Part shown: one piece after another, positions 1 through 64,000 of the stretch | Position numbering within the stretch: the stretch's first letter is position 1 | Layout: each line of letters begins with the position of its first letter | NCBI GenBank assembly: GCA_033398695.1 | Contig: CM065804.1 | Coordinates: 36,595,501-36,659,500 of the forward strand | Direction of reading: 5' to 3' | DNA: 64,000 nucleotides | Source: Orobanche coerulescens | Lineage: Eukaryota; Streptophyta; Magnoliopsida; Lamiales; Orobanchaceae | Translations under genes and position numbers: made by a program | The notes under the pieces: model-generated | The model's input: only the letters and a program-made list of their open reading frames with translations | Told to the model about the DNA's origin: nothing | Database searches by the model: none

Positions 1-71
1 AAACTCGGTTTCTGAAGCGTATCAATCCATCCTCGTGTATTACAAAGCCAGGGGCTTTCCCTTGAGTTATT

Positions 72-2969
72 TCATCGCGAATCTCGAGATAAGAATGGGT
101 CCGTAACTTGCTTCGATCTAATTATATCCTCAAGGGACGATGAAATCTCAAGTGTACAGAGTTGCCCTTGAATACGCTGTAACCAGACTTCAATTTCCGG
201 CCTCACCAATTCTAACTGCAATACCCTCTGAGTTGTTAGGCGGGCAAGCATCTGCTCCTGTACTGTTTTACGACTCAAAGCGTCAGCAACTACATTTGCT
301 TTGCCCGGATGATAAAGGATCTCGATATCATAGTCTTTGATGAGTTCTAGCCACCTTCTCTGCCTCATGTTTAACTCCTTCTGAGTAAAAATGTATTTCA
401 AGCTCTTGTGATCCGTAAAAATCTGACAGGTAACTCCATACAGATAATGACGCCAGATTTTTAAAGCAAACACCACGGCTGCGAGTTCTAAATCATGGGT
501 GGGGTAGTTGACCTCGTAAGGTCGTAGCTGTCTCGATGCATAGGAGATCACCTTCCCGTTTTGCATTAGTACACACCCAAGGCCCTGTTTAGATGCGTCG
601 CTATACACTACAAACCCTTCCGTTCCTTTCGGTAGGACTAAAATAGGCGCCGAAATCAACCGACTCTTAAGTTCATCAAAGCTCTGCTGACATGCCTCTG
701 ACCAAAAATACTTCTTATCCTTCCTCAACAAATTAGTCATTAGTTGGGCAATTTTGGAAAAACCCTCCACGAACCGTCGGTAATAACCTGCTAGTCCCAA
801 GAAACTGCGTACTTCCTTAACGTTCTTTGGTGGTAACCAGTCTCGGATAGCTTCTGTCTTCTGCGGGTCTACTCGCACCCCATCAACTGATATCACATGT
901 CCGAGAAAGATAACTTCATTCATCCAGAACTCACATTTAGAAAATTTTCCATAAAGCTGCTCTCGCCTTAACGCCTCGAGGACTAGATTGAGATGACGCT
1001 CGTGCTCTTCATGGTCACGAGAATAGATCAGAATATCGTCAATAAAAACGACTACAAAGCAATCCAGATAATTAATAAAGACTCGATTCATCAGCTCCAT
1101 GAATACTGCCGGTGCATTCGTCAGTCCAAAAGGCATCACTACGAATTCATAATGCCCATAGCGAGTACGAAAAGCGGTCTTCGAGATATCAGACTCACGA
1201 ATCCTCAACTGATGGTAACCAGACCTCAGGTCGATCTTAGAAAACACAGCAGCCCCTTGAAGCTGATCCAATAAATCATCAATACGCGGCAATGGGTATT
1301 TGTTCTTAATGGTTACCCAGTTCAGCTCACGATAATCAATACACAGACGTAGGGATCCGTCCTTCTTCCGTACAAATAGTACTGGTGCTCCCCAAGTGGA
1401 CGCGCTAGGTCTAATGTATCCCTTCTCGGTCAAATCCTCAAGTTGGCTCTTCAGCTCCTGCATCTCAGTCGGAGCCATACGATACGGTGCTTTTGAAAGA
1501 GGGGACGTACCAGGCTCTAACTCAATATTGAATTCTACATCACGATGCGGAGGTAAGCCTGGCAACTCATCTGGAAATACGTCTGGGTAGTCTCGGACTA
1601 CCGGAATATCGATCAATTCAACTGGTTGATCCATTGTCTTGGTCATGTAACACCAATAGCCAATACATCCTTGATTAAGCATTTTCACCGTTTTCATAGC
1701 GCTGATGATTCTCCCGGAACGGCTGGGATTATCACCCTGGAAGGTACACTCAATACCATCGTCAGATGTGACGGTCATTGTTCGCTTGCGGACACTAATT
1801 ATGGCATCATGACGGTCCATCCAATCGATACCCAAGATCACATCATCTTTAGGTAAATCGACCACAATTAAATTTGACAACCACTCACGGTCGTTCATTC
1901 GAATCGAGCAAATCCGAACTTCACGATTCCCAACAATTCTTCTACCATCGGGTAGACCAATTATATAAGGTTCACAATTGATAACATGCTCTAATTGCAA
2001 ACGACTCAAACAAGAAGTAGATAAAAAGGAGTGTGAAGCACCAGTATCAAAAAGAACACAGACAGGCTGAGATTGGATCTCGAGAGTACCTGCAATCATG
2101 CTGGCTTCGGGATCTTCAGCCCTCTTCATCTGGTAAACTCTAGGTTTTGCAGCCCCTGCACCAAATGTACCAGCTTGATTTCCACATCCCATCCCCTTGT
2201 TTGCCCCGGTAGTCTGATAAGAAGCGGATGGAGGTACTCGGTCCTGAACTGAAGACTGTACTGGAGCATGAGGTGCTGCGGGAATACGTACTGGTCCACT
2301 CCTACAATAACGAGCACGATGTCCGTTCTTCCCACAAGTATGGCATGACACGGCTGGCCTAGGACATTTCGAATTGATGTGCCCCTGGTCTCCACAATTA
2401 TAGCACACAACAGATAGGCTGACCGCTCGAGGTTGCGATCCGGTTGGCTTCGATGCCGTAGGTTGCCGTTCAGAAGGATTTGGCACTGGTTGGGGTCTCT
2501 TGAGTGTTCCCCGGTTGCTGTCTGACTGGTTCTGGTTCCTGAATTTCTTGTTGTTAGACTGCGGTTGCTTCTTGAAAATTTCCTTCACGGTCAATTCGTA
2601 CTCCAGAGCTTTCTCAATGAACTCCGGTAGGGTCACACAATGATGGTTCAACAGCTGCATCCTCATTCGGGGTTTAAGCCTTTTGAGAAAGTATTTGATC
2701 TTATCAGCTTCTGTGTGGACAATCGTCGCGGCAAAAGGGAGAAGTGCCTCGAATTTCTCGGCGATAGATAGTACGTCATCATCTTCGGACGGTTCCGGAT
2801 TCAGCAATTCTGATAATTTGGCCTCGCGGAGAGGACCTGGATAGTAACGATCTAGCATGAGATTTTTAAATTCTTCCCAAGTACATACGCCATCAGCTGG
2901 CCTCACCGAAAGCCACCAAGTGTGGGCGCCCTTGCCCAAATAGTAAGTCACATGAGACGCGATTCTCAT
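72..2969 (-). pseudogene. gypsy gag C-terminus plus protease, reverse transcriptase and RNase H
   Basis: A 965-codon frame encoding most of a gag-pol polyprotein. Residues 10-130 hold the retrotransposon gag (capsid-type) domain. Two CCHC zinc knuckles lie at 189-202 and 209-222. The aspartic protease DTG is at 308-310. Reverse transcriptase spans roughly 490-690 with FIDD at 642-645. RNase H runs about 785-900 with acidic residues at D791, E828, D853 and D897. The frame starts artificially: true gag begins at 3385 and a 2-bp deletion near 2970 shifts it. At the far end an extra A near position 80, compared with copy 2, creates a stop before integrase. The catalytic motifs themselves are intact, so damage looks limited to two small indels. 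Confidence 0.9.
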
Positions 2970-3385
2970 CGGGATACTACCATATCGAACAATTTCTCAA
3001 AGTGTTCGATCCAATGCACGATATCAGCCGGCTCAGAGGAACCTTCAAAAATCGGGGGTCGTTGGCGCGAGATGTCGCTGATGATCCGATTCACCGGCCC
3101 GCCATGTACAGGAGGTGGCCCCTGATGCTGGTCGGTAGCAGCTCTTTGCATAGTTTCCATTAACTGACCCATTTGGGTCATCTGAGCCATCATGCCCTGC
3201 ATTACAGTGTAAGGATCGACACGAGCATCCTCGCGTCCATTGTGGTGCGATTGGTCCCTAGAAGGCGAATCACTGCCTGCGGAACTATGCTCTGCGTTCG
3301 CACGTCTGTTGACTCGCGGTATCGGGATTCGGCCCCTTCCGCGGCCTCGTCCCCCTCTGCCATGGCCTCTCAAATTTCTTTCCAT
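2966..3385 (-). pseudogene. gypsy gag N-terminus (Arg/Gly-rich), frameshifted
   Basis: This encodes the first 139 residues of gag, beginning MERNLRGHGRGGRGRGRGR, an RGG-like basic start, followed by a Met/Gln-rich stretch and the beginning of the capsid-type domain ([12 protein letters not shown]). The same start is found in copy 2 at 53115, which supports the ATG at 3385. Compared with copy 2, two bases are missing just after the Met-Val codons, so the frame closes at 2966 instead of running into the frame that begins at 2969. Function (assembly of the virus-like particle) is inferred from the family. Confidence 0.85.
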
Positions 3386-3841
3386 ACTGAAAGAATCAAT
3401 TTGTAATGATAATCATAAGTACAGTTCATGATACCAATAAGAATTCATGCTAAGTTAATGGCAGTAAGAAATTACATATTCAAGAAAACAGTTCGTAATG
3501 AGTTATCGTCACTACGAGAGTCACACAAAATATCATATCGATGTTTGAGTCGAATGATTTCAATCATATAATCAATCCAGAATTTTATTTGAATCATCAA
3601 TCAGATAATTCCTGCCACAAACCCTTAAAATGCCAAGATCAACAAGGAGATCTATTCAGAGATCAATATCATGTCAGTAATTTATTCATGGTTCATAAAG
3701 TACGTACCGCATTTGGCTCGTAGGATCAGGCGCTCGCACGGGTCACACGTGACACGAAGGTCTCTTGATACTAGTTCAATACACAAAGACTCAAAAGAAA
3801 GAAAACGACCTCTAGCAAATGCGCTCTCCGATACCATCTCC
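3386..3841 (-). other. gypsy copy 1 leader (PBS to gag ATG)
   Basis: About 455 bases between the LTR and gag with no long reading frame on the element strand. Corresponds to 52670-53114 in copy 2. Confidence 0.75.
3823..3836 (-). promoter_or_regulatory. primer-binding site, initiator-Met tRNA type
   Basis: On the minus strand the sequence TGGTATCGGAGAGC starts 5 bases after the LTR end (TGTTACA). It resembles the plant initiator-Met site TGGTATCAGAGC; copy 2 has TGGTATCAGAGCC at the equivalent position (52675). Confidence 0.85.
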
Positions 3842-6480
3842 TGTAACACCCCGATAAGGCGGCCATTAACCCCACACTGGGATCCACCAGGCGATACCCA
3901 AAGTACAGATTAAATACACAATACATGTGATACCGAACCACAAAACATGGTACTTACTCCGATCTGGAGTTTACAGCAGTATGGCCTACGGCCTTATTAC
4001 ACACAGGATCCAAAAACATAAGTATAATCCATATGGAGATGAAATATACCTTAAATAACAATACATTTGTTCAAACTTAAAATAAAGCGGAAAGATAACA
4101 TTACACGGTACGAACATGACCGGACACGAAAGACTGGGGCCCCCGAACTAGTATCCTTCGAACCCTTCGTCATCACCTTGATCTTCCTGTGCCTTGCCTT
4201 TTCCTCGACCTAAAATACAACACAAGTATTTCGCCCAACACAGGGTCAGATATACATGATAAATGATTCTCAAGATATTATACAATTCACATATATAAGA
4301 TTTCAAGAATAACGCCCCGACTAACGAACATACCCCTCGGGCGTATGAACGCTCAGGCACAAAACGTCGAACACATCCAAGTATAAAAATAGACTGTGAA
4401 CGACTAAGATAGTACGGCTCGAGAGGGACATCACAGTACGCCCGATCCGAATATGTGTCAGTGCACATGTCCACCCCGTATACGGAATCCAGGATATACG
4501 TGGGACAATGTACCTAATTAGCCTCAACGAACTACGTCTCGTGTGCACAGCCCTTCACGGAAAATATTCACGCATGACTATATATGTGCCCAGCTAAAAA
4601 TCCTACACAATATCCAATCGGAACGTAGATATGACTCCAGATATGTCACGATGCAACATGACAACGAATTCAATAATTCACAAAATCCGATTAAGGATCG
4701 AGGACTCACCGAAATGACAACAAGATCAACAATATCAAGGGTCCAAAAGTGACGAACTTGGGAATACAATCCCACGATGAAAACGGGACATCATTAAGAA
4801 CAACCTCAAATCACAAGACACAAGTTTATAAGTGTTTCATATACACGAAATGCATAGTCATCAAAAGAATCCACACATCATTATAACCAAGCAAGATAAC
4901 TTGCCTCAATACGGAGGCGTGTAAAGTCCTTCTTTGTCGAACGAACAGCCGGCCCTCGATTCAAAATCGGTTACTCGGACAATCAACCTTGAATGAAGTA
5001 TATTTTACTCAATAATACGTTCATATGATCATCTATACCAAACTTCAACGAGACAACATCCTAATTCTCATTTGAGTAGTTCAACTTTAAGATGTTGAGG
5101 GTTAACCTCATTCAATACCATTCTATTCTTACAATTGATTACAAGATGTTTACCAAATGTTTGCTGGATTAAGATGTGTTAAACAATAATCTCCTACTCT
5201 TTAAACTAATCAAGAACATCAAAAAGTAAAATCTGCACTTCAATCAATTACTTATGTTGAGTTAAGTAGTTATAATTCCATATTATGATCATGAAGACTA
5301 CTTCAAGTTCAACACCTTCCTTATAATCTTCTAGTTAACTTGGAGGTTCAAACATTACTCCTCTGGATTCACTTAGCTTAGGTTTAAGAAGGTGATTCCA
5401 TTCTTCTAATGATCAACAAGGGTTTCTTAAAACATTTTATGGTAATTATTCCAATAAGTTATTTACATTATAATGAAACAAAGACTATTAGTATTCCATT
5501 GGTGTTATTAGTCCAGGAATAAGAGTTTGGTTTAACTAAACATGATCATCACCATTTAAGATACTAAGAACACAACATTACAAAACCCTTAATCATCATA
5601 TTCATCATTAAGTTTGTTGGAAGCTTAACTATAAACATGTTTAGCTTGATTAATTCATCACTAGGTGGAGTATACTTAATCACTATCATTATAACTATGA
5701 GATTATAGGGTTAAAACGTATGACATACCTTCAGAATTGAAGAACAATACACCAAAACCACAGAATACAATCTAAGCTTCAAGAATGACTCCAACTCCCA
5801 ATCAACAAGCTCCAAAATCCAAATGTAAAGCTCAAACACAAGTTGGAAGAAGGTAATTTTGATCTAGGGATGAAGGGGATGATTATATTGGTGAAAACTC
5901 GTAGTTTTGGTCGTGCAAAATGAAAGACACAAGTTGTCTTTTTATAATAAAGATTAGCTACGTGCGTTATCACAAGAGGATAACGTCGTTATCACTTTAC
6001 GTACGCTACACGGAAAGTGTTACGTACGTAAGCTAAGTCCAGAGGCTACTGGACTGAAATACGAACATCGTTACGTACGTTACCTATCGAAGCATTACGT
6101 ACGTAATGTAGGTCAACTAGATTGCCTCCAAAAGATCAGATATTCGAATCTTGTCCGGCCCCACGCGCCAAAAGTTGAGATCGGATACGATTACACTGGT
6201 TACGTACGTAACAAGTGCCCCTTTACGTACGTAAAGGACTTAAAATAACGTACGTTATGCTTGAGGATTAGCGTACGTTAGACTCAGGTTTAGTAGCTCA
6301 AAAATGTATTAATCTATGCGACGTTGAGAATCCAATTATAGTGCGAGTGATCGTTATTATTATGTCTATTTATGATATATTCCAACATCAATAATAATAC
6401 ACAAATGCAACAAGACTACAACAGTATTTGAATTATCCGAATGATACAACAGTAAGTAAGAATTTTCGTCGGATATTACA
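3842..6480 (-). repeat. 5' LTR of gypsy copy 1 (2,639 bp)
   Basis: On the minus strand the LTR starts TGTAATATCCGAC at 6480 and ends GGGGTGTTACA at 3842. It is homologous to the split 5' LTR (37566-38342 plus 50707-52669) and the 3' LTR (62667 onward) of copy 2. A TATA-like TTATAAAAAGAC on the minus strand lies near 5936-5948, with a palindrome array upstream of it (5945-6285). The partner LTR and the TSD lie outside the window. Confidence 0.9.
5945..6285 (-). promoter_or_regulatory. U3 array of TTACGTACGTAA-type palindromes
   Basis: About ten copies or close variants of TTACGTACGTAA lie in 340 bases immediately upstream of the LTR TATA box, for example near 6020, 6072, 6095, 6200, 6220, 6245 and 6270. 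Each is an inverted repeat of five bases around a two-base centre and holds two ACGT cores. A promoter role is inferred from position and repetition only. Confidence 0.7.
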
Positions 6481-6908
6481 ACGCGTAGCCCCTGCGACCG
6501 ACTGATAAGTATCGGCTAGAAGGCCGGTAATAGTCACCTCACCTGAAGTAGGAGGAGACGGAGGATCTACGACAATCAAAGGGATGCCAGAGGGGAGTTC
6601 AAGAGGAATGTCGCCTAGCTCGGACCAGTCTATATCGCCTAATGGTTCATCCCTAAGGCAAAGGGAGGAGCCTATAGCTAAGAAGAAGATAAACCTTCCA
6701 AAAAGGAATCTACGGCCGATTGACCGGAGATATTTTGGGAATCGGAGGGCGAAGACATGTCAAAAGGAGGAAAAGGGGGAAGAGAAAGATAAATATATAT
6801 ATATAAAAAAAGTGGGGGGGTGGAAGGTACTCAGATGGACATACCGATGAAACTGGGCGGAAAAAAGATCGCCGGAGAGCAAGCACATCGCCAGAAACGG
6901 ATAGCTAT
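6481..6908. other. unassigned repeat-like sequence left of gag-only copy A
   Basis: This 428-base stretch continues at 11465 after removal of copy A, so the two parts were once contiguous. A plus-strand frame (6584-6850, 88 codons, Lys/Glu-rich) has no recognisable domain. On the minus strand a short Ser-rich frame starting MSSPSDSQNISG lies near 6760-6680 downstream of a TATA-like CCTATAAAAGGAGG at about 11553-11566. It may be the 5' part of another decayed retroelement. Confidence 0.4.
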
Positions 6909-8095
6909 TGTTGTGTCAAGATTTAACACCTTCCGACCGGCGATCGCCTCGGAGGTCGGGCGATCGAGTCACTGCCGAGCGGCCAAGGCAGATCTGCCGA
7001 TCAGCGACCAGGCGACCGAGCCTTAGCCCAGCGGACGAGCTAAATCGGCCAACCGAAGGACCCAGGACAAGTCCCGGTGCCGAGCGATCGACCTCAGATA
7101 CGATCGCCTCTCGGTACTCGGCGACCGACTCCTGGCGATCGACTAGCGGACGATCCTCTCTCGACATCTGCCGATCGACCCTTGGTGACCGACCTCTCTC
7201 GGCATCTGCCGACCGACACTTGGTGACCGACCAATGCCGACCCTCGACAACTGGCCAATGGCGACCTCTGATGACCACCTAGGGACGACCGCCTCATGAC
7301 GATCAGGGCCGATGGCCATCCAGTCGGCAAAGGCCGACCCTCAAGACTGGCACCACGTGCAAGGACCAAGACAAGATCCGCGAATCACGGGTCATTGACC
7401 ACACTGGCGAATCTCTCCACCGACAAGCCGAAAGCCGCCGCAGGGCCACATGTGACCATTGATTCCGCCGAAAGCCGCGGTAGGACCGCATGTCGATCGA
7501 CTCAACGCGTGCCGGCCTCTTATCGACTACCCACCGGGCGCCACCTCTTCTCGACTTTTGCCCGACGGCCCGGGTGATCGCCCCATTATAATATTGGCCG
7601 GCAGGCGATCGGCACATTATTATAATGGCCGGCAGGCGATCGCCCGCTAGAGGACAGGACCCGGCTGTCCCTATATAAGCAAGGCACCCTGCACTTGGAC
7701 ACTTCTTCGACTTCCTTCGGATTTCATACAATACAGAAGAAAAATACACACACTTGGCTAATCTCCAACTCTTGGCAACAACTATCATTCGGTCTTACTT
7801 CTCCCGGCCTATCTCATCCAGCAGATTATCGGAAGGGACGAAGAACACCAAGCTTCGCTCAAGAGCCGGATTAACAGAGTCTTTTTACACTCATTGTATT
7901 TAGATTTCTCTCATTAATACTTGTATCCACGAATATTTGTATTAATAACATCTCGCGAGAGCATTCAAGCCCGGGCCTAACAAACCCGGCAAATCTTGTA
8001 TTATTTATCTTCTCTCGGAAGTGCTCCCGCAATTGTTGTCTGTTGTCCGTCTTCCAGCAGTATTAATCTTCGGATAAATATTTTGGGCAACAACA
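6909..8095 (+). repeat. 5' LTR of gag-only copy A
   Basis: 1,187 bp, GC-rich in U3 with many GCGATCGC-type palindromes and CCGACC repeats. TATA box CTATATAAGC at 7671-7680. Just upstream is a tandem pair of ~33-bp units (GATCG...CATTATAAT...GGCCGGCAG); the 3' LTR has only one unit. A patch at 7403-7560 differs at many clustered sites from the 3' LTR although the rest is nearly identical. Confidence 0.88.
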
Positions 8096-8096
8096 A

Positions 8097-8115
8097 TTGG
8101 CGCTAGAAGGAGGGC
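8097..8115 (+). promoter_or_regulatory. primer-binding site of copy A
   Basis: TTGGCGCTAGAAGGAGGG directly follows the 5' LTR. Copies B and C have close variants at the same place (25289, 58584). The complementary tRNA could not be named with confidence. Confidence 0.65.
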
Positions 8116-8222
8116 ATCTAAACCTCAATTTTTATACCTACCGTCCCGAAGAACACTCACTGTTCTCGGGGCAGATACTTGAAGTGACACTTACTGCACT
8201 TCAAAGAAATCTTCCAGAAATC

Positions 8223-9437
8223 ATGTCTTCCGCCTCCGCGTCGAAGAAAGCCGCCGGCCAGCCGGCCGGAAGCCGCGTTCCGTCCCAGTCCGAGCCACAG
8301 CCGATGGTGGAAGGTAGCCGCCGCGGTCAGAGACGCTCGATCCCGCCCCTGGACGGCGGCCCAAGCCTCTCGCTCGATCGGTTCCGAACCAAGGAACAGA
8401 TCGAAGGGGCCCTGGCCGTCCTACAGGAGCGACGGAGTGCTCTCGACGCGCCTCCCGCTATCGCCCCCTCGGTCGTCCGCCGGAAGTCCAAGCGGAAGCT
8501 CAAGGCGTCACTGGCCGAGCGATCGCTGTGAGGCTCCGTCCGCAAGAAGAGGCGCTCGCCCGGGCGCCTCGTCTTCGATCGCCCGGGCGGTGACCCGACT
8601 GCACGGGCGATCGCCCCAGCTACGAGTCGACAGAGTTTGAGTCGGTCACCAGGAGCTCGGCCTATCCGACTCCCAGAAGGCAGCCCAGCCGTCTGGCTCC
8701 CCCTCGCCGAATTGCCGAGGCCGGCAGCAGCGGAGTCCGGAGATTGGTACACGATCGCCTCGGCTCCTGCTCCCAAAGCCGATCTGCAAGCGACCAAGCC
8801 ACGGCGATGGCTGCGATGCAACGTCAACTCGACGACATGAAGGCGCCTCGAATCTGTGGCAGGCGCCAAGAAGACGATCGCCGGGCCAAGCGAGCCGCTC
8901 ACGATCGACATCGAGCTCGCCCCCGTGCAGCACAAGATCGCTCCCCCGCAAACACCCGTGTACGAGGGGCGATCGGACCCCCAGATGCACCTGAGGAAAT
9001 TCAACATCTACATGACCGGGTGTGGGGCATCAGACGCGACCAGGTGCCGAATGCTCCCTCTGACGCTTGACGACCTCGCCCACAGGTGGTACGCCTCGTT
9101 GCCGCCTCGGTCCATTGGTTCTTTTAACCAGCTGGCGCACGTCTTCACGGAGTACTTCGCCACCAGGGTCGTCCGACCCGAAGGTCTCCTTCGCATGATG
9201 CAAATCAAGCAGGGAGAAGAAGAGTCCGACTCGGACTACATCGACCGGGTAGACGTAATCATCCTCAACGGCGAGCCCATAAGCGATAAGACCGCCCTCT
9301 ACGCGGTCCTAGGAGGATTTCAGGGTTTTTCGCCTATGTTCAGGCATCTCACGAAGACCCAACCTACGACCTACGCAGCCTTCCGGGCTAGAGCCGCAGA
9401 CTTTCTGGCCAGGCAAAGGTTCCTTCTTAGCCTGTGA
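8223..9437 (+). pseudogene. Tat-like gypsy gag, frameshifted (copy A)
   Basis: Begins with ATG at 8223 (MSSASASKKAAGQP), a start shared with copy C at 58711. The N-terminal part (Ser/Arg/Pro-rich, with a helix around residues 45-75) is cut by a stop at 8529-8531. The capsid-type domain resumes in another frame from about 8856 (MAGAKKTIAGPSEP) and runs to a stop at 9437. Typical gag motifs are HRWYASLPPRSIGSFNQL, DYIDRV and FQGFSPMFRHLTK. The frame ends earlier than copy C and lacks the knuckle-like region seen in copy B. Predicted role, by family: particle assembly. Damaged here. Confidence 0.82.
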
Positions 9438-9598
9438 GCAGCGCGATCGGCGCCCGGACGACGATCTCCCGCCCGATCGCCGACATCGACATACGAATAA
9501 AGCGATCGACAACCGAGCGACGATCGCCAGTCTTCCAGTCCGATCGCCGATCATCACGCTACATCATCAGCAACCCGGTGGACACGATCGCCATCTAC

Positions 9599-9990
9599 AG
9601 TCCAGCATATAACATGACGGACTAAGGCATAAGATCGCCTCCACCGCACTTCATAAAGCCATGGTCCTGGCAGTCGATGGAACCGGCTGCTTCGACCATG
9701 CAAGGTCCCTTTCGGTCGAGATCGCCTGCCCTTCGTTTAAATACGAGGCCGGCGTAGTCTAAGGGCTCTCCAACATTAATCAGTGGACACATGCCACAAC
9801 CCCCGTCTCAACGTACACCGTCGAGGTCGGCCATCTACATGGCTGGCCGAGGTGGAAGCAGAGCTAACAAGCCGCGGGCGTGGAGTTGATTCATCCGACG
9901 CTGCCCCGCGCAAGGACTCCTCTAGACCGAGACCGCACGCCCTTCGTTTAAATACGAGGCGAGGCGCAGCCTAACAGAGGACCCTCATAA
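9599..9990 (+). ncRNA. tandem stem-loop cassette in 3' internal region, copy A
   Basis: Two rounds of a small hairpin followed by a large hairpin. Small hairpins lie at 9601-9624 (weak) and 9825-9848 (GGTCGGCCAT / ATGGCTGGCC, ten pairs). Large hairpins lie at 9704-9771 and 9914-9984, each with the identical core CCCTTCGTTTAAATACGAGG (loop TTTAAATA) and outer pairing such as GGTCCCTT with AAGGGCTC, and GGACTCCTCT with AGAGGACCC. Copies B and C have the same layout with compensatory changes. An RNA function (packaging, dimerisation or export) is inferred. Confidence 0.6.
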
Positions 9991-10290
9991 TAAAGTGAGT
10001 CACGAGATACTCAATGTCTTCGCGCACCAAGACACAGTCATGGAGTCGGTCCATCGATCTCCGCGACTGTGCACGATTCCTCAAACAAAGCGAAACCACC
10101 AAGTTTCCGTGGGGGATCGGCCAATGTTGTTTTTGCAGGTACAAGACCGAAAGATAGCTAAGCCAATCGACCATGATAGCCCAAGTCCGAATCCTAAGTC
10201 AGCTCAGATCGCCCGACTTCATCCATACACGATCGCCAGCAAGAACCACCTCGCCCCATGTCTTCAACATAGGAGCAAGCTGGGGGCAAT

Positions 10291-11464
10291 TGTTGTGTCA
10301 AGATTTAACACCTTCCGACCGGCGATCGCCTCGGAGGTCGGGCGATCGAGTCACTGCCGAGCGGCCAAGGCAGATCTGCCGATCAGCGACCAGGTGACCG
10401 AGCCTTAGCCCAGCGGACGAGCTAAATCGGCCAACCGAAGGACCCAGGACAAGTCCCGGTGCCGAGTGATCGACCTCAGATACGATCGCCTCTCGGTACT
10501 CGGCGACCGACTCCTGGCGATCGACTAGCGGACGATCCTCTCTCGACATCTGCCGATCGACCCTTGGTGACCGACCTCTCTCGGCATCTGCCGAACGACA
10601 CTTGGTGACCGACCAATGCCGACCCTCGACAACTGGCCAATGGCGACCTCTGATGACCACCTAGGGACGACCGCCTCATGACGATCAGGGCCGATGGCCA
10701 TCCAGTCGGCAAAGGCCGACCCTCAAGACTGGCACCACGTGCAAGGACCAAGACAAGATCCGCGAATCACGGGTCATTGACCACAGCCTGGCAGAATCTC
10801 TCCACCAGCCGACAAGCCGCCGAAAGCTGTCAGTAGGGCCACATGTGACCATTGATTCCGCCGAAAGCTGTCAGTAGGACCGCATGTTGACTGACTCCGA
10901 ACGCGTGCCGGCTCCTTATTGGACCACCCAGCTGGCGCCAGCCTCTTCCTTGGACTTTTGCCCGACGGCCCGGGTGATCGCCCCATTATAATATTGGCCG
11001 GCAGGCGATCGCCCGCTAGAGGACAGGACCCGGCTGTCCCTATATAAGCAAGGCACCCTGCACTTGGACACTTCTTCGACTTCCTTCGGATTTCATACAA
11101 TACAGAAGCAAAATACACACACTTGGCTAATCTCCAACTCTTGGCAACAGCTATCATTCGGTCTTACTTCTCCCGGCCTATCTCATCCAGCAGATTATCG
11201 GAAGGGACGAAGAACACCAAGCTTCGCTCAAGAGCCGGATTAACAGAGTCTTTTTACACTCATTGTATTTAGATTTCTCTCATTAATACTTGTATCCACG
11301 AATATTTGTATTAATAACATCTCGCGAGAGCATTCAAGCCCGGGCCTAACAAACCCGGCAAATCTTGTATTATTTATCTTCTCTCGGAAGTGCTCCCGCA
11401 ATTGTTGTCTGTTGTCCGTCTTCCAGCAGTATTAATCTTCGGATAAATATTTTGGGCAACAACA
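10291..11464 (+). repeat. 3' LTR of gag-only copy A
   Basis: 1,174 bp, preceded by the polypurine tract at 10278-10290. TATA box CTATATAAGC at 11039-11048. It keeps the CAGCCTGGCAGA-type sequence also found in copy C, so it looks ancestral compared with the 5' LTR patch. Confidence 0.88.
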
Positions 11465-11991
11465 GCTGTGATTATTGGTATCGCCGGAGAAATCTCGCAC
11501 CAGAGGTTGAAGGTATAAAAAACGCAGAAATGGTAGAGGAAGAAGAAGACCTCCTTTTATAGGAGGTAGGGGCGAAAACCAAGAAGGGTAGGGACAATCT
11601 GAAACGTCTGATACCCTATTCGAAAAGAACGACCTAGATTCAACACCGCCTTAGCCAACCTATAGTAGGTTAACACCTGGGCCCAAGCGTGGGATGTGAT
11701 GGTTGGGAGGAAAGGTTGGGAAAAGGAAAAGGCGTTGATATAAATGCACACAAATCTCGAGAACTCGTTACCTGGAGACTTGATTCCCAAGGATTACCGC
11801 ATCGAGGTCGTCAATTTAAAATAACTCTTACTCTACTCAGTCTTACAGCTCGACTAGAGTAGAGGGGACTGGTTGATAGGACGACAAATGTAGACCTCCT
11901 AAAAACCCGGTCTAAAGAAGCCCAATATAAACCGATGTACCGATCTCTGAGTAAAGGAGGAGAGACCTCGACGAATGGAGTCCGATCTAGG

Positions 11992-12206
11992 GGCTTGGAG
12001 AAGAGTGTCCCGATCTAAGTGATCTTGCCGACCTATGGACTCAGATAAGAGTGTCCCGACCTAAGGGGTCTCGCCGACCTATGGACTCAGATAAGAGTGT
12101 CCCGACCTAAGGGGTCTCGCCGACCTCTGGACTCAGATAAGAGTGTCCCGACCTAAGGGGTCTCGCCGACCTCTAGACTCAGATAAGAGTGTCCCGACCT
12201 AAAGGG
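11992..12206. repeat. 46-bp tandem repeat, about 4.7 copies
   Basis: Unit starts GGACTCAGATAAGAGTGTCC at 12037, 12083, 12129 and (as AGACTC) 12175, with a more diverged first unit before 12037. Central units differ at only one or two positions. Confidence 0.9.
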
Positions 12207-12515
12207 CCCCTTATAATATGAACCAACCTGCCTAACCATCACCCGGAGTTGGAAGCCGGGCTTATGAAGGTTGAGCTCTCGAAAAGATAGATCTTGACCT
12301 ACCTGTCAGAATCCCGGAAATTCAGGGGCTGGTAAACCGCAGTCCCCAAATTCCGGATATTGAGGGATGGTAAATTGCAGCCTAAATCCCTGAATATCTG
12401 GGATCTTCCCTAAAATCAGGAAAAGATCTCAAGGACAGGCAGCCCTCCCTTCTATAAGTATGGAAGAAGCCTTCCTTCCAGAGGCCAAGGCATAATTCTG
12501 AGATTAAAGTATTTT

Positions 12516-12583
12516 TTAGAGAGAGAAAGAAATATACACAGAGAGAGAGAAAGAAATATACACACAGAGAGAGAGAGAGAGAG
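12516..12583. repeat. GA-rich microsatellite
   Basis: Runs of AGAG interrupted by AAAGAAATATACACA, which itself occurs twice. Confidence 0.85.
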
Positions 12584-12640
12584 TGACACTTCACATATTC
12601 GGGTTTGCTCGGATAAACTTCTGAGATTAACCCGGTTCTT

Positions 12641-13400
12641 GGTGACCGATCAGATCGATTACATCACGTTGCGTGCGCTAGTGGCTTAGTCAACCAACTT
12701 TTCTTTTGACGTTGACATGAAACGAGCTTGTCTCTTAACGTCTCTTTCCAACGGATTTTGAACTTAGCGTGCGCTAATAATCATTCCTAGCGTGCGCTAG
12801 ACGTTCAAGATATGCTTTCCAAATTTGAGCGAGATTCTTGTGTTGACTTTGTTGATTTAACGGTTGAATGACTAACTGTAGTATTTTGAACAGTTAGCGT
12901 GCGCTAACATGTAGTAGATAGCGTGCCCTAATGGTCTTCAGGTAGCGTGCGTTAGTCTTCATTGTAGCGTGCGTTACCTGTTGCTTCATTTAAACTTCAG
13001 AACTTTCTATCTCGGATACACTAACAGGTAGCGTGCGTAATTATATCCCGTCGCGTGCGTTACTCCTTTTCATAGCGTGCACAAATTTCTTCTTAGCGTG
13101 CTTTACCTGTTGTTCCTTTTTCAGTCCAGAACTCACATGTAACAGATAGCGTGCGCTAGGTATTTTTGCGTGCGTTAGTTGATCTACATAGCGTGCGCTA
13201 ATATTTGTAGGTTCCTTGCGCTAAACATCAGGTGATACTTCATGTGACTTTCTGACTTCAGGTGACCTTCTGTTAGCGTGCGCTACCATATATGTGTAGC
13301 GTGCGCTATACGTTGATTTTGTCTTCGATGTGATTCATGCCGATTAGTTGAATTTCGTTAAATTTTTTGAAAACGTTCATCATCAAAATAATTTGTTCAA
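12641..13400 (-). repeat. U3-like LTR fragment rich in TAGCGCACGCTA motifs, opposite orientation
   Basis: About 760 bases with some fifteen copies or variants of TAGCGTGCGCTA (plus strand), that is TAGCGCACGCTA on the minus strand. That is the orientation this motif has within the copia-B LTR. Shared phrases such as CAGGTGA plus TTTCTGACTT also match the copia-B U3 in reverse. No LTR end or coding frame is visible. Confidence 0.55.
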
Positions 13401-13403
13401 CAA

Positions 13404-14890
13404 AAAACAGATAACGCACGCTGGTAAACAAACTAGCGCACGCTAAACGGAGGACTTAACGTACGCTATGAATATAGTATAACGTACGTAATAGAAAGTC
13501 AGCTGAAGACTCACCTGATGTCACTTGATGGATAACGCATGCTAAGGTGCAAGACTAGTGCACTCCAAATGACTGAGTTAGCGCACGCTACGGATACAGC
13601 TAACGCACGCTAACAAAGGAATATATCCGTTATGAAGACTTTCAACACGGAGATCACGCGTATAGTCAAAGAATCTAAAAAGCAAAGTTTGAACAGATAG
13701 CGCACGCTATGAAGACTACTTAGCGCAGGCTAAGTTTAAAATATGTCCGTTGGACAGAAGACTTTCAGCATCAGACCTAGGGGTGTTCAAAACTGGATAT
13801 TCGAAATTTCGGATATTAGATTTTGATATCCGATATCCGTATCCGAAATATCGAATATCCAAATTTCGGATATCCAAAATTTCGGATACGAATATCGGAT
13901 ATCCGAACATATCCGAAATATTTAATATTTTTTCCTATTTAACTTTTACAACAATTAAATATCAAAATAAAACAACAACTTATCATAAGTAAATGACAAT
14001 TTAACATCCATTCAAAAGTTCAAACAATAAAAATAACACTTTTAATTTGAACATTGTCGAAATATTTATATAATCGAAATTCAAAACGTCTCCAATTTTT
14101 TATGATTCTCTAAATATAAAATATTTTTTTTAATTTTAAGTGTTACTATTTTGAATTATGTATAAGAAATAAAATTTTTTTTAAAAAAATTATATATTTC
14201 GGATATTTCGGATATCCGAATATCCGATTATTTTGAAAGGTACTATCTCATATCCGAATTCGAAGTTCCGGATATCCAAATTTTGGATATCCGAATTTTT
14301 GGATATCCGGAACTTTAGATTTTCGGATCGGATATCGGATATTTTTGAACACCCTTAATCAGACCGTTGTAAACGAAGACCAGCTAGCGCACACTACACA
14401 TTAAGGTTAACGCACGATAAAGGGAAGAAGCAGAAGCCACTGGACTAAATGGCTCAACAGTTAACGTACGTAACCATGCAATATTAACGTACGTAACACG
14501 AATTAGCGCACGCTAAACAATGGAAACAGCGCACGCTAATGAAGACAGCCAGTAACGGCTAGTTGAGGCTTTATGCCTATAAATACCAAGGCATTTGGTA
14601 TCTTTCATAACAACAACTTCAAGAAACTTATATACATACTTGTTATCATTGTATACATTATCGTTGTTGTAATTGAACTTTATTGTCAAGAATTTGAGTG
14701 TTCATACACGAAAACATATACACGAGAGGAAAGAAATGATTGTAGTTTGATTCGGTGTTATTAGGATTGTTGATCCGGCATTATAAGAATCATATCTAAA
14801 TCCAAGTGAGGTTTGCCTAATACCAATCGAAAGCTAGATAGGTTGATTCCTTGTCCGATAGAAAAGGAAAATGGTTAGCTTGGACCGACA
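13404..14890 (+). repeat. copia-B LTR fragment (interrupted by hAT MITE)
   Basis: Homologous to the reverse complement of 34470-35410 (part of the copia-B 3' LTR). It carries the U3 motif array, TATA box CTATAAATA at 14577-14585 and the transcribed part to about 14890. There sequence equivalent to about 390 bases of the minus-strand copy is missing, and the text jumps into copia-C. The 5' end of the LTR is also missing. Both ends being lost while homology continues into copia-C shows this is a decayed copy of the composite at 33441-35544. Confidence 0.8.
13778..14357. mobile_element. hAT-type MITE, 580 bp
   Basis: Terminal inverted repeats TAGGGGTGTTCAAAA and (reverse complement of the right end) TAAGGGTGTTCAAAA. 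Flanking 8-bp TSD ATCAGACC at 13770-13777 and 14358-14365. The body is built of GGATATCCGAATATCC-type palindromic repeats around an AT-rich core, with no coding capacity. The homologous sequence at about 35020-35045 lacks the insertion and has a single ATCAGACC, which confirms the borders. Confidence 0.93.
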
Positions 14891-15584
14891 AAAAGACAAG
14901 AGCATGAAAACATGAATAGTTGTACTCTTTTTCTTTCGATCAAGTTTTCCCCACAGAGTTTTCTTGACAATGTTTTAATGAGGCAACACATGGATACTCC
15001 AATAATAAATGAGATATAACATATTCACTTATTTTTGTCCCAAGTGGTTTTACCGAGGCAGCTGATGGATACTTCTATAATCAATGTTACATTTGGAAGA
15101 GAATCATACTATTCACTCATTTTTTTATCCCACGCTGTTTTATTGAAACGGCACACAAATACTAATACAAGAATGATCGAGATAAGGAAGAGCAAATTTA
15201 CGAGACTACAAATTACTCAGGTTTTACCCCACAGATTTTTCCTAGCAACATTAGGATGCAGCAAAGTATGATTGCCACGAGCCCCACTACAAATAATATG
15301 AAAGTTTTTTCCATTGAGTTTCTTCTTCAGACAGTCATTCAAGGGGATAAGATTCTAAACTCCACAAGATGTATAATAATGTCTCATGGTGTATAATAAT
15401 ATCACAAGATGTATAGTAATAGTAGGATGAATGACTATGTAATTATTAATTGTGCCATCTAAATTTTCCTATAAATAGGAGCTTTGATTGGTCAATAAAA
15501 AACAAACTAAGTTTGAGTATTAATTCACCTCCTCTTTCTCTATTACTTCTCTATAATCTTATAACAGAAACATATGTAACAACA
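14891..15584 (+). mobile_element. copia-C 3' end: post-pol region and 3' LTR
   Basis: Contains the phrases typical of plant copia elements between pol and the 3' LTR (GTTGTACTCTTTTTCTTTCG, TTTTAATGAGGCAAC, GGTTTTACCGAGGCAG). A polypurine-like AAGGGGA at 15341-15347 follows, then an approximately 237-bp LTR (about 15348-15584) with TATA-like CCTATAAATAGG near 15469. Homologous to the minus-strand copy at 33441-34243. The LTR ends are approximate, because the terminal TG appears mutated to TA. Confidence 0.65.
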
Positions 15585-15649
15585 TAATACACTGCACATA
15601 TATTCATAAGTACATTAATACATATAAATAATCATATTAGCGGCAGTTA

Positions 15650-15976
15650 GGCCCTGTTCTTTTGGACTTATTTTTCACTTTTTGATTTAGTTCGATTCGA
15701 GTTCATTCGATTCGAGTCAGTCCATTCGATTCGATTGATTCGGTTCGATTCAACTTATTATTATTATTATTAATCTTAATTATTATTATTATTGTTATTA
15801 TTACTAATAATATTACTATTATTTTTGTTGCTGTTAATTACTATTATTATTTATCATTATTATTATTATTATTTACCCTTAATATATATTTCAGTTCAAT
15901 TCAGTTGAGGTCCATTCAGTTCAGTTCAGTTCAATTCAGTTCAATTCAGGTTCATTCAGTCCAAAATAACAGAGCC
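15650..15976. mobile_element. PIF/Harbinger (Tourist-like) MITE, 327 bp
   Basis: Starts GGCCCTGTTCTTTTGGAC and ends GTCCAAAATAACAGAGCC, an imperfect terminal inverted repeat, flanked by TTA on both sides (15647-15649, 15977-15979). The interior has TTCGATTCGA and TTCAGTTCAA repeats and an ATT microsatellite (about 15754-15875). No coding frame. The 3-bp TTA TSD is typical of this superfamily. Confidence 0.85.
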
Positions 15977-17255
15977 TTATTGCATCTTTCAAGAGTTGTA
16001 AGGGGAGAGAAAATTGTACGAGTATGCCAATGTGTTATTTGTGTTAATATTTTTCTATTGTGTTATTAATATAGTCATTGACTAAAATATCCTTCATACA
16101 TCCGTCAAGAAGTTACTCTTTAATTTCGACACAAATTTAAAAGATTAATGAAGTGTTGTGTGATTGAAATAAGAGTCCACTTTTATTGTAGTTTTATTTA
16201 AAGTGGCATATGTGGATTATACTAACTAAAAATGGAAAGGAGTACATTTTTTTGTGGACGGACCAAAATCGCGAAAAAAAAAAAGTAAATACTTTGTGAA
16301 AAGAGGGAGTATTAGTTGTTGTAAATTTCTCATTAATATGCTACCGCTTGGGATAACGGTCAAACACACCTCACCCTACAATCGCACACACACGCACACG
16401 TGTGCTTACAACTGCAACCAGACCGAGACACTCAAAACTCACTTGAAACCCATTAGGTAAAATGGGAGCGTGTAGAATGTAATATTCGGTCACATTCAAA
16501 ATAAACATCATTCTAGTCTTGTGCATAGAAATTAAGGAAAGCAAATGTCCATAAAAATTAAGGAAAACAAATGTGCATTGAAATTAATGAAGACTTGAGG
16601 AATGAAGAATGTGAGTTTTGAGGTGAGTTAATTAGGGGTAACGACGGAATTAAGACTTGAAAAAAATTATAGCAAATATTGAAGTATTGTAATAATTTGG
16701 GAGGAAATCAACTTTAGCGCAGTTACACTATGACTGACTTCACTCAGTCATCTCTTTCCATATACACAAAACACATTCACTACGTCAGCATTTAATAGAG
16801 AGGTAGATAGCAAAAAACAACAAAATGAGAAAAAGTAGACAGCATTTTATATTTCGGTATCTTATATCTGAGGCAAGATAAATTCCGTAGCTGTTATAAC
16901 TTGTAGTAATACAATGGAAGTATAATCTTGAAACTTCAGCTCAGAGGTTTTACATCAATCACTATGGCATACCAATAATCTTATATTTCTTAGCCAGTTG
17001 AAACTCATTTTCCCTGTACTGAGATGTGTATGCTTGGTAAGATTTGAGAAAGAAATGAAAAAGGGTATGGGAATGAAAGAATGAGTAATGGATTTCATGC
17101 CCACCACCACCCCACCCCACCCCACCCATCTTTGTTGTTTGGAACACCCAAATTTGTGTAACCAAAGCACTAAATTTCATTTCATTCTCGCTTTCCATTC
17201 CCCGAACCTATAGCCAAAACGCCAAATACGTAATTTTCCACTGTTAACCAAGTCT

Positions 17256-17352
17256 ATCGCCATCTCAATGCGAAAACGAGCCTTATGAATGTCTTGTGTG
17301 ATTATATCGCCATCTCCATGCGAAGACGAGCCTTATGAATGTCGAGTAATTA
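17256..17352. repeat. 50-bp direct duplication, two copies
   Basis: Unit beginning ATCGCCATCTC at 17256 recurs at 17306 with a few substitutions (ACGAGCCTTATGAATGTC in both). Confidence 0.85.
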
Positions 17353-18499
17353 TATGGCCTTCTCTTTTTTCTTCCTATGGTCAATCAAGATTGCGACATT
17401 CTCAGTTCAATAAAGCAACAATATGTGGAAATGAGTTTTAACATAAAAAATTTCCTTAATTTTGCATAATCGCCTAATAACGATCTGAAAACACATAAAA
17501 TTATTTAATTAAAAAAATTAAAAATAAAAAGAGAAAAAAAGGCGTGAAAAGAATCAAAGTACCACACGATTGAGATGCAACAGTTCAACATCTCAGCATC
17601 CATAACTAGGCTTTCTGCTGCCCACCACTTTGCAAGTAAAATCTCTACAAATTCAGAAAAAAAAATATAATACCACAAGCCCACTGAGAATGAGAATAAT
17701 AGAAGGAAAATTACTGAGACAATGCTACATTATTGTCCGACTGGAAAAAACAAAAACAAATTACCTTCTCGAGTCAGCTGACTGTAGATTGTGGGCATCT
17801 TCTACCGTTATTGCTAAAAGGCTTTCCATCTTAGAGCACTTTCTCTTTTTTGACAACATATAAGTATTAGACAGATAAACAGAGACAATGAATCATGTTG
17901 ATGCGCATGAACCACAGAACATATACAAAAAAAAGAGGGCATAACTCAGTGACTCTAACAATAGTATACATTTATTTCTTATCAGGATTCAGACGCCTTT
18001 TATCTAAACCTGTAGTAAAAACAACATGAAGTTCATTTTCTCCTTAAGATACAATGGTTTTTCTTGATAACCGGAGAACCTCATATGGGACATCTTAATC
18101 AATCTCAAAGTTCCAATGTCTAGCTTGTTTGCTTCAATAGCTTCTCTTTTTAGTAAAACAAGGTTTCAAATGAATTTGATTACCACTTTAACTAATGGAA
18201 AAAAAACACTAGTTACTGACATAATTTCGCTAAATTACACCCCCTATATGAAACAAAGTCTGGATTATATCACTGGTTGCACACTTGCATTTTTGCTTTG
18301 CTTCCATCAAGGGCTGTTTCACCAATCTACAAAGTTTATACAAACAGTAAATCATCCATAAATGTAATTACCTTATGGCATTCCTTTTAGAAAGTAGCAT
18401 CACATCCAAACATGTACCCGCAAAACTGAACCAAGATGCGGCCCTTGGCATGTATCAGTTAATAATGTTTTGCCCTGCACGTCAAAGCATGTTGTGAGG

Positions 18500-18525
18500 T
18501 CATCATCATCATCATCATCATCATC
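18500..18525. repeat. (ATC)n microsatellite
   Basis: Eight or more consecutive CAT units. Confidence 0.9.
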
Positions 18526-18828
18526 TGCACTTTAATACTAACTACGTTGGGATTGGGTCGGTGGCATGAAGTTCTAGAGTCAATTAATGGTCTAAAATTA
18601 GTTTAGCATTACAAATTCTTGCAAAAAGCAAAGTACCAAAGTTTTACGGGAAAGGATGCCCTTCATGTCACAATCTTCAAACGAAGAAAGCATGTTATGA
18701 GATAAACAGCAGAAAGTTTTATAGTTCCTTTCTATATTTGTTAATTCTTAACATGGTAACTCTATTAATTGCAAAGAAACTGAGTATAAGGATATATTCT
18801 TGTGGACCAGATTCATACAAAACTTAAT

Positions 18829-19146
18829 GCTTAGTTCCCGAGTTTAACTTAACGAGAGAAAAGAAGGGAAATGGATGGAAATAAGAAGAAAGAAAAAATA
18901 TTTGGCGTTCCTGAGTTTTTTAATGAAAAGAAACGGAAAGAAATGGAAGGAAAACTTTCCCTCCTAACTTTCCTTCCGATTTGGAAGGATTTGGAGAGAA
19001 AAGAACAAAATGATTAATTTTCCTTTCACTTCCTTCAAACTCAGGAACACAAAATACAATTTTCTTTCACTTTCTTTTCTCTTCTTTTCTCTCCTAACTT
19101 TCTTTTCCTTTCTTTTCTTTTCTTTACTAAAACTCGGGAACTAAGC
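18829..19146. mobile_element. foldback (long inverted repeat) element, 318 bp
   Basis: Left end GCTTAGTTCCCGAGTTT matches the reverse complement of the right end (AAACTCGGGAACTAAGC). An inner pair (GTTCCTGAGTTT near 18908, AAACTCAGGAAC near 19038) repeats the same motif. The left arm is purine-rich and the right arm pyrimidine-rich. No clear TSD was found, so superfamily is unassigned. Confidence 0.7.
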
Positions 19147-20022
19147 GTAAATTAAGTAACCAATATATTGAAATTCACCTAAATATGACACGCAAAGAAG
19201 AAAACATTTTTACTGATCGTAACCTTACTGATATGGAAGCAACAGAAAAAAAGCTAAATTCTTCTCTCTAAATATTTTATGCTACTGAAATTAAAGGTCC
19301 AACGAAAGCTTATACAGTACGATAAACTGGTGCTCAGATTGAAAGTCCAAACATTTGATCACGTCGAAATTATAGCCAAATGCTAAACTCTAGCAAATAT
19401 ACATGTGCAAGCTAAGCATACTACTATGAAGGTACAGCAAAAAAATAACTAACTTAAGCTGAATCTTACTTGGAACTAACCTAGGACAGAAACAAATGAG
19501 TTCTCAGTTATTTTTTTTACATTTATACATACATGAAATATCATGTGAAAAACCCAACCAATACCCTGGACTCGACAAGATTCTTAGAGATTTATACAAG
19601 AGATGGAAAAGCACTTTCAACCACAAATAGAGATAAAATGTCAAAAATAAGGTGATAAAACGCCGATTCAAATAAAAAATAAGAGGAAAAGGAAGAAACT
19701 TGTTTGAATATATTAAAGAAATGACAATTGTAATTGAAAAGAGAGACTTCCTTGCCTTGTATGTGTTGAAGATTTTTTTTTCAGGCCATACTGGTTCCTG
19801 AATAAACATCCAAGAGGTAGGACTTGGTTCTTCGACCACAATCACCATATCATACGAGAGGGAGTACTCATCAGTTCTATATATTATTATGCACAAAACA
19901 GCATTTGAAGGTTCTGAAAAAAGATAGAGCCTCATCCGCTTCAACTAGCATAATCACCAAACTGTCTTGGCAATTCCCAGACCAAGCCATAGAACCAATC
20001 TAAGTATAATGTTCTGCCTAGC
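19147..20022. other. 3' flank of the PPR gene
   Basis: No supported gene. A 146-codon minus-strand frame (19504-19944) is low-complexity, has no recognised domain and lies just downstream of the PPR stop. It could be part of the 3' untranslated region. Confidence 0.55.
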
Positions 20023-22836
20023 CTATGTGTCCTCTCTTTGATTAATAATCCCCTGGATTAACATAGCATGGGTTTGAGGATTAAGCATGCAACCATCTTT
20101 TTCCATGACACCAACCAGCTGAGAGCAAACGTTCACAAAGCCCCTCTTCAGCAAGCCGTCAATCAAAACTTTCCAAGCCACTTCATCATGATTGTAACCA
20201 CAGTGAAGCAACCTCAGGAAGGTTCCCTTAGCCTTCTCATTGCCTCCCTTTTCATATAACCCGCAAACAAGCAGCTTATAGGACTCCAAATGAGGTAAAA
20301 AGCCATGCTTTAGCATGCAATCAATTACATTTATAGCTTCCTCATACATTTTCATGCTGCAGCAACAATATACAAGTCTGTTATACGTATCTTCATTCGG
20401 AGACATTCCGCATTGTCTCAAATGATCAACCAACCTCCAGGCTTCTTCAAGTCTTCTTTCTCTGCAAAGCCCAGTGATGAGTGCATTATAAGTGTTTATA
20501 CTCGGTGCACAACCATGTTCCTTCATTTTCTCAAAGAGCTTAAGAGCTGTATCATGTTCCATTATTTTCCAGACATCAGCAATATTAACAGAACAACTAT
20601 TTGGCTTTAGACCAAGCCCTGGTCTGCCACAAATTCCATTGATTAGTTTCTCATGTGAGAGATGTTTGATTAATATAGAATAGGTATAATGAGAAGGTTC
20701 GCATCCAGCACTAACCATAGACTTGAAGGTATCAAAAGCAAGACTTAGAAAACCATGACGTCCATATCCATCGATTAGGACTGTGTAAGCTGTCAAATCA
20801 GCTCTGACACCTTCTTCTTTCATTTTGGCCATGACATCCTCAGCTTCTTTCAACATTCCTTGGTTGCAATAAGCAAGAAGGAAAGAAGTATATGTGCAGA
20901 CATCTGGCTTATATCCCAGAACAACCATATGGTTTAGAACTTTATAAGCACTGTCAAAGTCATATTCCTTTAACATCTGCCCAATGATAATTGAGTAAGT
21001 AACAATAGTTGGTTTCATACCACCCTCCAACATCTTTTCCAAAAATTTTAAAGCCTCCGGTAGTTGTTTCACTTTGCACAATCCATTAATCAACACATTG
21101 TAAGTGTGTGAGTTTGGAAGGCAGCCCTCTGTAAGCATTCTTTCAAACAGATCTCGAGCAAAATCAACTTTCTCCACATTGCAGTATCCATCAATAAGAG
21201 CAGTATACATAATTTTATTCATCTTAATGCCCTTATCTTTGAGGGAGTTAAATATGCCATATGCCTTATCAACACTCCCTTTTTCACATAAAGCAACGAT
21301 AATAGGACCGTAGGTTAAATGATCAGGAACTACATTGCTCTCTTCCATTAACCTCAGGAGGCGAAAAGCACTATCTGTGTCACCCTCCTTAGATTGTCCA
21401 CATACTAAAAGGTTAAACGTGACAAGATCAGGAGAAAGCTTTTGCTCTAGCATCTTACTAAGAAGTGCCATCGCCTTGTGCACTTTTCTTACCTCACAGT
21501 ATCCAGAAATTAATTCATTATAAGTACGCACATTCGGACTACAATTCTTCAGTTCCATTAGGTCAAATATCTCAAAAGCAGCATCAACCATTCCCTTCTT
21601 ACAGTACCCATCAATCAAAGCATTATAAGTCACTACACTAGGAACCAATCCTTTATCTAACATTGCCATTAAAACATTCCTTGCTTCATCAAGCATACCA
21701 TCTTTACATGTACCATCAATAACTACGGTATAAGTGAGAACATTTGGCTCACAACCTTTCTTCTTCATCTCCTCAAGCATGCTCAAAGCGTCCAACCTCC
21801 TATCTAAACCACATAAAGCATCAATTAGAATTGTGTAGGTTCTGACATTTGGAAAACAATTATCATCCCCCATCTGTAAAAACAGCCTCTTTGCCTCATC
21901 CACTCTCCCAGCTTCGCATAAACCATGTATCAAATTATTATACGAAACCTCATTCCTTCGATAACCCTTTTGCCGCATTGACATGAAAATGCTATATGCA
22001 CTATCGACATCATTTTTCCGACAATGTCCCAAAATGAATGATGTGAAAGTATGCGTATCCGGATTCAAACCAGCCTGAAAAATCATACTTAAGTAAACCT
22101 TGGCCGCGGTCACATTACCCAATTTACAATGAGCATTAATCATTGTATTTAATGTATATATATTGGGCGTCACCTTATGATCCAACATCTCCATATAAAC
22201 AGATTTCATGTCAATGATCATCAGAAAACGTGCCAGGGACATTAAAAGCATGTTATAACACCTAAGACTAAGTGTAAACCTAAAGTCACCACCATCACCG
22301 TGGTTCATCTCGCGCAGAATACTCAACGCGAAGCTGGCATCCTCCTCCACCTCACAAGACTTAACCATTAAAATCCGGATTTTCTCTGCATGCCCAAAGG
22401 ATTTATTCTTTATCAAAATGCGCAGAAGGGACGCATAAGTCTGAACATTAGGTTTAAAAGTGGGGGCGCGGGATAGAAAATTGAAGAAGTGAAGGGCAAT
22501 ATGAGGATTCAGATGCGGATGCTGAGAGAGGAAAGAAGAGAAGAGGGAAGGGGATAGCGTTGGGATCAATTTCCTCAATGAAGGATGCTTTTGCCAATTG
22601 GGCTGGCATAGGAGGGAATACAGTTGAGAAGAGAGGTCGGCTGCAGGCGGGTCGGGTAGCAGGACGTGTTCGGGCGCGGGGGAAAATGAGAGTGGTCTGA
22701 TAAATGAGGAAGCAACGAAGATGGAGGAAGACAAACCTGAGGAGTGTAATGCTGGTGGAGTGACGGTGACGGCGGCGGTCAATCGTATCATTTTGAAAGG
22801 GTACCAAACGGCGGAGTAGCGAGAGATGCCATTCAT
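20023..22836 (-). CDS. P-class pentatricopeptide repeat protein, At5g65560-like, organelle-targeted (predicted)
   Basis: An uninterrupted 937-codon frame, intronless as most plant PPR genes are. After a Ser/Pro/basic N-terminus suitable for a mitochondrial or plastid transit peptide and a conserved lead-in (SLLCQPNWQKHPSLRKLIP, residues about 73-91), roughly 18 tandem 35-residue P-type repeats run to the C-terminus. Units such as NVLTYTVVIDGTCKDGMLDE and SVVTYNALIDGYCKKGMVDA are typical. No E, DYW or PLS motifs are seen, so an RNA-editing deaminase role is unlikely; binding and processing or stabilising organelle RNA is the family inference. Length is close to that of Arabidopsis At5g65560, from memory. 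An internal Met at residue 16 (22791) is an equally plausible start. The repeat region near residues 725-750 is slightly irregular. It is the only intact host gene in the window. Confidence 0.93.
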   Translation of the reverse strand: MNGISRYSAVWYPFKMIRLTAAVTVTPPALHSSGLSSSIFVASSFIRPLSFSPAPEHVLLPDPPAADLSSQLYSLLCQPNWQKHPSLRKLIPTLSPSLFSSFLSQHPHLNPHIALHFFNFLSRAPTFKPNVQTYASLLRILIKNKSFGHAEKIRILMVKSCEVEEDASFALSILREMNHGDGGDFRFTLSLRCYNMLLMSLARFLMIIDMKSVYMEMLDHKVTPNIYTLNTMINAHCKLGNVTAAKVYLSMIFQAGLNPDTHTFTSFILGHCRKNDVDSAYSIFMSMRQKGYRRNEVSYNNLIHGLCEAGRVDEAKRLFLQMGDDNCFPNVRTYTILIDALCGLDRRLDALSMLEEMKKKGCEPNVLTYTVVIDGTCKDGMLDEARNVLMAMLDKGLVPSVVTYNALIDGYCKKGMVDAAFEIFDLMELKNCSPNVRTYNELISGYCEVRKVHKAMALLSKMLEQKLSPDLVTFNLLVCGQSKEGDTDSAFRLLRLMEESNVVPDHLTYGPIIVALCEKGSVDKAYGIFNSLKDKGIKMNKIMYTALIDGYCNVEKVDFARDLFERMLTEGCLPNSHTYNVLINGLCKVKQLPEALKFLEKMLEGGMKPTIVTYSIIIGQMLKEYDFDSAYKVLNHMVVLGYKPDVCTYTSFLLAYCNQGMLKEAEDVMAKMKEEGVRADLTAYTVLIDGYGRHGFLSLAFDTFKSMVSAGCEPSHYTYSILIKHLSHEKLINGICGRPGLGLKPNSCSVNIADVWKIMEHDTALKLFEKMKEHGCAPSINTYNALITGLCRERRLEEAWRLVDHLRQCGMSPNEDTYNRLVYCCCSMKMYEEAINVIDCMLKHGFLPHLESYKLLVCGLYEKGGNEKAKGTFLRLLHCGYNHDEVAWKVLIDGLLKRGFVNVCSQLVGVMEKDGCMLNPQTHAMLIQGIINQREDT

Positions 22837-24000
22837 GAATGATTATATCGTGTGTGAGAAGCTCAGGTACATGGATAGAAGAACAAGAAAGAGATGGAGA
22901 AGGTGGATAAAGGGTTTTTGCTTCCGAGGGAGTGTCAAATGTACAGCGGCTGTGTAGGGGTGGTTGGGTGGATCACACAATATGGGGATCTGTCGATTCC
23001 GTCCTTGTGGGCAATTGCCGATTGGTGTCGTTTGGTTCACAAAATTGTTTTTTGTTTTTTTCGGGAAAGAAATATAAAGATTTTTGAAAGTGAGAATAAA
23101 TTTCTTAATATCAAATCATAAAATTAACCAATTATATATTTTTATTTATAAGAGTATAAGTTATTGATACTATTTTGCTTCAAAAGATTAAAATGTCTTC
23201 TTTAAAGTTGTTGATGTTGATTTTTTATGTATTTTATTTAATTTGAACTCTTTTTCTTTTTTCATTTAACAACTAAAATTTAAATACAACAAATACATGA
23301 TATAGTCACGCAATTTTTGACAAATGGGTCTCTCAAAGTCCTTATAAAAATCTCACGAATAGTCGAAAAAGAGAAGTTGACGTTCAAATACGAATTCATT
23401 TCTCCTGCTTATGGGTTTTTTTTCTCCTGCTTATGGGTCCATAAAGAAGGTATGCAGCTATATTTTATCATCAGATCTTTTTTTGACATGTTCTTTCAGA
23501 CACGATGGCAATCAATCGTGTGCAACGGTCGTGTCCAACGACCTTGATATTTCATGTGCACAACTAACGTGTCCATGATCGTTGTACACGATCGTCTAAT
23601 CGTGTGCAGCGATTGTGTTCAAGGCCATTTCATCGCCAAGAAACTTGCCCACGATCGCTGCACACAGTAGCATTCGATCGTGTACATCGGTCGTGTCCAA
23701 GGCAGCGGCCGTGTGCTAGAACATTGTTCGATCAGTTTTCTGATAAGTTATTCATCTTTGTGTAATCAGATGTCGTGGCAGCGTATTTTGATACATCACG
23801 GTGGTTATAGGGAGCGATCGACATATGTAGATGGGGATTCCTTTTTTGTCTACATCGACGCGAGCAAAGTTAGTCATGCTAACCTCGCGGGGGTTATCAG
23901 AAAGGGTTTGGGGTCGACATGTGTCAAACAAATTATGGTTCTTGACACACATGGCTAAGGGCAACCAAGTAAAAGTTGTTGGCCACAACATACAATATAA
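22837..24000. other. intergenic upstream of the PPR gene
   Basis: No recognised gene. Contains the PPR promoter side (22837-23100, AT-rich further out) and a cluster of imperfect CGTGTGCA / CGTGTCCA repeats (23510-23710). A plus-strand frame at 23680-23958 has no known domain. Confidence 0.5.
23510..23712. repeat. cluster of CGTGTGCA...TCGTGTCCA direct and inverted repeats
   Basis: Three direct copies of a ~26-base phrase (CGTGTRCA, then CG, then TCGTGTCCAA) start near 23518, 23602 and 23679. Inverted pieces (CCCACGATCGCTGCACAC near 23648; GTACACGATCG near 23584) lie between. Origin unknown; resembles a decayed LTR U3. Confidence 0.55.
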
Positions 24001-24029
24001 ACAGCTTAGAAGGGGGAGTTAAATAAGCT

Positions 24030-24362
24030 GTATCTTTTTCGAAATTTGTTTGTGTATCGGAAGTCTAAGGTTAAGTTGTTGTGAATACAAAAACTGAATA
24101 ATCTCTTGTTAGCTTGATGCGTACAAGGTTTTTACGATATAAAAACAGAAAACAGTAAAGACATAAAGTAAAGACATACTGATTAAAGTGGTTCGAGGTA
24201 AATCCCTCTACGTCCAGTGGTCCTCCACACAGGAGTAAATTTTTATTCAAATCACGGCGTACATAACTATGTAAATTTAACTAAACATGTTGTTATATTG
24301 TTCACAAAGATTGATACAACCGACAACAGCTTGGGTCGTTCACACAGATTGACTTTAGCTTC
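24030..24362 (-). repeat. SIRE-like copia LTR fragment, left part
   Basis: Shares with the copia-A LTRs the phrases GGTTCGAGGTAAA, CTCTACGTCCA and TCCTCCACACAGGAGTAAA and the series of CACACAG motifs. It is split by gag-only copy B inserted at 24363 (TSD GCTTC) and continues at 30557. Outer borders could not be fixed. Confidence 0.7.
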
Positions 24363-25287
24363 TGTTGTGTTGCGATTAACACATCTCGACGGCGATCGAC
24401 GTAAGGGCCGAGCGACCGAGTCAGCATCAAATGAGCCACGACACACCTACCAAACGAAAATCCCAGATCAAGTCCAAGTGCCGAGCGATCGACATCCATG
24501 GCGATCGTCTCTTGGCACATACCGATCGACTTTGGTGCCCGGCCAAGGACGACCGCCTCATGCCACGTGTAAACCAACATCCGTCGTATCTACCAAGACC
24601 GGATCTCGGAGTAAAGACCCACGTGCGGATCCGGAAAAGGCGCCGTAGGAAAATGCCTTTGACTCCAACCCATCAACAGCTGTCAATGACAAGGACAAAC
24701 CTCACCTACCGACAGACCCGCCGAAAGGTCCAAAGTGGACCTCCCAAGAAAGCGACGTAAGGCACATGGCATCTTCTCACTGGTTCGCACAACTGGCTGT
24801 CAGTAGCAGCCGCGGACTTTAAGGGAACCGACCCACGTGCTGAGACGATCGCCCGCTCATTATAATGCAAGAAAGGCGATCGCCGGCTCGGGATCAAGAC
24901 ATCACAGCTACCTCCTCTTCTATAAATAGAAGGCTTCCTGCACTTGGAAAGCTCTCAGCTTTTCCCTTGACTCTGTCTAAGATTTCTCTCTCAGAACCTC
25001 TTAACCAAAAGACGGTCGGCAGAAACGAGAACTCCCTACAGTTCAAGAACTCACAGAGCAGCACTCAAGAGCTAGATAATTAGGGTCTTTACACACATTG
25101 TAATTGTACTCTTACATTAATATTTGTACTCCAACATATTCGTATTAATAATATTTCGCGAGAGCATTCAAGCCCGGGCCTAACAAACCCGACAAATCTT
25201 GTGTTATTTACATTCCCACGGATGTGCTCTCGCATTTTGTTTGTTACTCATCCATTCCAGCAATATAATATATTTTGGGTAACAACA
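24363..25287 (+). repeat. 5' LTR of gag-only copy B
   Basis: 925 bp. TATA box TCTATAAATAGAAGG at 24919-24933, preceded by paired GCGATC motifs around CATTATAATGCAAG, the same arrangement as in copies A and C. Confidence 0.9.
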
Positions 25288-26552
25288 ATTGGCGCTGGAA
25301 GAAGGGCATCTACCTTTATTTTCATTCCGACCGTTTCGAAGAACACTCACTGTTCTCCGGAGCATATACTTGAAGAAACACTCAATGTTATTCAAAGAAA
25401 AACCTTCAGAATCATGACGTCTGCCACAACATCGAAGAGAGCCACTCTTCGATCCGCCGGACGGCTTATTCCGGCTCAATCCGAGCCCCAACCTACGGCG
25501 GAGGGTATCCGCGGCGGCGCGAGACTCTCGATCCCGCCCCCTAGGCATGGCCCTAGCCTCTGGCTCGATCAGTTCCAAATAGCAGAACAGATCGAGGAGG
25601 ACATGGCCATCCTACGGGAGCGACGGAGAGCATGCGGTACGCCCGCAATTACCCCATTAGCCATTCGCCGTGCGGGCAAACGGAAGCTCAAGGGGTTACT
25701 TGTCGAGCAATCGCAGGAAGCCCCGATTCACGAGAAGAAGCACTCGCGAGGCGGGACGGTTCCATTTTCAGCCGCCTAGGAAGCGACCCATCATGGCGAC
25801 CGGGGCATTCTGGCCCCAGCCATGAGACGACGGAGCCCGAATCCGTCACCAAGAGTTCGGCATACCCAACTCCCAAAAGACAGGTCGACCACTTGGCTCC
25901 CCCTCGCCGAAGAACCAAGATCGGCGGCGATGACCTCATCGCCTACCGTGGAGCCAGGAGATCGGTACACGATCACCTTGGCTCCCGCTCTGAGAGCCAA
26001 ACCACGAGCGACCAAGCTACGGCGATGGCCGCAATGCAACGCCAGCTCGATGGCATGAAGGCACTCCTAGAAACTGGGGCAGGCGCCAAGAGAAAGATCG
26101 CTGGGCCGAGCGAGCCGCTCGTGGTCCAGATCGAACTTGCCCCCGTGCAGCCAAGGATCGCTCCACCTCAAACACCTTTGTACGAGGGGAGGTCGGACCC
26201 CGAGACTCACCTGAGCAAGTTCTGGATCTACATGACCGGGTACGGGGCATCACACGCGACCAGGTGCCGAATGTTCCCGTTAACACTCGGCAATCTGGCC
26301 CATAGGTGGTACATCTCATTGCCATCGCGATCCATCAGTTCCTTTGAACAACTGGCGAGCGACTTCACATCGTACTTCGCCGCCAAGGTCGCCCGAACAG
26401 AAGGTCCCCACTGCATGATGAAAATCAGGCAGGGAGGAGACGAGTCCGACGAAGACTACATCGACCGGGTGGATGAGATAATCCTCAACGGCGAGCCCGT
26501 AAGCGACGAGATCGCCCTCTACTCGGTCCTAGAACTACTACAAAAACAGGGC

Positions 26553-26812
26553 TTTAACAGCGGTTCTGGAACCACTGTTAAAGGTGCCGATGTTAAATTT
26601 AACAGCGGTTTTTTAAGAAACCGTTGTTAAATTTAACAGCGGTTTTTTAAGAAACCGTTGTTAAATTTAACAGCAGTTTTTTACTAATAACCGATGTTAA
26701 ATTTAACAGCGGTTATTAGTAAAAACCGCTGTTAAGTATTTTTTTTTTCAAAATATTTTTTTTTAGAAATTATTTTTTTAACAGCGGTTCTTTTACAACT
26801 GCTGTTAAAATT
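26553..26812. repeat. left subterminal hairpin array of the CACTA element
   Basis: About six units of TTTAACAGCGGTT / AACCGNTGTTAAA, each an imperfect 30-36-base palindrome, joined head to tail. Confidence 0.85.
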
Positions 26813-26905
26813 GTTGAAATAAAAAAATTAATTAAACTGCCCCTGCCCAGATCCCCGCTCGCGACCCGCACATTTATGCATATTAATGTGCATTTTCGCT
26901 GCACA

Positions 26906-26966
26906 TGGGATTCGAACCTCTGACCTCCACTTTTGTGGAGGTGGTATCAAACCAATGAGCCAAAGT
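26906..26966 (-). other. tRNA-like sequence with Pol III A and B boxes
   Basis: On the minus strand, TGGCTCATTGG (26962-26952) resembles an A box, and GGTTCGAATCC (26918-26908) fits the B box consensus. Between them CCTCCACAAAAGTGGAGG forms a perfect 7-bp stem with a four-base loop instead of a normal anticodon arm. No acceptor stem pairs, so it is a tRNA-derived remnant and not a tRNA gene. Confidence 0.55.
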
Positions 26967-27342
26967 CAATTCTTATATTTTTGTTGCTTTATTTTATATA
27001 AGTGTACAATTAATCATATATATGTATATATATGTTTATTAATATTTTCAGAATTATATTATATATATAAAAGTTATAATTTAAATTATATAAAAATTTA
27101 ATGAAACTGATTATTAAACTTTTATGATTTATATTATTAATTAAGATATTATATTATTATAGAATAATAATATAATGTAATAAAAATTATATTACATATT
27201 TATAATGTATATTGTATATAACCATGCTGAAAATTTAAATTTTATAATGTACATTAAATTTATAATATATATTGATTACGAATATATATTATTATAAATC
27301 AATATTTAAAATTATATATTGCATTATATATTAAATGTTACA

Positions 27343-28108
27343 TTAACAGCGGTTGTTTAAACAACCGATGTTAAAGTTTTTTTTTTTTTAACAGCGGTTG
27401 TTTTAAACAACCGGTGTTAAACGTTTTTTTTTTCTTTTTTTAACAGCGTTTGTTTTTAAAAACCGATGTTAAACATTTTTTTTAACAGCGGTTGTTTTAA
27501 ACAACCGATGTTAAACGTTTTTTTTATATTACATTAACAGCGGTTGCTTAAAACAACCGTTGTTAAACTTATGCAATTAACAGCGGTTGTTTTAAACAAC
27601 TGATGTTAAACTTTTTTTTAACAGCGGTTATTTTAAACTACCGATGTTAAACGTTTTTTTTAACAGCGGTTGTTTTTAACAACCGATGTTAAACGTTTTT
27701 TTTTTAACAGCGGTTGTTTTAAACAACCGATGTTAAACGTTTTTTTTATATTACATTAACAGCGGTTGCTTAAAACAACCGCTGTTAAACTTCTGCAATT
27801 AACAGCGGTTGTTTTAAACAACCGATGTTAAACTTTTTTTTTTAACAGCGGTTGTTTTAAACAACCGATGTTAAACGTTCTTTTGTTTTTTTATATTACA
27901 TTAACAGCGATTGTTTAAAACAACTGCTGTTAAACTTATGCAATTAACAGCGGTTGTTTTAAACAACCGATGTTAAACATTCTTTTTTTTTTAACAGCGG
28001 TTTTTAAAAAAACCGCTGTTAATATATTACACAAAATTTACAGGTATGCCACCGCGTCATTTTAACAGCGGTTTCCGAACAACCGCTGTTAAAATGGCGT
28101 TGTTAAAG
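27343..28108. repeat. right subterminal hairpin array of the CACTA element
   Basis: About seventeen units with TTAACAGCGGTTGTTTTAA on the left and AACAACCGATGTTAAA or AACCGCTGTTAAA on the right, separated by T-rich spacers. A ~190-bp higher-order block containing TTTTATATTACATTAACAGC recurs near 27525, 27745 and 27888. Confidence 0.88.
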
Positions 28109-28837
28109 GCCAGTTTTGTAGTAGTGTAGGGGGATTCAATGGTCTTTCGCCCATGTTCAGATACCTTACGAAGGACATCCCCCCGACCTATGCAATCTTC
28201 CACGCCAAGGCCGCAAACTTTTTGGCCAGGCGGAGGTTTCTCGCCCTTCGCCAAGGCGAGGGGGCAGAGACGGCGATCGCCAAGTCCAACAAGGCGGTCG
28301 AAGCCACACGGTAATTTCAGGACCTTCAAGGATGTGGAAGCCCATCTCTACCACAACCTCAATCTATCTCCGGCTCATATTTTCTACACAATCCAGGGGC
28401 GCGAGTGGCTAAGCAAGCCGAAGGCGGTAAGGGACCACGGTCATCTGGACCGCAACAAATTTTATGCTTACCACAAGAGTCCCGGCCACAACACCGATCA
28501 ATGCCGCGACCTCCTCAGACAACTCTGGATATTGTTCGAGGAGGGCAAGCTGGACAGTCTAGTAACTTATCCGGATCCCCGGGCGGAAAGGATCAAGTGC
28601 CGCGATCGGCGTCAGAACGACGATCACCAGTCTCCTAATCCGATCGCCAGAATCAAACACGGTGAGCCAGAGGATTCATACGAGTCGATCCTCCCGATCA
28701 ACCCTGGCGGCCAGATCTTTATGCTTCAATCAAGAGGTGGAAACTTCGGAGGTCTTTCCCCAGTTTCCACCATGTGAAACGAAAGGCCACTGCCCAAAGT
28801 AACGTCTCTAAAAAATGGAGGACTCGCTCGCAATCTA

Positions 28838-29330
28838 AAGTTCATCATCTAACATGATGGACCTAGGCACGAGATCGCCTCCCTCATCACAACGTATACC
28901 ACCGAGGATCGCCATCTAACATGACGATCCGAGGTAGAAAAGTGCAGCCATGGTCTTGGAGGTCGATATAACTGATAGCTTCGTCCATGCAAGGTTCCTT
29001 TGGGCTGCGATCACTCGCCCTTCGTTTAAATACGAGGCGGGCATAGCCAAAGGACCCTCCAAACAAATCTGTGGACACGCTCGCCCGCCCTCAAAGGTTC
29101 ATCATCTAACATGGTGGACCCGGACAATGCGACGCGTCCCTACCCCCGTCACAACGTATACCATCGAGGATCGCCATCTAACATGACGATCTGAGGTAGA
29201 AAAGTGCTAACAAGCCGCGGTCGTGGAGTCGATTAATCCGACGATGCCCCGTGCAAGGACTCCTCCAGACCAAGACCGCTCGCCCTTCGTTTAAATACGA
29301 GGCGGGCGCAGCTTAATGGAGGACCCTCAC
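28838..29330 (+). ncRNA. tandem stem-loop cassette in 3' internal region, copy B
   Basis: Small hairpins at 28840-28863, 28906-28930 (GGATCGCCAT / ATGACGATCC), 29096-29120 (GGTTCATCAT / ATGGTGGACC) and 29168-29191. Large hairpins at 28993-29057 (outer arm GGTTCCTTTGG with CCAAAGGACC) and 29257-29326 (GGACTCCTCCA with TGGAGGACC), each around the invariant CCCTTCGTTTAAATACGAGG. Stem sequences differ from copies A and C while pairing is kept. Confidence 0.62.
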
Positions 29331-29630
29331 AATAAAGTGAGTCACGAGACAAACCTACATGTGGAATGTCGCTCACGCACAAGACATGGTCATGGAGGTC
29401 AGTCCATTGAACTCCGAAACCGTGCATGGTTTCTCAAGACCGAGATGATCGGCCTTCCTTGAGGAATCTGCAAAATTGAAGACCGCAAAGAGCTGAACCA
29501 AGAATCAGTCCGCTCAAGAAAACGATCATCTGGTCTATAAAGAGTTGAGCCGCTTGTTTGTAATTCAAATGATCACCGGTAACACCACCTCACCCAATGC
29601 CTTCAGCATCGGAGCGAGCTGGGGGGCAAT

Positions 29631-30556
29631 TGTTGTGTCGCGATTAACACATCTCGATGGCAATCGACGTAAGGGATGAGCGACTGAGTCACCGTCAAAT
29701 GAGCCACGACACACCTACCAAACGAAGATCCCAGATCAAGTCCAAGTGCCAAGCGATCAATATCCAAGGGGATCATCTCTTGGCACATAGCGATCGACTC
29801 TGGTGCCCGGCCAAGGACGAACGCCTCATGCCACATGTAAAACCAACATCCGTCGTATCTACCAAGACCGGATCTCGGAGTAAAGACCCACGTGCAGATC
29901 CGGAAAAGGCGCCGTAGGAAAAGGCCTTTGACTCAAGCCCATCAACAACTGTCAACGACAAGGACAAACCTCACCTACCAACAGACCCGCCGAAAGGTCC
30001 AAAGTGGACCTCCCAAGACAGCGACGTAAGGCACATGGCGTCTTCTCACTGGTTCGCACAACTGGCTGTCAGTAGCAGTCGCAGACTTTAAGGTAACCGA
30101 CCCATGTGCTGAGACGATCGCCCGCTTATTATAATGCAAGAAAGGCGATCGCCCGCTCAGGATCAAGACATCCCAGCTACCTCATCTCCTATAAATAGAA
30201 GACTTCCTGCACTTGGAAAGCTCTCGGCTTTTCTCTTGACTCTGTCTAGGATTTCTCTCTCAGAACCTCTTAACCAAAAGACGGTCGGTAGAAACGCGAA
30301 CTCCTTACAGTTCAAGAACTCCCAGAGCAGCACTCAAGAGCTAGATAACTAGGGTCTTTACACACATTGTAATTGTACTCTTACATTAATATTTGTACTC
30401 CAACATATTCGTATTAATAATATCTCGCGAGAGCATTCAAGCCCGGGTCTAACAAACCCGGCAAATCTTGTGTTATTTACATTCCCACGGACGTGCTCTC
30501 ACATTTTGTTTGTTACTTATCCATTCCAGTAATATAATATATTTTGGGTAACAACA
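29631..30556 (+). repeat. 3' LTR of gag-only copy B
   Basis: 926 bp, TATA TCCTATAAATAGAAG near 30187-30201. It differs from the 5' LTR by scattered substitutions only. Confidence 0.9.
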
Positions 30557-31000
30557 GCTTCTTTGACTCGCTTCTTCTCACACAGATTGAAGCTTCATCC
30601 TTGGCGCTAATTGTCCCACACAGGTCAAAGATAGCAAAGATTAGTCCACACAGGCTCAGTAAACTCAACGGTAAGATTGGTATGACAAGATCGAACAATA
30701 GATGTATGCTTGAAGAGTGTTTACTGTAAGTGTGATGTTCGCATTGAGGACTTTGTATATTTCTTCTCTTTGATGAATCTGTATGCTTGAAGAAATATAG
30801 TGCTCTTGATAATTAGATTGTCAATTCTTTGAATCGCCAGATGAGCAATGTCCTCTTGCTCGGGGCTATTTATAACCTTACAAATAGATCCGTTATAAAT
30901 GTAGCCTTTGGCCGGTTGGTGAGATTGAGACTGCTCTGATTGGAGGCTTTAGAATGTTTCGAACTAAAGGTAATTCGCATTTAATACTTTCGATATTCTT
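30557..31000 (-). repeat. SIRE-like copia LTR fragment, right part
   Basis: Resumes the LTR cut at 24362, with further CACACAG motifs at about 30578, 30613 and 30642. A minus-strand TATA-like GGTTATAAATAGCC lies at about 30886-30899. The right border is not clear. Confidence 0.6.
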
Positions 31001-32085
31001 TTTTACTAGCATTAAACGCTCTTCGGGGGTGAACATTTGTTTGTGTTCAGGATCCATAAGAGCAATGAAACAACCACTGGAGCTGCATGACGACGAGGGT
31101 GCAGAGTGATGTTCCGGCCGGGTTTATTCGTCTGTGATTGTGTTGTTTTTAATAAGTACTCGAGTACGTCGTCGATTGTGATGATTGGGATTTGGTGATG
31201 TATTAATACTCTTCCTTTGGATATTTGTATTCTCAGTATTAGACAGAACCATTTGTATTTTATTTTAGTTACTTTCATACGTTGGTGTCTGGTATTGTCT
31301 TTTTATTTATTTAGCCTTGTAAATTCTTATGTAAAGGATTTACGGTGCTGTAATATTCCTGAATATATCGGGGGTGTTACAATAAACATTCAGCAGAATA
31401 CATATTTGTATCTACAAACATAAAAGCAAACACACACACATACATAGCATGAACATATATAATACATATGTACACAATACATGCCAGAATGTCTTATTTT
31501 TTATATTAATTCAATAATAATTTTTTTACAAATGATAGGCAAAGCACATAATGTTATTAAAAAGGAAAAGAATCAGGACTGAAATTCCAAATCAATGGAA
31601 CCACTAACATTATGTGTATACAATAAACACAGTACTCAACAAACGTACACACAATAAACATTGAGCGCCACACACATGTATATACATGAGCATACGTAAC
31701 ACACATACAGAAAATGCATGATGGATTCTCTTTCTTTAGAATGAACGAAGTTAGCGAAGAAGTGAACACAATTCAGCAGTCCCGGCAAAAAGTGAAACAA
31801 AAAAGAGAATAATCAAATAAGGCAAATTCTTGTGAAGCAGTATCTAACAATTATTTGGAATATCATTAAAATAGATAAATAATAAAAGCATATTAGACAA
31901 CCGACTAACATGAATTTTGTTTGGAATAATAAAGTTGTTAATGTAAATTTATTATTGATGTCTACCGAATGCTGATTTATATGACATGAGATAGTTAGGT
32001 CATAGAACTGCAGCAGCAATAATTTCTCTATATACAATGTTTTTCGTTAGGTTGTTTGAGATGGTGTGAACCAAAGGCGGGCGAA
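31001..32085. other. intergenic, no gene recognised
   Basis: AT-rich with a short CA-rich stretch (31425-31450). No supported feature. Confidence 0.5.
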
Positions 32086-32694
32086 TTAATATTCTAATGT
32101 CGTCTGCCTTTCTAGCTCGAGAGAGAGAACAACGTAGAGTTGTCCGTGAGAGAAGACTGGTTCAGGTAGGTAAAGTCTGACCTTGTCCAATGTTTGTCCC
32201 TGTGATTTATTAAATGTCATTGCAAAACAAAGTCGAACAGGGAATTGATGCCTCTTAAATGAGACAGGGCATTTTTGCTTGTCAGATGGCTCTAAAGGTA
32301 TATATGCTATAAATACAAAATCTCCAGCATGTTGACCTGAAATGATTTCGGCACCCAAAACATTTCGGTCTAGACGACAATAGATAAGGCGGGTGCCATT
32401 GCAGAGTCCCTCAGAGGGGTTAATATTACGTAAGAGCATTATAGGTCAATTGAGTTTAAGACGAAGTAAATGAGGAGGTAGGCCTGGATTGTTGACAGAG
32501 TTCAAGTAATCCTGATAATATGCCTGTTGGAAAGGATCACTCGTCATATCCGTGCTATAATAATCATTCTCCAGAGTCAGAATAGCACGTTGAATGAGTG
32601 AATTTGGATCCTCTATATGAGCATCAAAGTTTGAGAAAATTTCTGAGAGTAGTTCGTCGAGAGGATTGTCCTTTGGCCTGTAAGGGAGACGCAT
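32086..32694 (-). pseudogene. Helitron helicase (PIF1-like) C-terminal fragment
   Basis: Two adjacent minus-strand frames (32446-32694 and 32086-32439) read in order: NPGLPPHLLRLKLN, then [19 protein letters not shown], then [20 protein letters not shown]. These are the conserved final blocks of plant Helitron RepHel helicases. A stop and a small gap separate the two frames, and the last motif ([14 protein letters not shown]) is degraded. The N-terminal helicase, Rep domain and Helitron ends were not found. A fossil fragment. Confidence 0.85.
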
Positions 32695-33440
32695 TTTCGA
32701 AGGTAGCCTAATATTGTTATTCTGAATACAAGGTTATCTTGAATTTCTGCAGGGACTATCTATAGATTCAACACACAACTACGCGTAACTAATAAAATAT
32801 AAATCATAGATTTCATAACAAAATATGGGGATAGAATCCCTAATTTCAGGAAATACATGAATCCACACAAAATCACAGCCACTATCTAGGTCAGACCGTA
32901 TTCTTAACTATTGTATATATAAAAATGTCCCCAATGAATATCATAGAGGAAAAACATAACCGGCAACAAAAAAGAATAAGAAGAAGATAATAGAAGCCGG
33001 CGACAAACATAAATCGCACCAAAAAAAAAGAACAAGAAAAAAATCGAAGAACAGAGAACAAATACAAACCTTTTCTGACAGAAACCCTAAATATTAAAAT
33101 CCAGAAACCAAATCGAAGAGAAAGGAACGACTACAAAAGAAAGCAAAAGAAAACCTAAATATCAAAACAAAAAACGAAAAAGACAGAGAGGAAAAGAAAC
33201 TGAGGGAACGGATAGAGAAGAGGAGAGATTTGAAATAAACCAACCAGGAGGTGTCACCTAAGAAGCAGAAAAAGAACAAGGCAGGCAAGTGAGAGAAATG
33301 AAGCGGCAGCTACAAGAGAGGAGCAGGACACGGAAGACGAAGGAATATCCTATTCCTAAATATGGTAGGGCACATGAAGCACGCATGTGAAAGAGAGAGG
33401 AAGTGAGGGACAAAAGAAGGCTCTTATTACTTATGATACA
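32695..33440. other. intergenic, no gene recognised
   Basis: A-rich on the plus strand, with no supported feature. Confidence 0.5.
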
Positions 33441-34243
33441 ATTACATATGTTTATGCTATAATATTATAGAGAAGTAGGAGAGAAAGAGGAGATGAATTA
33501 ATACTCAATCTTAGTGTGTTTTTCATTGATCAACCAAAGCTCCTATTTATAGGAAAATTTGGATGGCACAAATTATAATTTCATAGTCCATTCACACTAC
33601 TATTACTATACATCATGTCATATTATTATACAACATGAGACATTATTATACATATTGTGGAGTTTGGAATCTCATCCCCTTGAATGACTGTCTTGTCTGA
33701 AGAAAAAACTCAATGGAAGAAACTTCCAGATTTTTTGTAGTGGAACTTGTGGCAATCATACTTTGCTGCATCCTAATGTTGCTAGGAAAAACTTGTGGGG
33801 TAAAACCTGAGTAGTTTGTAGTCTCGTAAATTTGCTCTTCCTTATCTCGATCATTCTTGTATTAATATTTATGTGCCGTCTCAATAAAACAGCATGGGAT
33901 AAAAAATGAGTGAATAGTATGATTCTATTTCACATGTAACATTGATTATAGGAGTATCCATCAGCTGCCTCAGTAAAACCACTTGGAACAAAAATGAGTG
34001 AATATGTTATATATCATTTATTATTGGAGTATCCATGTGTTACCTCATTAAAACATTGTTAAGAAAACCCTGTGGGAAAAACTTGATCGAAAGAAAAGAG
34101 TACAACTATTAAAGTTTTCAAATCTTTGAGCAATAATTTTGAGCTTTGTAGTGTTCTTCATTATGCCATGAATATGCCTCGTTAAAACCTTATTAGGAAA
34201 AACCTAATGAGAAAAATCCTAATGATGGGAAAAGAGTACAGTA
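33441..34243 (-). mobile_element. copia-C 3' end, second copy
   Basis: Reverse-complement homologue of 14891-15584: approximately 250-bp 3' LTR (about 33441-33690), then the post-pol sequence with GTTGTACTCTTTTCTTTCG and TTTTAATGAGGTAAC phrases. It is interrupted at 34244 by copia-B. The copia-B insertion is also present in the plus-strand copy. Confidence 0.65.
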
Positions 34244-35544
34244 TGTTGGAAATTGGGTACCGTAACTTGAATAGTGTGATGTAGAGTTTTCAAACTCTTT
34301 TGCATTTACGGAATCGTAAAGTGCGTAAAGTAAACGACACAGAGATTTATAGATATTCGGCCAAATATGCCTACGTACTCACTTCGTATCTTTTTCCTTA
34401 GGTTGAAGATAAACCTCTACACCTCGTCTTCTATCGGTCTGAGGGATACCATTACAATCTTGTCATCTATCGGTTTAAGATAAATCGTTATGCTCTTGTC
34501 TTTTTGTCAATCCAAGCTAAACCATTCTCCTTTTCTGTCGGACAAGGAATCAACCTATCTAGCTTTTGATTGGTACTAGACAAACCTCATTTGGATTTAG
34601 ATATGATTCTGGTAATGCCGGATCAACAATCCTAATAACACCGAATCAATCTACAATCCTTTGTTTCCTCTCGTGTATATGTTTTCGTGTATGAACACTC
34701 AAACACTTGACAATAAAGCTCAATTACAATAACAATAATGTATACAATAATAACAAGTATGTATATAAGTTCCTTGAAGTTGTTGTTATGAAAGATACCA
34801 AGGGCCTTGGTATTTATAGGCATAAAGCCTCAAATAGCCGTTACTGGCTGTCTTCATTAGCGTGCACTATTTCCATTGTTCAGCATGTGCTAATCCGTGT
34901 TATGTATGTTAATATTGCGTGGTTACATACGTTAACTGTTGAGTCATTTAGTCCAGTGGCTTATGCTTCTTCCTTTTAGTGGGCGTTAACCTAAACGTGA
35001 AGCATGCACTAGCTGGTCTTCGTTTACAACGGTCTGATGCTGAAAGTCTTCTGGCCAACGGACATATTTCAAACTTAGCGTGCGCTAAGTAGTCTTCATA
35101 GCGTGCGTTATATGTTCAAGCTTTGATTTATAGATTTTTTGACTATACGCGTGATCTCGAGGTTGAAAATCTTCACAACGGATATATTCCTTCGTTAGCG
35201 TGCGATAGCTGTATCCGTAGCGTGTGCTAACTCAGTCATTTAGCGTGCGCTAGTCTTGCACCTTAGCGTGCGTTATCCATCAGGTGACATCAGGTTAGTC
35301 TTCAGCTGACTTTCTATTATGTACGTTCTACTATACTCATAGCGTACGTTAAGTCCTCCATTTAGCGTGCGCTAGTTTGTTTACTAGTTTGTGTTATCTG
35401 CTTTTTGCCCAGCTTGTGCGACTTTGACTCCTTGATTTCTTGTTGTTTTTGCTTCGTTCTATTGTTGTTTTCTTTGATCGAAAACTCATCATCAACTCAT
35501 CATCAAAGCCATTTTATAATTATGTGGAACAGAATATTCCAACA
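34244..35544 (-). repeat. 3' LTR of copia-B (1,301 bp)
   Basis: Bounded by TGTTGGAA and TTCCAACA. Minus-strand TATA CTATAAATACC (34809-34819), with the TAGCGCACGCTA array upstream (34855-35395). It holds the unoccupied hAT MITE site near 35025-35035. Confidence 0.88.
34855..35395 (-). promoter_or_regulatory. U3 array of TAGCGCACGCTA near-palindromes
   Basis: About twelve copies or variants (TAGCGTGCGCTA on the plus strand; some TACGTTAA-like) in 540 bases upstream of the LTR TATA box. Each is TAGCG and CGCTA around a two-base centre. The same array lies in the plus-strand copy at 13404-14545. Confidence 0.7.
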
Positions 35545-36176
35545 ATCTCCCCCTTTTTGATGATGACAAAACAACAACTTTTTGATGGGATTTATACCTG
35601 TGAAAATATAAAATAATACAGATCAAAGTTTTCGGCTTTGTCCGTTTCGTTAGTTTTCTTCTCCCCATATTTTCTTTTCTTCTTTTCAACTTCTTTATTT
35701 TCTTCTCCCCATCTTTTCTTTTCTTCTTTTCAACTTCTTCTTTCATTTTCTCGACTTTCTCCTCCTTCGTCTTTTCTCCCCCTTTCTTGATCGGTATTTT
35801 GTTTTCATTTTTCTCGTCATTCTTCCATGACTCTTTATACCATTATCATATTCCTCCCCCTTTTTGTCATAATCAAAAAGTGCAACAATAACAATTAAAT
35901 CGATGAGAAAAATATGACAATTAACGGGTAAAACTCCACCTGAAAAATATATCTCCCCGTTTTAAAAATATAACTCCCCTTGAGTTAAATACCAATTTAA
36001 TGAAAATATCAATTTTGATTTGTGGGGATCCAACCGAGAGTTGGTTTTTTATTTGATACATAGCCGATATTCGGTATCGTGGTTCCTTTAGAAATCCAAT
36101 TTTTTTTAATTTTGATCGTTCGTCTTGGGTTTTTGCAAATTAAAATATGATACCCAATATTTAGACATTTACCACA

Positions 36177-36437
36177 TTAGGGTATTTTAAAATTTAAGGA
36201 TTCGTTTTTATTAAACAATTTGAATCCGAACTCCTGTTTATTTAATGAAATTTTCTGAACTGAAAGTAATTGTTCAAACTTGTCGTTACCACAAGAGAAT
36301 TTATTCGTCAAATTCTCAAGTTTATTTTGATCTTTTAAAAGACCATCTTTCAAAATATTCTCTTTTTCAAGACATAGAGAATGATTATTTTCAACAACTT
36401 CCCTTTTTTCTTTCATTTTGGAAATTTCGATTTCCAA
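36177..36437 (-). pseudogene. copia-B coiled-coil fragment
   Basis: An 86-codon frame rich in Lys/Glu/Asn/Leu (KENILKDGLLKDQNKLENLTNK), predicted coiled coil by eye, downstream of gag and before the polypurine tract. Similar coiled coils occur in the C-terminal gag of the related copia-A element. Status as part of gag is inferred. Confidence 0.5.
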
Positions 36438-36644
36438 TAATTTATTTTTTGCTTCGAGGGATTTATTCTATTAAAGCATTTTAAAAATCGGTATGTAAAA
36501 ATTCGAATGCTTCAAATTATTCATCTTGAGGTTAGGTACTAACCTGGCTTTCGACGTTGCTTTCGTAGAATGAACTCCTTGCCATGAGTGCGAGGTTATC
36601 TTGAATATATTCATCATCTTCTTCTTCGACACTCCATGTAGTTA

Positions 36645-37519
36645 TTAAGACTTCTTTCTTGGAAGTCGGGCCTCGGCAATTTCTAGCAAAATGGCCCGGT
36701 TTACCACAGTTTCGACAATTATTGTCGAATTTTTTGACTCGCTTGAGTTGATGTCTTTTCTTCGCCGGTTTAATAGGTTTTGGTACTTATTTATTTTTTT
36801 AGCATAATATGCTAATTCTTCATCATCTTCATCTACCGGGATTTCTTCGTTCTTTGTCATCTTAGCTTTCAAAGCTATAGATCTTTCCATTGGTTTTGGT
36901 TTGGCATTTCGAGATTTAAGAACTATCTCGTCATTTATTAGTGAACCAACAAAGGAACTAAAATCAAGATTATCTAAATCTTTCGATTCTATAGTAATCG
37001 TAGAATTTTCTTTACTTTTTCACTACTTGTTAATGGTTTCCCAAAACAAGCTAGTCCATTTGTGATGATCGAAAATCGGTCGAGCATGTTCATTATGGAC
37101 TCTTCACTCTTCATCATAAATAGCTCGTAGTCGTGGAGAATCATATTGATCTTCGTCTCCTTAACTTCATTCGTTCCTTCATGTGTTACCTCAAGCATTT
37201 TCCAAATTTCTTTGGGACTTTCACACGAGGATATCTGGTTGTCTTCTTTCGGATTTAAACTACAATATAGAAGTTGAGTTGCTTTACAGTTGTAATGGTC
37301 GTTCTTCCAATCCGTATCATCATACTCTTCAAAGCTTTTTAGAGTTCCATTGGAGTTCGTGGGAATTTTCGGACCAAGACATATTACTTTCCAAAGCTCA
37401 ATATTGTAAGCTCGGATAAATGTCGACATTTTCTTCTTCCACATCATAAAATTCGATCTATCAAAAAATGGAGGTCGGTTTAAGGCATGACCTTCGACCG
37501 GTGCAAATTGTAGCATCAT
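36645..37519 (-). pseudogene. copia-B gag (UBN2-type) with zinc knuckle, frameshifted
   Basis: ATG at 37519. The first 176 codons (36989-37519) carry the copia capsid-type domain (NRPPFFDRSNFMMWKKKM; EIWKMLEVTHEGTNEVKETK). After a frameshift, a Lys/Glu-rich segment follows (36645-36890). A CCHC knuckle (NCRNCGKPGHFARNC) is read in a shifted frame at about 36680-36725. At least two indels break it. Confidence 0.8.
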
Positions 37520-37565
37520 TGGATCTTTTTCTCCTTGGATGTTAATCCGACTTTAAGAGATACCG

Positions 37566-38342
37566 TGTAATATCCGACAGTAATTTCTTATCTACTGTTG
37601 TATTGTTCGGATAATTTGAGTGTCGTTGTAATCATTTTAAATCCAGTTAATCTTTATTTCTGGATATATATTAAAATAGACTTGATTATGACTATCATTC
37701 GCATTGTGTTTGAATTCTTGACGTTGTGTAGATTGTTACATTTTTGGGCTAGAATTTATGTGTTTAACGTATGCTAAGTCTTTACCCTAACATACGCTAT
37801 TTCGTTGGCTTTACGTACGTAATGGTGTGCTGGTTACGCACGTAATGCTTGGAATCTTATCTGATCTCACTTTCGGCGTGGGGGGGGGGGGGGGGGGGGG
37901 GGGAACATGATCCAAATAGATGGCCTTTCCGAGGCAGCCAGGTTGACATACATTACGTACGTAATGCCATGGCCTATAATGTACATAATGATGTTAGTAT
38001 ATTGAGACAATAACATCTGGAGGCATATTACGTACGTAACACTTTCGGTGTGGCGTACGTAAAGGGGTTAACGTACGTTATCTTCAGGCGATAACGTACG
38101 TAATGAGCTGTGCAGTTTATAAAAAGACAGCTTGTGTCTTTCATTTTCACGTCCAAACTCCATTTTTTCTCTCCAACAGTCGTCCCTCTACCTCACTAGA
38201 CTGTTTTTACACCCTTCCAACTCGTGTTTGAGCTTTGCATCTTGGATTGGAGCTTGTTGATTGGAAGTTTAGAGTTGTTCTTGTAGCTTGGAGTGTGTTC
38301 TTGTATTCTTGGTGGTTGTTCTTCGTTTCTGAAGGTATGTTG
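37566..38342 (+). repeat. 5' LTR of chromovirus copy 2, first segment
   Basis: Holds the U3 palindrome array (37760-38105), a 24-base G run (37880-37903) absent from the 3' LTR, and TATA-like TTTATAAAAAGACA at 38116-38129. Cut by copia-A with TSD TGTTG (38338-38342 and 50702-50706). Confidence 0.9.
37760..38105 (+). promoter_or_regulatory. U3 array of TTACGTACGTAA-type palindromes, copy 2
   Basis: About ten motifs (for example near 37811, 37834, 37951, 38027, 38068 and 38091), all ending within 15 bases of the TATA box. The 3' LTR has the same array at 62864-63180. Confidence 0.7.
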
Positions 38343-39515
38343 TGTTGGGCACTAAGTATACTGGATACAGTTTGGGAAATAGTTTAAGCAACAAACTGTA
38401 CGGATTTTAAATCTGAGTGCGTAGCGGAAGTCTTAGATACAGTAGGTTACTGGAAACAACAACTAAATGTATAGTGTATACTTAATTTATCACAGTAATT
38501 AAAACAGTAATAACTGAAGGTAAGTAACACAGTAATTAAAGTGGTTCGAGGTAAACCCCTCTACGTCCACTGGTCCTCCACACAGGAGTAAAAAGTTTAT
38601 TATAATTACTACGTACACAACTACGTAATTATAACAACACACACAATCAATATATCGTTCACACAGATTGATATAAAGATCTTAGCTTCAACCGTTCACA
38701 CAGATTGGTTTTGAGCTAATGCTTTGACTTGCTTCTTCACACACAGTTCTGAAGCTTCATCTTCTTCAATGCAAATCCTTCACACACAGTTCTGGAGAAG
38801 CACCGATTACTCAGTCCACACAGGGCTGATCTTGGTTTGTTCAAAGTATAGAACAGATGGTGAACAACAACTTTGACTTTAATAGCTTTCAGCTGATGAA
38901 GTGTTGTTCAGGATGATGAGCACTGTATATCTCTTTTGATCTGAGTTGCAGTAAGCTTTGGAGATATGTTTTGCTCTGATGATAACTTCGATAGCTTGAG
39001 TTTTTGGTATATATCGTATCTGATCTTCAATGCCTTTATAAGATATATATATAGTCTCTGAAATATATATCCGTTGAGATGTTTCCGTTTGAGCAAGATT
39101 CCGTTCCAACAGGATTAAAACACGATCCGGTTTTAGCGGGATTTGAAGATCTGTTGACTGACAGTATTTAAATACATTATCCTTGAGTATTTAAATACTT
39201 CTTTATTCAACGGGACTTGACTTATGGAGATTCCTTCTTTGTCCTGTTGTGAGCTGTATGGAAGATAACTGTATTGGTGATTCGAGACAGTTTCCATACT
39301 TAGTCTTTTATAAGACTTCTTGCTGTACTGAAGGGCTTCACTATATGCTGATTCGAGGCAGGTCTTCGATATAGGATAATGCCTCAATGCTTTGATACAG
39401 TTTCCTTTACTGTATGCGGATTGGCATATATGTCAAAACCTCTTTATCAAAAACTATTCGATACAGGGATTGGATATCCCGGCTGTTTCGATACAGGGTT
39501 CTTGTTTTCCCAATA
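38343..39515 (-). repeat. 3' LTR of copia-A
   Basis: 1,173 bp, TGTTGGGC... to ...TTTTCCCAATA; the final CA is mutated to TA compared with the 5' LTR. A series of CACACAG motifs lies at 38578-38826 on the plus strand, with a TA-rich TATA region near 39040-39060. Confidence 0.9.
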
Positions 39516-39518
39516 ATT

Positions 39519-39535
39519 TACCCCTTTTTGACAAT
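39519..39535 (-). promoter_or_regulatory. polypurine tract of copia-A
   Basis: Minus-strand AAAAAGGGGTAAAT adjoining the 3' LTR; expected plus-strand primer site for reverse transcription. Confidence 0.8.
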
Positions 39536-40018
39536 TTGCCAAGACTTACTTTCTTAACTTTTCAAGTCTTATTGATGATGCCAAAACCTTCTTCATGAAG
39601 TGATCTTCTTTGATGTCTTCTGGCATATTTCTTGGTCTTTCGTCAAAAGGTCTGTCTTTCAGCAACTTAGTCTTTTTAATGAACTGCTCGCAGGCGAGTT
39701 CGATACAGTTGAGAGGATTTATAACTTAAGCTTATGATTGGCGCGCAGGCACAATCTTACAATGTATTCTAAGTTTACAACTGAAATCATGAACTGTTCG
39801 TAGACAAGTTCGTACAGCTTAATTTTCAATCAAGTTTGTAAACTTGAGATAGCTATCAAGCAATTTAAGTAATCATACATCAACACAGTAGATTACGAGT
39901 TGTAATCTTTCAAGACAATCAAACACTTTTATTGATATTCAAAATGAATTGAGTACAAGGTTTGCTGTTTTGAAGAGAAAAATTACAAATCAAGAATAAT
40001 ATATAGAGATTTCAGCTC

Positions 40019-41722
40019 CTATCTGTAGTCCGCATGTCTCCATGGCTTTTTCCCTGGATCATTCTCGGTACCACGCCACCAGTTGTGAAGGGAATCATTG
40101 CCTCGATCCTGGTATATAGCTCTTCCTTCATAGGATCGATCAAAGGCAAGAATCCAGTCTTCTGGATGGGTGATCCGATCTCCTCTTCTGTGTTTGCTCT
40201 TGATATCAATCTGGAGAGGGAGTTTTCCGTCTTCTAACATCTTCGTAAATTTATCTGCGGCCTCTGCTAACGTTTTGTAGCTCTTGAAGATGGCGGATTC
40301 CCTGATGAGTTTGACAAAGTATCTCATCAGTTCGTTTTTCCTCCATTGCTTCACTTCATCGGCAGTAGGATGACGGTTGGTCTGGATAAGAGTTTGCCAC
40401 GGGACATTTGGATCATGAAATTCAGGTCGGGAGCCTGAAATTTTAAAACTTTGGGAGGGAGGGGCTAGCTTGTTTAACTCATCAGTTATGCTGTCTTGAG
40501 CGGCCTCGAATTCCTTTTCTTGCTGTATCCTGATTCTCCTAGCAGCTTCTCTTGCCTCTTCCCCCTTTTTGGCTTCATCAAGACTTTTTAGGATTTCTAG
40601 TGCAGCATCCTGTTTCATCTCGATGTTAGACATTCTTTCCACAAGGGAGGAAAGCGTTTGCGACATGTCCTTGATGCATTTATCGTGGGCGCGCAATTGA
40701 GAGCTGTTTTCAATCATGGCACATGCGGTCTTGGCTTCAGCTATTCGAGTTTTTGTTGCTTCTTCCTTCAGGAGTTGTTCTTGCTTGTCTTCCATGATTT
40801 TCAAAGCTTGTTTGAAAACTTCGGGAAGAATAACGAATGCCTCGACAACACGAGATACTTCATGTTGAAGAGTGGTCATTTCTTCCACGGAAGAAGTATA
40901 CATCCAATTCAATGCTTTCTCAACAGAAGACAGAGCATTCACTGCATCCTGGATGAATACAGTTTGAAGACCAAGTGCACGCAGGCGCTCTTTCTTAGCG
41001 GCAGAAATTGGAGAATATGGTTGAGCAAAGTCACCAGAGCTGTTCAACCTTCTTACGTTCGTGGTTGGGCGTGAAGTAAGTTGGACATCCTCAGGTTCGA
41101 TACCATCCTCGGTTTCCACAGTTGAAGGGGCGGGAACAGCTTGTTCTGGTTCGGCGACATGGGGTTGAGTGGCTTCCTGTTGCGAAGTTTCTTCAGTAGA
41201 CATGGATACAGGAGGGACTGAATCCTCCTGTTGTCTTTCAGGTACAACTTCTTCGGTGGCAGCAGGCTCAGGTGCCTGTTCCAAAATTTCTTCAACTTCC
41301 TCGACTGGAGGGACTGATTCCTCTTCGTCGGGAATTTCCTGATGCTGTGGCGAATGGGGATTGCTTCGAGTAGATGGCCCTTCGTCACCTTTGGGTGGAG
41401 AGGCGTCTCTAGCTTGAGCCTCTTTACGACTCATCCTCAGACCAGCTTGAACAGCATCGTCGTCGTCATCTGAGTCATGATCTTCGTCGTCTTTTGGATT
41501 AGTGGGAGAGTCCTCTGACTTGTTCTTTCCTTTCCTCCGAGCGTCAGATTTGTGCAGAAGATGGATTTCAATTAGTTCCTTGCAGGAGGGATTGTCCCAT
41601 CGGATCAGGGCCTCAATTTCTGTTGAGTCCGTCACTTCTAAGACGAATCTTTCTTCTTGGCTCCAATCGCTCCAGTTGTACAGTGTTTCGTACGGAGCTA
41701 GCCTGTAGCCTTTCCATTGCAA
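40019..41722 (-). pseudogene. copia-A extra ORF, C-terminal part (acidic linker and coiled coil)
   Basis: A 567-codon frame in the same frame as 41903-43318, separated from it by 60 codons after a TAG. It has a long acidic, Pro/Ser/Thr-rich linker (residues about 60-220, including SDDDDDAVQ) and a predicted coiled coil (about 250-400, for example EVFKQALKIMEDKQEQLLKE). A more globular C-terminus follows (about 420-567), with many charged and aromatic residues. No transmembrane segment is seen, which argues against a simple envelope protein. Position matches the envelope-like ORF of SIRE elements. Function unknown. Confidence 0.7.
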
Positions 41723-41902
41723 AAATCTTTCGTAGGCGTGTTCAATTTGAACAGAGAGAATGGTCTGATTAATAATCGAGTCAGGGGAGGGACTGCGTAC
41801 AACGTCTGGAGATGCTGTAGCGAGGGATTCCTGTACAGGTATGGGATCCTGTATGGAAGTGGGACTCCCTACAGGGCATGGTGCCCTGAAGGAAGATGGA
41901 TC

Positions 41903-43099
41903 CTATACGGGTGTGGGATCCCGCAGAGTAGAAGTAGCTGTTGGCTCCAAGTGGGCAGCCGACTCGCTAAAGTCTTGCTCGTTGGCAGATGTCTCATTAT
42001 CCGTCGTAGCCGCCAAAGGCTCAGGATCTACTGTTGATACAGTAGGGGACACCTCTTCCACAGGGGTTGGGCCCTGGGGTTGTTCGTCAGTGGGTTGAGC
42101 CACGGGGGAGACTTCTTCGGAGGGCTTGGCAACTTTGACTTTAGAAAGCCTCCTAAGTCTCTTCTTTGGCTTCTCACCAGCAGTGGGTTTCTTGCTGTGA
42201 GATCTCTTTCTCTTCTTTGAAGATTCCTCTTCTTGGAACTTCAAGGACTCATCTCTTGGATTTGCAGAAACTGGCATATGTTTGGTTCTCGGGTGGTTGC
42301 AAACCAAGGTGCTCTGGTTATACGCAGCAGGCTTGACGCCTCCTAAGTATATCCTGGAGCTATTCTTCTTCGCATCAGCGGATTGCGACAGTCCGCATTT
42401 CGTCAGGATATGGTTTAACATCAAACCAAAAGATTTCTTCTGGGTGGCAGGCTTGCACACCTCTTCTTGCAGGCGCTTCAGGATTATCTGGCACCAATTT
42501 ACCTTTTCATAGGTCAGAATAGCCACCATCATCCTGAACCTCAGGTTGGTACACATTTCGAATGCACCAGTTCGATTTTCAATTATCCTGCAGCAAGAAT
42601 CATGAAGATATACATATGGGAGACAAAAATTTTTCTTGTGACATGTAGTCTGAGCCATGTCAACAACTTTGGAGCTTGTGAACAGTCCATAAAATTTAGT
42701 GATCAGCTCTTGAGACCCGAATGTCTCAAGTTGATCCATAGTCAGGCCATCAGCGGGTAGCCTGTAGATGTTCTGGAGCAGATCGCTATTAACACAGATC
42801 TCAACTCCCTGGATTGTAGCAGTGATGTCAGCAACATGACCTCCTTGGGCCAATGACAGAAAGCGTGCGGCGGCATTGAGGTAAAATTCCTCAACCAGAT
42901 GAGCATCGTACTTGTCAGCAGTCTTACTTCCAAGGCGATAGAGGCCTTGTTGACGAAGACTAGTTATGATATACTCCATGGGTTCTGCGTCGTTGGTTTC
43001 AGAAAGAATACGTTCGATAACAACAGGTTTTGAAAATATCCGGCCATCAATGATGTTAGCAGTTTTCTTCAGAGCAGGAGAAGAAGTTTGTCCAGCCAT
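41903..43099 (-). pseudogene. copia-A extra ORF, N-terminal part (plant-transposon/envelope-like domain)
   Basis: Likely start is the Met at about 43099 (MAGQTSSPALKKTANIIDGR); the open frame extends back to 43318. Residues about 60-250 follow the pattern of the plant-transposon domain found in Athila and SIRE post-pol ORFs: LVEEFYLNAAARFLSL, then a VxGV segment and LLQNIYRLPADG. I recognise this by pattern only. A bipartite-looking basic stretch (SSKKRKRSHSKKPTAGEKPK) could be a nuclear localisation signal. The frame stops at a TAG at 41903 within degenerate DPxPVQ repeats where neighbouring repeats have CAG, so a single C-to-T change is likely. Downstream frame continues to 40019. Confidence 0.7.
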
Positions 43100-43319
43100 T
43101 TGATGATTTCTTAAAAAAAATGTAAGAAAATAATCGAAATGTGCAGTAAAATGCAGAAAAGTATGTAGGCCGTTTTTGCTTGAGAACTCTTGAATTTGCA
43201 GAAAGCGTAAAGAGTCTCTAATGGCAGATTCAGTCCTTTTATAGTTGGGCGGCGAAATAGGGTTTTCGGAGTATGAATGGTCAGATTTTAAGGGATGGGA
43301 ACCGGTTTTTGAAATCAAC

Positions 43320-43880
43320 GGTTAAGATGGACTAAGTGTAACTGGTACGCTAATCCATTAAAATGTTTAAAAAAAAATGAGCGGGTCCCACTTCTGACAT
43401 TTGTGTCACCCTAAATGCCTAAAACGGCGGTTTTTAAAACAATAAACAATTTAAAACATCGCGGCTTTTGAGATTCAGTTGTCCAGATGTCGTGTAAGGC
43501 ATTTAATGTACATGATGTTTGACATAAAAACAGGGCACGTGGACAAAAATCATTTTAAAAAGAAATATTATGATATTATATATATACTGAATCAAAATCC
43601 TATAGTATGTGATGTTTCCGCGTCGATACAGCGTTCCCCCTAAAAAAGGTACGTATGGGTTTTAAATTCCATACAACAACTTAAGGATTAATGCTGTATT
43701 CGTGGGTCCTACAGTATTCCCCCTTAATTATTGCACACGTCAGCTGTAGGATTCATATGTCTTCGCTCGCTACAGTGCTATATTGACGATTCTGAGTGTA
43801 CAAATAATTAACATTGGATACTGTATTCTTGGGTCTTACAGCGTTCTCCCTCAATATGTTGAGTAAAAACAGTAATTTAC
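43320..43880 (-). other. copia-A spacer between pol and extra ORF
   Basis: About 560 noncoding bases with repeated TACAGCGTTCCCCC and TACAGTATTCCCCC phrases near 43630, 43708 and 43835. Confidence 0.55.
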
Positions 43881-45387
43881 TTACAGGAAGTCTGGCTGTA
43901 GCATTCCCAATTCTTGTCTGAGCATGTTGAATCTTGCTGTGTCGAGCGGCTTGGTGAAGTTGTCGGCCAGCTGAACGTCTGTATGAACTTTTTCAAGGCG
44001 AACATCCTTGTTCTCGACGTGATTCCTTATGAAGTGATGCTTCATGTTGATATGCTTAGTGCACGAGTGCAAGATAGGATTGAGCGTGATTGCAATTGCA
44101 CTCGTGCTATCACACATGATTGGAGTTTCTTTGGCATCGATTCCATAGTCTGACAAGCTATTCTTTGCATCGAAGGATTTGCATACGGCGACTACCAAGA
44201 CATAGTACTGCGATTCGGCCGTGGAAGAGAGTTAGCCAATTGCTTCTTACTGAACCAAGAAACGAGTCTAGGTCCGAGAAAGTGACAAGTTCCACTTGTA
44301 CTCTTCCTATCTAGCTTGCAGCCTCCGAGATCCGAGTCGCTGTATCCAACTAAATCGAATCCGCCTTCCTTAGGATACCATAGTCCTGCATCGACTGTTC
44401 CTTTAATGTACTTCAGGATTCGTTTAGCTGCATTGAAGTGTGATTCCTTAGGTGCAACTTGATATCTTGCACACACTCCAACAGCAAACTGGATATCGGG
44501 CCTGCTAGCCGTTAGGTACAGGAGTGAACCAATGAGCTTCCTGTAGAGTGATTGGTCGAACGGCTTTCCGGATTCATCAGCACTAATTTGCACGGAAGTG
44601 CTCATGGGGGTTGGCGAGGATTTGGAAGTGTTCATTCCAAATTTGTTGAGAAGCTCCTTGATGTATTTTTCTTGGTTGATGAAAATACCTGTAGGCATCT
44701 GCTTTACCTGCAAACCTAGAAAATAACTAAGTTCCCCCATCATACTCATTTCAAATTTACTTTGCATGAGATGAGAGAACCTTTGACATAAAGCAAGGTT
44801 AGTTGAACCAAAAATAATATCATCCACATAATTTGCACCATAAGAAGGTCATCACCTTCCTGTATCTTGAACAAGGTCTTGTCCACAGCACCTTTCTCAA
44901 ATCCGTTGTTGGTTGAATCTTTGGGACGGGGTTTCGTACTGTGCTCTAGGGGCTTGTTTAAGTCCATACGGCGCTTTCCTTAGCCTTTGTAAACTAGGTC
45001 GATACCGTCTGTGTTGGCAAACCACAGTGGTTGTTCAACATAAACTTCTTACGCAAGGTCTCCATTCGGGAAAGCACTTTTGACGTCCATTTGGTATACA
45101 ATAAAGCTCTTATGGGCGGCAAAGGCTAGAAATATCTGGTGGCTTCTAGTCTCGCTACGGGCGAAGGTTTCATCATAGTCTATGCCTTCTTCTGACTATA
45201 GCCATGTGCGACTAGTCTGGATTTGTTCTTATGATAAGTCCATTTCGATCCTTTTGTTTGAAATACCCATTTGGTTCCTATAACCGATTGATGTGCTGGT
45301 GCAGGTACAAGATACCATACATTGTTTCTTTCAAACCGTTAAGCTCTTCTTCCATAGATGTTATCCAATGAGAATTATTAAGAGCGT
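43881..45387 (-). pseudogene. copia-A reverse transcriptase and RNase H, frameshifted
   Basis: Pieces in three frames. 44746-44967 holds the RT fingers/palm part (KGAVDKTLFKIQEGDDLLMVQ) and breaks exactly at the YVDD codons. 44192-44827 carries DDIIFGST, YFLGLQVKQ, YRKLIGSLLYLTASRPDI and the start of RNase H (GYSDSDLGGCKLDRKSTSGT). 43881-44198 has the RNase H end (CDSTSAIAI, KHINMKHHFIRNHVE, LADNFTKPL). The N-terminal RT region (44968-45387) is heavily degraded. Family function is cDNA synthesis and RNA removal; not functional here. Confidence 0.88.
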
Positions 45388-47115
45388 CTATGGTCGAAAG
45401 CAGTTCAGATGGGCTAAGAATACAGCAATAGTGCACATATTGAGTCTTCTAAGCTCGGATTGAGATTTCCATTCAGGAAACTGTGATATCTCAGCATTAG
45501 ATTCTTCTTGTGCACAAAGTACATTTCCTTGTGTACTCTGTATTCTCCTACGAGTAGAAACACCAGCATTTATGTTTCCAATGATCAGCTCTTGCGGGTG
45601 ATCTCTCAACCATCTTCGGTCGGGTTCTAATTCAGGATCCCGTACTGTATCGAAAGATTCTGTGGATACAACTTCAGCTTGTACAGCGTCGGCTTCATCC
45701 ACATCGATTCTTACAACTGCGGGGTTGATTTCTAAATCAACGACAGGTTCTATGGGAGTTGGAGGATCCAAGATAGATAGATGGTGGATGTTCTGAGTGA
45801 TATCATCTACTCCTGTAGGGTCATGGTGTGGTTCGTCGAACACTACATGAACTGATTCCTCGATCGTCAGCTTCCTTTTGTTAAAGATTCTGAAAGCTTT
45901 GCTGACGGAGGAGTATCCTACGAATATTCCTTCATCTGATTTCTCATCAAAGGTTCTAAGTTGGTCCTTCCCATTATTCAATACATAACACCTGCATCCA
46001 AAAATGTGGAAATACGAAACTAATGGAGTTTTGTTGTTCCATACCTCATATGCTGTTTTGTTGTGGTGCTTGTTAACGATACAGCGGTTTTGAGTATAGC
46101 ATGCTGTATTGGTTGCTTCACCCCAGAAACGCTGTGGCAATTTGCTTGCGGCAATCATTGTCCTTGTTGCTTCTTTCAACGTCCTATTCTTGCACTCGGC
46201 AACACCATTTTGTTGAGGTGTACGGGCAGCTGAGTATTCGTGCTGTATTCCATTCTCCGAACAGTATTGCTCTATAAAGCGGTTAGTAAATTCTGTACCT
46301 CTGTCGGAACGAATGCACACGATACTTAATGCCTTTTCATTTTGCAACTTTCTCAGGAGCTCGGGCAGCTTTGATGTTGTTTCCTTCTTTTTGCTAAGAA
46401 AGATCGTCCAAGCATACCTGGAATAATCATCAACAACAACCATGCAGTATTTCTTACCTCCCAAACTTACTGGGTCTACAGGACCGTAGACATCCATGTG
46501 TAGCATTTCCAACACTCTTTGAGATGAAAGGTAGGATTTGCTCCTCAGGGTTGACTTGATTTGCTTGCCTTTCTGACATGGTCCGCAGACGCTGTCCTTC
46601 TTGAATGACACATTTGGCAAACCTCTAACCATTCCCTGTCTTGAGAGCTTGTTGATTGTCTTGAAGTTGACGTGAGACATCCTCTTGTGCCATAACCAGC
46701 TAAGATCTGCAGTGCCTTTGGCAACAAAGCATGGAATTGAGGAGCTCATGGGCTTCCAGTCAGCAATATACATATTACCTGATCTGCTTCCTGTAAGCAC
46801 AACTTCCTTGGCTTGGATGTTTTTGACTCTACAGCGATCTATATAGAACTTCACCGAGAACTGTTTATCACAGAACTGGCTAATACTAAGTATATTATAC
46901 TGTAAGCCTTCAACATATGCAACATTGGTGACCTTGAATTTCCCGACAAGTAGGTTTCCTTTCCCTCTTGTTCTTGCTTTAGACTTATCACCGAAACGAA
47001 CTTTTGGACCGCGACCTTCTACAAAATTTGATAGCTTCCTCCTATCTCCGGTCATGTGTCGAGAGCAGCCACTATCAAAGTACCTGGTATCCTCCTCTAG
47101 AATGTCCTGTAACAA
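45388..47115 (-). pseudogene. copia-A protease and integrase
   Basis: A 575-codon frame. Aspartic protease DSGCSRHMTG at residues 14-23. The integrase zinc-binding HHCC is H143, H148, C177, C180. The catalytic triad D208, D271, E307 has the DD35E spacing. The integrase C-terminus has FGYxAYV-like IFGCRCYVLNNG and GIFVGYSS. The frame shifts out near residue 545. The region through the catalytic core is intact. TTTCTTTGTTACAG just before codon 4 resembles a splice acceptor. Confidence 0.9.
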
Positions 47116-47120
47116 AGAAA

Positions 47121-48493
47121 TTAAGTAGATTTAGGTGCCCTTTGATTTTTGGGTCCATGATTGTTAGTTCCTCTTGGTACCCAAGTTTTCCTGGCAACAA
47201 TTGGTTTACTGTAGGACATACTCGGTACAGTGTTGCGATATCTACGGGGGGCATATCCGTAGTTGTTATAACCATGATAATTATTATGCATGAAAAATTC
47301 AGGGTTATTGTTATTAATCCAGTACGAGTGCCGTCTTGGAGGTGGAGCCATTTTCTTAGGCCTAACAGCTTGCCTTCTGGGTCTCCAGTTGGATTCCCAA
47401 TGCTGTTGTTGATACTGAACCGGCATCTGCTGTCTCGAGGGATAACGGGGCTCCTGTATCCAAAACCTCGGCGTGCTATACTGATAGTACTGCCGTGCAG
47501 GCCTTTGGTGGTTGGATACAGCCTTCCTTCTGAACGGCTGTTGACGCTGTTGATATGCTCTGGGAGCATGCTGTTGAGTGCACCTCACAGGTTGGAACGG
47601 CTTATGATTCCGCTGTCTGGAATAGTATTGCGGGGGCAGAATAGCGGCCTTCGGTTTTCTCGGTATAGCAAGTTCCTTCATGGGACTAGGGGTATCTTCC
47701 GATTCTGGAATGTGTTCCACACTCTTGATGAACACTGTACTAGTTTTCCCTTTGTTTGAACATGAGCTGTATCCTAAGCCACTTTTATCATGAGCATTTT
47801 GCCCAGTGCTCAGAATTTCTTCCATTATTTTGGACGATTTCTCGAACGATTTCAGAGTGGTCTCAAGTTCAGTTTCTCGCTTTTCGAGAGTTGTGATTTT
47901 GGCTTGAAGTAGAACCAAATCATTTGTCTTGCTCTCGTTGTGAGTTTTAGCCTCACTTAGTTCATGAGCATGTTTATGATTGCTCTCCATGAGTTTTTCA
48001 AAATCGACTTTGATGGTTTCACAGTCAAGAGACATATTTTCATAATTTATTGTTAGCAAGTCATTTTCATCTTTCAGCTCTAAATTAGTTAATTGAAGCT
48101 GTATATTCTCAGCTTTCAGTGTCTCATGGGCCTTTTGAATGTTTTTAAATTCATTCATCATGTTTTCAAAAGTATGAGATGCATTTGACGGAATAGCTGA
48201 GGTTGAACTTACCTCATCGTCGCTGTCTTCACCTTCTGGAATGTCTTTGGCCATAAAGCACATATACGCTTTATCATCAAACTCATCGTCAGATGAATCA
48301 CTTTTAGTGACCACCTGAAGACATTCTGCTGATTTGGATGGTGTGGGGGAGGCTTCTGATTCTCCAATCAGGGCCTTGAGCTTGTCTTTCCAAGCACGTC
48401 TTCTTTCATCTCTCTCTTGTTGCTCGGCCTCCGGCAACCTTTGGACTTTGGGATGAGGACATTTATTTGCATAATGCCACAGTTTCCTGCAAT
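47121..48493 (-). pseudogene. copia-A gag C-terminus: zinc knuckle and coiled coil
   Basis: A CCHC knuckle (CYNCRKLWHYANKC) is read at about 48490-48450, in frame with the 438-codon segment ending at 47121. After the knuckle come an acidic stretch, a long predicted coiled coil (residues about 90-220) and a Gln/Arg/Tyr-rich basic tail (RQRNHKPFQPVRC). Two frame changes separate it from the gag N-terminus and from pol. Confidence 0.82.
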
Positions 48494-49410
48494 TATAGCA
48501 AAGTTAGCATCACCGGATGATGTTTGGTACTTACCTTGTGGATGTTTGGAGTCTCAGTAGGAGTCTTTCCAGACTGTTTGATGAACTTTTTGAATTTGTT
48601 CATGAGAAGCGCCATTTCATCTTGAGACAGGATGTCATCGTCACTGTCAGCATTCTTGTGACTAGGTTTCGACGAGCTGGGCATGTTGTGTCGACGGTTC
48701 GATACAGCGGCTAGAGCTGTGACCTTTGAAGGAGATTCTTCACCTTTCTCTCTTCTGTCAATATCATACTCAAAATCTTTGAGGTCAGAGAAGAGATCAA
48801 AAGTAGATATTTCATTAAGATTGCAAGATACACGCATAGCTGTGGTCTTAATGTCCCATCGGGCTGGGAGAGATCTGAAAATTTTTAAGTTCTTCTCCTT
48901 TTGGGTGTAAATTTTGCCCAACGCTTCAAGTTCACCAACAATACCAGTGAATCTGAGGTCAAGTTCCTCAAGTGTCTCAGTTGGTTTCATTTCGAAAGAT
49001 TCAAATTGCTGAGTCAGTTTTGAAATCTTGTTTTCTTTTGAGAGCTCAGTTCCCTCATAGATCAACTTGAGTTTATCCCAGATTTCTTTGGCTGTTTTGC
49101 AGCTCTTTACCTTCGAGAACGTGCCTTTGTCAAGAGTGACAAATAACGCGTTCTTAGCTACGTTGTCAAGGTTTGCTCGCTTTCTTTCATCTGTGGTCCA
49201 TTGCTCGCATTCCTTTTCAAGCATCTCAGCATGAGCTTGGCCCTCAATCCTTGCGCCCGGATTTACCTTCATGATCTTGATAGGACCATCCTGTATCACA
49301 AAAATCATCTCTTCGTGCATTGCTGCAAGATGAGCCTCCATCCTAATTCTCCAATCATCAAATTCGTTAATAGAGAACATATGCACTTTGTTGATCATAG
49401 AGGTATCCAT
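48494..49410 (-). pseudogene. copia-A gag N-terminus (UBN2-type)
   Basis: ATG at 49410 (MDTSMINKVHMFSINEFDDW), about 100 bases after the primer site. A capsid-type domain spans residues 10-230 (WDKLKLIYEGTELSKENK, QFESFEMKPTETLEELDLRF). After codon 292 (AAG) the sequence GTAAGT forms a perfect donor-like site at 48535/48534. The frame then closes at 48493, just before the knuckle, because of a small indel. Confidence 0.85.
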
Positions 49411-49503
49411 GTGATAATATAGAAATGAAAGATACTATTTTGAAAATAAGTGATTTTGGATCTGATTCGGTTAAAAATACGACTGATTCTTTTTAGAATC
49501 AAC

Positions 49504-49516
49504 CTCTCCGATACCA
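49504..49516 (-). promoter_or_regulatory. primer-binding site of copia-A
   Basis: Minus-strand TGGTATCGGAGAG two bases after the 5' LTR; close to the initiator-Met consensus TGGTATCAGAGC. Confidence 0.85.
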
Positions 49517-49518
49517 CT

Positions 49519-50701
49519 TGTTGGCCAATAAGTATACTGGATACAGTTTGGGAAATAGTTTAAGCAACAAACTGTACGGATTTGAAATCTGAGTGCGTAG
49601 CGGAAGTCTTAGATACAGTAGGTTACTGTGGAAACAGCAACTAAATGTATAGTGTATACTTAATTTATCACAGTAATTAAAACAGTAATAACTGAAGGTA
49701 AGTAACACAGTAATTAAAGTGGTTCGAGGTAAACCCCTCTACGTCCACTGGTCCTCCACACAGGAGTAAAAAGTTTATTATAATTACTACATACACAACT
49801 ACATAATTATAACAACACACACAATCAATATATCGTTCACACAGATTGATATAAAGATCTTAGCTTCAACCGTTCACACAGATTGGTTTTGAGCTAATGC
49901 TTTGACTTGCTTCTTCACACACAGTTCTGAAGCTTCGTCTTCTTCAATGCAAATCCTTCACACACAGTTCTGGAGAAGCACCGATTACTCAGTCCACACA
50001 GGGCTGATCTTGGTTTGTTCAAAGTATAGAACAGATGGTGAACAACAACTTTGACTTTAAGAGCTTTCAGCTGATGAAGTGTTGTTCAGGATGATGAGCA
50101 CTGTATATCTCTTTTAATTTGAGTTGCAGTAAGCTTTGGAGATATGTTTTGCTCTGATGATAACTTCGATAGCTTGAATTTTTGGTATATATCGTATCTG
50201 ATCATCAATGCCTTTATAAGATATATATATATATATATAGTCTCTGAAATATATATCCGTTGAGATGTTTCCGTTTGAGCAAGATTCCGTTCCAACGGGA
50301 TTAAAACACGATCCGATTTTAGCGGGATTTGAAGATATGTTGACTGACAGTATTTAAATACTTTATCCTTGAGTATTTAAATACTTCTTTATTCAACGGG
50401 ACTTGACTTCTGGAGATTCCTTCTTTGTCCTGTTGTGAGCTGTATGGAAGATAACTGTATTGGTGATTTGAGACAGTTTCCATACTTAGTCTTTTATAAG
50501 ACTTCTTGCTGTACTGAAGGGCTTCACTATATGCTGATTCGAGGCAGGTCTTCGATACAGGATAATGCCTCAATGCTTTGATACAGTTTCCTTTACTGTA
50601 TGCGGATTGGCATATATGTCAAAACCTCTTTATCAAAAACTATTCGATAGAGGGATTGGATATCCCGGCTGTTTCGATACAGGGTTCTTGTTTTCCCAAC
50701 A
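49519..50701 (-). repeat. 5' LTR of copia-A
   Basis: 1,183 bp, TGTTGGCC... to ...TTTTCCCAACA. CACACAG motif series at 49755-50003 and a longer TA repeat than its partner near 50220-50240. Confidence 0.9.
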
Positions 50702-52669
50702 TGTTGTACGATTTTACTCTACATTTTCGTAGTTATGATGTTAGTAATATAGTATACTAGACCTAATGTTGAATTAATCAAGTAAAACATGTTTGTAGTT
50801 AGGCTTTTTAAACACTTATTGATGAATATGGTAACTAAGGGTTTGGAATGAGGTGTTCTTGATGTTTTGATGGTAATGGTCATGTTCAATAGAATCAAAC
50901 TCTTCCTGCTAGATTGTTAACATCATTAAGACAATAATAATCCTTAGTTTAATCATAGTTAAGTGTAATCAATGGAATTGTTGGCATAAAATGTATTAGA
51001 ACACCTTGATGAATGTTAGAAATTAGAGTGTTGGTCTTGAACCTAAACTTCAACTTCACTTCTGTTTTTGGCTTAGCCAAGCCTTTGGAAAATGATAAAA
51101 GATATTGTTTAAGACAACCAAACTCTTATATGTTTATGATAATCGGTCGTATTGATGGCTTAGGAATATATTGAACATCATAATAAGTTGATAATGTTCT
51201 TTGTAAGATATTGTTGATCATTGGTGATGTTCTTGAAAAGTTAAACGATATAAGATGATATGAATGAACATAAATGATTGTTTAACATGTTCTTGCTAAA
51301 TTCTCATTCGTATAGAATCGTGCGAGTATTTGAGAATATCATGTAAACCGATCATAAGAATGAATTTAGGTAAATAGAGTTCTTGGAATAGAATTTTGAT
51401 ATCTTGAGATAGTTGAACTACTCAAATTAAATTTAGGGTGTCGTCTCACTGAATTCTATATTGATGATTATATGGATGTGTTATTGAGTGAAATATATTT
51501 CATTCAAGGTCGATTCTTCGAGTAACTGATATTAGTCGATGACCGTTCGTTTGTTCGACAAGGGAGAATTATTCTCGTCTCCGTATTGAGGCAAGTTATC
51601 TTGCTTGGTTATAATGATGATTGAATTCTTGTGATGGTTATATGTTTCGTGTATATGAAACACTTATTGAATCTGTGATTCGTAGTTTGATATTGTTCTT
51701 GATGATGTTCCGTTTCTCGTCCTGGGATTGCATTCCTAAGTTCGTCACATTGAATCGTTGATCTCGTTGATACTTATTGTCACTTCGGTGAGTTCTTGAT
51801 CCTTAATCGGATACGCGATATGTTGAATTCATTGTCATGTCGTATTGTGACATATCTAGAATCATATCTGCATGCCGATTGGTTATTGTGTAGGATTTTT
51901 AGCCACGCACATATATAGTCATACGTGGATGTTTCCGTATTGGACTGTGCACACGAGACGTAATTCGTTCGGCTAATTAGGTACATTTTCACATGTATAT
52001 TCTGGATTCCGTATACGGGGTGGACATGTACACAGACACATTTCCGGATCGGGCGTACTATAATGTCCATTTTGAGCCATATTGTTTGATCGTTCATAGT
52101 CCATGTATGATTGGATATGTTCGACGGTTTGTGACTGGTTGTTCATACGCCCGAGGGGTATGTTCAATAGTCGGGATGTTTTCTTTGAGATCTAATATAT
52201 ATGAATTGTATAATGTTTGGAGAATCATTTATCATATATATATTTGACTCTGTGTTTTGGGTGAAATACTTGTGTTGTATTTTAGGTCGAGGCAAATGCA
52301 AGGCACGGGAAGAGCATGGTGACGGCGTAGGGTCCGAAGGATACCAGTTCGGGGGGGCCCAAGTCTTTTGTTGTCCGATTATGTTCAAACCATGTAATGT
52401 TACTTTATTCCGCTTCATTTAAACTATTGTCCGATTGTATTGTTATTTGAAGTATATTCCATCTCCGTATGGTTTATACTTGTCTTTCGGATCCTGTGTA
52501 TAATAAGGCCATTGGCCATACTATTAATAAACTCCTAATCGGAGTAGTGACTATTTATTGTGGTTCGGTATCACAAGGTAATACATATTTAATCTGTATT
52601 TTGGTATCGCCTGGTGAATCCCAGTGTGGGGTCCACGAAACTGTAATAGTCGCCTTTTGGGGTGTTACA
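50702..52669 (+). repeat. 5' LTR of chromovirus copy 2, second segment
   Basis: Resumes after copia-A (TSD copy 50702-50706) and ends GGGGTGTTACA. Restored LTR length is about 2.74 kb, similar to copy 1. It contains no long open frame. Confidence 0.9.
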
Positions 52670-53114
52670 GAAGATGGTATCAGAGCCAGTCGTTTTCTCT
52701 TTAAGAGTCGTTGTCAAATGAACTAGTATCAAGAGACCTTCGTGTCACGTGTGACCTGTGCAAGCGCCTGACCCTACGAGCCAAATACGGTATGTACTTT
52801 AAAAGCCTTGATTTAATTACGGGCATGATATTGATATCAGGATAGATCTCTTTGTTGCTCTTGATATTTGGAGGATCTGTGGCAGGATTTATCTAATTGA
52901 TAATTCGAGGTAAATTCTGAATTGATTATGTGATTGAAATTTCTCGACTCGACGTCGATATGATATTCTGTGTGGCACTAGTAGTGTCGATAATTCATTA
53001 TGAACGGTTTTCTTATGTAGCTCCTTGTTGCTATTAACTTAGCATGAATTTTGATTAGTCAAAGACGGTCATGAACTGTGTTTATGGTTATTATTATTGT
53101 TTGATTCTTTCAGT
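52670..53114 (+). other. chromovirus copy 2 leader with primer-binding site
   Basis: Primer site TGGTATCAGAGCC at 52675-52687, complementary to plant initiator-Met tRNA by established pattern, then about 430 noncoding bases to the gag ATG. Confidence 0.85.
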
Positions 53115-54520
53115 ATGGAAAGAAATCTCAGAGGTCTTGGCAGAGGGGGACGAGGCCGCAGTAGGGGCCGAATCCCATTACCACGAGCCAACACGCGCTC
53201 GAATGTGGAGCAGAGTTCCGCAGGCTGTGATTCAACTTCTAGGGACCAATCACACCACACTGGATGCGAGGATGCGCGTGTCGATCCTTACGTTTTTATT
53301 CAGGGCATGATGGCTCAGATGACCCAGATGGGTCAATTAATGGAATCTATGCAGAGAGCTACTACTGGCCAGCAACAGGGACCTCATCCTCCACCTCCTC
53401 TGCATGGCGGACCCGTGAGTCGGATCATCAACGACATCTCTCGCTAGCGACCCTCGACTTTTAAAGGATCCTCTGAGCCTGCTGACATTGTACATTGGAT
53501 TGAAAAGTTTGAGAAATTATTCAAGATGGTGAACTGTCCCGAAGAGAATCGCGTCTCTGTAGCAGCTTACTATCTTAGCAAGGACGCCCACACCTGGTGG
53601 CTTTCAGTGAGGACAGCTGATGGTGTATATACTTGGGAGAAATTTAAAACCCTCATGTTAGACCGTTACTATCCAGGGCCACTCGGTGAGGCCAAGCTGT
53701 CAGAATTGCTGAACCCGGACCCATCTGAAGACGATGATGTATTATATGTTTTCGAGAAATTTCAGGCACTTCTTCCTTTCACCTCGTCGATTGTCCGAAC
53801 GGAGGCCAATAAGATCAAATATTTTCTCAAGAGGCTTAAGGCCCGAATGAGAATGCGGCTGTTGAATCACCACTTTACGACCCTACCGGAGTTCATCGAG
53901 AAAGCTCTAGAATACGAACTCACCGCGAAGGATATTTCCAAGAAGCAACCACAGTCCAAAAACAAAAGATCTAGAAACCAGAACAGACTGACAGTAACCG
54001 GGGGACATTCAGGAAGCCCCAGTCGTTGCCAAACCCTTTTGAGCGACCACCCATGGCATCGAAGCCAGCCAGATCGCACTCTCGAGCGGTCAACTCATCT
54101 GTTATGTGCTATAACTATGGGGATCAGGGGCACATCAGCTCCAAATGCCCGAAGCCGGCCGTCGCATGCCATACTTGTGGAAAGAATGGGCATCGTGTTC
54201 GTTATTGCAGGAATGGACCGGGACGTGATCCAGTAGCATCTCATGCTCCAATTCAATATTCTATCCAGGACCGAGTACCTTCGTCTGCTTCTTATCAGAC
54301 TACCGGGGCGAACAGAGGGATGGGCCGTGGAAACCAAGCTGGAACATCTGGTGCCGGAACTACAAAACCTAGGATTTACGAGATAAATAAGACCGACGAT
54401 CCCGTAGCCAGCATGATTGAAGGTACTCTCGAGATCCAATCTCAGCCCGTCTGTATTCTATTTGATACTGGTGCTTCACACTCCTTTTTATCTGCGTTTT
54501 GTTTGAGTCATTTGCAATAA
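53115..54520 (+). pseudogene. chromovirus copy 2 gag and start of protease, broken
   Basis: ATG at 53115 (MERNLRGLGRGGRGRSRGR). A TAG at 53445-53447 replaces CAG seen in copy 1. The frame then continues through the capsid domain (53526-53985), shifts near 53990, and resumes at 54026. The first knuckle reads CYNYGDQGHISSKC, with Tyr for the second Cys; the second knuckle ([14 protein letters not shown]) is intact. Protease [12 protein letters not shown] lies near 54457-54492, and a TAA follows at 54518 where copy 1 has Leu. Confidence 0.88.
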
Positions 54521-56450
54521 GATCATGTTACCAGTTGTGAACCTTATGTAATTGGTCTACCCGATGGTAGAATAATTGTTGGGAATCGTGAAGTGCATAA
54601 CTGTCCAATTCGCATGAACGACCGTGAGTGGTTGTCAAAATTAATTGTGGTCGATTTACCTAAAGATGATGTAATCTTGGGTATCGATTGGATGGATTAT
54701 CATGATGCCATACTTAGAGTCCGCAAGCGGATAATGACCGTCACATCTGACGATGGTGTTGAGTATATTTTTCAGGGTGACAATCCCAGCCATTCCGGGA
54801 GAGTCATCAGCACTATAAAAGCAGTGAAACTGCTTAACCAAGGGTGTATTGGTTATTGGTGTTACATGACCAAAACAGCGGACCGACCAGTTGAATTGGC
54901 CGATATTCTGGTAGTCCTAGACTACCCAGATATATTTCTGGATGAGTTTCTAGGATTACCTCCACATCTTGATGTAGAGTTTACTATTGAGTTAGAGCCA
55001 GGTACGCCCCCGCTTTCGAAAGCACCATATCGTATGGCTCCGACCAAGATGCAGGAGTTGAAGAACCAACTTGAAGAGTTGACTGAGAGAGGCTATATCC
55101 GACCTAGTGCATCCCCTTGGGGAGCTCCAGTGCTATTTGTACGGAAGAAAGACGAATCTCTGTGTTTGTGTATTGATTACCGTGAGTTGAATAGGTTAAC
55201 CATCAAGAACAAATTTCCATTGCCTCGTATTGATGATTTATTGGATCATCTTCAGGGAGCTGTTGTGTTTTCTAAGATCGACTTGAGGTCCGGGTATCAT
55301 CAGTTGAGGATTCTAGAGTCTGACATTTTGAAGACCGCTTTTCGTACTCGCTATGGGCATTATGAGTTCGTAGTGATGCGTTTTGGACTGACTAATGCAC
55401 TGGCGGTATTCATGGAGTTGATGAATCGGGTTTTTATTAATTATTTGGATCACTTTGTAATTATTTTTATTGACGACATTCTGATTTACTCTCGTGACCA
55501 TGAAGAGCATGAACGTCATCTCCATCAAGTTCTCGATGTGTTGAGGCGGGAACAGCTTTATGGGAATTTTTCTAAATGTGAATTCTGGATGCCTAAGGTT
55601 ATCTTTCTTGGGCATGTGATATCAGACGAAGGGGTGAGAGTAGACCCACAGAAGACAGAAGCTATCCGAGACTGGCTACCTCCGAAGAACGTGAAGGAAG
55701 TTCGCAGTTTCCTGGGTCTAGCAGGTTATTACCGACAGTTCGTGGAAGGTTTTTCCAAGATTGCAAAACCGACGACTAACCCGTTGAGGAAGGATAAGAA
55801 GTATTTGTGGTCATAGGCATGTCAGGAAAGTTTTGATGAACTCAAGAGTCGATTGATTTCAGCACCTGTTTTGGTTCTACCAAAAGGAACGGAAGGATTC
55901 GTGGTGTATAGTGACGCGTCGAGGCAGGGCCTTGGATGGCCTTGGATGTGTGCTGATGCAAGAAGGTAAAGTGATTGCCTATGCATCGAGACAATTATGA
56001 CCCTATGAAGTTAACTATCCGACTCATGATTTAGAGCTAGCAGCCGTGGTGTTTGCTTTGAAAATCTGACGTCACTATCTGTATGGAGTTACTTGTCAAA
56101 TCTTTACTGATCACAAGAGCCTGAAGTACATTTTTACTCATAAGGAGTTGAACATGAGGCAGATAAGGTGGCTAGAACTAATCAAATACTATGATATCGA
56201 GATCCTTTATCATCCGGGCAAAGCAAATGTGGTTGCCGATGCCTTGAGTCATAAGACAGTATAGGAGCAGATTCTTGCCCGTTTGACAGTTCAGAGAGAA
56301 TTGCAGTTGGAGTTCGTGAGGCCGGAAATTGAAGTCTGGTTACAGCGTATTCAGGGACAACTCTGCACACTTGAGATTTCCTCATCCCTTGATGATATAA
56401 TCAGATCGAAGCAGGTTACGGACCCATTCTTATCTTGAGTTCGGGATGAA
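54521..56450 (+). pseudogene. chromovirus copy 2 reverse transcriptase and RNase H
   Basis: In-frame continuation. RT is open from 54593 to 55816, with FIDDILIYS near 55470-55495. A stop at 55814 falls in the RT connection. RNase H (YSDASRQGLG, near 55905) is shifted by a 10-bp duplication of GGCCTTGGAT and has stops at about 55998, 56068 and 56262. Copy 1 lacks these lesions. Confidence 0.88.
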
Positions 56451-57415
56451 GTAACTCAAGGGAAAGCCCCTGGATTTGTGATCCATAAGGATGGATTGAT
56501 ACGCTCCAGGAATCGAGTTTGTGTACCCACAGACGAAGAGCTGAGGAACTCTATCCTGAAATAGGCTCATGCTACCCCGTACTCCATTCACTCGGGATCT
56601 AGAAAAATGTATAAGGATTTGAAGCAATGTTATTTGTGGGGGAATATGAAACGTGAAGTTGAAAAGTTCGTTTCGAGATGTTTAACCTGTCAGCAGGTTA
56701 AGATTGAGCATCAGCGACCCGTAGGAATGCTAAAACCGCTCCCGATTCCCGCGTGGAAATGGGAGGACATATCGATGGATTTTATCACTAGCTTGCCAAC
56801 GAGTCGTCGAGGGATGAATACGATTTGGGTGATTGTGGACCGTCTAATCAAATCAGCCCACTTTTTGGAGATTAAAGACACATGGGGACCCGAGAGATTG
56901 GCCCAGCTGTTTATTAAAGAGATTGTAAGGTTACATGGTACCCCCAATAGTATTGTATCGGATCGTGACGGGCGATTCGTGTCTCACTTGTGGAAAGTAG
57001 TTCATCGTGCAATGGGTACGCAGTTGAACTTCAGTACGGCATTTCATACGCAGATTGATGGTTAGTCTGAAAGGTTATCCAAACTCTAGAGTATATGTTG
57101 AGGGCGTGCGCTCTTGATTGGAAGGATGATTGGGAAGCCCAACTGCCGTTGGTGGAATTCACTTACAATAATAGATGGCACGTTTCGATTCATATGGCAC
57201 CTTATGAAGCATTGTATGGCCGTCGTTGTAGGTCTCCTTTGTGTTGGGACGACCTGTCTGAATCTCTGGGTACGGAACCTGATATGTTGTTAGCAGCCCG
57301 TAAGAAGATCACCTTGATTAGGAGTCGTTTGTTAACGGCTCAAAGCCGACAGAAGTCTTACGCAGACAACCGTCGACGACCACTTGAGTTTGAGGCTGGC
57401 GACCATGTGCTAATG
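56451..57415 (+). pseudogene. chromovirus copy 2 integrase, N-terminal part
   Basis: The zinc-binding region (HATPYSIHSGS, then CLTCQQVK) is followed by the catalytic core with DFITSLP and SDRDGRF. Where the third acidic residue region begins, GQSER reads G-stop-SER (TAG for CAG, near 57063). The C-terminal part starts (LMKV) and is cut by gag-only copy C at 57421. Confidence 0.87.
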
Positions 57416-57420
57416 AAGGT

Positions 57421-58582
57421 TGTTGTGTCAAGAATTACACTCTCCGACCAGCGATCGCCTCAGGAGATCGGGCGACTTAGCCGCCGCCGAGCAGCCAAGG
57501 CAGAACTGCCGACCAGCGACCAGGCGGCCGAGCCTTTACCCAGCGGACAAGCTAAATCGGCCAACCGAAGGTCCCAGGACAAGTCCCGGTGCCGAGCGAT
57601 CGACATCAAATACGATCGTCTCTCGGTACTCGGCGACCGACTCCTGGCGACCGACAAGCGGACGACCATCCCTCGGCACCTGCCGACCGACCCTTGGTGA
57701 CCGACCGATGCCGACCCTAGGCAACTGGCCGATGGGGACCTCTGATGACCAGCGAGAGACGACCGCCTCATGTCGATCAGCGCCGATGGCCATCCAGTCG
57801 GCAAAGGCCGAGCCTCAAGACTGGCACCACGTGCAAGAGCCAAGACAAGATCCGCGAATCTCGGATCATTGACCACAGCCTGGCAGAATCTCTCCACCAG
57901 CCGACAAGCCACCGAAAGCTGTCAGTAGGGCCGCATGTGACAGTGATTCCGGATGCGTGCTGGCTCCTCATTGGACCGCCCAGCTGGCGCCGGCACCTAC
58001 CTTGGACTTTAGCCCGACAGCCCGGGTGATCGCCCCATTATAATATTGGCCGGCGAACGATCGCCCCATTATTATAATGGCCGGAAGGCGATCGCCCACC
58101 AAAGGAGAAGACTCGTCTGCCACTATAAATACATGGATCCCTACACTTGTCCAAGGGACCGAGATTCTGACTCTCTAAAAACACTCCCCAGCAATATTGC
58201 AATTTCAGCACTCTCTGCACTCACCGGAATTCCACAGCACTTGGCTATCTCCAACTCTTGGCAACGACTATCATTCGGTACTTACTTCTCCCGGCCTCTC
58301 TCATCAGGCAGACGATCGGCAGGGATGAAGAACACTGAGCTTCGCTCAAGAGCCGGATTAACAGAGTCTTTTTACACTCATTGTATTTAGATTTCTCTCA
58401 TTAATACTTGTATCCACGAATATTTGTATTAATAACATCTCGCGAGAGCATTCAAGCCCGGGCCTAACAAAACCGGCAAATCTTGTATTATTTATCTTCT
58501 ATCGGAAGTGCTCCCGCAATTGTTGTTTGTTGTCCGTCTTCCAGCAGTATTAATCTTCGGATAAATATTTTGGGCAACAACA
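57421..58582 (+). repeat. 5' LTR of gag-only copy C
   Basis: 1,162 bp, TGTTGTGTCAAG to GGGCAACAACA. TATA CACTATAAATACATGG at 58121-58136. Upstream are two tandem units of CGATCGCC, CATTATAAT and GGCCGG. Confidence 0.9.
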
Positions 58583-58710
58583 ATTGGCACTAGAAGGAGG
58601 GCATCCAACCCTCAAATTTTTATACCTACCGTCCCGAAGAACACCCACTGTTCTCGGGGCAGATACTTTAAGTGACACTCACTGCACTTCAAAGAAATCT
58701 TTTAGATATC

Positions 58711-60055
58711 ATGTCTTCCGCCTCCGCATCGAAGAAAGCCGCTGACCAGCCGGCCAGACCCCCCATTCCGTCCCAGTCCGAGCCGCAGCCGATGGTGGAA
58801 GGCAGCCGCCGCGGTCAGAGACGCTCGATCCCATCCCTGGACGTCGGCCCAAGCCTCTCGCTCGATCAGCTCCGAACCAAGGAACAGATCGACGAGGTCA
58901 TGGCCGTCCTACAGGAGCGACGGAGTGCTCTCGACGCGCCTCCTGCTATCAGCCCCTCGGCCACCCGCCGGAAGTCCAAGCAGAAGCTCAAGGCATTACT
59001 GTCCGAGCGATCGCCAGGAGGCTCTCGTCCGCATGAAGAGGCACTCGGCAGCCGGGGCACCTCTGTCTTCGATCGCACAGGCGGTGACCCGACACAGCGG
59101 CCCAGGCGGTCGGCCCAGCTACGAGACGACGGAGTTTGAGTCCGTCACCAGGAGCTCGGCCTACCCGGCTCCCAGAAGGCAGCCCAGCCGTCTGGCTCAC
59201 CCTCGCCAAATTGCCGAGGTCGGCAGCAGCGGAGTCCGGAGATCGGTACACGATCGCCTCGGCTCCCGCTCCCAAAGCCGATCAGCGAGCGACCGAGCCA
59301 CGGCGATGGATGCGATGCAACGTCAGATCAACGACATGAAGGCGCTCCTGCAATCCAGGGCAGGCGCCATAAAGACGATCGCCGAGCCAAGCGAGCCGCT
59401 CGCGATCGACATCGAGCTCGCCCCGGTGCAGCACAAGATCGCTCCCCCTCAAACACCCGTGTACGAGGGGCGATCGGACCCCCAAACACACCTGAGCAAG
59501 TTCAACATCTACATGACCGGGTGTGGGGCATCAGACGCGACCAGGTTCCGAATGTTCCCTCTGACGCTGGATGACCTCGCCCACCGGTGGTACACCTCGT
59601 TGCCACCCCGGTCCATTGGCTCCTTTAACGAGCTAGCGAACGTCTTCACAAGGTACTTTGCCGCCAAGGTCGCTCAACCGGAAGGTCCCCATCGCATGCT
59701 GCGAATCAAGCAGGGAGAAGAAGAGTCCGAATCGGACTACATCGACCGGGTAGATGTGATCATCCTCAACGGCGAGCCCGTAAGCGATGAGACCGCCCTC
59801 TACGCGGTCTTGGGAGGATTTCAGGGGTTTTCGCCTATGTTCAGGCATCTCACGAAGACCCAACCGACGACCTACGCAGCCTTCCGGGCTAGAGCCGCAG
59901 ATTTCCTGGCCAGGCAAAGGCTTCTTCTTAGCCTAGGAGTAGAGCGATCGGTGCCCGAGCGACGACCTCCAGTCTCCCAGCCCGGTCGCTACTATCCAGC
60001 AGAGCCGGAGAACGTGCTCACCGCATATAGTCCATCATTTAACATGAGGGACTAA
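58711..60055 (+). pseudogene. Tat-like gypsy gag of copy C, one frameshift
   Basis: ATG at 58711 (MSSASASKKAADQPARPP). The first frame ends at 59139; a shift near 59090 moves into the frame ending at 60055. The capsid-type domain covers the second half (MDAMQRQINDMKALLQSRAG, HRWYTSLPPRSIGSFNEL, DYIDRVDVIILNGEPVSDE, FQGFSPMFRHLTK) and ends GRYYPAEPENVLTAYSPSFN. No knuckle is present before the stop, unlike copy B. A single indel is the main defect. Confidence 0.85.
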
Positions 60056-60420
60056 GGCTCGCGATCGCCTCCATCGCACATCATAAAGCCATGGTCCTGG
60101 CAGTCGATGGAACCGGCTGCTTCGGCCATGCAAGGTCCCTTTGGGCCGAGATCGCCCGCCCTTCGTTTAAATACGAGGCCGGCGTAGTCTGAGGGCTCTC
60201 CAAAATTAATCAGTAGACACGTGCCATTACCCCCGTCTCAACCTACACCGTCGAGGTTCATCATCTCCATGGCGGACCGAGGTGGAAGCAGAGTTAAACA
60301 AGCCGCGGGCGTGGAGTTGATTCATCCGACGCTGCCCCGCGCAAGGACTCCTATAGACCGAGACCACACGCCCTTCGTTTAAATACGAGGCGAGGCGCAG
60401 CCTAACAGAGGACCCTCATA
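60031..60420 (+). ncRNA. tandem stem-loop cassette in 3' internal region, copy C
   Basis: Small hairpins at 60031-60053 and 60255-60278 (GGTTCATCAT / ATGGCGGACC). Large hairpins at 60134-60200 and 60345-60415, each with CCCTTCGTTTAAATACGAGG. Layout and spacing match copy A. Confidence 0.6.
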
Positions 60421-60725
60421 ATAAAGTGAGCCACAAGACACTCAATGTCTTCGCGCACCAAGACACGGTCATGGAGTCGGTCCATCGAATTTGGCGACTG
60501 TGCACGATTCCTCAAACAAGCGAAACCATCAAGTTTCCAAGGGGGATCGGCCAATGTTGTTTTTGCAGGTACAAGACCGAAAGATAGCTAGCCAATCGAC
60601 CATGATAGCCCAAGTCCGAATCTTAAGTCAGCTCAGCAAAGATCGCCCGTCCTCATCCTTACACGATCGCCAGCAAGAATCACCTCGCCCCATGTCTTCA
60701 ACATAGGAGCAAGCTGGGGGGCAAT

Positions 60726-62231
60726 TGTTGTGTCAAGAATTACACTCTCCGGCCGGCGATCGCCTCAGGAGATCGGGCGACCTAGCTGCCGCCGGCGACG
60801 AGCGAAGCTGAGCCGGCGACCAGGCGGCCGAGCCTTTACCCAGCGGACAAGCTAAATCGGCCAACCGAAGGTCCCAGGACAAGTCCCGGTGCCGAGCGAT
60901 CGACATCAAATACGATCGTCTCTCGATACTCGGCGACCGACTCCTGGCGACCGACAAGCGGACGACCATCCCTCGGCACCTGCCGACCGACCCTTGGTGA
61001 CCGACCGATGCCGACCCTCGGCAACTGGCCGATGGGGACCTCTGATGACCAGCGAGAGACGACCGCCTCATGTCGATCAGCGCCGATGGCCATCCAGTCG
61101 GCAAAGGCCGAGCCTTAAGACTGGCACCACGTGCAAGAGCCAAGACAAGATCCGCGAATCTCGGATCATTGACCACAGCCTGGCAGAATCTCTCCACCAG
61201 CCGACAAGTCGCCGAAAGCTGTCAGTAGGTCCGCATGTGACAGTGATTCCGGACGCGTGTTGGCTCCTCATTGGACCGCCCAGCTGGCGCCGGCACCTAC
61301 CTTGGACTTTAGCCCGATAGCCCGGGTGATCGCCCCATTATAATATTGGCCGGCGGACGATCGCCCCATTATTATAATGGCCGGAAGGCGATCGCCCACC
61401 AAAGGAGAAGACTCGGCTGCCACTATAAATACACGGCTCCCTACACTTGTCCAAGGGACCGAGATTCTGACTCGCTAAAAACACTCCCCAGCAATATTGC
61501 AATTTCAGCACTCTCTGCACTCGCCGGAATTCCACAGCACTTGGCTATCTCCAACTCTTGGCAATGGCTATCATTCGGTACTTACTTCTCCTGGCCTCTC
61601 TCATCAGGCAGACGATCGGCAGGAACGAAGAACACTGAGCTTCGCTCAAGAGCCGGATTAACAGAGTCTTTTTACACTCATTGTATTTAGATTTCTCTCA
61701 TTAATACTTGTATCCACGAATATTTGTATTAATAACATCTCGCGAGAGCATTCAAGCCCGGGCCTAACAAACCCGGCAAATCTTGTATTATTTATCTTCT
61801 CTCGGAAGTGCTCCCGCAATTGTTGTTTGTTGTCCGTCTTCCAGCAGTATTAATCTTCGGATAAATATTTTGGGCAACAAACACCCAGCACTTGGCTATC
61901 TCCAACTCTTGGCAACAGCTATCATTCGGTCCTTCTTCTCCCGGCCTCTCTCATCCAGCAGACGATCGGCAGGGACGAAGAACACCGAGCTTCGCTCAAG
62001 AGCCGGATTACAGAGTCTTTTTACACTCATTGTATCTAGATTTCTCACATTAATACTTGTATCCACGAATATTTGTATTAATAACATCTCGCGAGAGCAT
62101 TCAATCCCGGGCCTAACAAACCCGGAAAATCTTGTATTATTTATCTTCTCTCGGAAGTGCTCCCGCAATTGTTGTTTGTTGTCGGTCTCCAGCAGTATTT
62201 AATCTTCGGATAGATATTTTGGGCAACAACA
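60726..62231 (+). repeat. 3' LTR of gag-only copy C with duplicated end
   Basis: A full LTR runs to 61880 (GGGCAACAA). Then ACACCCAGCACTTGGC begins a second, diverged copy of the last ~345 bases, ending GGGCAACAACA at 62231 next to the TSD. TATA CACTATAAATACACGG at 61421-61436. Confidence 0.88.
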
Positions 62232-62236
62232 AAGGT

Positions 62237-62632
62237 GTCCCTTAGTCGAGGTGTTTTTCATTTTGGGAAGAGAGGCAAGCTGAGTCCGAGGTATATCAGA
62301 CCGTTTGAGGTTTTGGAACGAGTAGGCGATCTAGCCTATCGTCTGCTTTGCAACCATCTCTGAGTCGGATTCATAACGTGTTACATGTCTCCCAGTTGAG
62401 GAAATATGTTGTTGATCCGAGTTATATACTTAAGTTCGACGAGATCGAGATAGCGGAGGATCATTCGTACGAGGAGCGTCCCGTACAGATACTTGAGAGG
62501 AGGATCAAACAGTTGCGGAATAAGACGATTACCCTATTGAAGGTTCAGCGGTCACGACACGGAGTCGAGGAGGCTACTTGGGAGACAGAGAGCAGCATGC
62601 GAGAGAGGTATCCCGAGTTGTTTACCCCTTAG
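62237..62632 (+). pseudogene. chromovirus copy 2 integrase C-terminus and chromodomain-like tail
   Basis: Resumes after copy C with FHFGKRGKLSPRYIRPFEVL and GDLAYRLL, then a frameshift near 62348. The following frame carries LSRIHNVLHVSQLRKYV and the tail PVQILERRIKQLRNKTITLL with RHGVEEATWE. This matches chromoviral integrase tails that bear a chromodomain. In VQRSRHG the residue before SRHG is Arg where chromodomains usually have Trp. Ends at a stop at 62632. Confidence 0.85.
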
Positions 62633-62651
62633 TTTCGAGGACGAAACTCCT

Positions 62652-62666
62652 TTTAAGGGGAGAGTA
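62652..62666 (+). promoter_or_regulatory. polypurine tract of chromovirus copy 2
   Basis: TTTAAGGGGAGAGTA immediately before the 3' LTR. Confidence 0.8.
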
Positions 62667-64000
62667 TGTAATATCCGATAGTAATTTCTTATCTACTGTT
62701 GTATTGTTCGGATAAAATGAGTATCGTTGTAATCATGTTACATCCAGTTAATGTTTATTTCGGGATATATATCAGAATAGACTTGATTATGACTATCATT
62801 CGCATTGTGGTTGAATTCTTGACGTTGTGTAGATTGTTATATTTTTGGGCTAGAATTTCTGTGTTTAACGTACGCTAAGTCTTACGCTATTTCGTTGGCT
62901 TTACGTACGTAATGGTGTGCTGGTTACGTACGTAATGCTTGGAATCTTATCTGATCTCACTTTCGGCGTGGGGTCTGGACATGATCCTGATAGATGGCCT
63001 TTTCGAGGCATCTAGGTTGACATACATTACGTACGTAATGCCGTGTCCCATAACATACGTAATGATGTTAGTATTTTGAGACAGTAACATATGGAGGCAT
63101 ATTACGTAAGTAACACTTTCGGTGTAGCGTACGTAAAGGGGTTAACGTATGTTATCTTCATGCGATAACGTACGTAACGAGCCGTGCAGTTTATAAAAAG
63201 ACAGCTTGTGTCTCTAATTTGCACGTCCAAACTCCAATTTTTCTCTCCAACAATCATCCCTTTACCTCACTAGACTGTTTTTACACCCTTCCAACTCGTG
63301 TTTGAGCTTTGCATCTTGGATTAGAGCTTGTTCATTGGAAGTTTAGAGTTGTTCTTGTAGCTTGGAGCGTGTTCTTGTGTTCTTGGTGGTTGTTCTTCGT
63401 TTCTGAAGGTATGTTGTACGATTTTACTCTACATTTTCATAGTTATGATGTTAGTAATATAGTATACTACACCAAATGTTGAATTAATCAAGTAAAACAT
63501 GTTTGTAGTTAAGATTTTTAAACACTTATTGATGAATATGGTAACTAAGGGTTTGGAATGAGGTGTTCTTGATGTTTTGATGGTAATTGTCATGTTTAAT
63601 AGAATCAAACTTTTCCGCTAGATTGTTAACATCATTAAGACAATAATAATTCTTAGTTTCATCATAGTTAAGTGTAATTAATGGAATTGTTGGCATAAAA
63701 TGTATTAGAACACCTTGATGAATGTTAGAAATTAGAGTGTTGTTCTTGAACCTAAACTTCAACTTCACTTCTGTTTTTGGCTTAGCCAAGCCTTTGTAAA
63801 ATGATAAAAGATATTGTTGAAGAAAACCAAACTCTTATATGTTCATGATAATCGGTCGTATTGATGCCTTAGGAATATATTGAACATCATAATAAGTTGA
63901 TAATGTTCTTAGGAAGATATTGTTGATCATTGGTGATGTTCTTGAAAAGTTAAACGATATAACATGATATGTACGAACATAAATAATTGTTTAACATGTT
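62667..64000 (+). repeat. 3' LTR of chromovirus copy 2, truncated by window edge
   Basis: Starts TGTAATATCCGATAG. Contains the palindrome array (62864-63180) and TATA TTTATAAAAAGACA at 63190-63203, and matches 37566-38342 plus 50707-51290. At the G-run site it reads GTGGGGTCTGG. The uninterrupted TATGTTGTACG at 63411 shows the empty target of copia-A. Confidence 0.92.

Follow-up and report, generated by a model that had tools for sequence, protein, structure and literature searches.

Among described LTR retrotransposons, the closest systems are the TR-GAG elements, the BARE2 family and the Tat/Retand group. Transposition is reported, in passages of PMC8704663, for one Arabidopsis TR-GAG that resembles ATCOPIA63 members; those passages do not mention a conserved 3' RNA domain, and the word 'hairpin' does not occur in the main text of that paper. 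BARE2 of barley, a Ty1/copia element, is a non-autonomous parasite of BARE1 that is packaged in trans and is said to keep its dimerisation and packaging signals (passages of PMC3735527). In Retand elements, the regions between pol and the 3' LTR span 2,933-6,566 bp and contain antisense ORFs, with tandem arrays present in about half (PMC11963269); the strings 'hairpin', 'stem-loop' and 'packag' are absent from the main text of that survey. The IAP RTE and the MusD MTE are structured cis-RNA elements involved in the export of full-length RNA (passages of PMC12786077).

How the RNA of a non-autonomous plant LTR element enters the particle of another is largely open. Known packaging signals are usually found at the 5' end of the RNA, as are the dimerisation and packaging signals of BARE2, unlike the 3' cassette described here, and this counts against a packaging role for the latter. 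The CTE of simian retroviruses is an export element; its anatomy, together with the positions of the CTE, RTE and MTE, underlies the comparison with export elements made below. According to passages of the BARE paper, fairly little is known about the packaged RNA of other LTR retrotransposons (PMC3735527), and a 2025 review, in the passages concerned, describes the export of plant LTR retrotransposon RNA as not directly studied (PMC12786077). A short, duplicated and invariant core offers a concrete target for such work.

The 64,000-nt stretch of Orobanche coerulescens DNA analysed here (the window) contains three elements, A, B and C, which resemble TR-GAG elements in having LTRs, a gag frame and no pol, but differ from them in that gag is broken and that A and C are without a nucleocapsid-like stretch. 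Packaging in trans gives BARE2 the value of a plant precedent (passages of PMC3735527), although it belongs to another superfamily and cannot make Gag, whereas the present elements are without pol. With the Tat/Retand group they share membership of Ty3/gypsy and the presence of non-coding DNA with repeated units before the 3' LTR; however, the distance from gag to the 3' LTR is here about 0.67-0.85 kb, the units are two and diverged, and there is no long antisense frame. The CTE, the IAP RTE and the MusD MTE are animal elements, whereas the cassette described here has no Rfam match at the thresholds given below and its export role is putative.

Three gag-only elements in the window

6909..11464, + strand: element A, with LTRs at 6909-8095 and 10291-11464, a gag remnant and a predicted 3' structured domain
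24363..30556, + strand: element B, of a diverged family, with an exact target-site duplication (GCTTC/GCTTC) and a predicted 3' structured domain
57421..62231, + strand: element C, a close relative of A, with an exact target-site duplication (AAGGT/AAGGT) at its outer ends
Primer binding site (PBS) of the gag-only elements: TTGGCRCTRGAAG

As in TR-GAG elements, each has two LTRs and a target-site duplication, the latter being exact in B and C and imperfect in A, where the flanks GCTAT and GCTGT match at four of five bases. The lack of pol, also as in TR-GAG elements, is judged in A, B and C from how large the elements are and from the absence of long frames, profile searches having covered some of the frames; the internal part of A spans about 2.2 kb, and no reverse transcriptase was found in any of the three. 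The K2P distances between paired LTRs are 0.029 in A, 0.061 in B and 0.036 in C, and the insertions are therefore not recent. Within the window no autonomous partner was found, BLAST of the three elements giving no match beyond the three themselves.

An extra partial LTR copy, at approximately 61883-62231, follows the 3' LTR of C; as the AAGGT duplication lies outside this piece, it was probably present at or before insertion. Read from the sequence, C seems to have inserted into the pol-like region of another retroelement, which occupies 53526-57420 and resumes at 62232-64000.

8856..9437, + strand: gag capsid-region ORF of A (Retrotrans_gag, PF03732)
28139..28777, + strand: 3' part of gag in B, containing HKSPGHNTDQC; no Pfam match for this ORF
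58925..60055, + strand: gag ORF of C (PF03732), without the nucleocapsid-like stretch of B

Each of the three elements has one ORF that matches PF03732 (E 3.1e-06 to 1.2e-08), and no family besides Retrotrans_gag was found by Pfam in the gag ORFs tested. The HKSPGHNTDQC stretch of B we take to be nucleocapsid-like from its motif. Stops or frame changes interrupt gag in every one of the three elements, and in B an insertion does so as well; the single intact gag frame of a TR-GAG element is seen in none of the three copies; A, B and C are decayed relatives of the TR-GAG type, not working members. Over 143 codons of the capsid stretch, NG86 estimates of dN and dS are 0.07 and 0.23 for A-C, 0.17 and 0.47 for A-B, and 0.14 and 0.55 for C-B, with the A-B dS of 0.47 becoming 0.77 under YN00; the stretch still bears the trace of past constraint. 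The gag of C has one database relative, an Orobanche gracilis protein 62% identical over 44% of the query, and a search with the gag alignment gave two further relatives, one from O. gracilis and one a JGI record. In viral contigs, the gag-alignment pattern picked out 21 stretches, no relative among them, and nothing was found with the PBS pattern.

The insertion that splits the gag of B lies at approximately 26538-28130; its ends read ...CTACTACAAAAA / TTTTGTAGTAGTG, it contains many AACAGCGGTT repeats, and it is CACTA-like.

In A and C the gag frames stop without a nucleocapsid-like stretch, and the cassette is kept in both. Since A and C inserted separately and their LTRs share 85-88% identity, the loss of this stretch is probably older than either insertion; the A/C lineage would have moved after losing this part of gag.

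An invariant core within the large hairpins

9593..10125, + strand: predicted structured 3' non-coding domain of A (approximately 28833-29475 in B and 60023-60560 in C)
9599..9623, + strand: small hairpin s1 of A (C counterpart 60029-60053)
9658..9701, + strand: hairpin M1, predicted, preceding the first large hairpin
9707..9765, + strand: large hairpin L1 of A, predicted, invariant core at 9729-9748
9825..9848, + strand: small hairpin s2 of A (C counterpart 60255-60278)
9873..9910, + strand: hairpin M2, predicted, preceding the second large hairpin
9918..9981, + strand: large hairpin L2 of A, predicted, invariant core at 9940-9959
9984..9999, + strand: hairpin CTCAY-AATAAA-GTGAG, predicted in all three elements, right after L2 and with AATAAA in its loop
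10033..10071, + strand: hairpin H3, predicted; over the three elements, both partners differ in 2 of 15 pairs
10074..10119, + strand: hairpin H4, predicted; in 4 of 10 pairs one side has changed and the bases still pair
28839-28863, 28905-28929, 29096-29120 and 29167-29191, + strand: small hairpins of B
29018-29037 and 29283-29302, + strand: cores of B
60159-60178 and 60371-60390, + strand: cores of C

An earlier note on this DNA had reported the 20-mer CCCTTCGTTTAAATACGAGG six times in the window. Six exact matches were indeed recovered, all on the + strand and two per element, starting at positions 9729, 9940, 29018, 29283, 60159 and 60371; the mean expected by chance is 0.01, and six copies occurred in none of 100 shuffles. 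The block that is invariant in all six units is 22 nt long (GCCCTTCGTTTAAATACGAGGC), two bases longer than the 20-mer. When the units are aligned over 86 columns, all 22 columns of the core are invariant, against 26 of the 64 outside it, where the longest invariant run is 3; at the outside rate, a run of 22 invariant columns has a probability of around 2.5e-9 if columns are independent. No exact copy of the 20-mer was found in viral contigs. Genome contigs yielded two, both in bacterial records that are similar only in the motif and a few flanking bases; these were taken as chance matches rather than relatives, about 0.5 being expected in 257 billion bases.

The outer arms of the large hairpins had been described as changing together. 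They do so between A (CCTCT/AGAGG) and B (CCTCC/GGAGG), but the second unit of C has CCTAT/AGAGG, with an A-G mismatch. With the arms placed by hand, 34 of 39 cells of the outer stem are paired over the six units, one G-U standing against two A-C cells among the departures. In an RNAalifold run on the six large units, both partners had changed in one of 17 pairs, and the covariation term was unfavourable at +0.36. Hence covariation in the large outer stem is weak, and the large hairpin is less clear than the small ones.

In every copy the core contains the self-complementary sequence UUUAAA, for which the computed duplex energy is 0 kcal/mol over the six bases and -4.0 kcal/mol with flanking bases included. 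A self-complementary loop, such as is looked for in packaging and dimerisation signals, is therefore present, though its pairing energy is weak; the UUUAAA loop could kiss its twin on the same or another RNA, the computed duplex again being weak. In the minimum-energy fold of C, the two cores pair with each other and the core hairpins are not formed.

A model of the large hairpin, built from the six units and scanned over the window at E values up to 10, gave 11 rows. These were its own six units, four places in a tandem array (E 0.84-3.1), and a weak match at 29424-29479 over the H4 hairpin of B (19.9 bits, E 0.0018), which is possibly a third, degenerate unit in that element.

Paired changes in the small hairpins

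The cassette had been described as a small hairpin followed by a large one, repeated twice. This is the layout of A and C, but B runs small-small-large-small-small-large, giving eight small hairpins in total: two in A, two in C and four in B. The search pattern for them matched 10 places, of which 9639 and 60069 were left out, being the flank of M1 with no such hairpin. B carries a 65-nt small-hairpin segment twice with 94% identity, and this duplication is therefore recent.

That the arms of the small hairpins vary while pairing is kept is largely borne out: over the ten-pair stem, 73 of 80 cells (91.3%) are paired, although one of the B stems originally quoted, GGATCGCCAT/ATGACGATCC, has one C-A mismatch. 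Six of the ten pairs are changed on both sides, or five, according to how ties are broken in the count. None of 500 shuffles reached the observed percentage paired, nor did any reach the covariation score, while 10 of 500 equalled the observed count of doubly changed pairs and 71 of 500 that of further pair types. In controls with the stem slid along the sequence, at most 42.3% of cells were paired.

Neutral simulation from perfect hairpins, along a tree fitted to the same 39 columns that it tests, retained a mean of 52.1 of 80 pairs without constraint and 58.6 of 80 with four pairs held near-invariant. In neither set did any of 1500 runs match both the paired number and the double changes observed; taken by themselves, the double changes were equalled in 2.1% of runs in the first set and 0.7% in the second. 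Conserved RNA structure with covariation, as looked for in packaging and dimerisation signals, is thus found in the small hairpins of these three related elements. The departures from canonical pairing comprise eight G-U and five A-C cells, and neither in the small nor in the large stems do such counts separate RNA from DNA pairing.

Predicted structure of the 3' domain

Folding of the whole domain gave z scores of -3.36 in A (1 of 100 shuffles as good), -2.56 in C (1 of 100) and -5.27 in B (0 of 20). The cassette had been thought to end at 9990, but predicted structure runs about 130 nt further, while A-B identity falls to 0.63-0.75 (9988-10154, which includes H3 and H4) and so is not above that of gag. 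One pair of H3 is A-U in A, G-U in C and G-C in B; across the 3' hairpins as a whole (three sequences and 30 of the 40 predicted pairs, two weaker helices being left out), 116 of 500 shuffles scored as high.

When the three-sequence alignment was folded, 19 of 25 folding windows could be scored, the other six, including those over s1, being skipped for having more than 40 gaps in the row of A. On the + strand, z lay between -3.1 and -5.3 in seven of the 19: it was -3.1 over columns 121-240, -3.2 over 301-450 and -3.4 to -5.3 over 481-690, and the minus strand gave -1.0 to -2.3 in the same three stretches. Columns 481-690 fall mostly past 9990 and hold the AATAAA hairpin, H3 and H4. The folding windows over L2 (columns 361-540) are not unusually stable, with z from +0.7 to -1.4, and over columns 361-570 it is the minus strand that has the lower consensus energy. 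Overall, z was lower on the + strand in 13 of 19 folding windows, unevenly distributed; outside the domain, the minus strand comes out ahead in one alignment window (z -3.37).

Sliding single-sequence folding was patchy, with windows in gag reaching z of -4.8, and was dropped as proof of structure. Long-range pairing between the cassette and the 5' leader was likewise rejected, the best run of 9 being reached in 7 of 40 shuffles.

The domain lies between gag and the 3' LTR in all three elements, which is the position of the CTE and RTE. By analogy with these and with the MusD MTE, the main rival to packaging is a nuclear export or RNA stability element, in which the doubled 3' hairpins would serve to bring a host export factor onto full-length RNA. 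Its location after the last gene and before the 3' LTR, the duplication and the invariant bulged apical core would all suit such a role, position and form fitting it as well as they fit packaging. However, a scan of the window against Rfam at gathering scores was negative, as was one of 9400-10320 at E values up to 1, and packaging would explain equally well why elements mobilised in trans keep the domain. We regard export as rather unlikely; if it were correct, the cassette would be a plant counterpart of the animal transport elements.

Alternatively, the domain might control the 3' end or the translation of a short gag mRNA: the AATAAA hairpin would set or mask a premature poly(A) site, and translated RNA would thereby be kept apart from genomic RNA. 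Plant poly(A) signals are loose; AATAAA occupies the loop of a hairpin predicted for all three elements, but the U-rich stretch that might follow it is absent in A. Separate RNA pools for translation and for replication have been reported for BARE (passages of PMC3735527). As the two invariant cores and the small hairpins would be left unexplained, we consider both the control of the 3' end and the resulting separation of RNAs very unlikely.

Conservation and coding potential

Identity between A and B, which belong to diverged families, was taken in 60-column steps. It is 0.88-0.92 over the second half of the cassette (9867-10017) and 0.75-0.82 over the first half (9595-9866), compared to 0.58-0.85 across the interval of PBS and gag (8096-9300), 0.60-0.72 at 9311-9463, 0.27-0.75 in the 5' LTR at 6909-7936 and 0.32-0.48 just downstream at 10111-10246. 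The first half is not above gag. The second half is, and has no long open frame; it is therefore under a non-coding constraint stronger than that acting on gag. A and B differ at 15 of the 146 columns of the L2 block. A stretch of the LTRs is equally conserved between these elements (0.88-0.93 at 7937-8026 and 0.83-0.95 at 11282-11401); the R region and poly(A) signals possibly lie there.

No long frame crosses the 3' domain: all six frames contain stops in A, B and C, and the longest open stretch is 82 codons. Differences between A and B show no clear three-base period, the counts for the three phases being 7:5:3 (L2 block) and 11:8:7 (L1 block). On these two grounds a coding explanation of the cassette was ruled out. 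The longest open antisense stretch in the domain is 67 codons, so that the antisense ORF of Tat/Retand elements is not seen, although a shortened derivative of that group could have lost it.

These results bear on whether the constraint might act on DNA or protein, through a DNA-binding or cruciform site or through an overlooked ORF. Retand elements do have antisense ORFs between pol and the 3' LTR (PMC11963269), and the G-U and A-C counts given above do not tell the strands apart; against this, the stops and the lack of a clear period argue against a protein, and the lower + strand z in 13 of 19 folding windows argues against DNA. Constraint of either kind seems to us highly improbable.

It might instead be supposed that the cassette has no function, its likeness among the elements reflecting common descent or exchange between families and its hairpins arising by chance in GC-rich DNA. 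The three elements are related, the folding z scores are patchy and the doubled 65-nt segment of B retains 94% identity, all of which would suit this view. It is, however, opposed by the 22-nt run in otherwise diverged units, by paired changes beyond those of a neutral tree and by the local peak of non-coding identity, and we think it improbable.

A candidate signal for packaging in trans

The earlier note had argued that, in these pol-less elements, RNA structure is under selection. Covariation in the small hairpins, conservation of the second half above gag and a partial bias towards the sense strand speak for this proposal, whereas the first half, being no more conserved than gag, does not. 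The evidence comes from three related elements in one window, and on its basis the cassette is probably a selected RNA structure of some kind.

As the core is invariant, the small stems are variable but mostly paired, the module is duplicated and pol is absent, the best reading is a recognition site for a protein acting in trans. A packaging, dimerisation or recruitment signal would be a reasonable interpretation of such a site. Our tentative preference, based on the sequence comparisons, is for a cis-acting RNA recognition module, most likely serving for packaging in trans by the Gag of a helper element. The sense RNA would fold into repeated hairpins between gag and the 3' LTR, and the invariant 22-nt core would be bound by the Gag protein of the helper; RNA without pol could thereby be taken into particles and copied. 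Packaging would be the selected step, perhaps accompanied by dimerisation through the UUUAAA loop. We infer each part of this scheme: the fold in the cell, Gag as the ligand, the nucleocapsid identity of the stretch in B and packaging as the step under selection.

The packaging or recruitment reading gains some weight from A and C, as both lack the nucleocapsid-like stretch yet keep the cassette. Put in its most specific form, diverged gag-only families may have kept a duplicated hairpin module with a 22-nt core as a ticket into helper particles, A and C having discarded their own nucleocapsid; we advance this as a possibility, somewhat short of an even chance. If true, plant Ty3/gypsy elements would thereby gain their first defined structured signal for recruitment in trans, and packaging of this kind would explain how elements without pol kept moving. 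No published description of such a cassette was found among the matches listed, which covered titles and abstract openings of openly licensed papers.

Other features of the window

A tandem array with a 46-base period lies at 11982-12211, approximately 0.5 kb downstream of element A. Two further long coding sequences lie outside elements A, B and C. On the minus strand, 72-2969 contains a long open gag-protease-reverse transcriptase frame of 965 aa belonging to another LTR retroelement, as identified by Pfam. A 937-aa PPR protein, which by itself points to a host in or near the Lamiales, is encoded at 20023-22836, with 79% identity over 91% to a Buddleja alternifolia protein, the next match being from Salvia splendens at 71%.
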